The position numbers were made by a program, and so were the translations under genes. Positions 1 through 45,308 of a stretch of 45,308 nucleotides of DNA are shown in pieces. The notes beneath the pieces are model-generated. The model made no database searches, was not told where the DNA came from, and saw nothing but the letters and a program-made list of their open reading frames with translations. Source of the DNA: a bacterium (GTDB lineage Bacteria > Chloroflexota > Anaerolineae > Epilineales > Epilineaceae); contig QEVT01000005.1 in assembly GCA_003576755.1 (NCBI GenBank), positions 1-45,308 on the forward strand, in the 5' to 3' direction. Numbering within the stretch: the stretch's first letter is position 1; each line of letters opens with the position of its first letter.

Positions 1-713
1 CCACGGCGGCGCCCGGCGCGACGCCGCTCGCGCTGCGGGCCAAGGTCCTCGCCACCCGGCCCCACGACCCACAGGCCTTCACGCAAGGGCTCTTCCTGGC
101 GGACGGCGTGCTCTTCGAGAGCACCGGGCTCAACGGTGAGTCCACCCTTCGGCGCGTCGACCCCGACACCGGCGCGGTCCTGCAGCGCGTCGACCTGCCG
201 GAGACGGTGTTCGCCGAGGGGTTGGCGCGCGTCGGCGATCGCCTGATCCAGCTGACATGGCAGAACCGGGTGGCGTACGTATACGACCGCACCACGTTCC
301 GCGAGATCGGGCGGCATGCCTACGACACCGAAGGCTGGGGCCTGTGCCACGACGGACGCCGGCTGGTGATGAGCGACGGGACGAGCACGCTCTACTTTCG
401 GAACCCGGCGACGTTCGAGGTCGTCGGCCAGGTGGCGGTGACGCTCAACGGCGCGCCGCGCGACATGCTGAACGAGCTCGAATGCGTCGGCAACCGCGTC
501 TACGCCAACGTCTGGCAGACCGACACCATCGTGCGCGTCGACCCGGCCACCGGCGTCGTCGATGCCGTGATCGACGCGTCGGGTCTGCTCACGCCCGGTG
601 AGCGGGCCACGGCCGACGTGTTGAACGGCATCGCCTGGGACCCTGACGCCGAGACGTTCCTCATCACCGGGAAGCTGTGGCCCAAGCTGTTCGAGGTGCG
701 CTTTGAGCCGTGA
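1..713 (+). CDS. Glutaminyl-peptide cyclotransferase-like beta-propeller protein, 5'-truncated by the window edge
   Basis: The frame is open from base 3 to the TGA at 711-713, so the start lies outside the window; the GTG at 108 is internal. The visible protein (about 236 residues) matches the glutaminyl cyclotransferase family (Pfam Glu_cyclase_2), whose members convert N-terminal Gln to pyroglutamate, usually outside the cytoplasm. Seen directly: RPHDPQAFTQGL near the start, FAEGLARVGDRLIQLTWQ, GWGLCHDGRRLVMSDGTS, LNELECVGN, VWQTDTIVRVDPATG and VLNGIAWDP followed by GKLWPKLFEV. The next gene is a close paralogue, so this is a tandem duplication. This copy ends right after the catalytic domain (FEVRFEP) and has no Thr/Pro tail, unlike its neighbour. 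The family call is secure; enzymatic activity is inferred. Confidence 0.85.
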   Translation, partial: TAAPGATPLALRAKVLATRPHDPQAFTQGLFLADGVLFESTGLNGESTLRRVDPDTGAVLQRVDLPETVFAEGLARVGDRLIQLTWQNRVAYVYDRTTFREIGRHAYDTEGWGLCHDGRRLVMSDGTSTLYFRNPATFEVVGQVAVTLNGAPRDMLNELECVGNRVYANVWQTDTIVRVDPATGVVDAVIDASGLLTPGERATADVLNGIAWDPDAETFLITGKLWPKLFEVRFEP

Positions 714-1737
714 GCGCGGCGCGGCCGTGGGCCTCGGCGGCGCGCTGGCCGCGGCGCTGCTCGCCTGGGGCGCCATGGACACCGGCGCCGCACCGAGGCC
801 GCGCTCGATGGCCGAACCGCGATTGCGGTCGCACGACCAGGCCCGGGAGCCTGAGCTGCGCCGGGTCAACGTCATCTCCAGCCGGCCCCACGACCGCACC
901 GCCTACACCCAGGGCCTCGTGCTCCACGCGGGCGAGCTCTACGAGAGCGCGGGCGACTTCCGGCGATCGAGCTTGCGGCGGGTCGACCCGCTGACCGGCG
1001 TGGTGAAGCAGCGGCTCAACCTGCCCGACACGATTTTCGCCGAGGGTCTCGCCCTGGTCGGCGACCGCCTGATCCAGCTCACATGGCAGAACCGGGTCGC
1101 CTTCGTGTACGACCGCGCCACGTTCCGCGAGGTCGGGCGGCACAGCTACGACACCGACGGCTGGGGCTTGTGCTACGACGGCACGCGCCTGGTGATGACC
1201 GACGGCACCAGCACGATGTACTTTCGCGACCCCGACACGTTCGAGGCCGTCGGGCAGGTCGAGATCACGTCGCGCGGTCGGCCGCTGCGCGAGGTCAACG
1301 AGCTCGAGTGCGTCGGCGACACCGTCTACGGCAACGTGTTCCGGACGGACACCATCGTCGAGATCGACCCGCGCACCGGCGAGGTCGTCACCGAGATCGA
1401 CGCCGCGGGCCTGCTGACGCCCGAGGAGCAGGTCGGCGCCTATGTGCTCAACGGCATCGCCTGGGACCCTGCCACCGGGCACTTCCTCGTCACCGGCAAG
1501 GATTGGCCGCGCCTCTTCGAGGTCACCTTCGACCCCGTTCCGCCGACGGACACGGCGGTGCCGCCCGCCACGCCGACGCCGACGGACACCGCGGTGCCGC
1601 CCGCCACGCCGACGCCGACGGACACCGCGGTGCCTTCCGCCACGCCGGTGGCCACCGAGACCGCCACCCCCACGGCCACCCCCACCCTCACCCCGCGGCC
1701 CGTGATCTACGTCCCGGCGCTCCACCGTCCATCGTGA
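703..1737 (+). CDS. Glutaminyl-peptide cyclotransferase-like protein with Thr/Pro stalk and YVPAL tail
   Basis: The 344-residue protein starts at TTG 703, 4 bases after GAGGTG at 693-698, and overlaps the previous gene by 11 bases. It begins with a signal peptide: basic residues, a hydrophobic Ala/Leu stretch to about residue 25, then ALWGAMDTGAAP-like sequence. Residues about 45-275 form the cyclase beta-propeller and follow the previous gene motif by motif (AYTQGL, WGLCYDG, NELECVGD, VLNGIAWDP, GKDWPRLFEV). Residues about 277-330 are a Thr/Pro stalk made of three 12-residue repeats plus related sequence. The last residues are VIYVPALHRPS, a tail motif recurring in other secreted proteins of this window. 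Probably exported and held at the surface; how the tail works is unknown. Confidence 0.85.
   Translation: MSRERGAAVGLGGALAAALLAWGAMDTGAAPRPRSMAEPRLRSHDQAREPELRRVNVISSRPHDRTAYTQGLVLHAGELYESAGDFRRSSLRRVDPLTGVVKQRLNLPDTIFAEGLALVGDRLIQLTWQNRVAFVYDRATFREVGRHSYDTDGWGLCYDGTRLVMTDGTSTMYFRDPDTFEAVGQVEITSRGRPLREVNELECVGDTVYGNVFRTDTIVEIDPRTGEVVTEIDAAGLLTPEEQVGAYVLNGIAWDPATGHFLVTGKDWPRLFEVTFDPVPPTDTAVPPATPTPTDTAVPPATPTPTDTAVPSATPVATETATPTATPTLTPRPVIYVPALHRPS
1543..1650 (+). repeat. Three tandem 36-bp repeats encoding PTDTAVPPATPT
   Basis: Copies lie at 1543-1578, 1579-1614 and 1615-1650 and are nearly identical; the third has Ser for Pro. They encode the Thr/Pro stalk of the cyclase-like protein. Because the unit is a multiple of three bases, copy number could change by slippage without breaking the frame. 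Confidence 0.9.
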
Positions 1738-3020
1738 CGCCGCGCATCGGGATCGACGCGCGGCTGCGCGCGTACCGCGCCGGCGGGATCGCCGAGCACG
1801 TCTCGCGGCTGATCGACGGGCTGGCGACGGTCGACGCCGAGGCCACGTTCGTCGTGCTCGAGCATCGGCGCGCGCCTCGAGCGGAGGCGGCTCGGACGCG
1901 TGCGCCCGACCGTGGCGCGCGCCGGGGGTTCGAGCACCGTGCCCTCTTCACGCCGCCGCACCATCGCCTCGAGGGGTGGGTGCTGCCCGCCGAGCTGTGG
2001 CCGCTGCGGCTCGACCTCCTGCACTCGCCCGACGTCGTCGCGCCGCGCGCGTGGTTCGGCGCCAGCGTGGTCACCGTCCACGACGTCGCCTTCCTCCGTC
2101 ACCCCGAGTTCTTGACCGCCGACAGCCGGCGCTACTATGCGGGCACCGCCGACGCCGTGCGCATCGCGAGCTGGGCCCGATCGCGGGATCGGCGCCCCGC
2201 GGAGCCGGCAGTCGGTCGGGTGGCGGCCACGGCCGGTGCCCTCCGACAACCCGACGGCGGCGTGTTCCGATCGGTGCGCCGGGCCGATGCCGTCGTCGTC
2301 GTGTCCGAGCACACCCGGCGCGAGCTGCTGGCGCTCACCGACGTGGATCCCGCGCGGATCCACGTCGTGCCCAACGCCGTGCACCCGCGCTACCGCGCCG
2401 GCGGCGATCCCGCCGCCGACGCGGCAGCGGTCTCCGCGCTGGGGCTGGCCCGACCGTTCGTCTTGTTCGTCAGCACCATCGAGCCGCGGAAGAACGTCGC
2501 GACACTCCTCGACGCCTTCCGGCATCTGCTCGACGCCGGGGTGGACGCCGACCTTGTGCTGGCCGGCGCCGACGGCTGGCACAGCGCCGAGGTCTACGCC
2601 GCCGCGCGCACGCTCGGGCTGGGCGAGCGGGTCCACTTCCTCGGCTTCGTTTCCGACGACGCGCTCGCCGCCCTGTACCGCAGGGCCGCCGTGCTGGCCC
2701 ACCCGGCCCACGACGAGGGCTTCGGGTTCACCCCGGCCGAGGCCATGGCGGCCGGGACGCCGGTCGTGGTCAGCGATGCCGGGAGCCTGCCGGAAGTCGT
2801 CGGCGACGCCGGGCTGCGCGTCGCGCCCGCCGACGGCGCGGCATGGGCCGACGCCCTCGCGCGCGTCCTCGCCGACGCCGGCCTGGCCGACCAGCTCCGC
2901 GCCGCCGGGCGTGCACGCGCGGCGCAATACACCTGCGAACGACAGGCACGCGGCACGTTGGCCGCCTACGAGGCCGCGCTCCAGGCCCATGCCGGCCGCG
3001 TATCCCGGCGGCGGCCATGA
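1734..3020 (+). CDS. Glycosyltransferase family 4 (GT-B fold)
   Basis: The 428-residue protein starts at GTG 1734, whose last two bases lie in the TGA of the previous gene (GTGA overlap), so translation is probably coupled. The N-terminus TPRIGIDARLRAY..GGIAEH is typical of GT4 enzymes. The C-terminal Rossmann domain has FVLFVSTIEPRKN, VHFLGFVSDDALAALYR, HPAHDEGFGFTPAEAMAAG and PVVVSDAGSLPEVVGDAG, including the E-x7-E-like donor-binding region. It would act in the cytoplasm on a lipid-linked surface glycan; donor and acceptor cannot be read from sequence. Odd point: between RYYAGTADAVR and RADAVVVVSEHTRR, where relatives have a short helix, there are about 35 extra Ala/Arg/Pro-rich residues (around bases 2160-2275). 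Confidence 0.9.
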   Translation: MTPRIGIDARLRAYRAGGIAEHVSRLIDGLATVDAEATFVVLEHRRAPRAEAARTRAPDRGARRGFEHRALFTPPHHRLEGWVLPAELWPLRLDLLHSPDVVAPRAWFGASVVTVHDVAFLRHPEFLTADSRRYYAGTADAVRIASWARSRDRRPAEPAVGRVAATAGALRQPDGGVFRSVRRADAVVVVSEHTRRELLALTDVDPARIHVVPNAVHPRYRAGGDPAADAAAVSALGLARPFVLFVSTIEPRKNVATLLDAFRHLLDAGVDADLVLAGADGWHSAEVYAAARTLGLGERVHFLGFVSDDALAALYRRAAVLAHPAHDEGFGFTPAEAMAAGTPVVVSDAGSLPEVVGDAGLRVAPADGAAWADALARVLADAGLADQLRAAGRARAAQYTCERQARGTLAAYEAALQAHAGRVSRRRP

Positions 3021-4258
3021 AGGTCCTCGTCGTCGCACCGCAGGTGCCGTGGCCGCCCCACCAGGGCACCAGCTTGCGCAACTACAACATCCTTCGCGTC
3101 TTGGCACTGCGGCACGATCTCACCCTGCTGGCCTTCGGCGACCCCGGGGCGCCCCTCGGCCCGCTCCCGGACCTCGGCATCCGCACGCACGTCGTCCCAC
3201 CCCCGCCGCCTCGCTCGCTCGGGGTCCGTGCCCTGGACCTCGTCGTCACGCCCGTCCCCGACCTCGCGCGCCGACTGGCGTCGCCCGCCATGGACGCCGC
3301 CGTCGCGGCGCTGGCCGACGCCGGACCCGACCCTCGCCCGTTCGGCGTCGTCCAGATCGAGGGCCTCGAGATGGCGCTCCACGGCCTTTCGGCCCATGCG
3401 GCGCTGGCCGGGCGCCTGGCACGGCCGCCACGGCTGATCTACGACGGCCACAATGCCGAGTGGCTGCTGCAGCATCGGGCGTGGCGCACCGATGCGCGCC
3501 GGCCGCGAACCTGGCCGGGCGCGTTCTACTCGGCCGTACAGACCTGGAAGCTCCGGCGCTTCGAGCATCGGCTCGTGGCGGCCTGCGACGCGGTCGTTGC
3601 GGTCAGCGCGGCCGACGCCGCGGCGCTGCGGGCGATCGCCGGGCGTGCCCGGCCGCCGATCGCCATCGTCCCCAACGGCGTCGACACCGACCACTACACC
3701 CCGTCCGACCCCGGTGCCGTCGATCCCGCGCTGTGCGTCTTTACCGGCAAGATGGACTTCCGGCCCAACATCGATGCGGTGGCCTGGTTGTGCACCGAAG
3801 TCTGGCCGCGCGTGCGTGACGCGGTCCCCGCCGCCAGGTTGGCCATCGTCGGGCGCGACCCGGCCCCTCGCGTGGCGTCCCTCGCCAACGCATCCGCAGG
3901 CGTCGAGGTCGTCGGCGCCGTGCCCGACGTCCGGCCGTGGATCGGCCGGGCCGGCGTGATCGTGGTGCCGTTGCGGGTCGGCGGCGGCACCCGCCTCAAG
4001 GTGCTCGAAGCCATGGCCATGGGCAAGGCCATCGCCGCGACGTCCCTCGCCGTGGAGGGCCTCGGGATCGTGGACGGGCGCGAGGCCGTTGTCCGCGACA
4101 CGCCGGTCGACCTGGCCGCCGCCATCGCGGGGCTGGTGGCGGACGCGGGCCGACGGCGGGAGCTGGGCCGCCGAGCCCGCGCGCGCGCCGTGGCCGACTT
4201 CCGCTGGGACCGGCTCGTCCCGGCCATCGAGGCGCTCTATGGCGGCGACCCGCCGTGA
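3017..4258 (+). CDS. Glycosyltransferase family 4, PEP-CTERM/EpsH-type sugar transferase-like
   Basis: The 413-residue protein starts at ATG 3017, overlapping the previous stop by ATGA. It opens with MKVLVVAPQVPWPPHQGTS, a start seen in GT4 enzymes of exopolysaccharide clusters. Other motifs are YDGHNAEWLL near residue 150, a VVAVSAADAAAL helix, VPNGVDTDHY, FTGKMDFRPNIDAV, and a donor-binding region with VPLRVGGGTRLKVLEAMAMGK and ATSLAVEGLGI. Members transfer a sugar from a nucleotide donor to a growing lipid-linked chain at the inner face of the membrane. No exosortase or PEP-CTERM protein is visible, so the family name should not be taken as evidence of that system. It is third of five overlapping genes. 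Confidence 0.9.
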   Translation: MKVLVVAPQVPWPPHQGTSLRNYNILRVLALRHDLTLLAFGDPGAPLGPLPDLGIRTHVVPPPPPRSLGVRALDLVVTPVPDLARRLASPAMDAAVAALADAGPDPRPFGVVQIEGLEMALHGLSAHAALAGRLARPPRLIYDGHNAEWLLQHRAWRTDARRPRTWPGAFYSAVQTWKLRRFEHRLVAACDAVVAVSAADAAALRAIAGRARPPIAIVPNGVDTDHYTPSDPGAVDPALCVFTGKMDFRPNIDAVAWLCTEVWPRVRDAVPAARLAIVGRDPAPRVASLANASAGVEVVGAVPDVRPWIGRAGVIVVPLRVGGGTRLKVLEAMAMGKAIAATSLAVEGLGIVDGREAVVRDTPVDLAAAIAGLVADAGRRRELGRRARARAVADFRWDRLVPAIEALYGGDPP

Positions 4259-5418
4259 GCGATCGGCGAGCGCGCTGGCGTGCTCGGCTCGTGCGCGTCG
4301 CGCCGGGCGCGGGGCGCGCCGCCACACGGCTGCCCGCGCCGGTATCGCTGCCGGCCGGGCCGCGGGTGGTGCTGCTCCGTCCCGACCACCTCGGTGACGT
4401 CCTGTTTGTCGGCCCTGCCGTTCGACGGCTGCGCAGCGCATGGCCGGATGCCCATGTCACCCTCCTCGTCGGGCCGTGGTCGGCGCCCGTGGCGGCGCGC
4501 CTGCCGGGGGTCGATGCCGTCGAGACGCTGGCGTTCCCGTGGTTCGACCGCAGGCCGAAAGGCCCCGTGTGGCGGCCGTACACGCGCCTGGTGCGGGCGG
4601 CGCGACGGCTGCGCAGGCGCTTCGACGTGGCGGTCGTCCTGCGCGACGACGACTGGTGGGGCGCCTGGCTGACGGCGCTGGCAGGGATCCCGGTCCGTGC
4701 CGGGCATGCCGACCCGGCGGTGCTGCCCTTCGTCACCCACAGCCTGCCGGCCGCGGCGCGACCAGACCACTCCGCAGCCGCAGGCGTCGCGCTCGTCGCG
4801 GCCCTTTGCGGCGACGGCGCGCCGGCAACGCCCGCGAGCGATCCGCTGCAGCTCATGGTCGACGCCGAGGACCGGACATCGGCTGCGGCGCTGCTGGCCG
4901 GCGCCGGGCGGCCGATCGCCATCCACGCCGGCTCCGGCGCGCCGGTCAAGCGGTGGCGGGCCGAGGCCTGGGCCGCTGTCATCGCCGCGCTGGCCGCGCC
5001 GGGCGAACCCGTGGTGTTGACCGGATCGGACAGCGAGCGCCGGCTGGCCTCCGACATCGCAGCGCAGACCGACCGCCCGGTCCGCAACCTCGCCGGCCGA
5101 ACCGAGCTTGGCACCCTGGCGGCGGTGTTCGCCCGCTGTCGGGTCGTCCTCGGCCCCGACTCCGGCCCGCTGCACCTCGCCGTGGCCGTCGGCACGCCGA
5201 CGGTCCACCTGTTCGGGCCTGCTTCCGCCTGCCGCTTCGGCCCGTGGGGGCCCCCAGGCCGGCACGCCGTGGTGCGCGCGGACGTCCCTTGCGTGCCGTG
5301 CGGGCGGCTCGACTGGCCGAACCCGCGCGAGCATCCGTGTGTGCGTGTCATCGACCCCGCGCGGGTGATCGTGGCGGCACGGTCCTTGCGGGCGTCGGAT
5401 GCGCCACCTATAATCTAA
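4255..5418 (+). CDS. Glycosyltransferase family 9 (heptosyltransferase-like)
   Basis: The 387-residue protein starts at GTG 4255 with a GTGA overlap. GT9 hallmarks are VVLLRPDHLGDVLFVGPAVRRL near residue 38, the mid-protein IAIHAGSGAPVKRWRAEAWA, and the donor site VLGPDSGPLHLAVAVGTPTVHLFGP. GT9 enzymes such as WaaC/WaaF move heptose onto lipopolysaccharide core, but in other bacteria they transfer other sugars, so I give no substrate. A Cys-rich C-terminal stretch (VPCVPCGRLDW...HPCVR) is a common GT9 ending. The promoter of the next gene lies inside the last codons of this one. Confidence 0.9.
   Translation: MSDRRARWRARLVRVAPGAGRAATRLPAPVSLPAGPRVVLLRPDHLGDVLFVGPAVRRLRSAWPDAHVTLLVGPWSAPVAARLPGVDAVETLAFPWFDRRPKGPVWRPYTRLVRAARRLRRRFDVAVVLRDDDWWGAWLTALAGIPVRAGHADPAVLPFVTHSLPAAARPDHSAAAGVALVAALCGDGAPATPASDPLQLMVDAEDRTSAAALLAGAGRPIAIHAGSGAPVKRWRAEAWAAVIAALAAPGEPVVLTGSDSERRLASDIAAQTDRPVRNLAGRTELGTLAAVFARCRVVLGPDSGPLHLAVAVGTPTVHLFGPASACRFGPWGPPGRHAVVRADVPCVPCGRLDWPNPREHPCVRVIDPARVIVAARSLRASDAPPII
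5386..5414 (+). promoter_or_regulatory. Sigma-70-type promoter for the cupin-subtilase unit
   Basis: TTGCGG at 5386-5391, 17 bases, then a perfect TATAAT at 5409-5414. It overlaps the end of the GT9 gene and lies about 100 bases before the cupin start. A TATAAT is rare by chance in such GC-rich sequence. Confidence 0.7.
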
Positions 5419-5512
5419 GGCCTTCATTGCGGAATCGTCGCGTCCGCCCCGACCCCCGAGTCGGGTCCGTCCGGCCATGCCAGCACCCACGGGCTGGTTG
5501 GGAGCCCTCGCC

Positions 5513-6238
5513 ATGATAGAGAAGTTGGACCTGGCGGCACTGGCCGAGGAGATCGAGCAGCCGTATCGGCCCGTCCGGCTGGCCGCCGCGGGCGGGTTCG
5601 AGGCGGCGCTCTTCACGTGCCACGACAAGCACACGTGGCACCGGCGCGAGCCCAAACACCAGATCCTGCTGGTGTTGGAGGGTGTGATCACGGTCGACGG
5701 GCCTGGCGGCCGGCAGGTCGTCAACGAAGGTGAGATCGCGCTGATTCCCGGTCAGGTTGGCCACAACCTCGGTGCCGGCATGCGTTCGGTGGTGGTGGTG
5801 TTCCACGAGGCGCCAACCGACATCCATGCCAACGGGCACCCGTTGCCGCCGGACGCGCCGCGCGGCGAGATCCGCAAGGTCAACGTGGCGGCCGACGTGC
5901 ATGGTCAAGGGCTGTTCAGCTGGCTCGTGCTCGGCACCGCCGGCGGTTGCGCGGTTGCGGCCACGCGCCTGTGGGGCCGCAGCGAGCCGTACGTGTCGCC
6001 GACCGGGTCGCTCGTGCTGCTGGTGTATCGCGGGGTCGTGGACTACGCGACCGACACGGGCACCGACGACGTCGCCGGCAGCCAGATGCTCGTGGTCCCG
6101 GCCGACAGCGCGGTCACGCTGAGCTCCGAGCGGGGCGCCACGGTCGTGGCGGTCGTCCGAGACGGCATGGCGCTGCCACGGCCGGTGGCGCCGGATTCGG
6201 CAGCACGGGATGCCGATTCCGGCAAAGCCGACACCTGA
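5513..6238 (+). CDS. Bicupin protein of unknown function
   Basis: The ATG at 5513 is chosen because GGGAG at 5500-5504 sits 8 bases upstream; an ATG at 5477 in frame lacks such a site. The protein has 241 residues. The first half is a cupin: CHDKHTWHRREPKHQILLVLEG resembles motif 1, with His residues that could bind metal, and GEIALIPGQVGHNL resembles motif 2. The second half (from about residue 125) has the same strand rhythm but no metal-binding histidines, so it is probably a degenerate second cupin. No signal peptide is seen, so it is likely cytoplasmic. It could be a sugar epimerase/isomerase, a dioxygenase or a sensor; the sequence does not decide. It is followed after 12 bases by the subtilase gene. 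Confidence 0.75.
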   Translation: MIEKLDLAALAEEIEQPYRPVRLAAAGGFEAALFTCHDKHTWHRREPKHQILLVLEGVITVDGPGGRQVVNEGEIALIPGQVGHNLGAGMRSVVVVFHEAPTDIHANGHPLPPDAPRGEIRKVNVAADVHGQGLFSWLVLGTAGGCAVAATRLWGRSEPYVSPTGSLVLLVYRGVVDYATDTGTDDVAGSQMLVVPADSAVTLSSERGATVVAVVRDGMALPRPVAPDSAARDADSGKADT

Positions 6239-6250
6239 GACCCGGCGCGG

Positions 6251-9200
6251 ATGACGGCGCTGCACTGGCCGCGTGGCGACCATTGGCTCCGGCACGGGCC
6301 AGGGCGGCCGCGATCGGTGCGCCGGGCCCGCCTGGTGGCGGCGGTGGCCGCCGCGATGCTCGGGGCAGGCGTGGCGCTCGGCGGCCTGGCCTGGTCCGCC
6401 GCTGGGCCCGCGTCGGCTGGGGGTCTGGTCGGGTCGGGCCGATCGGCGGCGGTCATCGACCCCGACGTGCGGGCCGCCCTGCTGGCCGAGCCGGCCCGAC
6501 CGATCTCGGTGATGCTGATGCTCGACGCGGCCGCCGCCGCGCCGCGCGTCGCGGACCGCGCGCGGATGGACCGGCAAGCCTATCGCGGGGCGCGCGTGGC
6601 CGCGTGGCGACAGGGCCTGGCCGTCGCCGCGGCCCCGCTTCGCGACGCGATCGCGCGCGAACGCCTGGCCGGGCGCATCACGCGTGCCGACGACCTCTGG
6701 CTTGCGGACGCCCTCGTGGTGACGGCATCCCCCGGGGCGGTGTGGGCGCTGGCCGGCCATCCGGCCGTGCGGCGCATCGCCCGAGAGCCGGTCCTGACGG
6801 TCGCGCCGCGCGCCGACGGCGCCGGGCGGCTTGGCGCGACCGTACCCGCGCACCAAGCCGCGGGGGGTGCGGCCGCGGCGATCGGCCGCGAGCGGGAGGC
6901 TCCCAGCGCCGCCGCACTGCCCACCGGCGTCCCTGCCCCGCTCTGGAACATCCGCGCCATCCAGGCCAACGCGGTGTGGCAACGCCTGCGGATCGACGGC
7001 ACCGGCGTGACGATCGCGGTGGTCGACACTGGCGTGGACTACTTCCACCCCGAGCTCCAGACGCGCTATCGCGGCCACGTCGATGGCGCGATGCCCGTCA
7101 ACGACGACAACTGGTGGTGCACCCGCGACGACGTGTTCTGCGGCGTCGGCGCACGCTACCCGGTCGACGGCTTCGGCCACGGCACCCACGTCGCCGGAAC
7201 GATCGTCGCCGGCGACGGCATCGGGGTGGCGCCGGGCGCGCGCTGGATCGCCGCCCGTGCCTGCGCCGGCCGCAACTGCCCGGCCGGTTGGATCATCGGG
7301 TCCGTGCAGTGGCTGCTCTCGCTGAAGCACGATCGCCAGCCCGACGTCGTCAACGTCAGCCTGGGCACCGACAACCCGATAGAGGCCGGCCTCTTCCTCC
7401 CGGTGTTCAACCGTCTTCACGCGCTCGGGATCGTGGTCGTGGCGGCCAGCGGCAACCACGCCGGCATCCTCCAGGCGCCGGCCAGCTTCACGTCGACCAT
7501 CGGCGTCGGCGCGAGCACCGATGCCGGCGTGGTTTGGCAGGACAGCGCCCGCGGGGTGTCGGCGTGGCGGGAACCCAAGCCCGACCTGGTCGCGCCCGGG
7601 ACCGGCATCACGTCGACGGTGCCGGGCGGGGGGCGCCTTCGCAACACCGGGACGAGCATGGCCACGCCCCACGTCAGCGGCGTGGTGGCGCTGCTCCTCC
7701 AGGCGCGCCCCGACCTGTCGCCGGCAGACGTCAAGCGCATCCTGACCCGCACCGCCACCCCGCTGTCCCCGACCCGCCCGGACCCGGCGGCGGGGTGGGG
7801 CCTGGTCAACGCCTATGCGGCCGTGGTGTCGGTGTCCGATGTCGGGACGGTGCGCGGCACGGTCACCCGCGAGGCCGACGGCAAGGCGATCCCGTGGGCG
7901 CGCGTCGTGGTGGCCGACGAGGTCGGGAACCCGCTGTCCGAGGTCATCGTGGATGCCACGGATGGCCGCTATGCGGTCGACCTCGAGCCCGGCCGCTACT
8001 TGATCATCGCCCGGGCGTTCGCGTTCCGCAGCCAGACCCAGCGCATCACGGTCCAGGCGCGCCACGAAACGGAGCTCGACTTCCGGTTGGCGCTGGACGA
8101 ACCCATGGGGGTGTTCCGCGGACGGCTGGTGGATGCGCAGACAGGGGCGCCGCTGCCCGGCGAGCTCCAGCTCGACGGCGTGCCGTTCGACATCGACAGC
8201 GACGAGACGCTCGGCTTCAGCCAGAACCTGCCGCCGCAGACGTATGCCGTGCGCATCGAGAAGTTCGGCTATCGCCGCAAGACCGACGTGGTGAAGATCC
8301 TCGCCGGCGAGACGCTGTCTGTCGTGTACCGCCTGGATCCGGCGCCGAAGATCCTCCTGGTCGATGGGGATGCGTGGGCCTACAACGGCGCCATCGACTT
8401 CTACCGGGCGTCGCTCGACCGGCTCGGATACGTGTACGACGAGCACCGCGTCACCAACGATCGTGCCGGCCCCGGTCAGCCCGGCGGCCCACCCCTGGCC
8501 GGCACGATGGGCCGCTACGACGTCGTGATCTGGTCCAACGCCCTGTCCAGCCCCAACAGCGTGATGGGTGCGTGGGAGATCGCGACGTATCTCGAGCAAG
8601 GCGGCCGACTCCTCCTCTCGGGCCAGGATGCGGCGTGCTACGATGCCGGGCGCGACGTGGGCGAGCAGCCTTGCGCGCCGAATGCCCAGCCGCACCCCTA
8701 TGTGCGCCAGAAGCTCGGCCTGCGGGTCGTGCGGGATCGCGCGGCCAGCCTCGACGTCGAGGGGCTCCCCGGCGGCCCGTTGGACGGCATCACGCTGACG
8801 CTCAACGGTCCGGGGAGCATGGCCAACCAGTTGGCGCCCGACGTGTTCGACGTGACGGATCCGCTCCATGGCCGCCTGATCGCGACCTACGGCGACGGGA
8901 GCGGTGCGGTCGTGCTGACCGGCACCTGCGTGCCGTTCCGCGCGGTGGTGGCAGGCTTCGGGCTCGAAGGTGTCACCGGGGCCGCCGCGCGCGACCGATT
9001 CCTTCAGCGCGCCATCGACGTGCTGACCGCCGCGCCGGCCGAGCACGGCGTGCACGTGGCGCCCGAGCGCGCCGCGTTGACGCGCCCCCCTGGCGCCACG
9101 GCGGACTACACGTTGACGCTCCACAACATCGGCGCGCTGCCGGCCGCGGTGTCGATGGCCGCGCGCGGCCATCGGTGGCCGACCGAGCTGTGGGAGGCCG

Positions 9201-10846
9201 GGCTCACCCGCCCATTGAGCGGGACGCTGACGCTCGCGCCGTGCACGCCCCGGCCGGTGGTGGTGCGCGTCCGCGTGCCGGATGGGACGCCGCGCGGTTC
9301 GGTCGACACCGCGCACGTCGAGGTCGCCGAAGCGGGCGGCGCCTTCTCCCGCACCGTGGCGGTGCGCACCCGTACACCGGCGCCCGTGCTCGTCGTCGAC
9401 GGCGACTACAATCGCAACAGCGAAGCGCGCTACCTGTCCGCGCTCGACCAGAACGGCGTGGCGTACGACGTCTGGGAGCTCGGCTTCTTCACGGTCAACC
9501 CCAAGCTGCCCACGACCGCCACGCTGAGATCCTACCCGGCCGTGATCTGGTTCACCGGCTACGACATCCTGCGGCCGGGGGGGAGCCTGGGCATCGACGG
9601 CCAGCGCCGCCTTGCCGACTACTTGCAGGCCGGAGGACGCCTGCTCCTGTCGGCGGAGGACTTCCTTCGCCTCTGGGGCCGCACCCCGTACCGCGACGAT
9701 CGCCTCTTCCACCGCGACTTCCTCGGCGTGTCGGACTTCCTCGACGACGGCGGAGCCGCGGCGGCCGGTCCGATGCAGGGCGTCGAGGGATCGGTGCTCG
9801 CCGGGCTCGAGGGCTGTCGGCTTCCGCCCCTGGACCCGGACGACGACTTCAGCGATCGGTTGGTTCCCCGCCCCGACCGACTGTCCGCGCCGGCGCTGGT
9901 CGACATCTACGGCCAGCCGGTGGCGACGCAGCACGAAGCCGCAGGCGGCTTCAAGTCGCTGTTTCTGGCGTTCGACGCCGGTGGCCTCGATTCGTCGTGT
10001 GCGACAGCGCTCGTGGGCCGGACGCTGGACTGGTTCAGCCCGCTGCATCCGAGCACGCTCGAGATCGTCGACGCCGCCGGCCAGCCCGAGATCCGCCGGG
10101 CGTTCGCCGGCAGCGAAGTCCTGCGCTTGCGGCTCAAGTTCGCGAACAGCGGCCCGCGGTCGATCGACGATGCCCGCGTGCAGTGGCATCTGCCCGTCGG
10201 GGGCGAGCCCAACCCCGCAGGCTTGCCGCCCGGCTGGCGCTGGGACGCGATGAGCCGGGTGTTGGGCTGGTCCGGCCGCCTCGGCCCGTTCCAATCCGTC
10301 GTCGTCGTCGTCCCGTTCGCCCTCGATCGGGAGCCCGGCGACGGTGCCACCATGGCGGCAGAGGCGCGCCTGACGGGCGAAGGCATCACCGTCGCGCGCC
10401 AGGTCGCGTGGCGGGTCAACGCATCGGATCTCGGCGCATCGAGCAAGAGCGTCCCGGACGACCAGCGTGTGCGCGACCACGGCACGGCCGTCAAGTTCGT
10501 GGTCAACGTGGTCAACCTCGGCACGCGGCCCGCCCGGGCGTTTGTCGTGACGGACACGCTCCCCGCAGGCCTGACGCTCGTGCCGAGCAGCCTCACCCCC
10601 GAGGTGGGAGATGCCACCGTCGATGCCCTCGGCCGCATCATCTGGCACGGCGTCGAGCTCACGCCCGGCCGCACCGCCTCGTTGTCGTACTTCGCACGTG
10701 TGACCACCTGGGTGGGAGGGGACCTCGTCAACCGGGCCGTCCTGACCGACGACGCCGGCGGACGGTGGGACCTGACGGCGCGCATCTTCGCGCGCCCGCG
10801 GCTCGTGTTCCCTTGGCTGGGCTGGCAACGCGACCTCGACCCATAG
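6251..10846 (+). CDS. Secreted subtilisin-like serine protease (S8) with large multidomain C-terminus
   Basis: The protein has 1531 residues. A basic start and a hydrophobic segment (about residues 26-55) form a signal peptide or anchor, followed by an inhibitor-like pro-region. The S8 catalytic triad is complete: Asp259 in VVDTGVD, His310 in GHGTHVAGT and Ser469 in GTSMATPHVSG. After it come two carboxypeptidase-regulatory-like beta-sandwiches (about 535-620 and 620-697). Then come two copies of an alpha/beta module beginning KILLVDGDAW (about 698) and VLVVDGDYN (about 1046), each with a YLEQGGRLLLSGQDA-type strand. Two DUF11/CARDB-like repeats (about 1270-1520) follow, and the protein ends RLVFPWLGWQRDLDP. 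It would be exported and degrade protein outside the cell. The two alpha/beta modules resemble class I glutamine amidotransferase/ThuA folds without an obvious nucleophile. Confidence 0.9.
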   Translation: MTALHWPRGDHWLRHGPGRPRSVRRARLVAAVAAAMLGAGVALGGLAWSAAGPASAGGLVGSGRSAAVIDPDVRAALLAEPARPISVMLMLDAAAAAPRVADRARMDRQAYRGARVAAWRQGLAVAAAPLRDAIARERLAGRITRADDLWLADALVVTASPGAVWALAGHPAVRRIAREPVLTVAPRADGAGRLGATVPAHQAAGGAAAAIGREREAPSAAALPTGVPAPLWNIRAIQANAVWQRLRIDGTGVTIAVVDTGVDYFHPELQTRYRGHVDGAMPVNDDNWWCTRDDVFCGVGARYPVDGFGHGTHVAGTIVAGDGIGVAPGARWIAARACAGRNCPAGWIIGSVQWLLSLKHDRQPDVVNVSLGTDNPIEAGLFLPVFNRLHALGIVVVAASGNHAGILQAPASFTSTIGVGASTDAGVVWQDSARGVSAWREPKPDLVAPGTGITSTVPGGGRLRNTGTSMATPHVSGVVALLLQARPDLSPADVKRILTRTATPLSPTRPDPAAGWGLVNAYAAVVSVSDVGTVRGTVTREADGKAIPWARVVVADEVGNPLSEVIVDATDGRYAVDLEPGRYLIIARAFAFRSQTQRITVQARHETELDFRLALDEPMGVFRGRLVDAQTGAPLPGELQLDGVPFDIDSDETLGFSQNLPPQTYAVRIEKFGYRRKTDVVKILAGETLSVVYRLDPAPKILLVDGDAWAYNGAIDFYRASLDRLGYVYDEHRVTNDRAGPGQPGGPPLAGTMGRYDVVIWSNALSSPNSVMGAWEIATYLEQGGRLLLSGQDAACYDAGRDVGEQPCAPNAQPHPYVRQKLGLRVVRDRAASLDVEGLPGGPLDGITLTLNGPGSMANQLAPDVFDVTDPLHGRLIATYGDGSGAVVLTGTCVPFRAVVAGFGLEGVTGAAARDRFLQRAIDVLTAAPAEHGVHVAPERAALTRPPGATADYTLTLHNIGALPAAVSMAARGHRWPTELWEAGLTRPLSGTLTLAPCTPRPVVVRVRVPDGTPRGSVDTAHVEVAEAGGAFSRTVAVRTRTPAPVLVVDGDYNRNSEARYLSALDQNGVAYDVWELGFFTVNPKLPTTATLRSYPAVIWFTGYDILRPGGSLGIDGQRRLADYLQAGGRLLLSAEDFLRLWGRTPYRDDRLFHRDFLGVSDFLDDGGAAAAGPMQGVEGSVLAGLEGCRLPPLDPDDDFSDRLVPRPDRLSAPALVDIYGQPVATQHEAAGGFKSLFLAFDAGGLDSSCATALVGRTLDWFSPLHPSTLEIVDAAGQPEIRRAFAGSEVLRLRLKFANSGPRSIDDARVQWHLPVGGEPNPAGLPPGWRWDAMSRVLGWSGRLGPFQSVVVVVPFALDREPGDGATMAAEARLTGEGITVARQVAWRVNASDLGASSKSVPDDQRVRDHGTAVKFVVNVVNLGTRPARAFVVTDTLPAGLTLVPSSLTPEVGDATVDALGRIIWHGVELTPGRTASLSYFARVTTWVGGDLVNRAVLTDDAGGRWDLTARIFARPRLVFPWLGWQRDLDP

Positions 10847-10848
10847 GA

Positions 10849-10877
10849 TTGCCCGGCACCCACCATGCCCGTATAAT
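10849..10877 (+). promoter_or_regulatory. Sigma-70-type promoter for phoU
   Basis: TTGCCC at 10849-10854, 17-base spacer, perfect TATAAT at 10872-10877. It begins two bases after the stop of the subtilase gene and leaves a leader of about 50 bases before phoU. Confidence 0.75.
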
Positions 10878-10936
10878 GGGCCGATCCTGGACAGAACCGT
10901 GCCACGCCGCGCGCGCCGCGCGCCGGGGAGCCGAGA

Positions 10937-11599
10937 TTGGCCATCCGAACCGCGTTCAAGACCGAGATGCTCGCCATGGACGACCATGCGATGGCCATGG
11001 CGGACTTGGCGGGCGGTGCGATCCAGCGTGCCGTCGAGGCGCTGGAGGCACACGACTTGGACGCCGCGCGTGCCGTCATCGCCGACGACGAGCGGATCAA
11101 CCAGCTCTGGATCCGCGTCGAGCGGGAGACGATGGAGATCATCGCGCGGCAACAGCCGATGGCGTCCGACCTGCGCGAGATCCTGGCCGTCTCGGCCATC
11201 GCCACGGACCTCGAACGCATCGGCGACCATGCCAAGAGCGTCAGCCGCGCCGTCCTCGCGCTCGACCGCGCCCCCGATCCGGACCTGCTGGTCAACATCC
11301 TGCGCATGGCCGAGCTGATGCGCTCGCTCCTCGCGGCCGAGATGGCGGCGTTCGCACACCGCGACGCCGAGGCCGCGCGCGTCGTCGCCGCGCGTGACAA
11401 CGAGATCGACGACCTCTACAGCGGGATCTACCACAGCCTCATCGCCGCCATGATGAGCCGCGGCCCGCAGGCCATCCAGGACATCAGCCGCCTGTTGTGG
11501 GTCGCCAAGAGCATCGAACGCGCGGGCGACCACGTGACCAACATCGGCGAACGCATCGTGTTCCTCGTCACCGGCGAGCTCACCGAGCTCAACGGTTGA
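10937..11599 (+). CDS. phoU: PhoU-family phosphate regulator
   Basis: The start is TTG 10937, with GGGGAG at 10923-10928 about 8 bases upstream; it reads MAIRTAFKTEMLAMDDHAMAMA. The 220 residues form two three-helix PhoU repeats. Conserved signatures include DDERINQLWIRVERE and the metal-site stretch RIGDHAKSVSR, echoed in the second half by ERAGDHVTNIGERIVFL. PhoU links the Pst phosphate transporter to the PhoR/PhoB two-component system and represses the Pho response when phosphate is plentiful; it acts in the cytoplasm at the membrane. Length matches the family. No pst or pho genes are nearby, so partners must be encoded elsewhere. It has its own promoter. Confidence 0.92.
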   Translation: MAIRTAFKTEMLAMDDHAMAMADLAGGAIQRAVEALEAHDLDAARAVIADDERINQLWIRVERETMEIIARQQPMASDLREILAVSAIATDLERIGDHAKSVSRAVLALDRAPDPDLLVNILRMAELMRSLLAAEMAAFAHRDAEAARVVAARDNEIDDLYSGIYHSLIAAMMSRGPQAIQDISRLLWVAKSIERAGDHVTNIGERIVFLVTGELTELNG

Positions 11600-11729
11600 G
11601 CGGCCCGCGCCGGCGCGGCGCCACCGGTGTCGGGAAAGGCGGCCGGCGGACACGGCGGGCCCCGCGACCACAGCCGCAAGATCGATCGCCGGCCCTCGCC
11701 GTCCGGAGCGCACGCCTGGAGTCGCCGAC

Positions 11730-12959
11730 GTGACCATCCCAAGACCGCCTGAAGACGTGTCCGCCGAATCGCTCGCCGAGGCCGTGCGGCAGGCGGTCGA
11801 GACCGTGGAGGCCGTGCGGGCGGAGTTCGTCCACCTCCGGGGGCGGGTCGACGACCTCGACCACCACCTCGGGGAGACCCAGACCATTCAGCGGCGAACG
11901 GCCGAGCACCTCGAGCACGTGGCGGCGGCCGTGGAGCGGTTGCAGCGGGTGGATCAGCTCGCCGCGCAGATCGATGCCCTCCGCGAGATTCACCGCGAGA
12001 CCGAGGGGCGGCTGCAGCGCCTCGGCCAAGAGCTGGGGCGCTTCGACCAGTTGGACTCGCGGGTCACGCAGCTGCGCGCCGAGCTCGTCAACGAGCTCGA
12101 GGCGCGCGAGCGATCCGCTCGCGTGGACACGGCGGCGCAGGCGCAACAACGGCAGGCCGACGTGGCGCACGTCAACGACCAGCTCCATGCGCTGGGGGAG
12201 CGCGTCGCCGACGCCGAGCGCCTGTCCGTCCATGTCGAGGCCTTCCAGCACCAACATCGCGAGCTGCGCCAACAGCTCCACGCCGTGGAGACACGGTTCG
12301 ACCACGTCGAATCGTCCTTCGCGCAGTTGCACGAGTCGGTGCGACGCAGCGAGCACACGGTGGCCTCATCCGTGGCGCAGCAAGCCCAGGCCATCGAAGC
12401 GCTGCACGACGAGGTCGTGGGCTGGCGGGCACGGATCGAGCATCAGGTGGAGCTCGTGCGCGAGGCCCGCCAGCTTGCGGAAGGATTGCGCGAGGAGGCC
12501 GCTCACATGCAGCAGGCGCAGCGGGCCGCGGCCGAGGCCCAGCGGCTTGCCGAAGGCCGGGTCGAGTCGACGCTCCAGGCCATGCGTGATGAGATCGAGG
12601 CCCGCTGGGCGCGCTTCCTGGTCGAGCGACAACGGGACTGGGACGTCCTGGCCCGCGACACGGCGGCCCGCGAACAGGCCCTGCGCGCCGACATCACCGC
12701 CTCCAGCGAGGCTGCGACCGCCGAGGCCGAGGCGCTGCAGGCGGCTCTCGAAGCGGGCTTCGAGGCCCTGGGCAAGGACCTCACCGAGTTGAAGCAGATC
12801 CTGGCCGGGGTCAGCCGGCAGTGGCGCGACACGGCCACCGAAGCCGCGCAGGCCCTGGCGGTGGAGCTCCCGTCCTCGCACCCGACCGTGGTGTCGGTCG
12901 AGCGACGGCAGGCGCTGCGACGCGCCCTGCGCGCGCGCCGCGGCCCGCAAGGGAGCTGA
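11730..12959 (+). CDS. Long coiled-coil protein of unknown function
   Basis: The GTG at 11730 follows GGAG at 11717-11720. The 409 residues are rich in Ala, Glu, Gln and Arg with leucine/valine heptads from about residue 15 to 360 and no membrane segment, so this is a soluble alpha-helical coiled coil. The tail is basic (RRQALRRALRARRG). Similar proteins are often annotated as chromosome segregation ATPase-like or hypothetical, but no Walker motif is present, so it is not an SMC ATPase. It is preceded by 130 bases with no recognisable site and followed after 2 bases by selB, whose ribosome binding site lies in its last codons. Confidence 0.75.
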   Translation: MTIPRPPEDVSAESLAEAVRQAVETVEAVRAEFVHLRGRVDDLDHHLGETQTIQRRTAEHLEHVAAAVERLQRVDQLAAQIDALREIHRETEGRLQRLGQELGRFDQLDSRVTQLRAELVNELEARERSARVDTAAQAQQRQADVAHVNDQLHALGERVADAERLSVHVEAFQHQHRELRQQLHAVETRFDHVESSFAQLHESVRRSEHTVASSVAQQAQAIEALHDEVVGWRARIEHQVELVREARQLAEGLREEAAHMQQAQRAAAEAQRLAEGRVESTLQAMRDEIEARWARFLVERQRDWDVLARDTAAREQALRADITASSEAATAEAEALQAALEAGFEALGKDLTELKQILAGVSRQWRDTATEAAQALAVELPSSHPTVVSVERRQALRRALRARRGPQGS

Positions 12960-12961
12960 AC

Positions 12962-14932
12962 ATGGCGATCCCGCTGGCGCACGACCGGGTGGTCGTCGTC
13001 GGCACGGCCGGGCACGTCGACCACGGCAAGAGCGCGCTCGTGCGGGCGCTGACCGGCACCGATCCCGACCGGCTCGCCGAGGAGAAGGCCCGTGGGCTGA
13101 CCATCGACCTCGGATTCGCGTGGCGCACGCTTCCCAGCGGCACCGTGCTGAGCCTGGTCGACGTCCCCGGCCACGAGGACTTCATCCGCAACATGCTGGC
13201 CGGAGCGGGGGGCGTCGACGCAGCCATCCTCGTGATCGCGGCGGACGAGGGACCGATGCCGCAGACCCGCGAGCACCTGGCCATCCTCGACCTGCTCGGC
13301 GTCCACCGCGGGGTCGTGGCGTTGACCAAGGCGGACCTGGTGGACGCCGACTGGCTGGCCATGGTGGCCGACGACGTCCGCGGCCTGATCGCCGGGACCG
13401 GGCTGGCGCACGCGCCGGTCGTGCCGGTCAGCAGCACGACGGGCATGGGCATCGACGCGCTGGTCGACGCGCTGGAGGCCGTGCTGACCGAGGTGCCGCC
13501 GGCCGGAGCCTTCCAACGCCCTCGGTTGTCGGTGGATCGCTCGTTTGCCGTGGCCGGGTTCGGCACCGTGGTCACCGGCACGCTGCGCGACGGCGAGATC
13601 GCCCCGGGCGACACGGTCGAGATCCTTCCGCCCGGCATCCGGGTGCGCGTGCGCGGCACACAGAGCCATGGTCGCGCCGTGGACCGTGCCCGGCCGGGCA
13701 CCCGCACGGCGCTCAACCTCGTCGGTGTCGAGGCCGCCGCCATCACGCGCGGGATGGTGGTCTGCCATCCAGGCACGTATCGGCCCACCCGGCTGTTCGA
13801 CGGCACGCTCGAGGTGCTGGCCGACGCCGCGCCGGTGACCCACGACCTCGCGGTGAACGTGTTCCACGGCGCGGCCGAGATCGCGGGACACGTTCGGGTG
13901 ATCGGCCGGCGCGAGATCGCGCCGGGGGCGTCCGGCGCGGTGCAGATCCGGCTCGCCGCCCCCGCGGTGGTGGCGGCCGGCGACCGCTTCGTCGTGCGCT
14001 TGCCCTCGCCGTCGCGCACGGTCGGCGGCGGCACCGTGCTGGACCCCCACCCCGGCGTGCGGCGGCGGCGGTTCCGGCCGACGGTGGTCGACCGGTTCGA
14101 CGACCTGGCCACCCGCGACCCGGCCGTCGTGGTGTGGCACATGTTGGCCGAGCGCGAGCCTTGCCGGGCCGAGCGGCTCGAGGCGACCGACCTGGGCATC
14201 GAGCCCGACGTGCGCGACGCAACCCTGGCGAACCTCGCCGCTGCCGGGCGCGTGCTCGCCCTCGGCGACCAATGGATCACCGACGCGGGCTGGCAAACGC
14301 TCCGGCAACGGATCGAGCGCATCCTGTCGCGGTACCATGCCCGCTATCCCTTGCGCGTCGGTCCCCCGCTCGAGGCCTTGCGCGAGCAGGCCAACCTGCC
14401 GGCCGCGGCGTTCGGCGCGGTGATCGAGCGCGCCGTTGTGGAGGGCTGGCTGGCGCGCCGCGGCGATACGCTCCACCTGCCGACGCATGCCGTCCGCTTC
14501 TCGGCGGAAGAGGCGTCGGGCGTGGCCGATCTCATGGCGCGGTACCGCGACGAACCGTTCAAAGGTCCGTCGCGCAAGGACGCCGAGGCGGCGGTCGGCG
14601 CCGCGGTGCTCGGCGCGCTGATCGCCTGCGGGGACCTCGTACCGGTGGGCCCGGACGTGCTGTTCGATCGCCCGGCCTACACGGCGTTGCGTGACGGCGT
14701 GCTCGCGCACCTCGACGCCAGGGGCACGATCACGGTGGCCGACCTGCGCGACCGTTTCGAGACGAGCCGCAAGTACGCCCTGGCCGTGCTCGAGCACTTC
14801 GACCGCCTTCGGATCACGCGGCGGGTCGGCGACCTGCGCATGCGGTTCGGCGCGCCGGCAACTGTCGCGGCGGCGGCGTCGCCCCCGGTCGGCGGGGGCG
14901 ACGGCGGCGCGAAGGAGGATGGCCGTGCTTGA
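12962..14932 (+). CDS. selB: Selenocysteine-specific elongation factor SelB
   Basis: The ATG at 12962 follows GGGAG at 12951-12955. The 656-residue length fits SelB. GTPase motifs: GHVDHGKS at 17-24, the switch sequence RGLTIDLGF at 44-52, DVPGHE at 67-72 and TKAD at 122-125. Beta-barrel domains II and III follow, with FAVAGFGTVVTGTL and a basic TVGGGTVLDPHP segment. From about residue 365 there are winged-helix domains ending with ITVADLRDRFETSRKYALAVLEHFDRL and ITRRVGDLRMR, the SelB C-terminus that binds the SECIS hairpin. SelB delivers Sec-tRNA to in-frame UGA codons. selA, selD and tRNA-Sec are not in this window. Its end overlaps the next gene. Confidence 0.95.
   Translation: MAIPLAHDRVVVVGTAGHVDHGKSALVRALTGTDPDRLAEEKARGLTIDLGFAWRTLPSGTVLSLVDVPGHEDFIRNMLAGAGGVDAAILVIAADEGPMPQTREHLAILDLLGVHRGVVALTKADLVDADWLAMVADDVRGLIAGTGLAHAPVVPVSSTTGMGIDALVDALEAVLTEVPPAGAFQRPRLSVDRSFAVAGFGTVVTGTLRDGEIAPGDTVEILPPGIRVRVRGTQSHGRAVDRARPGTRTALNLVGVEAAAITRGMVVCHPGTYRPTRLFDGTLEVLADAAPVTHDLAVNVFHGAAEIAGHVRVIGRREIAPGASGAVQIRLAAPAVVAAGDRFVVRLPSPSRTVGGGTVLDPHPGVRRRRFRPTVVDRFDDLATRDPAVVVWHMLAEREPCRAERLEATDLGIEPDVRDATLANLAAAGRVLALGDQWITDAGWQTLRQRIERILSRYHARYPLRVGPPLEALREQANLPAAAFGAVIERAVVEGWLARRGDTLHLPTHAVRFSAEEASGVADLMARYRDEPFKGPSRKDAEAAVGAAVLGALIACGDLVPVGPDVLFDRPAYTALRDGVLAHLDARGTITVADLRDRFETSRKYALAVLEHFDRLRITRRVGDLRMRFGAPATVAAAASPPVGGGDGGAKEDGRA
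14912..14918 (+). promoter_or_regulatory. Ribosome binding site that decides the GT2 start
   Basis: AAGGAGG at 14912-14918 abuts an ATG at 14919 but lies 6 bases before the GTG at 14925. The spacing favours GTG 14925 as the true start. Confidence 0.7.
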
Positions 14933-15863
14933 CGTCGCCGTCGTCATCGTCAGCCACAACACGGCCGACCTCCTCGATGCGTGCCTCACGTCGCTCGCGC
15001 AAGGTGGCCTCGCCGGCGTGACCGCGGGGGTGTGGGTCGTCGACAACGCCTCGACCGACGGGAGCGTGGCCCGGGTGCGCGAACGGCACCCTGGGGTGCG
15101 GCTCATCGCCAGCGCCGTCAACCTCGGCTTTTCCGGCGCCAACAACCGGGCCCTGCAGGCGGCCGGCTTCGCCGCCCGTCCGGGAGACGGAGCGCGGGTC
15201 GCAGCGCGTGACGATGCCGTGCCGCCCGCCCGCCACGCGCTGGTGCTCAACCCCGACACCGTGGTGCCGCCCGAGGCCGTCGCCAAGCTGGTCGCGGTGC
15301 TCGACGCCGAGCCCGACGTCGGCATCGTGGGGCCGAAGCTGGTCCTCGCCGATGGCACGCTCGACCTGGCGTGCCGCCGCGCGTTTCCCACGCCGGCGGT
15401 CGCGTTCTACCGCTTCACGGGCCTGGCGCGGCTCTTTCCGAAGAGCCGGCGGTTCGGGCGCTACAACATGACCTTCCTGGATCCCGACACGCCGTCCGAC
15501 GTCGACAGCGTGGTCGGTGCCTGCATGCTCGTCCGCGGCGCGGCCATCGCCGACGTCGGGCTCCTCGACGAGCGGTTCTGGATGTACGGCGAAGACCTCG
15601 ACTGGGCGTTGCGGGTCCGAAGGGCCGGTTGGCGGGTCGTCTATCGTCCTCACGTCGTCGTCCACCACGTCAAGCGGGCGGCAAGCCGGCGGAGCCCGCG
15701 TGCCGCGTTCGAGTTCCAACGTGCCATGTGGCTCTTCTACCAAAAGCACTATGCCGCTTCGACACCGCGCTGGACGCACGCGCTCGTCGTGCTGGGGCTG
15801 GCGCTGCGCGGCGGGCCGCGCTTGGTGCGGGCCATGCGATCGGATCGAGGCGACCCGGCATGA
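14925..15863 (+). CDS. Glycosyltransferase family 2, WbbL/rhamnosyltransferase-like
   Basis: The GTG at 14925 is preferred over ATG 14919 because of spacing from AAGGAGG; the gene overlaps the selB stop. The 312 residues show a GT-A fold: VAVVIVSHNTADLLDACL at the N-terminus, VVDNASTDGSV for nucleotide binding, LVLNPDTVV as the DxD-type metal site, and the acceptor region VGACMLVRGAAIADVGLLDERFWMYGEDLDWALR, where the ED pair holds the likely base. Relatives add rhamnose or other sugars to polyprenyl-linked glycans. An Ala/Arg-rich insert of about 25 residues sits just before the LNPDT motif. The stop overlaps the next start (ATGA), coupling it to the initiating sugar transferase. Confidence 0.9.
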   Translation: MLDVAVVIVSHNTADLLDACLTSLAQGGLAGVTAGVWVVDNASTDGSVARVRERHPGVRLIASAVNLGFSGANNRALQAAGFAARPGDGARVAARDDAVPPARHALVLNPDTVVPPEAVAKLVAVLDAEPDVGIVGPKLVLADGTLDLACRRAFPTPAVAFYRFTGLARLFPKSRRFGRYNMTFLDPDTPSDVDSVVGACMLVRGAAIADVGLLDERFWMYGEDLDWALRVRRAGWRVVYRPHVVVHHVKRAASRRSPRAAFEFQRAMWLFYQKHYAASTPRWTHALVVLGLALRGGPRLVRAMRSDRGDPA

Positions 15864-17332
15864 GCCACGCCCCGGTCCACCCGCACGACACCCGGCTGGC
15901 ACAAGGGTGGCACGAGCTGCGCCCGGCGCTGCGGCATCGGCACGGCTGGCCCGAGCGGGTGTCGCTGGTGGCGCTGGACGTCGCCGCGTTCGCCGCCGGG
16001 CTGCGGCTCGCACATGCGCTCTTCACGCGCTTGACCTTCGACGACCCGACGCTCGTGACGCTGCCGCAGTTCACGGCGTTCGGCGCGCTCCTCGGCACCC
16101 AGGTCGGCGTGATGGCCGTGGTGTTCTTCCTCGGCCAGATGTACCACCTGCCGCGCGGCACGTCGCGCGTCGACCTGGCGGTCTACGTGCTCCGTGCGGT
16201 GTCGATCGGCGTGATCCTGACGTTCGCGCTGACGACCTTCTTGTTCCCGGACTTGGCCTATGCCCGACGGCTGCCGTTCTACGATTGGGCCACCACGTTG
16301 GCGTGCGTGATGGGCCTGCGCCTGGCGCACCGCGCCATCTGGGGGGCGCTTTGGCGGGCCGGCTGGGCGCGGGCGCGCGTCCTGATCGTCGGTGCGGGGG
16401 CGGCAGGGCAAGACCTCATCACCCGCATCCACCGCCGGCCCGAGCTGGGCTACGCGATCGTGGGCCTCGTGGACGATACGCCGGCGCGGTCCAAGGCCCG
16501 CGGCGTGCCGATCGTCGGCCGCACCTCGGAGCTCGGCACGCTCGTCGACGTGCACCACGTCGACGAGGTGATCATCGCCATGCCGGAGGCGTCGCGCCAG
16601 GCGCTGATCGGCCTGATCAGCCAGGTGCAGCGCGAAGGCGTGTCGATCCGGATGCTGCCCGACGTGTTCCAGCTGATGGCGGGCGAGCTGCAGATCAGCG
16701 CGCTCGACGGGCTGCCGCTGCTCAGCGTCCGCGACGTGGCCCTGCGCGGTTGGCGGCAGACCCTCAAGCGTGGCTTCGACGTCGTCGTCAGCGTGGCGAT
16801 CTTGATCGGCCTGGCGCCGCTGATGGTGCTCTTGGGCATCCTGATCAAGCTCGAATCGCCAGGCCCTGCGTTCTACGTCCAGGAGCGCATGGGCCTGGAT
16901 GCCCGACCGTTCCCGATGCTGAAGTTCCGGTCGATGCGCATCGGCGCCGAAGCCGCCTCCGGCGCCGTTTGGGCCCGCCGTGACGACCCCCGCCGCACCC
17001 GCGTCGGGCGCTTCATGCGCGAGCACAACCTCGATGAGCTGCCGCAGTTCATCAACGTGCTCCTCGGACACATGAGCATCGTCGGCCCCCGCCCTGAGCG
17101 GCCCGAGTTCGTCTCGGAGTTTCGACGGCACATGCCCCGGTACATGGAACGCCATCGCGAGAAGGGCGGCATCACCGGCTGGGCCCAGGTCAACGGCCTG
17201 CGCGGAAACACGTCGATCGAGGCCCGCACCCAGTACGACCTCTATTACATCGAGAACTGGTCGCTGCTCCTCGACGTCAAGATCATCCTCAAGACCGTGC
17301 TCTCGGGCTTCCACGACCCCAACGCGTATTGA
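15860..17332 (+). CDS. Polyprenyl-phosphate sugar-1-phosphate transferase (WcaJ/WbaP-like)
   Basis: This 490-residue protein has several N-terminal membrane segments (roughly residues 35-165), a CoA-binding/Rossmann-like cytosolic domain (VLIVGAGAAGQDLI near 175), another membrane segment at about 300-330, and the catalytic bacterial sugar transferase domain. Seen there: LKRGFDVVVS, YVQERMGLDARPFPMLKFRSM, LDELPQFINVLLGHMSIVGPRPERP and GGITGWAQVNGLRG. The family name is undecaprenyl-phosphate glucose/galactose phosphotransferase; it starts glycan repeat-unit synthesis by placing a sugar-1-phosphate on the lipid carrier at the inner membrane face. The exact sugar is not readable. It starts at ATG 15860 overlapping the GT2 stop. 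Confidence 0.93.
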   Translation: MSHAPVHPHDTRLAQGWHELRPALRHRHGWPERVSLVALDVAAFAAGLRLAHALFTRLTFDDPTLVTLPQFTAFGALLGTQVGVMAVVFFLGQMYHLPRGTSRVDLAVYVLRAVSIGVILTFALTTFLFPDLAYARRLPFYDWATTLACVMGLRLAHRAIWGALWRAGWARARVLIVGAGAAGQDLITRIHRRPELGYAIVGLVDDTPARSKARGVPIVGRTSELGTLVDVHHVDEVIIAMPEASRQALIGLISQVQREGVSIRMLPDVFQLMAGELQISALDGLPLLSVRDVALRGWRQTLKRGFDVVVSVAILIGLAPLMVLLGILIKLESPGPAFYVQERMGLDARPFPMLKFRSMRIGAEAASGAVWARRDDPRRTRVGRFMREHNLDELPQFINVLLGHMSIVGPRPERPEFVSEFRRHMPRYMERHREKGGITGWAQVNGLRGNTSIEARTQYDLYYIENWSLLLDVKIILKTVLSGFHDPNAY

Positions 17333-17357
17333 CCAGGCTCCGGCCGATCGCTAGCAT
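17329..17357 (+). promoter_or_regulatory. Sigma-70-type promoter for hrcA-dnaJ
   Basis: TTGACC at 17329-17334 spans the stop of the previous gene, followed by 17 bases and TAGCAT at 17352-17357. I see no CIRCE operator (TTAGCACTC inverted repeat) between it and hrcA. Confidence 0.65.
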
Positions 17358-17434
17358 TGTCCTTCCAGCCGGGGCCGAGCCGCGGGTGCGCCCGCGCCGC
17401 CGCCGGCCATGCACAGCAGAGGTGGGTTGGACCC

Positions 17435-18193
17435 ATGGACGCGCAGCTTACCGATCGACAGCAGCGCATACTGGCCCTGGTGGTGCACGAACACGTGCAG
17501 GCGGCCCAACCGGTGGCCTCGGGGTCGCTGGTGCGGCGCTACGACCTCGGGGTCGGCACGGCCACCGTGCGGAGCGAGCTTGCCGTGCTCGAGAGCCTGG
17601 GGCTGTTGATGCAACCCCACACCTCGGCCGGGCGCGTGCCGACGGTGGCGGGCTACCGCTATTTCGTCGAGCACCTGATGCGCGCCGCCGAGCTCCCGGT
17701 CAACGAGCGCCGGACCATCCGGCACCAGTTTCACCAGGCCGGGACGGACCTCGACCGCTGGATGCGCCTGGCAGCCGCCGTGGTGGCGCGTGTGTCCGGA
17801 GTGGTGGGCCTCGTTGCCCGGCGCGAGACCGACAGCGCGATGGCGCCCCCGCAACTCTACCATGCTGGCCTGACGCAGATCTTGTACGCCCCGGAGTTCG
17901 CCACCGGCGACCGGCTGCGCGTCGTCGTCGAGCTGCTCGAGCACGGTCGCGGCCTGGAGCCGATCCTCGATCGGCTGCCGCAGACCGGCGTACAGGTCAT
18001 CATCGGCGGCGAGCCGCCGTTGGAGCGCACGCCTCACGTCGCGTTGGTGTTGGCACGGTTCGGGCCATCGCCGCGGTCGGGTGGCGTGATCGGGGTGGTC
18101 GGGCCGCCGCGCCTGGCCTACGAGCGGGCGGTGCCCACGGTGGGCTACGTGGCACGCCTGATGGATCAGCTGATGGCAAGCACCGCCGTGTGA
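17435..18193 (+). CDS. hrcA: Heat-inducible transcription repressor HrcA, short form
   Basis: The ATG at 17435 gives MDAQLTDRQQRILALVVHEHV, the usual HrcA start, with AGGTGG at 17420-17425 upstream. Residues 1-85 are the winged helix: the VASGSLVRRYDLGVGTATVRSELAVLE recognition region and the family signature HTSAGRVPTVAGYRYFVEHLM. The rest is a GAF-like sensor part ending in VGVVGPPRLAYERAVPTVGYV. HrcA represses chaperone genes by binding CIRCE and is tuned by GroEL. At 252 residues it is much shorter than the usual 330-350, and the middle dimerisation insert appears to be missing or reduced. It is first in an operon with dnaJ, prmA and an rsmE-like gene; grpE and dnaK are absent here. Confidence 0.88.
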   Translation: MDAQLTDRQQRILALVVHEHVQAAQPVASGSLVRRYDLGVGTATVRSELAVLESLGLLMQPHTSAGRVPTVAGYRYFVEHLMRAAELPVNERRTIRHQFHQAGTDLDRWMRLAAAVVARVSGVVGLVARRETDSAMAPPQLYHAGLTQILYAPEFATGDRLRVVVELLEHGRGLEPILDRLPQTGVQVIIGGEPPLERTPHVALVLARFGPSPRSGGVIGVVGPPRLAYERAVPTVGYVARLMDQLMASTAV

Positions 18194-18209
18194 GATGGTA
18201 CGCGAACCC

Positions 18210-19340
18210 ATGACCCAGGACTACTACGAGCTTCTCGGCGTCGCCCGCGATGCGAGCACCGACGACTTGCGGCGCGCCTATCGCCGGCTGGCCAAGGCCC
18301 ACCACCCCGACCTCAACCGCGACGACCCGCAGGCCGACGCCCGGTTCAAGGCGATCAACGAGGCCTACGAGGTGCTGCGCGATCCGCAGAAGCGGGCGCT
18401 CTACGACCGCTTCGGCGCGGCGGGCGTCCAGGCGCGCGGCGCCGCGCCGGACTTTCGCTCGGACTTCGGCGACCTCGGCGACATCCTCGAGGAGTTCTTC
18501 GGCTTCGGCGGGCGCGGCCGTGCCCGGACCGGTCCGGCGGCCGAGCGCGGGGCCGATCTGCGGACCCGGATCAAGCTCACCTTCGACGAGAGCGTGTTCG
18601 GGGCGCGCCGTCAGATCGAGCTGGTGCGGCGCGAGACGTGCGACGTGTGCGCCGGCAGCGGCGCCAAGCCCGGCACCCAGCCGGTGCGATGCACGGTTTG
18701 CAAGGGCACCGGCGATGTCCGGAAGGCCCAGCAGAGCGTGTTCGGCTCGTTCGTCAACGTCCAGACCTGTCAGCAGTGTCGGGGCCGCGGCGAGGTCATC
18801 GCCGATCCGTGCGAGGCCTGCCGCGGCCAGGGACGCAGCCAGCGCTCGCGCACCCTCGAGGTCGACATCCCTGCCGGCGTCGAGGACGGCACGCAGATCC
18901 GCTTGAGCGGCGAAGGCGAGCACGGCCTGTGGGGTGGTCCGCCCGGCGACCTCTACGTGGCCTTGTCGGTCGAGCCGCACGCGGTGTTCGAGCGCCGCGG
19001 CAACGACCTTGTGGTCGAGCTGCGCCTGAACCCGGCCGACGCGGCGCTCGGGGCCGCGGTCACGGTGCCCACGCTGGACCACGACCGAACGGTGACCGTC
19101 AACATTCCGCCGGGCACGCAGACCGGCGACACCTTCGAGGTCGACGGCCTCGGGGTGCCGTTCCTTCGGCGCGCGGGGCGCGGCAAGCTGTTGGTGACCA
19201 CGTTCGTCGCGATTCCCGACAAGCTGACCCGCGAGCAGCGCCAGCTCCTCGAGCAGCTGCGGGCGACGTTGCCGGGGTCGGGCGTCGTCGAGCGCAGCAA
19301 CACCGGCTTCTGGGACCGTCTGCGCGAGCGGTTCCGCTGA
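18210..19340 (+). CDS. dnaJ: Chaperone DnaJ (Hsp40, type I)
   Basis: The ATG at 18210 gives MTQDYYELLGVARDAS, the normal DnaJ start; an in-frame ATG at 18195 would add five residues, and neither has a strong ribosome binding site. The J domain covers residues 1-70 with HPD at 32-34. A short Gly/Phe region with FGDLGDILEEFFGFGG follows. The zinc-finger domain has all four CxxCxGxG units (Cys144/147, 161/164, 187/190, 201/204), and the C-terminal substrate-binding domains include GVEDGTQIRLSGEGEHG. With 376 residues it is full length. DnaJ delivers unfolded proteins to DnaK and stimulates its ATPase in the cytoplasm. It follows hrcA closely and is presumably co-transcribed. Confidence 0.95.
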   Translation: MTQDYYELLGVARDASTDDLRRAYRRLAKAHHPDLNRDDPQADARFKAINEAYEVLRDPQKRALYDRFGAAGVQARGAAPDFRSDFGDLGDILEEFFGFGGRGRARTGPAAERGADLRTRIKLTFDESVFGARRQIELVRRETCDVCAGSGAKPGTQPVRCTVCKGTGDVRKAQQSVFGSFVNVQTCQQCRGRGEVIADPCEACRGQGRSQRSRTLEVDIPAGVEDGTQIRLSGEGEHGLWGGPPGDLYVALSVEPHAVFERRGNDLVVELRLNPADAALGAAVTVPTLDHDRTVTVNIPPGTQTGDTFEVDGLGVPFLRRAGRGKLLVTTFVAIPDKLTREQRQLLEQLRATLPGSGVVERSNTGFWDRLRERFR

Positions 19341-19342
19341 CC

Positions 19343-20278
19343 ATGTCCGCGGGCGCCCTCACCGAGATCAGCGTCGCGGTGGACGGCGAGGCGGCCGAGG
19401 CCGTCCACGAGCTGTTCGAACGCCACGGGGGAGGCGCCGTGGTCGAGGTCCGCGTCGCCGACCCGGTGCACGACGACCCGGGCGGCCTCGGCGCCACCAC
19501 GTGGCTGCGGACCTACGTGCCGGCCGATGACCCCGGGGCCCGCCTGCGCGTCGAGGTCGGCCTGTGGCATCTGAGCCAGATCCACCCCATCCCGGAGGCC
19601 GTGGTGCGCGAGGTGGCCGAGGCCGACTGGGCCGAGGCCTGGAAGGCGCATTTCACCCCCCTGCACCTGCCCGGCGGCTTCGTGGTGGTGCCGGCCTGGA
19701 TCGACCCGGCCGAAGCCGGCGCGCGTCCCGGCGAGCACGTCGTGCGGCTGGACCCCGGCATGGCGTTCGGGACCGGGCTGCACCCCACCACGCAGCTGTG
19801 CCTGGCGGCGCTGGCCGACCACGTTCGGCCTGGCGCCCGGGTGCTCGACGCCGGCACCGGCAGCGGGATCCTCGCCATCGCGGCCGCACGCCTGGGCGCG
19901 GCCTACGTCCGCGGCGTCGACATCGACGCCCGTGCCATCGACAGCGCGCGGGCGAACGCGGCGCTCAACGGCGTGGCGATCGACTTCGACGCCGGCGGCG
20001 TCACGCCGCCGGCCGCGTCGGCGCCGTTCGACGTGGTCGTGGCCAACATCCTCGCCCCGACCGTCGTCGCGTTGGCAACGGTGCTCGCCGCGCACCTGCG
20101 CCCCGGAGGGGTGCTGATCGCGAGCGGCATCTTGGCGGAGCAGGCCGACGGCGTCGCGGCGGCCATGCAGGCCGCGGGCTGCGGCCCGCCCGCCCGCCGC
20201 GCTGCGGGGGACTGGGTGGCGTTGGTCGCACGGCGCGCGGCAGCGCACGGCGCGGATGCCGCGGGGCCACCCGCGTGA
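19343..20278 (+). CDS. prmA: Ribosomal protein L11 methyltransferase PrmA
   Basis: This 311-residue protein starts at ATG 19343, two bases after the dnaJ stop. The N-terminal ferredoxin-like domain includes ADWAEAWKAHFTPLHL. The class I methyltransferase domain has the PrmA signature AFGTGLHPTT (141-150), the SAM-binding loop VLDAGTGSG (167-175), acidic VDID (192-195), and NIL at 235-237 in place of the NPPY motif, as expected for PrmA. It trimethylates lysines and the N-terminus of ribosomal protein L11. Adjacency to dnaJ and rsmE is a common arrangement. The C-terminal tail is a little longer and Ala-rich. Confidence 0.93.
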   Translation: MSAGALTEISVAVDGEAAEAVHELFERHGGGAVVEVRVADPVHDDPGGLGATTWLRTYVPADDPGARLRVEVGLWHLSQIHPIPEAVVREVAEADWAEAWKAHFTPLHLPGGFVVVPAWIDPAEAGARPGEHVVRLDPGMAFGTGLHPTTQLCLAALADHVRPGARVLDAGTGSGILAIAAARLGAAYVRGVDIDARAIDSARANAALNGVAIDFDAGGVTPPAASAPFDVVVANILAPTVVALATVLAAHLRPGGVLIASGILAEQADGVAAAMQAAGCGPPARRAAGDWVALVARRAAAHGADAAGPPA

Positions 20279-21027
20279 CGAACGAACCCGCGGCGCCCCG
20301 GATGTTCGTCGCCCCCGGAAGCTGTCAAGGCCCGGTCGTCGTGCTCGGCGGCGCCGACGCCGACCGCGTGCGTGAGCGGGGGCTGCGGCCCGGCGATGCG
20401 TTGGTGGTGCTCGACAACTCGGGTTGGGCATGGTCCACCGTGCTCGAGCACGTCGAAGACGGCGTGTGCCGTGCGCGTGTGACCGAGCGCTGGCTGGCGC
20501 CCGAGCGCAGGACCCAGGTCAGCGTGTACCAAGGCCTGCTCCACCCTTCGGACTTCCGGCGCTTGTTGTCGGCGGCCACGGGCCTCGGCGTGGTGGCCTT
20601 CGTCCCGGTGATCGCCGACGGCAGCATCATCCCGGCGGCCGGGGGTGTCGGCGACGACGATGCCGCGGCATGGGAGCGCATGGCCCGCGATGCCGCCGAG
20701 GCGGCGGGCCGTGGGCGCGCCCCGTCGGTGAGCGGCCCGATGTTCCTCGACCACGCGCTCGACCAGGCGGCACGCAACAGCACGGTGCTGTTTGTCGACG
20801 GCGCCGGATCTCCCATCGCGACCGTGCTCGCCGATCGGCCGTTCTCGGTGGATGTGTTCCTGCCCCCGCCGAGCGGCTTCTCGGCGGACGAGCGTGCCCG
20901 TGCCGTGGCGCGTGGGGTGCACGTGGTGGCGGCGCCCAGGGCAGGTCCCGACCCCGTGGCACGCGCGGCGGCCGTGTTGCAGACCGTCTACGACGGTCTT
21001 GAGGCGCCGGCGGCAGACGCCCCTTGA
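20275..21027 (+). CDS. RsmE-like (16S rRNA m3U1498 methyltransferase family) protein, degenerate catalytic domain
   Basis: It starts at GTG 20275 overlapping the prmA stop (GTGA) and encodes 250 residues, close to the RsmE length. The N-terminal PUA-like part (RGLRPGDALVVLDNSG) and the middle (YQGLLHPSDFRRLLSAATGLGVVAFVPV; AWERMARDAAEAAGRGRAPSV) match RsmE, which methylates U1498 of 16S rRNA. The C-terminal SPOUT knot does not fit: where RsmE has GPEGGF followed by E, this protein has PPPSGFSADE (197-206), and the LR-x-ETA segment is replaced by an Ala/Arg/Pro-rich stretch. Position after prmA supports the family. It may be inactive or altered, so I withhold the gene symbol. Confidence 0.75.
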   Translation: MTNEPAAPRMFVAPGSCQGPVVVLGGADADRVRERGLRPGDALVVLDNSGWAWSTVLEHVEDGVCRARVTERWLAPERRTQVSVYQGLLHPSDFRRLLSAATGLGVVAFVPVIADGSIIPAAGGVGDDDAAAWERMARDAAEAAGRGRAPSVSGPMFLDHALDQAARNSTVLFVDGAGSPIATVLADRPFSVDVFLPPPSGFSADERARAVARGVHVVAAPRAGPDPVARAAAVLQTVYDGLEAPAADAP

Positions 21028-21060
21028 CGCCGCGGCCCGCGGCCGGACTTTGACGCCGCG
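21024..21060 (+). repeat. Direct repeat TTGACGCCGCG flanking a GC hairpin
   Basis: TTGACGCCGCG occurs at 21024-21034 and again at 21050-21060, 26 bases apart. Between them is a small inverted repeat (CCGCG/CGCGG). The second copy contains the -35 of the downstream promoter, so the repeat could be an operator; the first copy overlaps the rsmE-like stop. Confidence 0.6.
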
Positions 21061-21079
21061 CGACCGATGGTGCTAGATT
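21050..21079 (+). promoter_or_regulatory. Sigma-70-type promoter for the 21154/21917 gene pair
   Basis: TTGACG at 21050-21055, 18 bases, TAGATT at 21074-21079. Expected transcription start is near 21086, which excludes the in-frame ATG at 21067 as the start of the next gene. Confidence 0.65.
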
Positions 21080-21153
21080 ATGGGTCTGGTTCCTATTCGG
21101 CGCCCTTGCGCGCCGGTCATCGGTCATCGCCCAGTCGAGGCACCGCCCGCTCC

Positions 21154-21906
21154 ATGCAGCCCGGTATCCATACGCCAGAGTACTGGATCGAGAGCTTCAA
21201 ACCGTCCAGGGCGGATCTGGACGCGTTGTACGAGTTCATGATCGAGGTCAACCAGCCGGTCGGCATCGAGGTCCTCGCCGAGCAGGTGGTCCGCCGGCGG
21301 GTCGAGGCGACGCTGGCTTCCCGCCTCAAGCACCGCAAGGCATCGGGCACGGTGTATCGGCCGGCCGATCGCTACGATGTCGGCCAGAAGCTCGTCTTCC
21401 CGGCCCTCGACGGTGCGTCCGGCGTGGTCACCGCGGTACGCGCAGGCAACAATCCCGCTTACGGCAAGTATGATGTGATCGGCGTGGACATCGACGGCAT
21501 CACCCGCGAGTTCGCCGCAGGCCTCACGTGGGAGCACGCGCTGTCGCAGATGGACCAGGATCTCGATGCCGACGTGCTGGCCGAGCGCTACGCCCCGGTC
21601 ATCGCGCCGCAGCTCGCCGCCACGTTGACCCGCGAGCCCGACTGGCTTTCACTCGGCGACCGTTGGTCGTTGCGGTCGTTGCTGCCCCAGGTCAACGCCG
21701 GACATCTCAACCTGGCCGAAGCGGTCATCATGCTCGCCGGCGAGCCGTTGCCGGCCGAGCATCTCCTCAAGGACCTCGACCTCGACGACAGCGTGCCGCT
21801 CGAAACCCGGGCGCTGGCGCTCGAGCTGTCGCTCCAGGCCGACAGCCGGTTCCGCAACGTCGGCGCCGTCGAGGCGCCGTTGTGGGCCCTGACCGCGCCC
21901 GTGTGA
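21154..21906 (+). CDS. Unrecognised protein: winged-helix-like plus KOW-like barrel
   Basis: The ATG at 21154 is the first in-frame start after the predicted transcription start and gives 250 residues. I do not recognise a named family. The N-terminal third (LDALYEFMIEVNQPVGIEVLAEQVVRRRVEA) looks like a helix-turn-helix or winged-helix segment. Residues about 65-115 are beta-rich (YDVGQKLVFPALDG, GVVTAVRAGNNPAYGKYDVIGVDIDG), a pattern like small KOW/Tudor-type barrels. The rest is helical and acidic. There is no signal peptide or membrane segment. It has its own promoter and is followed after 10 bases by another unknown gene with a similar helical segment, so the two probably work together, perhaps on nucleic acid; that function is a guess. 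Confidence 0.7.
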   Translation: MQPGIHTPEYWIESFKPSRADLDALYEFMIEVNQPVGIEVLAEQVVRRRVEATLASRLKHRKASGTVYRPADRYDVGQKLVFPALDGASGVVTAVRAGNNPAYGKYDVIGVDIDGITREFAAGLTWEHALSQMDQDLDADVLAERYAPVIAPQLAATLTREPDWLSLGDRWSLRSLLPQVNAGHLNLAEAVIMLAGEPLPAEHLLKDLDLDDSVPLETRALALELSLQADSRFRNVGAVEAPLWALTAPV

Positions 21907-21916
21907 GGCACACCTG

Positions 21917-22351
21917 ATGTTGCACGCCCGCACCGACATCCACACCCCCTTCCACATCGACATGCAGTGGTGGTCCCGGCAAGGCCGGAACTTCGACCGC
22001 TTCCTCGCCGAGATCCTCGGCGATCCCAAGATCGATCGGGCCACTGGGGCCGAGCCGCTCGATTACGTCGATCCCGGCACTGCAGAGGTGCACCAGCTGA
22101 ACCCGCTCTGGGTCCGGGTGCTGTTGGACCAGGCGCACACCCCTGACTACATCACGCCGACCACGCCGTTGACCAACGCCGTGCTGCGCCTGTTGATCGA
22201 GAACCTCAACCGACCGATGTCGGCCGTCGACATGCAGCGGCGCATCAACCGCGGCACGCCCCAGACCCTGCTGCGCGTGCTCCAAGCGGCCCGCCACCAG
22301 TATGGCATCGCGGTGGCGCACGACGTCCCGGACGACAGCCCCTCGGCCTGA
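21917..22351 (+). CDS. Unrecognised small protein, partner of the preceding gene
   Basis: The ATG at 21917 follows GAGG at 21905-21908 with 8-base spacing. The 144 residues contain an N-terminal part (HIDMQWWSRQGRNFDRFLAEILG) with no family I can name, and a C-terminal helix-turn-helix-like region: TNAVLRLLIENLNRPMSAVDM, then QRRINRGTPQTLLRVL. This resembles the N-terminal helix pattern of the preceding protein (IE-x-NQPV versus IEN-LNRPM). It is acidic, soluble and probably cytoplasmic. The short spacing implies one transcript with the preceding gene. Confidence 0.7.
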   Translation: MLHARTDIHTPFHIDMQWWSRQGRNFDRFLAEILGDPKIDRATGAEPLDYVDPGTAEVHQLNPLWVRVLLDQAHTPDYITPTTPLTNAVLRLLIENLNRPMSAVDMQRRINRGTPQTLLRVLQAARHQYGIAVAHDVPDDSPSA

Positions 22352-22363
22352 CGCGGCCGCGTC

Positions 22364-24547
22364 GTGAACGCCCCCGGTGGTGCGTCCGCCGGCGCCCCAT
22401 GGGTGCGGCGCGCGGTGCCGGCCGTCGCTGCCGGCAGCGTGCTGCTCGCCGCGGCAGGCTTGCGGCTCTTCGGCGCCGACGCCCAGAGCCTGTGGTACGA
22501 CGAGGGGACGAGCGCCGCGCTGGTCCATCGCTCGCTGGCCGAGATCGCCCGCGGTGCGGCGGGCGACATCCATCCGCCCCTCTACTACTGGCTCCTCGCG
22601 CTGTGGGCGAGGGTCTTCGGCGACGGGGTGGTGGCGCTGCGGTCCTTCTCGGCGGTCGCCGGCATGCTCGCCGTGGCGGGCGTGATGGCCGTCGGAAGAC
22701 GCCTGTGGGGGACGGCGGTCGGCCTGGCCGCCGGGTCGGCGGCGGCGTCCTCGCCCTTTCTGGTCTGGTACGGCCAGGAGGTGCGGATGTACATGCTGGC
22801 TGCGGCGTGGGGTGCGGCGTTGGTGTGGCAGGCGCTCGGACTCCGGCCGAAGCCCATGCCCCAGGCGGCGCCGAGCCCCTCCGGCACGGCGGCGCCGGCG
22901 GCGCGCCGAGGATGGCGCGTGTGGGCACCGTGGACGGCGTGTGCGACGGCCGCCCTCTACACCCACTATCTGGTCGGCCTCGGGGCGGTGGCCACGTCGA
23001 ACACGATCATCGCGCTCGGCGTGTGGGGTTCGGGGCGCCCGGCGGCCGCGGCGGACCGCCGGTTCCTCGGCGCCTGGGCGTTGGCGAACGCCACGGCCGC
23101 CGCGCTCTTCGCGCCGTGGCTGCGCCTCGCGTGGCCGGCCATCCGCGATTGGCCGGCCCTGGGCCCGCCGGTGCCCATCGGGCGGACCGTGCGCGATGCG
23201 CTCGCCGCCTTCACGGCCGGCACGCCGGCGAGCGCTTCGGTCGGGACCGCAGCCCTGACGCTGGCGGGCATCGTCGCCGTCGCGGGCGTGTTGTACCGCG
23301 GCCGCGACGGCTCGCACCGCGCGGGGGCGATCGCGGCGGCGTGGGCCGGCACGCCGCTGGTTCTGCTCCTGGCGGTGTCGGCCTCGCGGCCGGCGTGGAA
23401 CCCCAAGTTCCTCATCGGGGGCGCGTTGGGGTTCGACCTGCTGGTCGGCGCCGGCGTGGTTGGGCTTGCGGCGTGCGCCGGGCGGCTCGGCACGGCGGCG
23501 GCGCGGCGGTGGCGCACGGCTGGCCTCGGCTCCGGCGCTGCGCCCGTGCTCGCCGGCATCGTCGGCCCGGCCTGCGCCGGGCTGGCCGTGGTCGGCGCCG
23601 CGGCCGCGATCGCATGGCCGCGGGTCGCCGCCCTCGGGGCGATGTACGGCGATCCTGCCCACCAGCGCGACGACTACCGCGGCATCGCCGCCGCCGTCGA
23701 TGCGGCGGCGGGCCCGGACGATGCCGTGATCCTGAACGCCCCCACCCAGGTCGAGGTCTTCGGCTACTACGACCGCGGCCGGCATGTGCTGTATCCGCTG
23801 CCGCGCCAGCGCCCGCCCGATCGCGCCGCGACGCTCGCCGACGTGGCCGACATCGGCGGGCGGCACCGCGACCTCTACGGCGTGCTGTGGGCCACGGCCG
23901 AGAGCGACCCCGAGGGGCTCGTCGAGGGCTGGTTGAACGCGCACCGCCACAAGGTGTTCGATGCCTGGCACGGGGGCGTGCGCCTGGCGATGTGGGCGGC
24001 GGCGCGCAGGCCGCTGACCCCGCAGCCGGTGGGCAGGCCGGTGTTCGGGTCCGACGAGCTCGTGCTGGTGGCCCTGGCCGCCGGACCGCCGGCGGTCGCC
24101 GCGGGCGAGGTCGTGACGATCGAGGCGGTGTGGGCGGCCGCGGCCGCGCCGCGGGCCGACTACACCGTGTTCGTGCACCTCCTCGACGCGGCCGGGCGGC
24201 GCGTCGCGGGGCGCGACATGCGGCCCATCGGTGGCAGCGCGTCGACGTCCCGGTGGCCGCCCATCGGCGTGTCGGGCGTGGCCGCCCTGGCAGAGCGGCT
24301 GTCGGCGGTGCCGTCCCTGGAGTCGGCGGATGCGGCCGTGGCCGGCGCCGGCCACGTCGACCGCATCGGCCTCCGCGTACCGCCGGACGCGGCGCCCGGG
24401 GCCTACACGCTTCAACTCGGGCTCTACGATCCGGCCACGGGCACGCGGCTCGCGGTGAGCGGGATGGGCAGCGCGCCGGCGCGCGCCGCCGGCGGCGACG
24501 CCATCGTCGCGGGACGGGTCGACGTGAAGCCTGCGGGGGCGCGTTAG
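22364..24547 (+). CDS. GT39-family (PMT/ArnT-like) membrane glycosyltransferase with C-terminal beta domain
   Basis: It starts at GTG 22364 and has 727 residues. An N-terminal membrane segment leads to LWYDEG, whose Asp46-Glu47 is the catalytic acidic pair of GT-C enzymes, and to DIHPPLYYWLLALW (His70). Many hydrophobic segments follow to about residue 440, with SPFLVWYGQEVRMYML between. GT39 enzymes take sugars from polyprenyl-phosphate at the outer membrane face and attach them to protein or lipid. After the membrane part there is a soluble region and then, from about residue 560, a beta-rich domain with DYTVFVHLLDAAGRRV and GAYTLQLGLYDPATGTRL. The minus-strand GT39 gene carries a similar domain. 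Confidence 0.85.
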   Translation: MNAPGGASAGAPWVRRAVPAVAAGSVLLAAAGLRLFGADAQSLWYDEGTSAALVHRSLAEIARGAAGDIHPPLYYWLLALWARVFGDGVVALRSFSAVAGMLAVAGVMAVGRRLWGTAVGLAAGSAAASSPFLVWYGQEVRMYMLAAAWGAALVWQALGLRPKPMPQAAPSPSGTAAPAARRGWRVWAPWTACATAALYTHYLVGLGAVATSNTIIALGVWGSGRPAAAADRRFLGAWALANATAAALFAPWLRLAWPAIRDWPALGPPVPIGRTVRDALAAFTAGTPASASVGTAALTLAGIVAVAGVLYRGRDGSHRAGAIAAAWAGTPLVLLLAVSASRPAWNPKFLIGGALGFDLLVGAGVVGLAACAGRLGTAAARRWRTAGLGSGAAPVLAGIVGPACAGLAVVGAAAAIAWPRVAALGAMYGDPAHQRDDYRGIAAAVDAAAGPDDAVILNAPTQVEVFGYYDRGRHVLYPLPRQRPPDRAATLADVADIGGRHRDLYGVLWATAESDPEGLVEGWLNAHRHKVFDAWHGGVRLAMWAAARRPLTPQPVGRPVFGSDELVLVALAAGPPAVAAGEVVTIEAVWAAAAAPRADYTVFVHLLDAAGRRVAGRDMRPIGGSASTSRWPPIGVSGVAALAERLSAVPSLESADAAVAGAGHVDRIGLRVPPDAAPGAYTLQLGLYDPATGTRLAVSGMGSAPARAAGGDAIVAGRVDVKPAGAR

Positions 24548-24562
24548 GAGGCCGCGGGCGAT

Positions 24563-24931
24563 CTAACCGCCGCTCGCTCCCCGCGTCCGCGCTCGCGCCA
24601 GGTCGAGCGTCTCCACGGCGTGCCGCAGGTGCGGGATGACGATGCTGCCGCCGACGACGAGGGCGACGTTGAGCGCGTCGTGGATCTCGTCGTCGGACCA
24701 GCCGGCGTCGGCGCACTGCAGCACGTGGTAGTCGATGCAGTCGTTGCAGCGCAGCACGGCGCTGGCCACCAAGCCCAGGAGCTCCTTGGTGCGGCCGTCG
24801 AGCGCCCCGTCGCGGTACGCGGCGGTGTCGAGGTTGAAGAACCGCCGGATGCCGAGGTGGTCGATCTCGGCGATGCGGGCGTTCATCCGGGCGCGGTACG
24901 CCTCGAAGGCGTCCAAGCGGTTGGCGGTCAT
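24563..24931 (-). CDS. Carboxymuconolactone decarboxylase/AhpD-like protein
   Basis: The start is ATG at 24931 on the minus strand, with GGAGGTGAG just upstream, overlapping the stop of the upstream gene by ATGA. The 122-residue all-helical protein has the family hallmark VLRCNDCIDYHVLQC: a CxxC pair with a nearby His, as in AhpD alkylhydroperoxidases, where the cysteines reduce peroxides or shuttle electrons. The context DGRTKELLGLVASAVLRC before it and GWSDDEIHDALNVALVVGG after it is typical. Both cysteines are encoded by normal codons. Small CMD proteins are often oxidoreductases of unknown substrate. Its place at the end of a glycan operon is unusual. Confidence 0.9.
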   Translation of the reverse strand: MTANRLDAFEAYRARMNARIAEIDHLGIRRFFNLDTAAYRDGALDGRTKELLGLVASAVLRCNDCIDYHVLQCADAGWSDDEIHDALNVALVVGGSIVIPHLRHAVETLDLARARTRGASGG

Positions 24932-27378
24932 CTCACCTCCACCTCGTCGAGGATGGCCCGGCGGCCGGCGGTGTCCGCCGCCGGACCGGATATCGGATAG
25001 CGCTCCAGGTTGGACGGGTCGTACGCCCCGACCTCGACCAAGTACGTCCCCGCGGGCGCCGCGGGATCGACGCGTACGACGTGGCGGTCGAACACCGCCC
25101 CCGTTCGCCACGGTCCGGACGACGGGGGGCCGTCGTGACCCGCCCACACGGGGTCGCCGGTCTCGGGGCGCGGCGGGCCGAGGACGTGGACGAACACCAC
25201 GGGTGCGGTGGCCGGGATCGGCGACCCGCCGACCTCCCACAGCAGGTCGACGGCCACCGGCGCGCCGGGCGCGATGGCTTTCGGGGCCACGCGGAAGTCG
25301 ACGAGCCTCGCAAAGCCGACGTCGGCCAACGGCGCGCCTGCCGGCGGCGGGGATGGCCAGGCGAACGGCGGATCGGGCGCCGGCAGCCCGCCGCGAACGC
25401 CGACCCGGACGAGCGGCGTCGCCGCGGCGCCACGACCATCTCCGGCCGAGCCCCAGTCCAGCCGCAGCCCGAGGCTGCCTGTCGGGAGGCGCTCGCTGAC
25501 GTCGATCACCGCCCGGCGGCGTTGGAGCGCGGTGCCGGGCGGCGCGCCGGGCACGGCCTGCTCCCACACCGGCACGTCGCCCTCGGCCGCGACGAGGCGC
25601 AGCGTGGCCGGCGGTCCGCCGGCGCCGGCGCCCGGCGCGCCACCGGCACTGCCGGCGCCGGCGAGGAACAGCGTGACGTCCAGACGATCGCCCGGCAGCC
25701 CGACGCGCGCCGGCTCGCCGAACGCCGGCAGCCGCGGCGCGCGCGTCGCGGACAGCCCGGGCATCGCGCTCGAGAGCATCGTCAGCCGCGGTGCCCGGCC
25801 GTCTCGGGCATACAGATGGAGCGCGTCGGCGCCGTACGCTTCGCTGAGCACCCGCGGCAGACGGTCGTCGAGCCAGGCTTCGAGCCGCCCGTCGGGATCC
25901 TGCAGGTGGCGGTCGACCGCGGCGAGCCACACGCGATCGTGCCCCGCGACGATGGCCTCGAGGCCGGCCTGCCAGCCGACTTCGCCGATCTGGTCGCTGC
26001 CGCGGCTCGGGAAGGGGATCACCGGCGGCCGGTTCGCGCTCCCAGGCCGACCGTCGTCCGGCAAGGCGATCGCCGGCGCCCGCCCACCCCGGTCCCACGG
26101 CATGTCGTAGTCGTAGAGGAACATCGGGTAGCGGTTGCCGCTGACCAGCACGACCGCGTCGCCGGGCTCGGCCTGGGTCCAGATCGCCAGCGCCATGGCC
26201 CGCGTCTCGTCGCGCCAGCGCCGCCCGGCGAAGTGCGGCGCGAGATGGGCCAGCGCGGTCAGGACGACGACGGCCACCAGGACCGCGCCAAGGGCGGCGC
26301 CCCGGCGCCACGCCCGTGCCAGCACGACGCCCGCCAGCACGTATGCCGGCGCCGCGAACGGCACGAAGTAGCGCGCCTCGACCGCAGGTGCATAGAACAA
26401 CGACCGCGGCCGCGTCGCCAGCCACACCGCGGCGGGCGGGAGGACCACGAAGAGCGCCAGCGCGATCCAGGGGAAGCTCCAGACGCTCGATCGGAGGTCC
26501 GGCCCGGGCGGCCGGGAGGGCGGCGCGGACCACCTCGGCCGCCAACGGGGAAGGCGACCCCACGCCCGCACCGCGGCGATCGTGAGCGCCGCCCCACACG
26601 CCGCCGTCGCCGGTCCGGCACGCTCGATGTCGGTCGACACTCCCGTGGCCAGCAGCGTCGCCCACAGGCGGGCGATGAACCCCGGCGCGGCGGGCGCCTC
26701 GGCCACCTGCCACGACTGCATCCGACCGGCGGCGTATCCCCACCACGGCAGGAACAAGCCGACGATCGCGACGTGGGCCGCGAGCCAGGCCGCAAGCCGC
26801 CGCCGGTCGATCCGCCCGGCCGCCGCGGTGGCCACGATGCCGAGGTTGAGGACGGCCACGGTCACGCCGGCCAGGTAGACGGTGTGCAGCGCGGCGAGCG
26901 CGGCGACCGCGTAGGCGAACAGCCAGCGCCCGCCGTCGTCGACCCAGCGAAACGCCGCGTACACGGCGGCCAGGCCGGCGAGGCTGGCCAGCATGTACAT
27001 GCGCAGCTCCTGGGACCACGCGACCTCGAAGGGTGAGACCGCCACCAGCACCACTGCGATCACGCCCGCCGGCCGACCGGCCAGCCGAAGGCCGATGGCG
27101 CCGGCCAGCGCCACGGTCAGCACGCCCCAGACGACCGTCAGGAAGCGGGCCGCGAGCTCGGTCTGGCCCACCAGGCGCACCCAGCCCCACAGCGTCCAGA
27201 AGAACAGCGGGGGGTGGACGTCGGAAGCCGTCCACGCCGTCACGCCGGCAAACGACTGGCGCACCGCCCAGATCGCCAGGGCCTCGTCCCACCAGACGTT
27301 CTGCTCGCCCAGCCGGAAGACGCGCAGCGCGAACGCGGCCAGCACGCCGACCGCCATGGCCGTGCGCCAGCGTGTCAC
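24928..27378 (-). CDS. GT39-family-like membrane glycosyltransferase with C-terminal beta-rich domains
   Basis: It starts at GTG 27378 (GTGA overlap with the upstream hydrolase) and has 816 residues. An N-terminal membrane helix is followed by NVWWDEALAIWAV (Asp31-Glu32, the GT-C acidic pair) and DVHPPLFFWTLWGW (His55). SPFEVAWSQELRMYMLASLAG matches the other GT39 protein in this window. About ten membrane segments run to about residue 390. The C-terminal 400 residues are soluble and include a beta-rich, Gly/Ala-rich part and a final domain with PVVFVHVLGPPRPETGD and GTYLVEVGAYDPSNLERY. It would transfer sugar from a lipid carrier on the outer side of the membrane. Coupling to the glycoside hydrolase gene suggests action on the same polymer; acceptor unknown. 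Confidence 0.82.
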   Translation of the reverse strand: MTRWRTAMAVGVLAAFALRVFRLGEQNVWWDEALAIWAVRQSFAGVTAWTASDVHPPLFFWTLWGWVRLVGQTELAARFLTVVWGVLTVALAGAIGLRLAGRPAGVIAVVLVAVSPFEVAWSQELRMYMLASLAGLAAVYAAFRWVDDGGRWLFAYAVAALAALHTVYLAGVTVAVLNLGIVATAAAGRIDRRRLAAWLAAHVAIVGLFLPWWGYAAGRMQSWQVAEAPAAPGFIARLWATLLATGVSTDIERAGPATAACGAALTIAAVRAWGRLPRWRPRWSAPPSRPPGPDLRSSVWSFPWIALALFVVLPPAAVWLATRPRSLFYAPAVEARYFVPFAAPAYVLAGVVLARAWRRGAALGAVLVAVVVLTALAHLAPHFAGRRWRDETRAMALAIWTQAEPGDAVVLVSGNRYPMFLYDYDMPWDRGGRAPAIALPDDGRPGSANRPPVIPFPSRGSDQIGEVGWQAGLEAIVAGHDRVWLAAVDRHLQDPDGRLEAWLDDRLPRVLSEAYGADALHLYARDGRAPRLTMLSSAMPGLSATRAPRLPAFGEPARVGLPGDRLDVTLFLAGAGSAGGAPGAGAGGPPATLRLVAAEGDVPVWEQAVPGAPPGTALQRRRAVIDVSERLPTGSLGLRLDWGSAGDGRGAAATPLVRVGVRGGLPAPDPPFAWPSPPPAGAPLADVGFARLVDFRVAPKAIAPGAPVAVDLLWEVGGSPIPATAPVVFVHVLGPPRPETGDPVWAGHDGPPSSGPWRTGAVFDRHVVRVDPAAPAGTYLVEVGAYDPSNLERYPISGPAADTAGRRAILDEVEVR

Positions 27379-29258
27379 GACGGGACGGGCTCGACGTCCG
27401 CCGGAGCGTCACCGTCGCCGTGGGCGCGCCCGCCGGCGCGCATGCGGCGCCACACCAGCCATGCCATGACCGGGATGCCACCGAGCAGCGCCCATCGCAG
27501 CGCGTTGCGCAGCAGCCACGCCCACAGCGGGTCGAACGGCGCCGGCGGCGGCGGACCGAAGACCTGGATGTGGTCGATCCACGCCTCGCCGGCATCGACC
27601 CGCACGATCAGGAGGTGCTCGCCGGCGTCGAGCTCGCGCCGGCCGCGGTGCCAATCCCCGGGATCGTCGAGCAGGTCCGAGTGCTCGAGCGTGAAGCCGT
27701 CGTCGGTGGCCGCGGGCACCAGCGTGCGGCTGATGTCGTCGAGCACCACGAACAGGCGCGGCGCGTCGCCGAGGGAGGGGTTCACGGCGCCGTCCGCCGC
27801 CGCCGCGCCCGCCGCCGTGCCGCCGCCGACGGTCACCGGCCGCCGCGAGAGGCTGAGTCGGAACCCCGTGCCGGCGAAGCTGAGCTGGAGCTCGGCCGTC
27901 TCGGCGCCGACCTTCTGGTCGAGCGGCCCCGACTCGGGCACGTTCCGCCATGGACCGTTGTACTGCAGCGCCACGGCATCCGGCGCATGCCGCCCGCGCC
28001 GGAGCACGGGATACCGGTTGGCCAGCCCTGCGAGCGCCAGGTACGTCTCGGTCTTGCGCCAGTCGGGCTCCAGCACCCGGAAGTAGCCCTCCGGACGGCG
28101 ATGCCACTCCCAATCCGGGCGCCGCAGGAACCACAGGAAGGCCGTGCCGACCCACGGCCACTCCTCCGCCATGCGGTCGTAGGCTTGCCGAGTGTAGACG
28201 GCCCGCAGCGACTCGTCGACGCGCCCGTACGGCGCCGCCATCAGCGGCGGGGGGCTGTCCCACCCGAACTCGGTGATCCACACCGCCTTGTCGGCGTCGT
28301 TGTGCCGGACCATGACGTCGCGCAGCAGCATCGGCCGCGAGAAGTTCACGCGGTCCGCGCTCGCGCGGCGATCGGTCGGGCCGGTCCACAACCCGAAGGC
28401 CTGGACAGCGAGCACGTCGAACTCGTTCTGCCACCCGGCGCGGTACAGGGCGTCGAGGTAGCGCAGGTCGTCCATGTTGCGGCCGCCCGGCTCGGTGGTC
28501 GGCGCCAGCGCGGCGCTGACCACGACCACGTCGTCGCATGCCGCGTGCGCGCGCTGCGAGGCCACGCCCAACAGCCGGGCGTAGCCCTCGGGGTCGACGT
28601 CGCGCTCGCCCCATTCGGGGTAGATGTTCGGCTCGTTCCAGATCTGGTAGTACCGCACGCGCCCGCAGTAGCGCTCGACCACGGCGGCCACGAAGTTGCC
28701 GAAGTCCTCGAGGTCGTCGGGCGGGCCCTTCTTGGCGCCTTGCTGTTCGGGATGCGCGTACGCCCAGTCGGGGGGATCGTCGAGCCGGACCAGCAGCTGG
28801 ACGCCATGGTCGGTGGCGGTTTGGACGATCCGATCGTACTTGTCCCACGCCGAGCGCGGCGGCGCGTTGCGGCGGTCCTCGAAATCGCCCCGGCCGTGGA
28901 TCTCGATGTCCTCCCATGGGAACTGCTGGCGCGCCCAGCCGATGCCGGCGTCGCGCAGCATGGCGAACGAACGGCGTACGTTCGCGGGGTCGGCTTCGAG
29001 CTGCACGAACGTGTTGACGCCGAAGCGGTTGGCACCCTTGTGGTGGATGGGCGCGTCTGGCGCCAGGTCGAGCTCCGGCCCGGTCACCGCCAGCACCGCC
29101 AGCGCGCCGGCGCCCTTGATCCCCTCCCACCACGACTCTTCGCCCGTGTTGGCGCGCAGCCAGTCGGCCAGCGTCGCCGAGCGCAGGAAGGCGAGGCCCC
29201 ACAGGGCAGCCGTCCCGAGCACGGCGGCGGCGACCAGGCGGCGGATCGAAAGGCGCAT
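27375..29258 (-). CDS. Membrane-anchored glycoside hydrolase-like TIM-barrel protein (clan A type)
   Basis: The ATG at 29258 is chosen because GGAG lies 7-8 bases upstream; an ATG at 29270 would add four residues. The protein has 627 residues. The N-terminal hydrophobic helix (LVAAAVLGTAALWGLAFL) is a signal anchor. Residues about 75-400 form a TIM barrel with RFGVNTFVQLEADP, the acid/base Glu209 in YYQIWNEPN and the likely nucleophile Glu330 in WITEFGWDSPP. This is the two-glutamate pattern of clan GH-A families such as GH5, GH39 and GH42. A beta-sandwich follows (about 430-575), then a second membrane helix (LLRNALRWALLGGIPVMAWLVW) and a short cytoplasmic tail. It should face outside and cut or remodel a surface glycan; substrate unknown. 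Confidence 0.85.
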   Translation of the reverse strand: MRLSIRRLVAAAVLGTAALWGLAFLRSATLADWLRANTGEESWWEGIKGAGALAVLAVTGPELDLAPDAPIHHKGANRFGVNTFVQLEADPANVRRSFAMLRDAGIGWARQQFPWEDIEIHGRGDFEDRRNAPPRSAWDKYDRIVQTATDHGVQLLVRLDDPPDWAYAHPEQQGAKKGPPDDLEDFGNFVAAVVERYCGRVRYYQIWNEPNIYPEWGERDVDPEGYARLLGVASQRAHAACDDVVVVSAALAPTTEPGGRNMDDLRYLDALYRAGWQNEFDVLAVQAFGLWTGPTDRRASADRVNFSRPMLLRDVMVRHNDADKAVWITEFGWDSPPPLMAAPYGRVDESLRAVYTRQAYDRMAEEWPWVGTAFLWFLRRPDWEWHRRPEGYFRVLEPDWRKTETYLALAGLANRYPVLRRGRHAPDAVALQYNGPWRNVPESGPLDQKVGAETAELQLSFAGTGFRLSLSRRPVTVGGGTAAGAAAADGAVNPSLGDAPRLFVVLDDISRTLVPAATDDGFTLEHSDLLDDPGDWHRGRRELDAGEHLLIVRVDAGEAWIDHIQVFGPPPPAPFDPLWAWLLRNALRWALLGGIPVMAWLVWRRMRAGGRAHGDGDAPADVEPVPS

Positions 29259-29364
29259 GGGACTCTCCATCTCCTCGTCGTGCAGGCGGGGCGTCGGCTG
29301 GTCGCGCGGCCCGGCGGCGGGACACGGGATGGCGGGCGGCGCGGGCGCTCCGCGCGCCGCCGTG

Positions 29365-29712
29365 TCAGCCCGGCCGCCAGAAGTACAGCGCGATCGGGAA
29401 GACGGCGGCCCCGGCCAGCAGGAGCGCGATCAGCCGGGTATCCTGGCGGCGGCCCGCGACCAGCCCGGCCAGCCCGGCCGCCAGCGCGCACGCTTCCATC
29501 CCCAGCGCGACGAGCTCGATCCCCGCGAGCGGGCCGCGATCGACGGTCACCCCGGCGATCGGGCGCCACAACACCACCACGCGGGCCAGCGCCGCGCCGG
29601 CCGCGAGCCCGCCGAGCCGGCCCAGCCATGTCCGAGGACCTGCCGACGCCGCCATGAGGCCGGCCAGCACCGCGAGATAGAGGAACCAACCGCACAGGAT
29701 TGTCTGCGTCAT
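29365..29712 (-). CDS. Small membrane protein of unknown function
   Basis: Starting at ATG 29712 (MTQTILCGWFLYLAVLAGLMAAS) the protein has 115 residues with about four hydrophobic segments (roughly 3-22, 29-47, 61-82 and 90-108); an in-frame ATG at 29742 would add ten residues. No family is recognised. It lies upstream of the glycoside hydrolase on the same strand, 106 bases away, and may belong to that operon. The 94 bases before the hydrolase start's upstream codon hold no clear terminator. Confidence 0.6.
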   Translation of the reverse strand: MTQTILCGWFLYLAVLAGLMAASAGPRTWLGRLGGLAAGAALARVVVLWRPIAGVTVDRGPLAGIELVALGMEACALAAGLAGLVAGRRQDTRLIALLLAGAAVFPIALYFWRPG

Positions 29713-29820
29713 CGCTCGCGCCACCCTCGCATCCCACCCCATCCGCCGACGTCGGGAACGATAGGCGATCGCGGTCGGGTGTCAAATGCGACCACCCGGC
29801 GCCGGCTTCCGGCCGGCGAT

Positions 29821-29850
29821 TTGCCCGCTGCCGGCACCATGCTTTATGAT
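29821..29850 (+). promoter_or_regulatory. Sigma-70-type promoter for rpsU
   Basis: TTGCCC at 29821-29826, 18 bases, TATGAT at 29845-29850. It lies in a relatively AT-rich patch between two oppositely oriented genes and 53 bases before the rpsU start. Confidence 0.72.
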
Positions 29851-29885
29851 TGCGCGGTTGGCGCCCGTACGCCATAGTCTCCGGG

Positions 29886-29896
29886 AAAGGAGGTGA
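29886..29896 (+). promoter_or_regulatory. Near-perfect ribosome binding site of rpsU
   Basis: AAAGGAGGTGA at 29886-29896 is complementary to the full anti-Shine-Dalgarno end of 16S rRNA, with about 9 bases between AGGAGG and ATG 29903. It is the strongest site in the window, fitting a highly expressed ribosomal gene. Confidence 0.85.
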
Positions 29897-29902
29897 GAGC
29901 CC

Positions 29903-30130
29903 ATGACAGTCGACCTGCGATCCGGCGAGTCGTTCGAAGGCCTGCTGAAGCGCTTCCGCAAGGAAGTGTCGAAGTCGAGGATCCTGAGCACGTTCCGGCG
30001 CAAGCGATGGTTCACCCCGCCCAGCGAAGAGCGGCGCCTGGCCAAGAAGAAGGCCGAGCGCCGGGCCCGGCGGCGCCAGCTGCGCGCCACGCGCCCCCGC
30101 CGCAGGAGCGGTCCCGGCGCTCCGGAGTGA
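29903..30130 (+). CDS. rpsU: 30S ribosomal protein bS21
   Basis: The 75-residue, very basic protein has the S21 pattern: a GESFEGLLKRFRKEVSKSRIL N-terminal helix, then FRRKRWFTPPSEERRLAKKKAERRARRR. S21 is a small protein of the 30S platform near the anti-Shine-Dalgarno region and helps start translation. Length is normal. It is a single-gene unit with its own promoter, a very strong ribosome binding site and a terminator, flanked on both sides by minus-strand genes. Confidence 0.93.
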   Translation: MTVDLRSGESFEGLLKRFRKEVSKSRILSTFRRKRWFTPPSEERRLAKKKAERRARRRQLRATRPRRRSGPGAPE

Positions 30131-30193
30131 CGGGCGCGGCGCGAGGCACCGCCGTCGTGCGGGTGGCCGAGCCGCGAAGATGAACGAGATCGA

Positions 30194-30220
30194 GGGGGGG
30201 TGCGTTGCGCCCCCCCTTTT
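30194..30220 (+). terminator. Intrinsic terminator after rpsU
   Basis: Seven G at 30194-30200 pair with seven C at 30210-30216 and are followed by TTTT at 30217-30220. The spacer TGCGTTGCG can add three more pairs. It ends rpsU and separates it from the converging minus-strand gene that stops at 30245. Confidence 0.85.
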
Positions 30221-30244
30221 CATGCCGGCGGTGCTCCGCCGACC

Positions 30245-33200
30245 CTACCGCCCACCCCAGAACGCCGCGCGCGGACACGGGATCTCTCCCGCCACCTGGG
30301 CGTAGATCGCGGCAAGCTCGGCCGGCGACGGCGCGATGTACACCTGCGCCGGCTCTCCCGTCAGCGCCGCCAGCGCCGTTGGATCGACCTGGGCGCCCAG
30401 CCCGACGGCGTACATCCGCACCCGGGCCTGCCGGACCGCCCGCGCCGCGCGCCCCGCCGCCTCCGGCGACTCGACCTGTTCGCCGTCGGTCAGGAGCACG
30501 ATCACGGGCTGGCTCGCCGGCCGGGCGCGCGGGCCGAGCAGCTCGAGCCGGGCCCGATCCAGCCCGCGGTCGATGCGCGTGCCCGGCTGCGTCTGCGACA
30601 GGCCGGCCAGCGCGACGTCCAGCGCGGCACGGTTGCCGGTGAGGCGGCTGATCAGCGCCGCCTGGGTGTTGAAGGCCACGACGCCGGCCTGGTCGGCCGG
30701 CAGGTTCAGCAGGCCGAGGAACTGCGCGGCGGCCGCCCGTGCGGCCGCAAGGCCCTCCCCGGCCATGCTGTTGGAGGTATCGATGACGAGCATCACGTCC
30801 GTCCGCCGCTCGCCCGGCACGCACCGCTCGCGCACGGCCAGCGGGAGGTACACCGGCCCGCGGGGACGCGTGCGGCGTGTCGGGGTCGCGGACGGCCGCG
30901 GGGTCCGGGTCGGCGTGGCGGTGGCGGTCGCGGTGGCCGACGCGGGCGGGGTGGGGGTCGCCGTCGGCGTCGCCGGCGGGCCGATCACCTGCACGCGCGG
31001 CACCGGGAAGTCCAATCGGCCCGCGCGCCCGTACCCGTCGACGTAGTCGGCCCAGGCCTCGACGTTGGTCGGCCACTCGCCGGCGGCGAGCGGCTCGAGC
31101 CGGTAGCGCAGCCGCACGCCACCCAGCGGAACGCCGTCGAGGGTCCAGCGGAGCGTGCCGGCGGCCGGGTCGAAGGCCGCGGCGGGGACATCGCTGCCGG
31201 CGACGAAGCGCATGTTGGCGGGGAGGCGGTCGGTGATGTCGAGGCGCCGGAACAAGGCCGAAGCGCTGATCTGGTCGCCGATGCGTTCGAAGATCGCCCC
31301 GAGCGCCCGTGCGCTCTGGACCGGATGGTGGTGGTCGGGTCCCGACGCGATCGCCGTCAGGAGGCCGACGTCTCCCTGCACGTTGATGGTGAAGACCTCG
31401 GCACCGGCCTGTTTGGCGCGGGCGGCTTCGCGCAAGGCGGGCGCGGGGTCGCTGCCGCCGTCGGACAACAGGATCAACACGGGTGCGGCGCCGGGCCGGC
31501 CGTTGCGCGAAAGCTCGGCGTTGGCCACCGCCAGCCCCTGGTCGATGCGGGTGCCGCCCCGCGCCACGAGCCCGGCGAGCGCCCGCCGCAGCAGCGCCTC
31601 GTCGGGCGTGAGCGGCGCGTCGAGCGTCGCGCCGTCGTTGAACGAGACGATGCCGATCCGCGAGACGGCCAGGTCGGCGTTTGACACGAAGTCCGCCGCG
31701 GCCTCGCGCGCGAGCTGGATGCGCTCGCCGAGCATCGAGCCCGAGCGGTCGATGATGAGCAGGATGTCGAGCGGGACCGTGGCCACCTGAGCCGTGCACG
31801 TGCCGCCCACGCCGAGCGTGACCTCGACCGTGGCGCCGAGGTCGATCGTGCCCGGCGCGGCGGTCTTGTCGCCGGCGCTTTCGCAGCGGGCCTGGTTCTC
31901 GGGAGGATCGGCGCCGGCGGCGACCGAGTCCCACCGGTAGCGCGTGACGACGTCGGCGTCGCGGTCCGCCACGAACACGTCCCCGCCGGCATCCACCGCC
32001 AGGTCGGCAGGCGCGGACCGCGGCGTCAGGTCTGGGCGCCGGGCGTCGAACGCCAGCACGCGCGCGCCGCCGCCGTCATACCCCCGCACCCAGCCGTCGC
32101 GACCCAGGACGAGCACCACGCCGTCGTCGCGCGTCGCCACGCGGCGGGCGCCCGACGCGGCGGTGAAGCGCGCCATGCCGCCGGGGCCGACGCGCACCAC
32201 TTCCGACGCGTAGCGGTCGAGCACGTACGCCGTCCCGGCGGCGCCGGTGGCCAGGTCGGTCCACACCGAGGGTCTCCCCGGTACCGCCGGCAGCGCCGTG
32301 TTGCCGAGGCGCGCGCCGGCGGCGCTGAAGCGGTGGAGCGCCCCCCCGCCGGCGTCCAGCGCCACGATCTGGGCGGTCGCGCGGTCGAACACGAGCGCCG
32401 CCACCGACGTCGTGGCGTCCGGCCCGACCGCGGCCTGCCAGCGCAGCGTCCCGGCCGCCGTGCGCGCGAACACGCGCACGCCGTCGGTCGTGAAGACGGT
32501 GCCGTCGGGCCCGGCGTCGACGGCGGCCGATGCGCCGGTGCTCACCTGTCCCCGGCTCTGCCCGGCCGGCGTGAACCACTGTGCCCGCGGCGCGCGGTCG
32601 AGCACGTACACGTGCCCGTCGGCGCCGACCTGCAGCGTGTCGGGGCCGTCGAGCACGCCGGCCGGCGCGATCGGGCCACCCCAGGACGCGGTGGGCGGCC
32701 CGGCGAGCGCCGTGACGCCGTAAGGGTACCGGTGGACCTTCGACGCGGCGCCACCGCCGCCCGGTTGAACGACGACCAGCCCGGACCTCGGGTTCACGGC
32801 CAAGGCCGTGAGCCGCCCCACCGTGCCGGCATTCCACTGCTGCCGCACGGGGTCGTGGAACAAGAGCCCCGTGTCGGTGGTGAACCAGAGCCAGCGTCGG
32901 GTGACGATGCCGACGTTGTCGTCGACGACGACGTCGTTGACGGCGCCCGGCAGGAGGATGGTGTCGGTGCGCTGTCCGCGCCGGTCGAACAGCAGCAGCC
33001 GAGGTGCGCGTCCGTCGAGCACGGCGAGCGTGCCGTCGGCCGAGACGTCCAGCCCCCCGATCAGGTCGGCGGTGATGCCGTCGGCGCGGACGGCGCGCCA
33101 GGCGCCCAGCGGTGCGCCGTCCGGCGTGAACCGGTGCACCTCGCCGGTGCTGGCCGAGCCGGTGTACACCGTGCCGTCCGGCGCGACCCCGATGCCCGCG

Positions 33201-33652
33201 AGCCCGGCCGCGGCGTCCCATTCGGCCAGCCGCGCGCCGTCCATGCCGAACACGACGACGGCCTGCGCGCCGGGGTCGGCGGCGTACACCCGCTGCCGGC
33301 CGTCGTCGACGGCCAGGTCGCGCGGCGTCACCAGGCCCGGATCCGCGCCGGGCGGGTGGAGCAGGCGCACGGCGCCGCCCGGCTCGATCACCGAGATCCG
33401 TGCCGTCGTGGCGTCGGCCACGTAGATGCGCCCGGCCCGGTCGACGGCCACGCCCGATGCCGCCGGCCACGCGTCTGCCGGCAGACCGGGGCGGCCTTCG
33501 GGCCACGTGGCGACGGCGGTGTAGGCGCCGGCGGATGCGCGCAACGGCGCCGGCCCGCCCAACCATCCCAGCATGGCCGCCAACGCCACGCAGGTCACCG
33601 GCCGCCAGCGACGGGAGCGCGGGGCCGGGCGGTGGGGCGTGGTCGATGGCAT
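30245..33652 (-). CDS. Secreted beta-propeller protein with two von Willebrand A domains
   Basis: This 1135-residue protein starts at ATG 33652 with a signal peptide (WRPVTCVALAAMLGWLGG). Residues about 45-570 are NHL/SMP-30-like beta-propeller repeats: VAVDRAGRIYVADATT, LAVDDGRQRVYAADP, ADLAVDAGGDVFVADRD. The first vWA domain begins near 630 with a MIDAS motif DRSGSM (Asp635); the second near 953 with DTSNSM (Asp958). Between them lie a beta domain, a Thr/Pro-rich stalk (about 895-930) and VYLPLAVRERC (935-944). vWA domains bind partners through a metal ion. The protein should be extracellular and adhesive or scaffold-like. Unusually, the stalk-plus-YLPL element is internal here, not at the C-terminus. 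It ends 18 bases after the protease gene upstream and may share its transcript. Confidence 0.85.
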   Translation of the reverse strand: MPSTTPHRPAPRSRRWRPVTCVALAAMLGWLGGPAPLRASAGAYTAVATWPEGRPGLPADAWPAASGVAVDRAGRIYVADATTARISVIEPGGAVRLLHPPGADPGLVTPRDLAVDDGRQRVYAADPGAQAVVVFGMDGARLAEWDAAAGLAGIGVAPDGTVYTGSASTGEVHRFTPDGAPLGAWRAVRADGITADLIGGLDVSADGTLAVLDGRAPRLLLFDRRGQRTDTILLPGAVNDVVVDDNVGIVTRRWLWFTTDTGLLFHDPVRQQWNAGTVGRLTALAVNPRSGLVVVQPGGGGAASKVHRYPYGVTALAGPPTASWGGPIAPAGVLDGPDTLQVGADGHVYVLDRAPRAQWFTPAGQSRGQVSTGASAAVDAGPDGTVFTTDGVRVFARTAAGTLRWQAAVGPDATTSVAALVFDRATAQIVALDAGGGALHRFSAAGARLGNTALPAVPGRPSVWTDLATGAAGTAYVLDRYASEVVRVGPGGMARFTAASGARRVATRDDGVVLVLGRDGWVRGYDGGGARVLAFDARRPDLTPRSAPADLAVDAGGDVFVADRDADVVTRYRWDSVAAGADPPENQARCESAGDKTAAPGTIDLGATVEVTLGVGGTCTAQVATVPLDILLIIDRSGSMLGERIQLAREAAADFVSNADLAVSRIGIVSFNDGATLDAPLTPDEALLRRALAGLVARGGTRIDQGLAVANAELSRNGRPGAAPVLILLSDGGSDPAPALREAARAKQAGAEVFTINVQGDVGLLTAIASGPDHHHPVQSARALGAIFERIGDQISASALFRRLDITDRLPANMRFVAGSDVPAAAFDPAAGTLRWTLDGVPLGGVRLRYRLEPLAAGEWPTNVEAWADYVDGYGRAGRLDFPVPRVQVIGPPATPTATPTPPASATATATATPTRTPRPSATPTRRTRPRGPVYLPLAVRERCVPGERRTDVMLVIDTSNSMAGEGLAAARAAAAQFLGLLNLPADQAGVVAFNTQAALISRLTGNRAALDVALAGLSQTQPGTRIDRGLDRARLELLGPRARPASQPVIVLLTDGEQVESPEAAGRAARAVRQARVRMYAVGLGAQVDPTALAALTGEPAQVYIAPSPAELAAIYAQVAGEIPCPRAAFWGGR

Positions 33653-33670
33653 GGTCCTGACGCGATCTGT

Positions 33671-36600
33671 CTAGCGCCGTGCCGAACGCCGATGGGCCAG
33701 CGCCAGCGGCAGGTAGCGTTTCGTCACGCGGGGCGGCGCGCTCGGGGAGGGCATTGCCGTCGCCGTCGGGCTCGGACGCGCCGTCTGCGTCGCCGTCGCC
33801 GTCGGCGGCCACGGCGTCGCGGTGTTCGCATGCGACGGCGGGGTCGACTTCACGTCGGTCGTCGGCGTGGGCGTCGACTCCGGCGGCGCGCCGGTGGCGG
33901 TGGGCGCCAGTGGCTCGCCGGTCGCGGTGGGCTCGGCGGGCTCGGCCGTGGGGCTAGGCGGCGGCGGCTCCGTCGAACCGGGGTCGGCGGTCGCCGTTGG
34001 CGCGCCGGTCGCGGTGGGCTCGACGGGCTCGGCCGTGGGGCTAGGCGGCGGCGGCTCCGTCGAACCGGGGTCGGCGGTCGCCGTTGGCGCGGTGAACGGC
34101 ACGCGGACGTCGAGGGCCGGGTCGCCGAACAGGGCGTACGTCTCGATCAGGTCGCGGTAGCCCGTCGACGCGGTGCTGAGCGCCAGCTTGCTCCCCACGA
34201 CCACCTGGCCGAGGTGCCGCACGCCGCCGCCGAGCAGCTGGTCGGCGAACGCGCGGTTCATGTGGTCGTGGCCGGTGGCGACCCCGAACCCCGTCGGCGA
34301 GAACGCCGCGATGGCGCCGCCGCCGGCCGTGCGGACGGCGGACTCCGAGATCGAGAACAGCCGCGGGTCGCTGAAGAACCCGGTCATGCACGTCATGTCG
34401 AGCAGCACCGGCAGCCGCCGTCCGTTCTTGAGGACGCGCACGTCGCGGCCGGTCCACATCTGCTCCTGCGCCCAGCCGGTGATCAGCCCGTGCCCGACGT
34501 ATTGCGCGAGCAGGTAGCCGTCCATGAAGCCGGCCCTCAGGGCTTCGCCCGCGGCCGCGGCGTCGGCGTGGGTGCGCTTGAGGTAGACGCGGTCGACGGT
34601 GTATCCCGGGGGGACGTGGTGGTCGATGACGTCGTCCGACAACGCGTAGAAGTCGCCGGCGCTGTCGGGATCGTCGGTGGCGAACAGCAGCTTGCGCTGC
34701 CACGGCTCGACGTCGGCCGTCGCGCCGTAGGCCACGATCTTCGACACCATCGCCGTGACCTCGGCGGCCGAGTTGGCCGGCAGCCGGCCGAGAAACAGGT
34801 CGGGGAAGACGTCGTCGCCGCTCACCGTCACGAAGGCGTTCTCGACCGCCACCTCCCCGAGCCAGGGGTCGGCCTCCTTGAGGAACGGCGGGATGAGCGT
34901 CGCCGGCCCGGTCCCCAGCCGGTTGCGCGGGTCGTACGTGCCGTCGCCGACCAGCAGCACGTGGCTCGGCGCCGGCTCGGGCCACGCTGCAAATGCGTGG
35001 GCCACGAAGGCGCGGATGGCCTCGGCGGAGGCCACCCCGCCGTTGAACACGTCGTACACGCCCTGCACGTCGACCACGGCCACCCGCCGCCCGGCACGCA
35101 CGTGGTGGTCGACAAGTGGCTTGAGCGCGGCATGGAAGGCCGCCGGCGCGATCATCAAGTAGTCGGCGCCCCGCGCCGGCGCCAGCAGGCCGGCCGCCGG
35201 GCGCGCCTCGATCCGGGCGGCGCGCAGGTAACCGCCGCGCAGCACGATGCGATACGGCCGGCCGCCTCCCGGCAGGTCGCGGAAGCGCATGCGGTACGCG
35301 GCCCCGGCCTCGACGACATCCGCGCCGTCCACCCACGCCGGGCGCCGCGGGTCGCCGACGTCCACGAGGTCGACCGCCGCTTCGCCGAGGCCGTCGACGG
35401 CGATCCCCTGCTCGGGCGCCGCATCGGTGACGAAGGCGAGCTGGCCCGACCCGGCCGCCCGGAACACACGGCGGTAGGCGAGGTCGATCGTGTCGACGAA
35501 GAAGTGGTCGTAGGCCGCTCCGGGCATCCCGGGGGCCTCGACGCGGATCTCGGTCGTCGGGCCCCGCAGCAGGTCGGCGGGGACGTCGAACGCGACGCGC
35601 GCCACCGAGGTGTTGCCGTCCCAGTCGGCCTCGCCGACCTGCCGGCCGGCCACGTGCACCCGCACCCGGTGGTCGGGCGCCTGGGTCGGGAACGCGGACT
35701 TGCCGACCAGGGCGAGGCTCAACCGACCCGCCCACGCCCCGGGCGCCACGCCGGTCAGCGCCACGGTGTGCGCCAGCGACTGCGGCGCGCTGAGCTGTTG
35801 CCAGAAGAAGTGGTCCACGGGCTCGGGCGGCGTGCCGTCAAGCGCCGGACGCGGGTAGTCCGAGCGGTAGAGCTGGTCTTGTTCGAGGTGCAGCGTCGCC
35901 GTGTAGGCCTCCGCCGCCGGCGCCAGACCGGGCGCGCCGTCGCGCCGCGGCATCCGCAGCCCGGGGACGGCGCCGTAGGCCAGCTGGTAGACGTTCAACG
36001 CCGCGTAACGTGACGCCGTCGGCCGCCCGAAGAAGACCACCGCGTCCGAAGCGTTCAGGAGGGCGTCGCCCTCGCCCTCGACGTGCATGGCCACCGGCTG
36101 CCCTCCGGCGTACAGCTGCAGGCGGCGCGGGTCGATGGCGTCGATCGGGAGCCCCGCCAGCGCCAGGTCGGCGCCGGTCACGCGGTACAGCCCCTCTTCC
36201 GCGACGGCGATGTTCCACACCGGCTGCACGTCCGCCGGCACGGTGGGCGGCTCCGCGGGCGGCAACACCTCGCGGGGCCGGTCGACGCGCCACGCACGCG
36301 CCGAGGCCGCGTTGAGGAGCGACGCGTCGATGATGGCGTCGAACGCGTCGGGAGGCCCACCCACGGCGGGCGCGCGCGCCGCCGGCGGTGCGCCCGCGCC
36401 GTCCGGGGCATCCATCGATACCTCGACCTCGAGCCGGGGCCAGACCACGAGGCGCTCGGTGCGGGCGTGATACTGGAACGGGCGGATCTCGATCCGGGCC
36501 ACGCGCTGGCCTCGGATCCAGCCGACGTCGGTGATGGTCGCCAGCTCGGCGGGATAGGCTGCCCCGGCGGCGTACGCGCGGGCGTCGCGGCGCATGACGG

Positions 36601-37171
36601 TTGGCGGCGACGGGTCGGGCCGTCCGCGCGCACCGGGATCGGCCCAGACGGCCTCGACCGCATCGCCGTTGGGGCTCGGCGCGGGCGCGATCCGCACGCG
36701 GTCGATTGACGCCGGTTCGCCCAGGGGGGTCACCGCGACCCTGGGCGTGCCGTGGGGCGGGATCCCGAGCAAGGCGGCCGCGACCGGCACCTGGGGCCGC
36801 CCCGGCTCGCTCGACGCCGCCAACCGGGGCGCCTGGATCGCCACGGCGCCCGGGCCGCCCGCGGGGCGCTCGACCAAGGAGTAGCGCGGCGTGTCGAGCG
36901 CCACCACGATCCGCGCGGCGTCGGAATGCAGCAGGCGGATCGGCGCGGGGTCCACCTGACGCGCCGTCGAGGCGGGGGCACCGGACACGGCGGCCGCCAG
37001 TCCCGTCGTCGTGGCGACGACGAGCGCCGCCGCCCGGTTGGCCCGCCACGCGAACACCGTCGCCGGACGTCGCCCCGACGGTCCCCCGGCTCGACCATCG
37101 AACGGGCGACCGACGCGCGGGCGCGGCGTGCGCGCGATTGGCAAAGGACCACAGATGCTCGAAAACCGCAT
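33671..37171 (-). CDS. Gingipain-like secreted cysteine protease (peptidase family C25)
   Basis: The ATG at 37171 gives 1166 residues. A GTG at 37057 would place the hydrophobic segment (RAAALVVATTTGLAAAV) closer to the start and is a serious alternative. A propeptide-like beta region (about 60-370) comes first. The C25 catalytic domain follows: SHVLLVGDGTYDP, GRLPANSAAEV, His894 in QYVGHG and Cys928 in LDMTCMTGFFSDP, spaced as in gingipains. YALFGDPALDVRVPF marks its end. A Thr/Pro/Glu stalk of about 110 residues contains two 29-residue repeats, and the protein ends RYLPLALAHRRSARR. It should be exported and degrade or process surface proteins. The Bacteroidetes C-terminal secretion domain of true gingipains is absent and replaced by the stalk and tail. 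Confidence 0.87.
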   Translation of the reverse strand: MRFSSICGPLPIARTPRPRVGRPFDGRAGGPSGRRPATVFAWRANRAAALVVATTTGLAAAVSGAPASTARQVDPAPIRLLHSDAARIVVALDTPRYSLVERPAGGPGAVAIQAPRLAASSEPGRPQVPVAAALLGIPPHGTPRVAVTPLGEPASIDRVRIAPAPSPNGDAVEAVWADPGARGRPDPSPPTVMRRDARAYAAGAAYPAELATITDVGWIRGQRVARIEIRPFQYHARTERLVVWPRLEVEVSMDAPDGAGAPPAARAPAVGGPPDAFDAIIDASLLNAASARAWRVDRPREVLPPAEPPTVPADVQPVWNIAVAEEGLYRVTGADLALAGLPIDAIDPRRLQLYAGGQPVAMHVEGEGDALLNASDAVVFFGRPTASRYAALNVYQLAYGAVPGLRMPRRDGAPGLAPAAEAYTATLHLEQDQLYRSDYPRPALDGTPPEPVDHFFWQQLSAPQSLAHTVALTGVAPGAWAGRLSLALVGKSAFPTQAPDHRVRVHVAGRQVGEADWDGNTSVARVAFDVPADLLRGPTTEIRVEAPGMPGAAYDHFFVDTIDLAYRRVFRAAGSGQLAFVTDAAPEQGIAVDGLGEAAVDLVDVGDPRRPAWVDGADVVEAGAAYRMRFRDLPGGGRPYRIVLRGGYLRAARIEARPAAGLLAPARGADYLMIAPAAFHAALKPLVDHHVRAGRRVAVVDVQGVYDVFNGGVASAEAIRAFVAHAFAAWPEPAPSHVLLVGDGTYDPRNRLGTGPATLIPPFLKEADPWLGEVAVENAFVTVSGDDVFPDLFLGRLPANSAAEVTAMVSKIVAYGATADVEPWQRKLLFATDDPDSAGDFYALSDDVIDHHVPPGYTVDRVYLKRTHADAAAAGEALRAGFMDGYLLAQYVGHGLITGWAQEQMWTGRDVRVLKNGRRLPVLLDMTCMTGFFSDPRLFSISESAVRTAGGGAIAAFSPTGFGVATGHDHMNRAFADQLLGGGVRHLGQVVVGSKLALSTASTGYRDLIETYALFGDPALDVRVPFTAPTATADPGSTEPPPPSPTAEPVEPTATGAPTATADPGSTEPPPPSPTAEPAEPTATGEPLAPTATGAPPESTPTPTTDVKSTPPSHANTATPWPPTATATQTARPSPTATAMPSPSAPPRVTKRYLPLALAHRRSARR
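33917..34090 (-). repeat. Two 87-bp tandem repeats in the protease stalk
   Basis: Bases 33917-34003 and 34004-34090 are almost identical; one visible change gives Ala versus Val. Each encodes 29 residues (PTATADPGSTEPPPPSPTAE plus nine more). The near identity suggests a recent in-frame duplication lengthening the stalk. Confidence 0.88.
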
Positions 37172-37445
37172 GCCAAGACCATCCGAAATCGCAACGGCGC
37201 GAACCCGAATCCCAATGACCCACCTTGGCCGGCCCGGACCGCTTCGGGGGAGATGGGCAACGCCGGCGCGTCGCGCCACAATGGGCTGCCCAACCGTTCA
37301 GACGTCGCGAGGGCCTCGGAAGTCACGGCGAGTTGTCCAGGACCGCCCCGCGTCCGCCGCACGGCGGATGCCGTTGGGCTCGGGCTTGCGGTATCATCAT
37401 GTCGAAACGGTGCACACACCCGGCATCTTCCCGAGGAGGACGAGC
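37172..37445. other. Divergent intergenic region between the C25 protease and uspA
   Basis: These 274 bases separate two divergent genes and are locally less GC-rich. On the + strand TATCAT at 37392-37397 could be a -10, but no -35 stands at the right distance. I could not find a convincing minus-strand promoter either. If the protease starts at GTG 37057 the region extends to that point. Confidence 0.4.
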
Positions 37446-38372
37446 ATGACACCAGCGCAGCCGACGATCATCCTGCCGCTCGACGGCTCCGACCTGTCGA
37501 ACCAGGCCCGGGACCTGGCCGTCGCCATCGCGAGCCGGGCGAACGCGCGGCTGACGCTCGTCACCGCCCCCGAAGTGTACGGCCTGGACATGGCGTGGTA
37601 CACGGGCGCCGCGCCCGAGGCGACGCTGCCGATGGTGCCGATCACCGAGCTCATGGCCGAGGCCCGCCGCGCCGCGGCCGACTTCCTCGCCGCCCAGCAG
37701 GCGGCGCTCGAGCCTCAGGGGCTGACGGTGTCGACCGTGGTCATCGACGACATGCCGGCGCGCGCGATCGTCCAGGCCGCCGAGGACGAGGAGGCGTGGC
37801 TCATCGTCATGGCCACCCACGGCCGCGGCGGGCTCACCCGCTGGGCGCTGGGGAGCGTGGCCGACAAGGTGCTCCAGACCGCGGCGGCGCCGGTCCTGGT
37901 GGTCCGCGCGGGGACGCGACACATCACGCCCGACTTCGACCAGATCCTGGTGCCGCTCGACGGGTCGCGGCTGGCCGAGGCCGTGCTCCCGAGCGTCACG
38001 CGCCTCGCCACCGCCTTCGGATCGCTGGTCACGCTGGCGTTCGTGTCGCAGGAGGCCCGCCTGGGCATGGAGACGGCCAAGATGACCGAGGCGCAGCAGC
38101 GCGAGGTCGAGCGGATGGCCGCCTACCTCGCCGAGCAGGTCGAGCGCCTGCGTGCGGCCGGCGTGACGGCCGAGAGCGAGATGCTCGCCGGCGAGAACCC
38201 GGCCGAGGTGCTGCTGCACCGCGTCGGGCGCGGCGACATCGACCTGGTCGCGCTGACCACGCATGGCCGGGGCGGCCTCAGCCGCTGGGCGTACGGCAGC
38301 GTCGCGGACCGCTTGATCCGCCACGCCGACAGCCCGACTTTGATCCTGCGCAGCCAGGCATCGCATGCGTGA
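37446..38372 (+). CDS. Tandem-domain universal stress protein (UspA family)
   Basis: The ATG at 37446 follows GAGGAGG at 37433-37439 with 6-base spacing. The 308 residues are two Usp domains. The first starts TIILPLDGSDLSNQARDLA and the second QILVPLDGSRLAEAVLPS. Each has the ATP-binding signature: THGRGGLTRWALGSVADKV and THGRGGLSRWAYGSVADRL. ATP-binding Usp proteins help cells survive starvation, oxidants or growth arrest through cytoplasmic signalling; the precise role is unclear. Two small membrane-protein genes follow directly, so this may be a three-gene stress-related unit. Confidence 0.93.
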   Translation: MTPAQPTIILPLDGSDLSNQARDLAVAIASRANARLTLVTAPEVYGLDMAWYTGAAPEATLPMVPITELMAEARRAAADFLAAQQAALEPQGLTVSTVVIDDMPARAIVQAAEDEEAWLIVMATHGRGGLTRWALGSVADKVLQTAAAPVLVVRAGTRHITPDFDQILVPLDGSRLAEAVLPSVTRLATAFGSLVTLAFVSQEARLGMETAKMTEAQQREVERMAAYLAEQVERLRAAGVTAESEMLAGENPAEVLLHRVGRGDIDLVALTTHGRGGLSRWAYGSVADRLIRHADSPTLILRSQASHA

Positions 38373-38415
38373 CTGCCGCCGCCCGTTGCCGGGCACGTGA
38401 GAAAGGAGTCCGGGG

Positions 38416-38610
38416 ATGGATGATCGCATGCCGTGGCCGTTCCGCACGGCGGTGTTGGCCCTGACGCTCGTCCTCGCCGTCTGGGTCGTCGGCTTCGCGC
38501 TGCTGTGGGCCGGCTCGCCGCTCGGCGGCCTGGCCGCCGGCATCGGGGCCTGGCTGACCGTCGGGCTGGTGGCCACCGCGTGGCGCACGCCGCAGGGGCC
38601 GGCGTCATGA
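38416..38610 (+). CDS. Small two-helix membrane protein
   Basis: The ATG at 38416 has AAAGGAG upstream with about 8-base spacing. The 64 residues hold two hydrophobic segments (about 10-30 and 36-55) and no known family. Its stop overlaps the next start (ATGA), so it is translationally coupled to the LysM membrane protein. Confidence 0.7.
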   Translation: MDDRMPWPFRTAVLALTLVLAVWVVGFALLWAGSPLGGLAAGIGAWLTVGLVATAWRTPQGPAS

Positions 38611-39185
38611 GAGCCGCCGCCCTGTACCTCGCGGCCGCCGTCCTCCTGGTGGTCATCGTCTCCGTCGCGTGGTGGACCCGTGGCTTCCTGCCCGCGCCGC
38701 CCGCGCCCGACGCGGTTCGCACGACCTACACGGCCCAGGCCGGCGACACCATCGAGAGCGTCGCGGGGTCGATGTCCATCGACCCGGCGGCGCTCGCCGA
38801 CGCCAACGACAAGACCTCGACCACGGCTGCGCTGCAGGCGGGCGAGGAGCTCGAGGTGCCGCCGGCCACGCCGTCGCTGGTCGACACGTGGAAGGTGCAC
38901 GGCGTCGGGCTCGCGGCCCAGATCCTCGGCGTGCTGCTCAGCTTCTGGCTCTCGATCCTGACGGGCGTGCTGCCCAAGACCCCGCTGCGCCGCCAGATCC
39001 TCGGGATCTCGCTGGTGCTCGGCATCGCGTCGTACGCGTCGGCGCAAGCCGTGGCCGGCGACGCGCGATTGACCCCGCAGTTCGTGTTCGGGGCGGTCAA
39101 GGACGGCTTCCTGTGGTCGGCGGCCTTCCCGATGTTCGCGCGCGTGCTGGGCGTCAAGGACCCGACGACGGCGCCCTCGGCGTGA
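38607..39185 (+). CDS. Membrane protein with an extracytoplasmic LysM-like domain
   Basis: The ATG at 38607 overlaps the previous stop. The 192 residues start with a membrane helix (ALYLAAAVLLVVIVSVAW). Residues about 38-88 are LysM-like: TYTAQAGDTIESVAGSMSIDPAALADANDK, then LQAGEELEVPP. The rest has two or three hydrophobic stretches (VGLAAQILGVLLSFWLSIL; QILGISLVLGIASYASAQAVA). LysM domains bind N-acetylglucosamine polymers such as peptidoglycan, so it may hold a membrane complex to the wall. Function is otherwise unknown. It lies in the uspA unit. Confidence 0.75.
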   Translation: MRAAALYLAAAVLLVVIVSVAWWTRGFLPAPPAPDAVRTTYTAQAGDTIESVAGSMSIDPAALADANDKTSTTAALQAGEELEVPPATPSLVDTWKVHGVGLAAQILGVLLSFWLSILTGVLPKTPLRRQILGISLVLGIASYASAQAVAGDARLTPQFVFGAVKDGFLWSAAFPMFARVLGVKDPTTAPSA

Positions 39186-39213
39186 GAAGGCCGTCGGGAC
39201 GCGGCGTCGCGGC

Positions 39214-40686
39214 GTGATCGCGGTCCGCCGCCTGCGCACGGGCGACCCGGCCGCACGCCGGCGCGCCGTCGTCGCGGGCGCCGCGCTCGCGGTCGTGGCG
39301 GCCGCGGCCGTGGCGGCGTTCGTCCACCCGGCCGTGGCCCTGGCGGGCGTGGTCGGGCTGGCGATCGCCCCGTTCGTGCTGCGCGACGTCGACGCGGCGT
39401 TCGTCGGGGTCGTGGCGGTCGTCATGCTGCTGCCGTTCGCCGCCATCCCGCTCGGGGTGGGCTTCAACCCGACGTTCCTCGACCTCGCCCTGGGCGCGCT
39501 CTACCTGATCTGGGGCATGCGCCTGGTCACGCGCGAGCAGGCGCGACTGCACCGCCCGCCGCTGACCGGCGCGGTGCTGCTCTTCATGGGGCTCATGGCC
39601 ACGGCGTTCGTCGCCGGGCTGGCGCACGGCACGCCCACCCGCAACCAGATGCGGGTCTTCGCCGAGATGCTGCTGGCGGCGGGCCTCTTCCTGGTGGTCG
39701 GCAACCTCATCCGCGACGCGGCGGGCCTGCGGCGGGTGTTCCTCGCCGTCGCGGGGCTGGGCACCGCCTCGGCCGTGATCGGGCTCGGGCTGTACGTGCT
39801 GCCCGATGCCTGGCAGGTGCAGATCCTCTCGACGCTGCGGGTGGTCGACTACCCGTCCGGGCCGGGGGTCCTGCGGTTCATCAACGACGATCCGGCGCGC
39901 CTCCAGCGGGCGACCGGCACGTCCATCGACCCCAACTCCTTCGGCGGCATGCTCGCGCTCGTCGCGGCGCTGGCGCTGCCGCAGCTCGTGGGCCACGCCC
40001 CGCTGATCCCCCGGCGATGGGCGGCGATCATGGCGGTCTGCCTGTGCGCGGCGCTCCTCGCCACGGTCTCGCGCGGGTCGCTGCTCGGCCTGGCCGCCGC
40101 GCTCGCCGTCATCGGCCTGTTCCGCGACCGCCGGCTCCTGGTGGCGTGCCTGGGGCTGGGGGTGGCGCTGGTGCTGATCGCACCGGCGCTGCCGTGGACG
40201 GCAGCCTACGTGCAGCATTTCACGGCCGGCCTGCAGAACCAGGACCGGGCGACCCAGATGCGGATGGGCGAGTTCCGCGACGCCGCGCGCCTGATCGAGC
40301 GCTATCCGGTGTTCGGCGTGGGCTTCGGCGACCCGGGCGACGTCGACCTCTACCGCGGCGTGTCGAGCCTCTACCTCATCATCGCCGAGACGATGGGGCT
40401 GGTCGGGCTGGCCGCGTTCGGGCTGCTCATGGCGCTCCTGGGGCTGCGGCTGGTTCGCGCCTGGCTGCGGATGCCCCCCGGAGGCCTGCGCGCGGTGGTG
40501 CTGGGCTGCCTGGCCGGCCTGGTCGCCGCGCTCGTCAGCGGCGTGTTCGACCACTACTTCTTCACCTATCCCCACGCCGCGGCCCTGCTGTGGCTGACGG
40601 TGGGGATCGGGATGCGGGCGACGGAGCTGGCGCCGGCAGGGGTGGGGCCGCCCGCGGCGGGTGGCGCGAGCGCGGGGCAAAGATGA
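39214..40686 (+). CDS. O-antigen ligase/polymerase-like membrane protein (Wzy_C family)
   Basis: The GTG at 39214 starts a 490-residue protein with about twelve hydrophobic segments. The pattern fits Wzy/WaaL proteins: a long periplasmic loop (about 215-260, with TGTSIDPNSFGGMLALV), a LLATVSRGSLLGLAAAL helix typical of O-antigen ligases, a second loop with MRMGEFRDAARLIERYPVFGVGFGDPG, and SLYLIIAETMGLVGLAAFGLLM. Members polymerise lipid-linked repeat units or ligate finished chains to an acceptor on the outer membrane face; sequence alone does not separate the two. The stop codon is part of the hairpin at 40686. It fits with the exporter genes downstream. Confidence 0.88.
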   Translation: MIAVRRLRTGDPAARRRAVVAGAALAVVAAAAVAAFVHPAVALAGVVGLAIAPFVLRDVDAAFVGVVAVVMLLPFAAIPLGVGFNPTFLDLALGALYLIWGMRLVTREQARLHRPPLTGAVLLFMGLMATAFVAGLAHGTPTRNQMRVFAEMLLAAGLFLVVGNLIRDAAGLRRVFLAVAGLGTASAVIGLGLYVLPDAWQVQILSTLRVVDYPSGPGVLRFINDDPARLQRATGTSIDPNSFGGMLALVAALALPQLVGHAPLIPRRWAAIMAVCLCAALLATVSRGSLLGLAAALAVIGLFRDRRLLVACLGLGVALVLIAPALPWTAAYVQHFTAGLQNQDRATQMRMGEFRDAARLIERYPVFGVGFGDPGDVDLYRGVSSLYLIIAETMGLVGLAAFGLLMALLGLRLVRAWLRMPPGGLRAVVLGCLAGLVAALVSGVFDHYFFTYPHAAALLWLTVGIGMRATELAPAGVGPPAAGGASAGQR

Positions 40687-40718
40687 AGGGGCCGGACCTG
40701 CCCCTGGTCCGGCCCCTT
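40686..40718 (+). terminator. Strong hairpin at the end of the Wzy-like gene
   Basis: AAGGGGCCGGACC at 40686-40698 is perfectly inverted as GGTCCGGCCCCTT at 40706-40718, with a 7-base loop. It begins on the last base of the TGA stop. There is no run of T after it, so it may stop transcription only with help or may protect the mRNA end. Confidence 0.6.
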
Positions 40719-40740
40719 CCTGCAAGGAGGAGGAGATAGT

Positions 40741-40829
40741 TTGCGTCCCCGACCCGTGTCTTGCGGGAGGAAGGTCGGTTCGCAGGTATAGACGGAAGGA
40801 GGCGACGGATTCTTACACGCGCCGTCGCC
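40741..40829 (+). other. Two further hairpins in the intergenic region, possible structured RNA
   Basis: TGCG 40742-40745 pairs with CGCA 40781-40784 and encloses CCGACC 40749-40754 with GGTCGG 40773-40778. GGCGACGG 40801-40808 pairs with CCGTCGCC 40822-40829. Purine-rich AAGGAGG-type stretches lie before each. No known riboswitch consensus is recognised and no convincing gene lies here. Confidence 0.4.
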
Positions 40830-40853
40830 CGCCATCGCCCGTGCCCCGGCTTG

Positions 40854-40883
40854 TTGGCTGACCGCCGCCGTCCACCGTACAAT
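40854..40883 (+). promoter_or_regulatory. Sigma-70-type promoter for the GT4-exporter operon
   Basis: TTGGCT at 40854-40859, 18 bases, TACAAT at 40878-40883. The start codon GTG at 40892 lies only 8 bases after the -10, so the mRNA should have almost no leader. Confidence 0.6.
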
Positions 40884-40891
40884 AGCCCATC

Positions 40892-42190
40892 GTGATCCGC
40901 CCCCCTCTTGGCAACGCCGCCGCCGAGCGCGCCCCGAACATCGCCGCCCCCGCCCTGCCGAGCGCGACGGCGCGCCGCCCGATCCGCCGCGTCTTGATGG
41001 TCGCGCCGACGTCGTTCTTCGCGGACTACGGCTGCCACGTCCGCATCCTCGAGGAGGCGCGCGTCCTGCGCCGCCTCGGGCACCAGGTCACGCTGGTCAC
41101 GTACTTCAACGGGCGCGACGTCGACGGGCTCGACATCCGGCGCACGCTCCCGGTGCCGTGGCGGCGTGCCTACGAGGTGGGGTCGTCGCGCCACAAGCTG
41201 GGCCTCGACGCGCTCCTGGTCGGCACGGCCTTGCGCACGGCGCTCCGGTTCCGGCCGGACGTCGTCCACGGGCACCTGCACGAGGGCGCGTTGATCGGCG
41301 GGCTGGTGGCTCGGCTGATGGGCCGCCCGCTGGTGTTCGACTTCCAGGGAAGCCTGACGGCCGAGATGGTCGACCACGGCTTCCTGCGGCGCGAAGGGCG
41401 TGCGCACGGCCTCGTGCGCCGCCTCGAGCACCACATCGACCGGCTGCCGCAGGCCATCGTGACCAGCAGCTTCAACGCCGCACGCCACCTGGTGGAGGAC
41501 TTCGGGCTGCCGCGGCGGCGCGTGCTGGTGCTGCCGGACTGCGTCAACGCCGAGGCGTTTCGGCCGGGGGTGCTGGCCGACGCCGACCGCGCCGCCACCC
41601 GCCGCGCGCTGGGCATCGCTCCGGACGCGCCGGTGGTGGTGTACCTCGGCCTTCTGGCCCGCCATCAGGGCACCGACCTCTTGCTGCAGGCCGCCCGGCG
41701 GGTGGTCGACGCCCGACCGGATGTGCGGTTCCTGGTCATGGGCTTCCCCGGGACCGAGGTGTACGCGGCGCAGGCCGCCGCGCTGGGCCTGTCCGCGCAC
41801 GTCACGTTCACCGGGCGGGTGCCGTACGGAGACGCGCCGCAGAACCTGGCCCTCGGCGACATCGCGGTCGCCCCCAAGATCAGCACCACCGAGGGCAGCG
41901 GCAAGCTGCTCAACTACATGGCCATGGGCCTGCCGACGGTGGCGTTCGACCTGCCGGTCAGCCGCGAGTACCTGCGGGACGACGCGGTGTGCGTCGCGGC
42001 GGGCGACGCGGCGGCCATGGCGGACGGCATCCTCGACCTCGTCGCGCACCCCGACCGCGCCGCCGCCATGGGCAGCCGCTTGCGCGCGCGGGCGGTCGCC
42101 GAGTTCGACTGGGTGCGCGGCGGCGAGCTGCTGCTTCAGGCGTACGACCGCGCCGCGCGGGCGCACGCCCTGCGGGCCGTGGTCGCGTGA
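40892..42190 (+). CDS. Glycosyltransferase family 4
   Basis: The GTG at 40892 is the only usual start before the first beta strand and gives 432 residues; no ribosome binding site precedes it, and the predicted transcript begins at or next to it. The N-terminal domain starts RRVLMVAPTSFFADYGCHVRI. The C-terminal domain has VVVYLGLLARHQGTDLLL, FTGRVPYGDAPQNLALGDIAVAPKIS, the donor site TEGSGKLLNYMAMGLPTVAFDLPVSREYL, and a DWVRGGELLLQAYDRA tail, as in GT4. It would add a sugar to the lipid-linked chain exported by the next genes. The stop overlaps the permease start (GTGA). Confidence 0.9.
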   Translation: MIRPPLGNAAAERAPNIAAPALPSATARRPIRRVLMVAPTSFFADYGCHVRILEEARVLRRLGHQVTLVTYFNGRDVDGLDIRRTLPVPWRRAYEVGSSRHKLGLDALLVGTALRTALRFRPDVVHGHLHEGALIGGLVARLMGRPLVFDFQGSLTAEMVDHGFLRREGRAHGLVRRLEHHIDRLPQAIVTSSFNAARHLVEDFGLPRRRVLVLPDCVNAEAFRPGVLADADRAATRRALGIAPDAPVVVYLGLLARHQGTDLLLQAARRVVDARPDVRFLVMGFPGTEVYAAQAAALGLSAHVTFTGRVPYGDAPQNLALGDIAVAPKISTTEGSGKLLNYMAMGLPTVAFDLPVSREYLRDDAVCVAAGDAAAMADGILDLVAHPDRAAAMGSRLRARAVAEFDWVRGGELLLQAYDRAARAHALRAVVA

Positions 42191-43119
42191 GCCCGGCGCG
42201 CGTGCGCCCGCCCGGTGCGGCCGCCGGGGACGCGGGAGGCGCGGCACGCCCCCACCACGGCCCGATCGTGGTCGAGGCGGCGGGTCGGCGCCGTCTGTCC
42301 GAACGGCTGGCCGAGCTGTGGCGCTACCGGCCGATGGTCCGCAACCTCGTCATCCGCGACCTCAAGGTGCGCTACAAGAACTCGGTGCTCGGCTTCTTCT
42401 GGTCGCTGGCGAGCCCGCTGCTGATGATGCTGGTGTTCTGGGTCGTGTTCGGCCTCTGGATGGGGCAGCCCGGCAAGGCGTTCCACGTGTTCGTCCTGGT
42501 GGCCATCCTGCCGTGGAACTGGTTCAGCGCTGCGGTGGCCGGCGGCATCGACAGCATCGTCGGCAACGCGGCCCTGATCAACAAGGTCTACTTCCCGCGC
42601 GAGGTGCTGCCGATCAGCATCGTGCTGAGCGAGCTCGTCAACTTCGCCCTCGCGCTGCCCGTGCTGCTGGCCATCACCTGGGCATCGGGCATCGCGCCGA
42701 CGCCGCACGCGCTGTGGCTGGCGCCGATCGTCGCGATCCAGGGCGTGTTCACGCTCGGCATCGTGCTGCTCCTCGCCACGGCGAACGTCTACTACCGCGA
42801 CACCGCCATCATCATGAACGTCGTGCTGACGGCGTGGTTCTTCCTGACGCCCGTCGTGTACCCCATGGGCAACCTCGACGCCATGCACGTGTCGATCGGC
42901 GGCACCGACGTCTCGGCCATGCGGCTGGCGTACATCCTCAACCCGATGGCCAGCCTGATCTCGAGCTACCGGGTGGCCTTGTACGGCTCGAACCTCGGCC
43001 CTCCGGGGCAGCCGGACCTGTTGTTCCTCGGGCGGACGGCGGCCACCGCCGTGGCGGTGCTGGCCGTGGGCTACTGGGCGTTCCTCCGCCACAGCGGCCG
43101 GTTCGGGGAGGAGGTCTGA
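42187..43119 (+). CDS. wzm: ABC-2 type polysaccharide exporter permease (Wzm-like)
   Basis: It starts at GTG 42187 with a GTGA overlap and has 310 residues. After a 40-residue cytoplasmic N-terminus it has the ABC-2 permease signature LVIRDLKVRYKNSVLGFFWSL and about six membrane helices, with INKVYFPREVLPISIVLSELVNF (the coupling region) and NPMASLISSYRVALYG near the end. Wzm forms the channel that moves undecaprenyl-linked O-antigen or similar glycans across the inner membrane, driven by the Wzt ATPase two genes on. A one-gene insertion separates it from that ATPase. Confidence 0.92.
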   Translation: MSPARVRPPGAAAGDAGGAARPHHGPIVVEAAGRRRLSERLAELWRYRPMVRNLVIRDLKVRYKNSVLGFFWSLASPLLMMLVFWVVFGLWMGQPGKAFHVFVLVAILPWNWFSAAVAGGIDSIVGNAALINKVYFPREVLPISIVLSELVNFALALPVLLAITWASGIAPTPHALWLAPIVAIQGVFTLGIVLLLATANVYYRDTAIIMNVVLTAWFFLTPVVYPMGNLDAMHVSIGGTDVSAMRLAYILNPMASLISSYRVALYGSNLGPPGQPDLLFLGRTAATAVAVLAVGYWAFLRHSGRFGEEV

Positions 43120-43784
43120 TCCGCGCCGCCGCCGTCGCGCTCGCGGCCGCCGCGCTCGCCGGCGCGACGCTCGCCGCCGGCGGGCGCGTGGTCGTCGACG
43201 GCCAGATCGTGGCCGAGGCGCCCGGCCCGCCGCTGGTCGGCGGGGTCGTGCTGGCGCAGTCGTTCCCGGTGGTCGTGGACGGCCTGGCGGCGCTCGACGT
43301 CCACCTCGCCAACTACGCCCGCACGGCCGACGGCACGCTCGAGGCGCATCTGCACGACGCGCACGGCCGCGACGTCGCGCGCTGGCGGCTGGCGGGTGCG
43401 CGTGTCGTCGACAACGCGTGGCACCGCTTTCGGCTCGCGGCCCCGCTCGACCTGCCGGCGGGCACGTTGCTGACGCTCGTGCTGCGCCGTGGCGGCGGCG
43501 GCCGGCCGGTCACGGCCTGGACCACCGCCGGCGACGTCTACCCGCCGGGCGCGCTGGCGATCGACGGCCGCGCCACCGGCGGCGACCTGGCCTTCCGGGC
43601 GGTGTACCGCCCGGGGTGGCGGTCCGGCGCGCGCCACGTGCTCGGCACGCTGCCGTACCCGCCGGCGGCGACCGCGGGCTTGCTGTGGGGGCTCTTCGCG
43701 TCGGCGCTGGCGTTGGCCGGCCTGGTCCTCGCGCCCGCCCCCGCCGCCGACGCCGCGGATGCCGGCCCGCGAGGCGATCGATGA
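43116..43784 (+). CDS. Predicted exported protein between Wzm and Wzt, with probable CTG start
   Basis: The frame has no ATG, GTG or TTG before its hydrophobic N-terminus. The only sensible start is CTG 43116, which overlaps the Wzm TGA as CTGA and sits just after GGGGAGGAGG at 43105-43114. This gives 222 residues: an N-terminal signal or anchor (IRAAAVALAAAALAGATLAAG), a beta-rich domain (about 20-190) with AQSFPVVVDGLAALDVHLANYA, WHRFRLAAPLDLPAGTLLTL and GDLAFRAVYRP, resembling carbohydrate-binding jelly rolls, and a C-terminal membrane helix (AATAGLLWGLFASALALAGLVLA). Its stop overlaps the Wzt start (ATGA). It may bind the exported glycan outside; that is inference. Confidence 0.72.
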   Translation: MIRAAAVALAAAALAGATLAAGGRVVVDGQIVAEAPGPPLVGGVVLAQSFPVVVDGLAALDVHLANYARTADGTLEAHLHDAHGRDVARWRLAGARVVDNAWHRFRLAAPLDLPAGTLLTLVLRRGGGGRPVTAWTTAGDVYPPGALAIDGRATGGDLAFRAVYRPGWRSGARHVLGTLPYPPAATAGLLWGLFASALALAGLVLAPAPAADAADAGPRGDR

Positions 43785-45049
43785 GCGCCGCCATCCGGTT
43801 CGAGGACGTCACCAAGCGCTTCGCGCTGGCGCGGGGGCGGGCGCGCTCGTGGAAGGAGGCGTTCGTCGGCGCCGTGCGCCGCGCGCCGCGCGACGACGAC
43901 GAGCTGCTGGCCCTCGACGGCGTGTCGTTCGAGCTGGCCCGCGGCGACTCGCTGGGGCTCGTCGGGCCCAACGGCACCGGCAAGAGCACGGTGCTCAAGC
44001 TCGTCGCGCGCATCCTCGAGCCCAGCGCCGGCCGCGTGGTCATCGACGGGCGGGTCGCGGCGCTGCTCGAGCTGGGCGCGGGCTTCCATCCCGACCTGAC
44101 CGGCCGCGAGAACGTGTACCTCAACGGGTCGATGCTCGGCTTCACGCAGCGCGAGATGGAGGCGCGCATCGGGCGCATCGTCGACTTCTCGGAGCTCGGG
44201 CGGTTCGTCGACATGCCGGTCAAGCATTACTCGTCTGGCATGTACATGCGTCTGGGGTTCGCCACGGCGATCCACCTCGACGCCGAGATCCTCCTGATCG
44301 ACGAGGTGCTGGCCGTGGGCGACCAGGCGTTCCAGTACAAGTGCCGCGACCGCATCGCCGAGCTGCGGCGCGACGGCGTCAGCATCGTGCTGGTGTCGCA
44401 CGACAACCACGCCATCCGCGAGCTGTGCCACCACGCGCTGTGGCTCGAACGGGGCAAGGTCCGGGCGTACGGCGAGACCGACGGCGTCGTCGAGGCCTAT
44501 CACGCCAGCATGGTGGCGCGCGAAGAGGCCCGGCTCGCCGCCGAGGCGGCCGAGCACGCCGCCGAGGGCGACGCGGACGGCGCCGTGGACCGCTGGGGCA
44601 CGGGCGACGTCGACATCACGGGGGTGGAGTTCCTCGGCCCGGACGGCACGCCGCACCACGTGCTCCACACCGGCGCGCCGGCGACCATCCGGGTGCGCTA
44701 TGCGGCGCGCGGCCGGGTCGAGCGGCCGGTGTTCGGGCTCGGCATCCACCGCATCGACGGGGTGCACGTCACGGGGCCCAACACGCGCCTCGGGGGGCTG
44801 GACATCCCGTTCGTCGAGGGCGCCGGCGCGATCGACTACCACCTCGCGGCGCTGCCGCTGATCGCCGGGACGTACGAGATCTCGGTGAGCTGCTACGACG
44901 ACACGCTGTCGCACGCCTTCGACTACCACCACCGCCGGTTTCCGATCCACGTCCGCGGCAGCGCCGGCGCCGAAGCGCTCGGCGTCGTCGTGCTGGCCGG
45001 GCGCTGGGCGCACCACGCGGCGCCGGAGGGGCGCGAAGGTGCCGGGTGA
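43781..45049 (+). CDS. wzt: ABC exporter ATPase with glycan-binding C-terminus (Wzt-like)
   Basis: The ATG at 43781 overlaps the preceding stop; the protein has 422 residues. The nucleotide-binding domain has Walker A GPNGTGKST (62-70), a YSSGMYMRL signature (150-158, the usual variant in Wzt), Walker B LLIDE (171-175) and His207 in VSHD. After an Ala/Glu-rich linker (about 245-275) comes a beta-sandwich like the Wzt C-terminal O-antigen-binding domain (DVDITGVEFLGPDG, FGLGIHRIDGVHVTGPNT, AGTYEISVSCYDD), which recognises the chain terminus. Such exporters move complete polysaccharides and measure their ends. It pairs with the Wzm-like permease. Confidence 0.93.
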   Translation: MSAAIRFEDVTKRFALARGRARSWKEAFVGAVRRAPRDDDELLALDGVSFELARGDSLGLVGPNGTGKSTVLKLVARILEPSAGRVVIDGRVAALLELGAGFHPDLTGRENVYLNGSMLGFTQREMEARIGRIVDFSELGRFVDMPVKHYSSGMYMRLGFATAIHLDAEILLIDEVLAVGDQAFQYKCRDRIAELRRDGVSIVLVSHDNHAIRELCHHALWLERGKVRAYGETDGVVEAYHASMVAREEARLAAEAAEHAAEGDADGAVDRWGTGDVDITGVEFLGPDGTPHHVLHTGAPATIRVRYAARGRVERPVFGLGIHRIDGVHVTGPNTRLGGLDIPFVEGAGAIDYHLAALPLIAGTYEISVSCYDDTLSHAFDYHHRRFPIHVRGSAGAEALGVVVLAGRWAHHAAPEGREGAG

Positions 45050-45308
45050 CGCGCGGACGGCGCTCGCGGTCGGGCTGTACGCGGCGCTGCTGATCGGGCC
45101 GGGCCTGGCGGTGCTGGCCGCGCTCGGGACGCCGGGTGGGGGCGCCGGCGGCGATGCGGCCGCGGCGGACCGGGATGCTTCGGCGTCTGCACCCCGCTCC
45201 CCGGCGCCGTGGGCCATCGACCCGGGCGTCCGGCTGGGACTGGCCGCCGGCATCGGGCTGGCGCTGCAACCGCTGGCGTACCTGTGGGCGCGGACGCTCG
45301 GCATCCCG
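45039..45308 (+). CDS. Membrane protein, 3'-truncated by the window edge
   Basis: The GTG at 45039 follows GGAGGG at 45025-45030 with 8-base spacing and overlaps the Wzt gene by 11 bases. The frame stays open for all 90 codons to the end of the window. There is a hydrophobic helix (ALAVGLYAALLIGPGLAVLAAL), an Ala/Gly/Asp-rich loop, then a second hydrophobic segment (GLAAGIGLALQPLAYLWA). It is probably another membrane enzyme of the glycan cluster; too little is visible to name it. Confidence 0.65.
   Translation, partial: MPGDARTALAVGLYAALLIGPGLAVLAALGTPGGGAGGDAAAADRDASASAPRSPAPWAIDPGVRLGLAAGIGLALQPLAYLWARTLGIP

Follow-up and report, generated by a model that had tools for sequence, protein, structure and literature searches.

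The gene pair described here is a conserved, near-universal operon of one bacterial class, and the window (the whole stretch of DNA analysed, 45,308 nucleotides) carries a shortened version of it. In most of the class the first gene has a C-terminal half in which a B3 fold is predicted by a confident model; this half was lost in the order to which the window belongs, and also in a second family. The preferred reading is that the cassette is a reduced form of a chromosomal regulator operon, of which the long form binds DNA and the window pair serves as an adaptor; the grounds for and against this reading seem to be evenly balanced. The initial annotation could not see the B3 half, because this half is not in the window.

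The gene pair in the window and in its class

Two open reading frames on the plus strand were confirmed at the positions first given for them, 10 bases apart (Table 1). As had been claimed, they are unrecognised: neither protein was matched by a family in Pfam, NCBIfam or PHROGs, and PADLOC gave a weak Specificity_I match to gene 2 only (E 0.045). On the 5' side are hrcA, dnaJ, prmA (PF06325) and a gene for an RsmE-like RNA methyltransferase (PF04452), and on the 3' side is a PMT_2 glycosyltransferase; the pair stands between translation genes and a glycosyltransferase gene as described before.

Table 1. Positions of the two genes, their predicted domains and the putative promoter in the window
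Feature	Positions	Strand	Remarks
Promoter-like site	21050..21079	+	TTGACG-18-TAGATT; sigma-70-like, upstream of gene 1
Gene 1	21154..21906	+	ATG 21154, stop 21906; 250 aa; reduced form without the B3 half; order: winged helix, small SH3/KOW-like barrel, RNAP-delta-like winged helix
Gene 1, first helical, winged-helix-like segment	21208..21339	+	aa 19-62, mapped from the model of a relative
Gene 1, small beta barrel, KOW/SH3-like	21373..21525	+	aa 74-124; strands of the relative at 79-82, 88-100, 104-113 and 119-124
Gene 1, RNAP-delta (HARE-HTH)-like winged helix	21688..21903	+	aa 179-250
Gene 2	21917..22351	+	ATG 21917, stop 22351; 144 aa; N-terminal region (in the window without the Cys site that most relatives have) and C-terminal winged helix
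Gene 2, winged helix	22163..22327	+	aa 83-137; net basic

The shared promoter proposed in the initial annotation agrees with the finding of one sigma-70-like site upstream of gene 1, where 0.1 would be expected from shuffled sequences. This site is not clearly conserved in a three-genome alignment of the window's own family. A related genus has a promoter at the corresponding place before gene 1, TTGCTG-17-TATAAT, and its -10 box is invariant across six species. A clear dyad operator or binding site was not found in the aligned upstream regions of the relatives, which contained promoters only. It should be mentioned that a block, ATTATACGAC, precedes the TTGCTG-17-TATAAT promoter by about 12-14 bases in four of the six aligned species of that genus (L233-L236).

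Relatives of gene 1 and gene 2 were found in 136 and 138, respectively, of the 150 sampled genomes of the window's class, which greatly exceeds what chance would give. Both genes were present in 133 genomes, and in 127 of these gene 2 followed gene 1 on the same strand; these counts take the best place of each gene per genome, leaving out lower-scoring second places (paralogues and fragments), with an adjacency limit of 1.5 kb. Five of the other six pairs were on different contigs (G022, G075, G083, G085 and G109; the gene 1 place counted in G075 is a methylase fusion). In the sixth, G079, the genes share a contig and a strand, and their distance of 1.5 kb slightly exceeds the limit. Eight class genomes have a single gene of the pair and, as judged from the coordinates, this gene is close to a contig end. 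Nine of the 150 genomes have neither gene; when these nine and G401 were searched again with the two family profiles, each profile gave 0 of 10. In all 47 fully fetched loci the genes are adjacent, with gene 2 starting from -4 to 121 bases after gene 1. No further neighbour is conserved within approximately 7 kb of the pair in these 47 loci, which means that the pair is a unit of its own.

A lack of co-occurrence in other genomes would have spoken against the initial annotation, which proposed conservation of the pair across Chloroflexota as a check. Co-occurrence is shown by the counts above. Conservation of the pair holds within one class, whereas gene 2 was not found in any of the 22 tested genomes of the same phylum that lie outside the class and carry a relative of gene 1. 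A phylum-wide profile search gave such relatives in 39 of the 263 genomes that do not belong to the class. Most of the out-of-class matches span positions of about 145-515, which comprise the B3 part together with the winged helices on either side of it, the delta-like one and the last one. No relatives were found in plasmids, phages or viral contigs at the search settings used. When named genomes were scanned with eight of the long relatives, 259 places were confirmed, and 80 kept places among these bore the names Anaerolineales, Caldilineaceae, Ardenticatenia, Thermoflexales and Chloroflexota, among others. From the names of these relatives, the class carrying the pair is taken to be Anaerolineae.

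Several smaller observations were made around the relatives. Of the 47 scanned loci, 8 have a tRNA-Arg(TCT) gene about 2-750 bases 3' of gene 2 and in the same orientation (L054, L060, L065, L076, L081, L089, L096 and L097), and a tRNA-Val(TAC) gene lies 5' of gene 1 in five others (L063, L072, L083, L090 and L094). These tRNA genes may be the mark of the ancestral site of the pair. The out-of-class relatives at L215-L230 are proteins of 540-942 aa with a different N-terminal part. By eye, a FemAB-type transferase-like gene was recognised in 9 of these 16 loci and a MurE-like gene in 8; these genes have the same orientation as the relative and begin 2.5-5.6 kb beyond its own start.

Domains of gene 1 and the missing B3 half

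The long form of gene 1 is present in 117 of the 127 adjacent pairs, as read from the 818-1103 bases between the matched part of gene 1 and gene 2; its length is 519-569 aa where the locus was fetched. The short form was found in the other 10 pairs, namely in the five pair-bearing genomes sampled from the window's order and in all five of a second family (f37). Since the relatives outside the class cover the part from the delta-like winged helix through B3 to the last winged helix, the long form is the older state and the window's form the reduced one. That the long proteins of most relatives arose by fusion of the two genes was considered and rejected, as a separate gene 2 is also present behind the long gene 1.

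The structure of a long relative (L068, 530 aa) was predicted from a 48-sequence alignment, with a mean pLDDT of 94.4. The predicted order is a winged helix, a small barrel, an RNAP-delta-like winged helix, the B3 domain and a last winged helix. The domain coordinates of the window protein were mapped from this model through an alignment (A2). In the same alignment the window protein ends before the position of the B3 domain, which is not present in it.

The helix-turn-helix-like segment and the barrel that had been read from the sequence of gene 1 were thus recovered in the family models, onto which the window sequence was mapped. The initial annotation would have been contradicted by folds unrelated to nucleic acid binding; the predicted folds are winged helices and a small barrel. 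For the barrel, Foldseek gave only weak matches (the N-domain of CdnL, eIF5A, EF-P and SAWADEE). No Pfam match to a KOW family was obtained for it among the 48 gene 1 members, and strands are predicted at residues 79-124 of the relative. This small barrel, placed after the first winged helix, may resemble those of CarD/CdnL and the KOW/SH3-like barrels, from which it differs in having no family match.

The second winged helix is similar to the RNA polymerase delta subunit (RpoE of Firmicutes) and the HARE-HTH domain; it is acidic and is kept in the window. Residues 189-267 of the model matched chain 8x6g_E of the S. aureus RNA polymerase complex with a Z score of 8.0 and an RMSD value of 3.1 over 75 residues, at 23% identity. 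The NCBIfam delta model TIGR04567 matched 3 of the 48 gene 1 members (best E 8.3e-4), and none of these members gave a match to Pfam HARE-HTH. The delta subunit is small and ends in a disordered, acidic tail. Gene 1, in contrast, is a multi-domain protein; the long model has no segment below pLDDT 50, and the window protein ends with the winged helix instead of an acidic disordered tail.

Residues of about 310-406 of the long relative form a predicted B3 pseudobarrel. The best structural match in VIA was 4ldu, with a Z score of 11.4 and an RMSD value of 2.3 over 93 residues. The top 16 rows of the comparison were all plant B3 factors (Z 10.5-11.4; RMSD values of 2.0-2.8 over 90-96 residues), followed by LlaJI (9.7), RAV1 and VRN1 (8.6), BfiI (8.5), NgoAVII (7.8), and UbaLAI and EcoRII (6.9). 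In Foldseek, the best E value was 7.8e-3 at a probability of 1.00, with nothing under 0.001. A profile of the B3 segment compared with four plant B3 sequences gave P 0.0015, and the whole protein picked the same segment with P 0.007; this similarity is weak and in the expected register, the stretch 'GL..WY....LPVGA.I' of the profile being aligned with 'ENTGDFV...GLQ.GDFI'. The gene 2 profile, used as a control, gave P 0.5. Pfam B3 matched none of the 48 gene 1 members, and a PDB profile search with the B3 segment returned no chain at E 10. The B3 assignment is therefore that of a confident predicted model of one relative, accompanied by a weak profile comparison. Of the 40 long members, alignment A4 contained 38 (L061 and L084 left out), and alignment A5 contained 37 (L061, L084 and L092 left out) and two paralogue segments.

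The missing half does not seem to have moved elsewhere. A profile search did not find it in any of the 11 genomes of the two short-form groups, which include the window's own, an assembly that is 82% complete. In the control, the B3 half was found in all four comparison genomes, in G075 only as a methylase fusion. On the tree of the 48 members, the short forms require two changes on the best tree, and a single clade was not rejected (p-AU 0.42). In the retained half of the window protein, 31 of the 32 positions conserved in at least 90% of the 48 family members are kept. This means that the retained half is under strong constraint.

Gene 2 and the distribution of charge

The helical segment that had been noticed at the C-terminus of gene 2 is a winged helix in its predicted model (residues 83-137; pLDDT 90.4). 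Its structural matches, RPC39 (Z 6.1), Z-alpha (5.8) and Fur/PerR/LexA (about 5), reflect a common fold, and Foldseek was weak, with no E value below 0.8. For both proteins, absence from the lists of fold matches is not counted against a family. WH_GDS1 matched 13 of the 48 gene 2 members (best E 2.6e-4) and HTH_20 matched 8. Apart from these two families and RNAP delta, family searches with the pair and its alignments yielded scattered weak matches only, and PDB sequence profiles of the pair gave nothing useful. The similarity between the helical segments of the two genes, which was also part of the initial annotation, is seen in a profile comparison that places the helical part of gene 2 on the delta-like winged-helix region of gene 1 (P 0.0015).

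In 39 of the 48 members, the N-terminal region of gene 2 combines a CxxC or CxxH pair with a Cys further on. In the other nine, which include the window protein and the two other members of its family, both stretches are free of Cys. Because both parts come and go together, the site is suggested to bind a metal and is probably a metal-binding N-terminal site in most species. Its distribution needs three changes on the tree. A link between its loss and the short form of gene 1 was considered and is unsupported: the short forms L048, L049, L056, L057 and L087 keep the site, and the long forms L054, L060, L074, L089, L096 and L097 have lost it.

The charge of the two proteins is unevenly distributed. 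In the 40 long members, the B3 region has a median net charge of +5 and a pI of 9.9. The last winged helix of the long form is about neutral to basic (family median +1). The first two winged helices of gene 1 are acidic (-4 and -7, family medians), and the barrel region is not basic (median -2). The window gene 1 has a net charge of -13 and a pI of 4.8, and all eight short forms examined are acidic. The family median pI is 5.1 for gene 1 and 5.9 for gene 2. Residues 81-138 of gene 2 have a charge of +4 in the window and a family median of +2. This split of charge suggests that the DNA reader of the long form is most likely the B3 domain, and that in the window the DNA contact, if DNA is bound at all, would most readily be made by the winged helix of gene 2. 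Since the basic B3 half is missing and the remainder is acidic, direct binding of nucleic acid by the window gene 1 is doubtful. Of the nucleic-acid-binding features ascribed to the pair at first, the winged-helix and small-barrel folds are supported, and the clearest features of DNA binding in the family lie in the half that the window lacks.

Possible function of the pair

In the long form, the basic B3 pseudobarrel and the last winged helix of gene 1 would read double-stranded DNA. The acidic N-terminal half, which comprises the first winged helix, the barrel and the delta-like winged helix, would contact proteins, the most likely partners being RNA polymerase, the gene 2 protein or both. 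Gene 2 would be a small winged-helix partner, carrying in most species the Cys-rich site, and the pair would act as a global transcription regulator. In the window lineage the pair would still be an adaptor, in which gene 1 represents the polymerase-contact part and the basic winged helix of gene 2 the DNA contact; the function in this lineage could differ from that of the long form. As parts of this scheme we infer DNA binding, RNA polymerase contact, a complex of the two proteins, and regulation. If it is correct, the pair is a candidate global regulator, not named by the libraries searched, for an environmentally abundant and poorly studied class, and the short form allows one to ask directly what the rest of gene 1 does without its DNA reader.

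A wider proposal is put forward tentatively, and the doubts outweigh the support at present: that Chloroflexota have a B3-type transcription factor of their own. This would be a stand-alone core gene outside restriction-modification, which combines a B3 reader with an RNAP-delta-like winged helix and has, in one class, a dedicated winged-helix partner. It would be a link between the B3 domains of restriction enzymes and those of plants, and the window's order would be a natural experiment in which the reader was deleted and the polymerase-contact part kept. One paper describes B3 as a plant transcription-factor fold derived from the readers of restriction enzymes (PMC11685440), and another names restriction enzymes as the source and calls the step unproven (PMC2688026). 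No paper linking a B3 domain with Chloroflexi was found among open-licence papers, and, as far as the searches reach, the open-licence literature does not describe a core bacterial gene for a B3 protein that stands alone and lies outside restriction. If the proposal holds, an enzyme-free, class-wide B3 protein would mean that the step from a restriction reader to a stand-alone regulator happened in bacteria too.

The long form shares its predicted B3 fold with the plant factors ARF, VAL1, FUS3 and LEC2, and like these it is a stand-alone protein without enzyme domains. It differs from them in that it is bacterial, its B3 domain is accompanied by winged helices and a small barrel and not by plant domains, and it has no sequence match at the level of Pfam; moreover, the B3 domain is absent from the window's own protein. 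The B3 domains of EcoRII, BfiI, NgoAVII, UbaLAI and LlaJI have the same predicted fold (Z 6.9-9.7), and paralogues of the gene 1 module in the class are fused to DNA methylases. The operon, however, has no nuclease or methylase, and its gene 1 is a core chromosomal gene with its own partner gene.

These fusions bear on an alternative in which the long gene 1 is a domesticated restriction-modification reader that recognises a sequence or a modified base in DNA and serves defence or epigenetic control, with gene 2 as its effector partner and the window pair as a remnant. In a protein of 880 aa (L051) the module is fused to N6_Mtase, and in one of 2041 aa (L246) to an Eco57I methylase and a TaqI_C specificity domain; in such fusions it sits N-terminal to the methylase. 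A third protein (L247, a paralogue of 1122 aa in G059) has no Pfam match, and the genes that come after it include those of a DNA methylase and a helicase. The search with the window gene 1 found the three at E 2.2e-7, 3.2e-8 and 2.3e-8, respectively. The profile of the B3 half found the first two at E 1.1e-14 and 1.1e-15, and the 1122 aa paralogue was not listed by the profile of the C-terminal half. That this paralogue is a nuclease is unproven, Pfam having matched nothing in it. As the module is fused to DNA methylases, it is tied to DNA recognition. In the two papers cited above, bacterial B3 is otherwise spoken of as a restriction-enzyme domain, and in a third, HARE-HTH domains are proposed as readers of DNA modification (PMC11037411). 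However, no nuclease, methylase or other effector domain was found in the pair by the Pfam, NCBIfam, PADLOC and PHROGs searches, and PADLOC gave no match at E 0.01 among the 48 gene 1 members. A gene that is near-universal in its class and absent from plasmids and phages is unlike a defence gene; the pair has no conserved neighbours, hence no defence neighbours. A restriction reader therefore seems unlikely, and the regulator operon remains the preferred reading.

The two proteins might also be nucleoid-associated and bridge or bend DNA instead of switching single genes. Several winged helices in one protein, a small partner and the class-wide core status of the gene would suit such a role, and both proteins showed middling structural matches to the winged helices of ScpA/ScpB. 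It is nevertheless quite improbable, as both proteins are acidic when taken as a whole and two groups do without the basic half.

The possibility that the barrel is a true KOW domain, and that the pair works with ribosomes or RNA, is suggested by the prmA and RsmE-like neighbours in the window, by the tRNA-Arg(TCT) gene 3' of the pair in several families, and by the weak Foldseek matches to eIF5A, EF-P and also, for the gene 1 model, the winged helices of SelB. This neighbourhood is not conserved across the 47 loci, however, the B3 domain and the methylase fusions indicate DNA, and the barrel lacks a basic charge; a role in translation is accordingly very improbable. A toxin-antitoxin or other small mobile two-gene cassette, which two short co-oriented genes 10 bases apart and a winged-helix protein might bring to mind, is disfavoured and scarcely credible for a pair that is not patchy (133 of 150 genomes), has no plasmid or phage relatives, and whose gene 1 is usually longer than 500 aa.

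Other members of the module family were noted apart from the operon. Short paralogues of gene 1 (314 and 336 aa) are located elsewhere in two class genomes (L051:178-1119 and L055:2-1009, both on the minus strand), with no gene 2 place listed beside them. A protein of 986 aa in G048 (L183:373-3333, minus strand) matches the B3 half at E 5.7e-6 and has several winged-helix-like segments. By eye, it also has a long C-terminal coiled coil, which makes it a structural-looking member of the module family.

Follow-up and report, generated by a model that had tools for sequence, protein, structure and literature searches.

Described sorting signals of secreted bacterial proteins include the LPXTG signals of sortases, the PEP-CTERM tags of exosortases, the MYXO-CTERM tags of myxosortases and the signals of type IX secretion, one of which is carried by the sortase PorU itself. 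The closest described motif is that of two NCBIfam models, NF050076 (sort_motif_YLP; curated cut-off, 15 bits) and NF053834 (ultrashort_CTERM), each titled 'YLP-box putative sorting motif'. Both were matched when boxed proteins from the species-wide scan described below were compared with NCBIfam, and the matches coincide exactly with the boxes of the scan loci, C-terminal and post-signal-peptide ones alike (NF050076). The first-pass annotation of the DNA analysed here had noted a shared 'YLPL' tail on several secreted proteins and knew of no named family for it; such a family exists. The surface-sorting role that it proposed is also NCBI's own guess, which NCBI calls putative. Literature searches returned no paper using 'YLP-box', none pairing YLPLV with a C-terminal motif and nothing fitting for CTERM with Chloroflexi, and a profile search of solved structures found no PDB sequence that matches the motif.

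We analysed a window of 45,308 nt from a Chloroflexota genome of the family Epilineaceae. We read its motif as the YLP-box, a short linear peptide that Chloroflexota carry on secreted proteins and that has a putative targeting role; the window holds a family-specific variant. More generally, a selected, non-chance tag of about ten residues (approximately V-Y-L-P-L-V-x-R) is carried by many secreted Chloroflexota proteins, usually at the extreme C-terminus. The consensus is close to [VI]-[YWF]-L-P-[LVIMW]-[VA]-x-R; boxes mostly occupy the last 8-12 residues and otherwise follow a signal peptide or lie between domains.

Two boxes of the window lie in neighboring genes on the same strand (Table 1). 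Only 18 bases separate the stop codon of the C25 protease gene from the start codon of the von Willebrand factor A (vWA) protein gene, so the two probably form one transcription unit; both proteins have signal-like N-termini, as judged by eye. The C25 protease ends in RVTKRYLPLALAHRRSARR, as previously quoted, with YLPL at 33704-33715. Its tail scores 12-13 bits, a value that is not independent since the tail is part of both profiles described below; the box is supported because other Chloroflexota C25 proteins keep a box at their ends. More than 100 residues of stalk are inserted between the protease domain and the box, which is still terminal. The vWA protein carries RGPVYLPLAVRERC, with YLPL at 30839-30850. 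This box is internal (residue 935 of 1135; 190 residues from the C-terminus), with a Thr/Pro/Ala stalk on one side and the second vWA domain on the other. In a 19-protein search it was found at a domain i-Evalue of 6e-6 with a profile built without it. The Cys that follows the box and the Cys near the C-terminus are both present in 45 of the 48 box+vWA proteins of the family.

Table 1. Features of the box-carrying genes in the window.
Feature	Position	Strand	Basis
C25 peptidase gene, PorU-like	33671-37279	-	PF01364 7e-77; NF033707 T9SS_sortase 195 bits, under its 420 cut-off
C-terminal YLP-box of the C25 protease, PRVTKRYLPLALAHRRSARR	33674..33733	-	Profile match (sequence is in the profiles); end box shared by other Chloroflexota C25
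Thr/Pro stalk between C25 domain and box	33734..34084	-	Sequence; the relative L159 lacks the stalk yet keeps the end box
NHL/vWA protein with internal box	30245..33652	-	Pfam NHL and two vWA matches
YLP-box variant RPRGPVYLPLAVRERC in the vWA protein	30821..30868	-	Profile match E 2.9e-5; 16.0 bits with a profile lacking its own sequence
Thr/Pro/Ala stalk before the vWA-protein box	30869..30979	-	Sequence
Second vWA domain, C-terminal to the box	30299..30799	-	PF00092 aa 952-1118; AlphaFold pLDDT about 90 over most
Codon of the Cys that immediately follows the box (RERC)	30821..30823	-	Box Cys and C-terminal Cys conserved
Cys codon close to the C-terminal end (EIPC); would pair with the box Cys in a disulfide	30275..30277	-	Cys conservation; disulfide predicted
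Weak, probable box PRPVIYVPALHRPS at the glutaminyl cyclase end	1693..1734	+	10.4 bits with A2 (contains it); -1.7 bits with A3 (without it)
Thr/Pro stalk of the glutaminyl cyclase	1543..1692	+	Sequence

Two further proteins of the window had been quoted as sharing the tail. The glutaminyl-peptide cyclotransferase (625-1737, plus strand) ends in TPRPVIYVPALHRPS, as quoted. Its next-door paralogue (3-713) stops at the end of the domain (FEVRFEP) and has neither stalk nor box, whereas the second copy runs on into a stalk and PVIYVPALHRPS; the stalk-box module therefore looks appended. The subtilase (6239-10846, plus strand) ends in RPRLVFPWLGWQRDLDP, three residues beyond the end given in the first-pass annotation. 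We rejected its C-terminus (LVFPWLGWQRDLDP, 10802..10843, plus strand) as a box, as it matches neither profile; it also has no stalk. Thus three of the four quoted strings, those of the C25 protease, the vWA protein and, weakly, the cyclase, are boxes; the vWA one is internal, and the subtilase end was misquoted and does not belong. The ends of all four proteins lack a match to type IX sorting domains in Pfam or NCBIfam.

Two profiles were used. A2 has 16 columns built from 29 tails, was seeded from matches in the window's own and same-family genomes and includes the C25 and cyclase tails of the window; A3 excludes the vWA box and the cyclase tail of the window and retains the C25 tail. A2 was run against six-frame translations of 199 genomes from the class. 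At E<=0.1 it has 29, 31 and 28 matches in the window's own genome and two others of its family, where 0.1 per genome is expected, and mostly 0-3 in genomes outside these three. The count, obtained with a profile seeded from matches in these same genomes, describes a real sequence family. NF050076 matches the window's own genome in 10 places at E<=10, three of them above its cut-off, and A2 and A3 find 23-29 there. One of the three is of the vWA type (C100; 15.5 bits with its neighbors in frame).

We then scanned one genome from each of 84,980 species for V-Y-L-P-L-V-[LIVMF]-R in degenerate codons, ignoring taxon, stalk and stop codon. At least 119 stretches were found, at least 86 of them in Chloroflexota by record title, a phylum that makes up only a few per cent of species. 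Among the matches listed, 84 Chloroflexota boxes lie in ORFs of at least 90 aa, and 56 of these boxes begin no more than 26 aa from the stop. Uniform placement predicts 4.1, and the largest count in 20,000 simulations was 14; 18 of the 84 end exactly at Arg. Other phyla have one of 15 boxes near the stop where 1.2 are expected (among the matches listed), and none of 205 ORFs from other phyla has a strict C-terminal box. By a home-made test, signal-peptide-like N-termini occur in 23 of 30 ORFs with C-terminal boxes and 14 of 16 other boxed ORFs, versus 67 of 321 flanking ORFs (among the matches listed). The 69 tail proteins listed fall into 48 BLAST clusters and include glycoside hydrolase 123, FG-GAP, LRR and PKD proteins. 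The box thus sits on dozens of unrelated families with signal-peptide-like N-termini. Since a single box yields 11-15 bits, most boxed proteins of the scan fall just short of the NF050076 cut-off. The first-pass annotation was accordingly right that unrelated secreted proteins share a short, C-terminally concentrated motif, that similar tails occur in other Chloroflexota and, from the boxes inspected, that no hydrophobic helix follows and the motif is neither LPxTG nor PEP-CTERM.

A C-terminal position is not an obligatory feature of the YLP-box. Although the box was first described as a tail, 28 of 84 Chloroflexota ORFs (among the matches listed) have it inside the protein or at the N-terminus: in five scan loci (L156, L193, L207, L217, L218) it directly follows a signal-peptide-like segment, at the start of the mature protein, others have it between domains, and one C25 protein (L159; AlphaFold pLDDT of 42, low) has two. 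In the window's family 50 matches precede a vWA domain, 40 of them after a stalk, and 19 are at C-termini, five after a stalk. The remaining 14 C-terminal boxes have none, and the Thr/Pro stalk, initially taken as part of the motif, was rejected as a defining feature. C25 proteases of several families mostly end in a box, for example VTLPLVQR, VALPLVQR, IFLPVVGR and LYLPMVMRAFPR, each directly before the stop. Right alignment of ten C25 C-termini shows L at -6, P at -5, V at -3 and R at -1 without exception, and the linker upstream varies.

How might such a box act? Our tentative proposal, held at somewhat less than even odds, is that it serves as a non-covalent docking tag, an exposed peptide held by a putative envelope receptor. 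The boxed protein would first be exported by Sec; its box would then add as a short strand to a groove of the receptor and so retain the protein on the cell surface, uncleaved and not inserted into a membrane. Any Thr/Pro stalk would act only as a spacer. For the box+vWA family we propose that the Cys behind the box forms a disulfide with the C-terminal Cys, which would hold the internal box beside the domain's C-terminal end. Since a vWA domain has its two ends near each other, the internal box would thereby come to lie at the end of the protein. The fuller scheme, in which a position-independent tag and its receptor would achieve sorting without cleavage, lipid or membrane helix and the vWA form is clamped by Cys, is put forward with more reserve. 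That N-terminal, internal and C-terminal positions are tolerated and no helix follows favors docking over cut-and-join sorting. Against docking, the C-terminal bias (two thirds of boxes, with 18 of 84 ending at Arg, among the matches listed) is not something that a pure docking tag would need, and the copies inside proteins may have decayed or serve another use. As for the receptor, the analysis found no candidate; cryo-ET of Roseiflexus castenholzii revealed neither an S-layer nor an outer membrane (PMC7332563), and a Roseiflexus metagenome-assembled genome carries the box (L123), which makes a simple S-layer receptor unlikely.

The same C-terminal bias is what a cleavage or carboxylate-recognition signal would be expected to show, and it is the best argument for the alternative, in which a dedicated enzyme, a PorU-like C25 peptidase or a sortase, would cut the box as a C-terminal sorting signal and link the protein to an envelope component. 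The conserved Arg at or near the end fits this alternative, as a cut there would suit some clan CD enzymes, and so does the resemblance of the phylum's C25 to PorU, the type IX sortase. We looked for co-occurring enzymes in genomes grouped as box-rich or box-poor by A3 counts, with a five-match threshold set after seeing the data. C25 is present in 23 of 26 box-rich and 7 of 26 box-poor genomes and, in a 400-genome sample of the phylum, in 27 of 31 box-rich genomes versus 42 of 369 others; the naive Fisher value of 3e-19 for the latter ignores relatedness and is not to be trusted. C25 is not in every box-rich genome, being absent from G016, G051, G072 and G326. G016 is a single contig, 98% complete, with 18 NF050076 matches, and its relative G051 likewise lacks C25. 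We therefore rejected C25 as a universal partner; it is a frequent carrier of the box, not its demonstrated processor. A sortase is found in all 26 box-rich genomes but also in 20 of 26 box-poor ones, and its near-universal presence is uninformative. Exosortase, present in the window's own genome, occurs in only 5 of the 52 genomes and is missing from nearly all box-rich ones outside the family; as it does not co-occur with the box, it was rejected. Clustering of the neighborhoods of the listed scan loci gave no recurrent partner gene family. Cleavage is further disfavored because C25 proteins themselves bear the box, boxes that follow a signal peptide or sit within a protein could not be trimmed off like a tail, and no transmembrane segment follows the box to hold a substrate at the membrane. 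Together, these observations make cleavage an unlikely explanation.

Position tolerance would also suit a maturation or stability element that is not a localization signal, such as a peptide recognized outside the cytoplasm by a chaperone or a protease, or one that shields the protein from exopeptidases. The box is short, hydrophobic, terminal or at domain borders, and enriched with signal-peptide-like N-termini. A near-invariant L-P and a conserved Arg imply a specific reader, however, and the patchy distribution within the phylum would be odd for a general need of folding or stability; we consider this role rather improbable.

For the vWA protein alone, the string could be just the N-terminal strand of the second vWA domain, unrelated to the tails. 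Three genomes hold about 50 paralogous box+vWA copies, which may have inherited the box with one domain, and the Cys pair ties box and domain end together. But the box lies outside the confident AlphaFold fold, at a pLDDT below 50 (from an alignment of only two sequences), C-terminal boxes on unrelated proteins share its consensus, and the vWA-type box C100 of the same genome passes the NF050076 cut-off, which leaves this explanation with little probability. In a genome of 74% G+C, protein ends that are hydrophobic and rich in Pro and Arg could look alike by chance. This accounts for the subtilase tail and perhaps for that of the cyclase, but it is extremely improbable for the motif as a whole given the E-values, the C-terminal enrichment and the phylum specificity, including the lack of strict C-terminal boxes in the 205 ORFs from other phyla.

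The motif bears on how secreted proteins stay at the Chloroflexota cell surface. Chloroflexota lack BAM and LPS genes (PMC13319060). In their multilayered envelope, dozens of tags per genome offer a handle for finding a receptor or enzyme, and a ten-residue box would be a ready display tag.

Compared with known sorting signals, the YLP-box resembles those of LPXTG/sortase systems as a short motif that ends secreted proteins, often after a Pro/Thr-rich region, but it has neither LPXTG nor a membrane helix and is also found in N-terminal and internal positions. Like PEP-CTERM and MYXO-CTERM tags, it is taxon-specific and decorates dozens of unrelated proteins per genome; those tags, however, have a transmembrane helix, and few box-rich genomes have an exosortase. 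PorU is the closest NCBIfam relative of the window C25 protein, which bears the signal itself, whereas type IX signals are folded domains of ~80 aa for crossing the outer membrane and the box comprises ~10 aa. The likeness is greatest to NF050076 and NF053834, which share the Y-L-P core and the place at the ends of secreted Chloroflexota proteins. On secreted-type proteins, the vWA and C25 boxes of the window show this core with hydrophobic residues and a basic one after it, but they are absent from the NF050076 matches of their own genome at E<=10 and do not reach the curated 15 bits. The motif of the window is thus a known one in a divergent variant that the existing database model misses, and the box before a vWA domain with paired Cys is a divergent form.

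Two glutaminyl cyclase paralogues adjoin in the window; one stops at the domain end, and the other carries a Thr/Pro-rich stalk and tail after the domain, so that side by side they naturally show a protein without and with the appended stalk and tail module. Such stalks could be glycosylation targets of two large multi-pass membrane proteins, which, judging by their WDE...HPPLYYW pattern, may resemble ArnT/PMT-type glycosyltransferases.

Stalk, YLP-box, vWA domain and a C-terminal Cys recur together in a paralogue set of at least 13–20 members in each of three genomes of the window's family. All three also encode an exosortase, in contrast to nearly all other tested Chloroflexota, and a PEP-CTERM-like system may be additional there.

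Coordinates of the features discussed
Feature	Location	Strand
Glutaminyl cyclase paralogue	window 3-713	
Glutaminyl cyclase paralogue	window 625-1737	
Multi-pass membrane protein	window 22364-24547	+
Multi-pass membrane protein	window 24928-27408	-
Box+vWA paralogues	L031-L056, L220-L253 (genomes G000, G001, G002)	
Exosortase	G000:C9:2944-3693	
Exosortase	G001:C141:15141-15884	
Exosortase	G002:C21:10654-11400	
C25 protease, two boxes	L159:6274-7998	-
Beta-propeller protein, terminal box	L199:2562-5237	-

The YLP-box is found on PorU-like as well as PorZ-like proteins in Chloroflexota. The L159 C25 protease bears one box inserted within its N-terminal part (RTYLPLVLRD) and another at its end (HLFLPLVMGD). 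The L199 beta-propeller protein, whose C-terminus is a YLP-box, is weakly similar to the type IX secretion protein PorZ (81 bits against a cut-off of 260).
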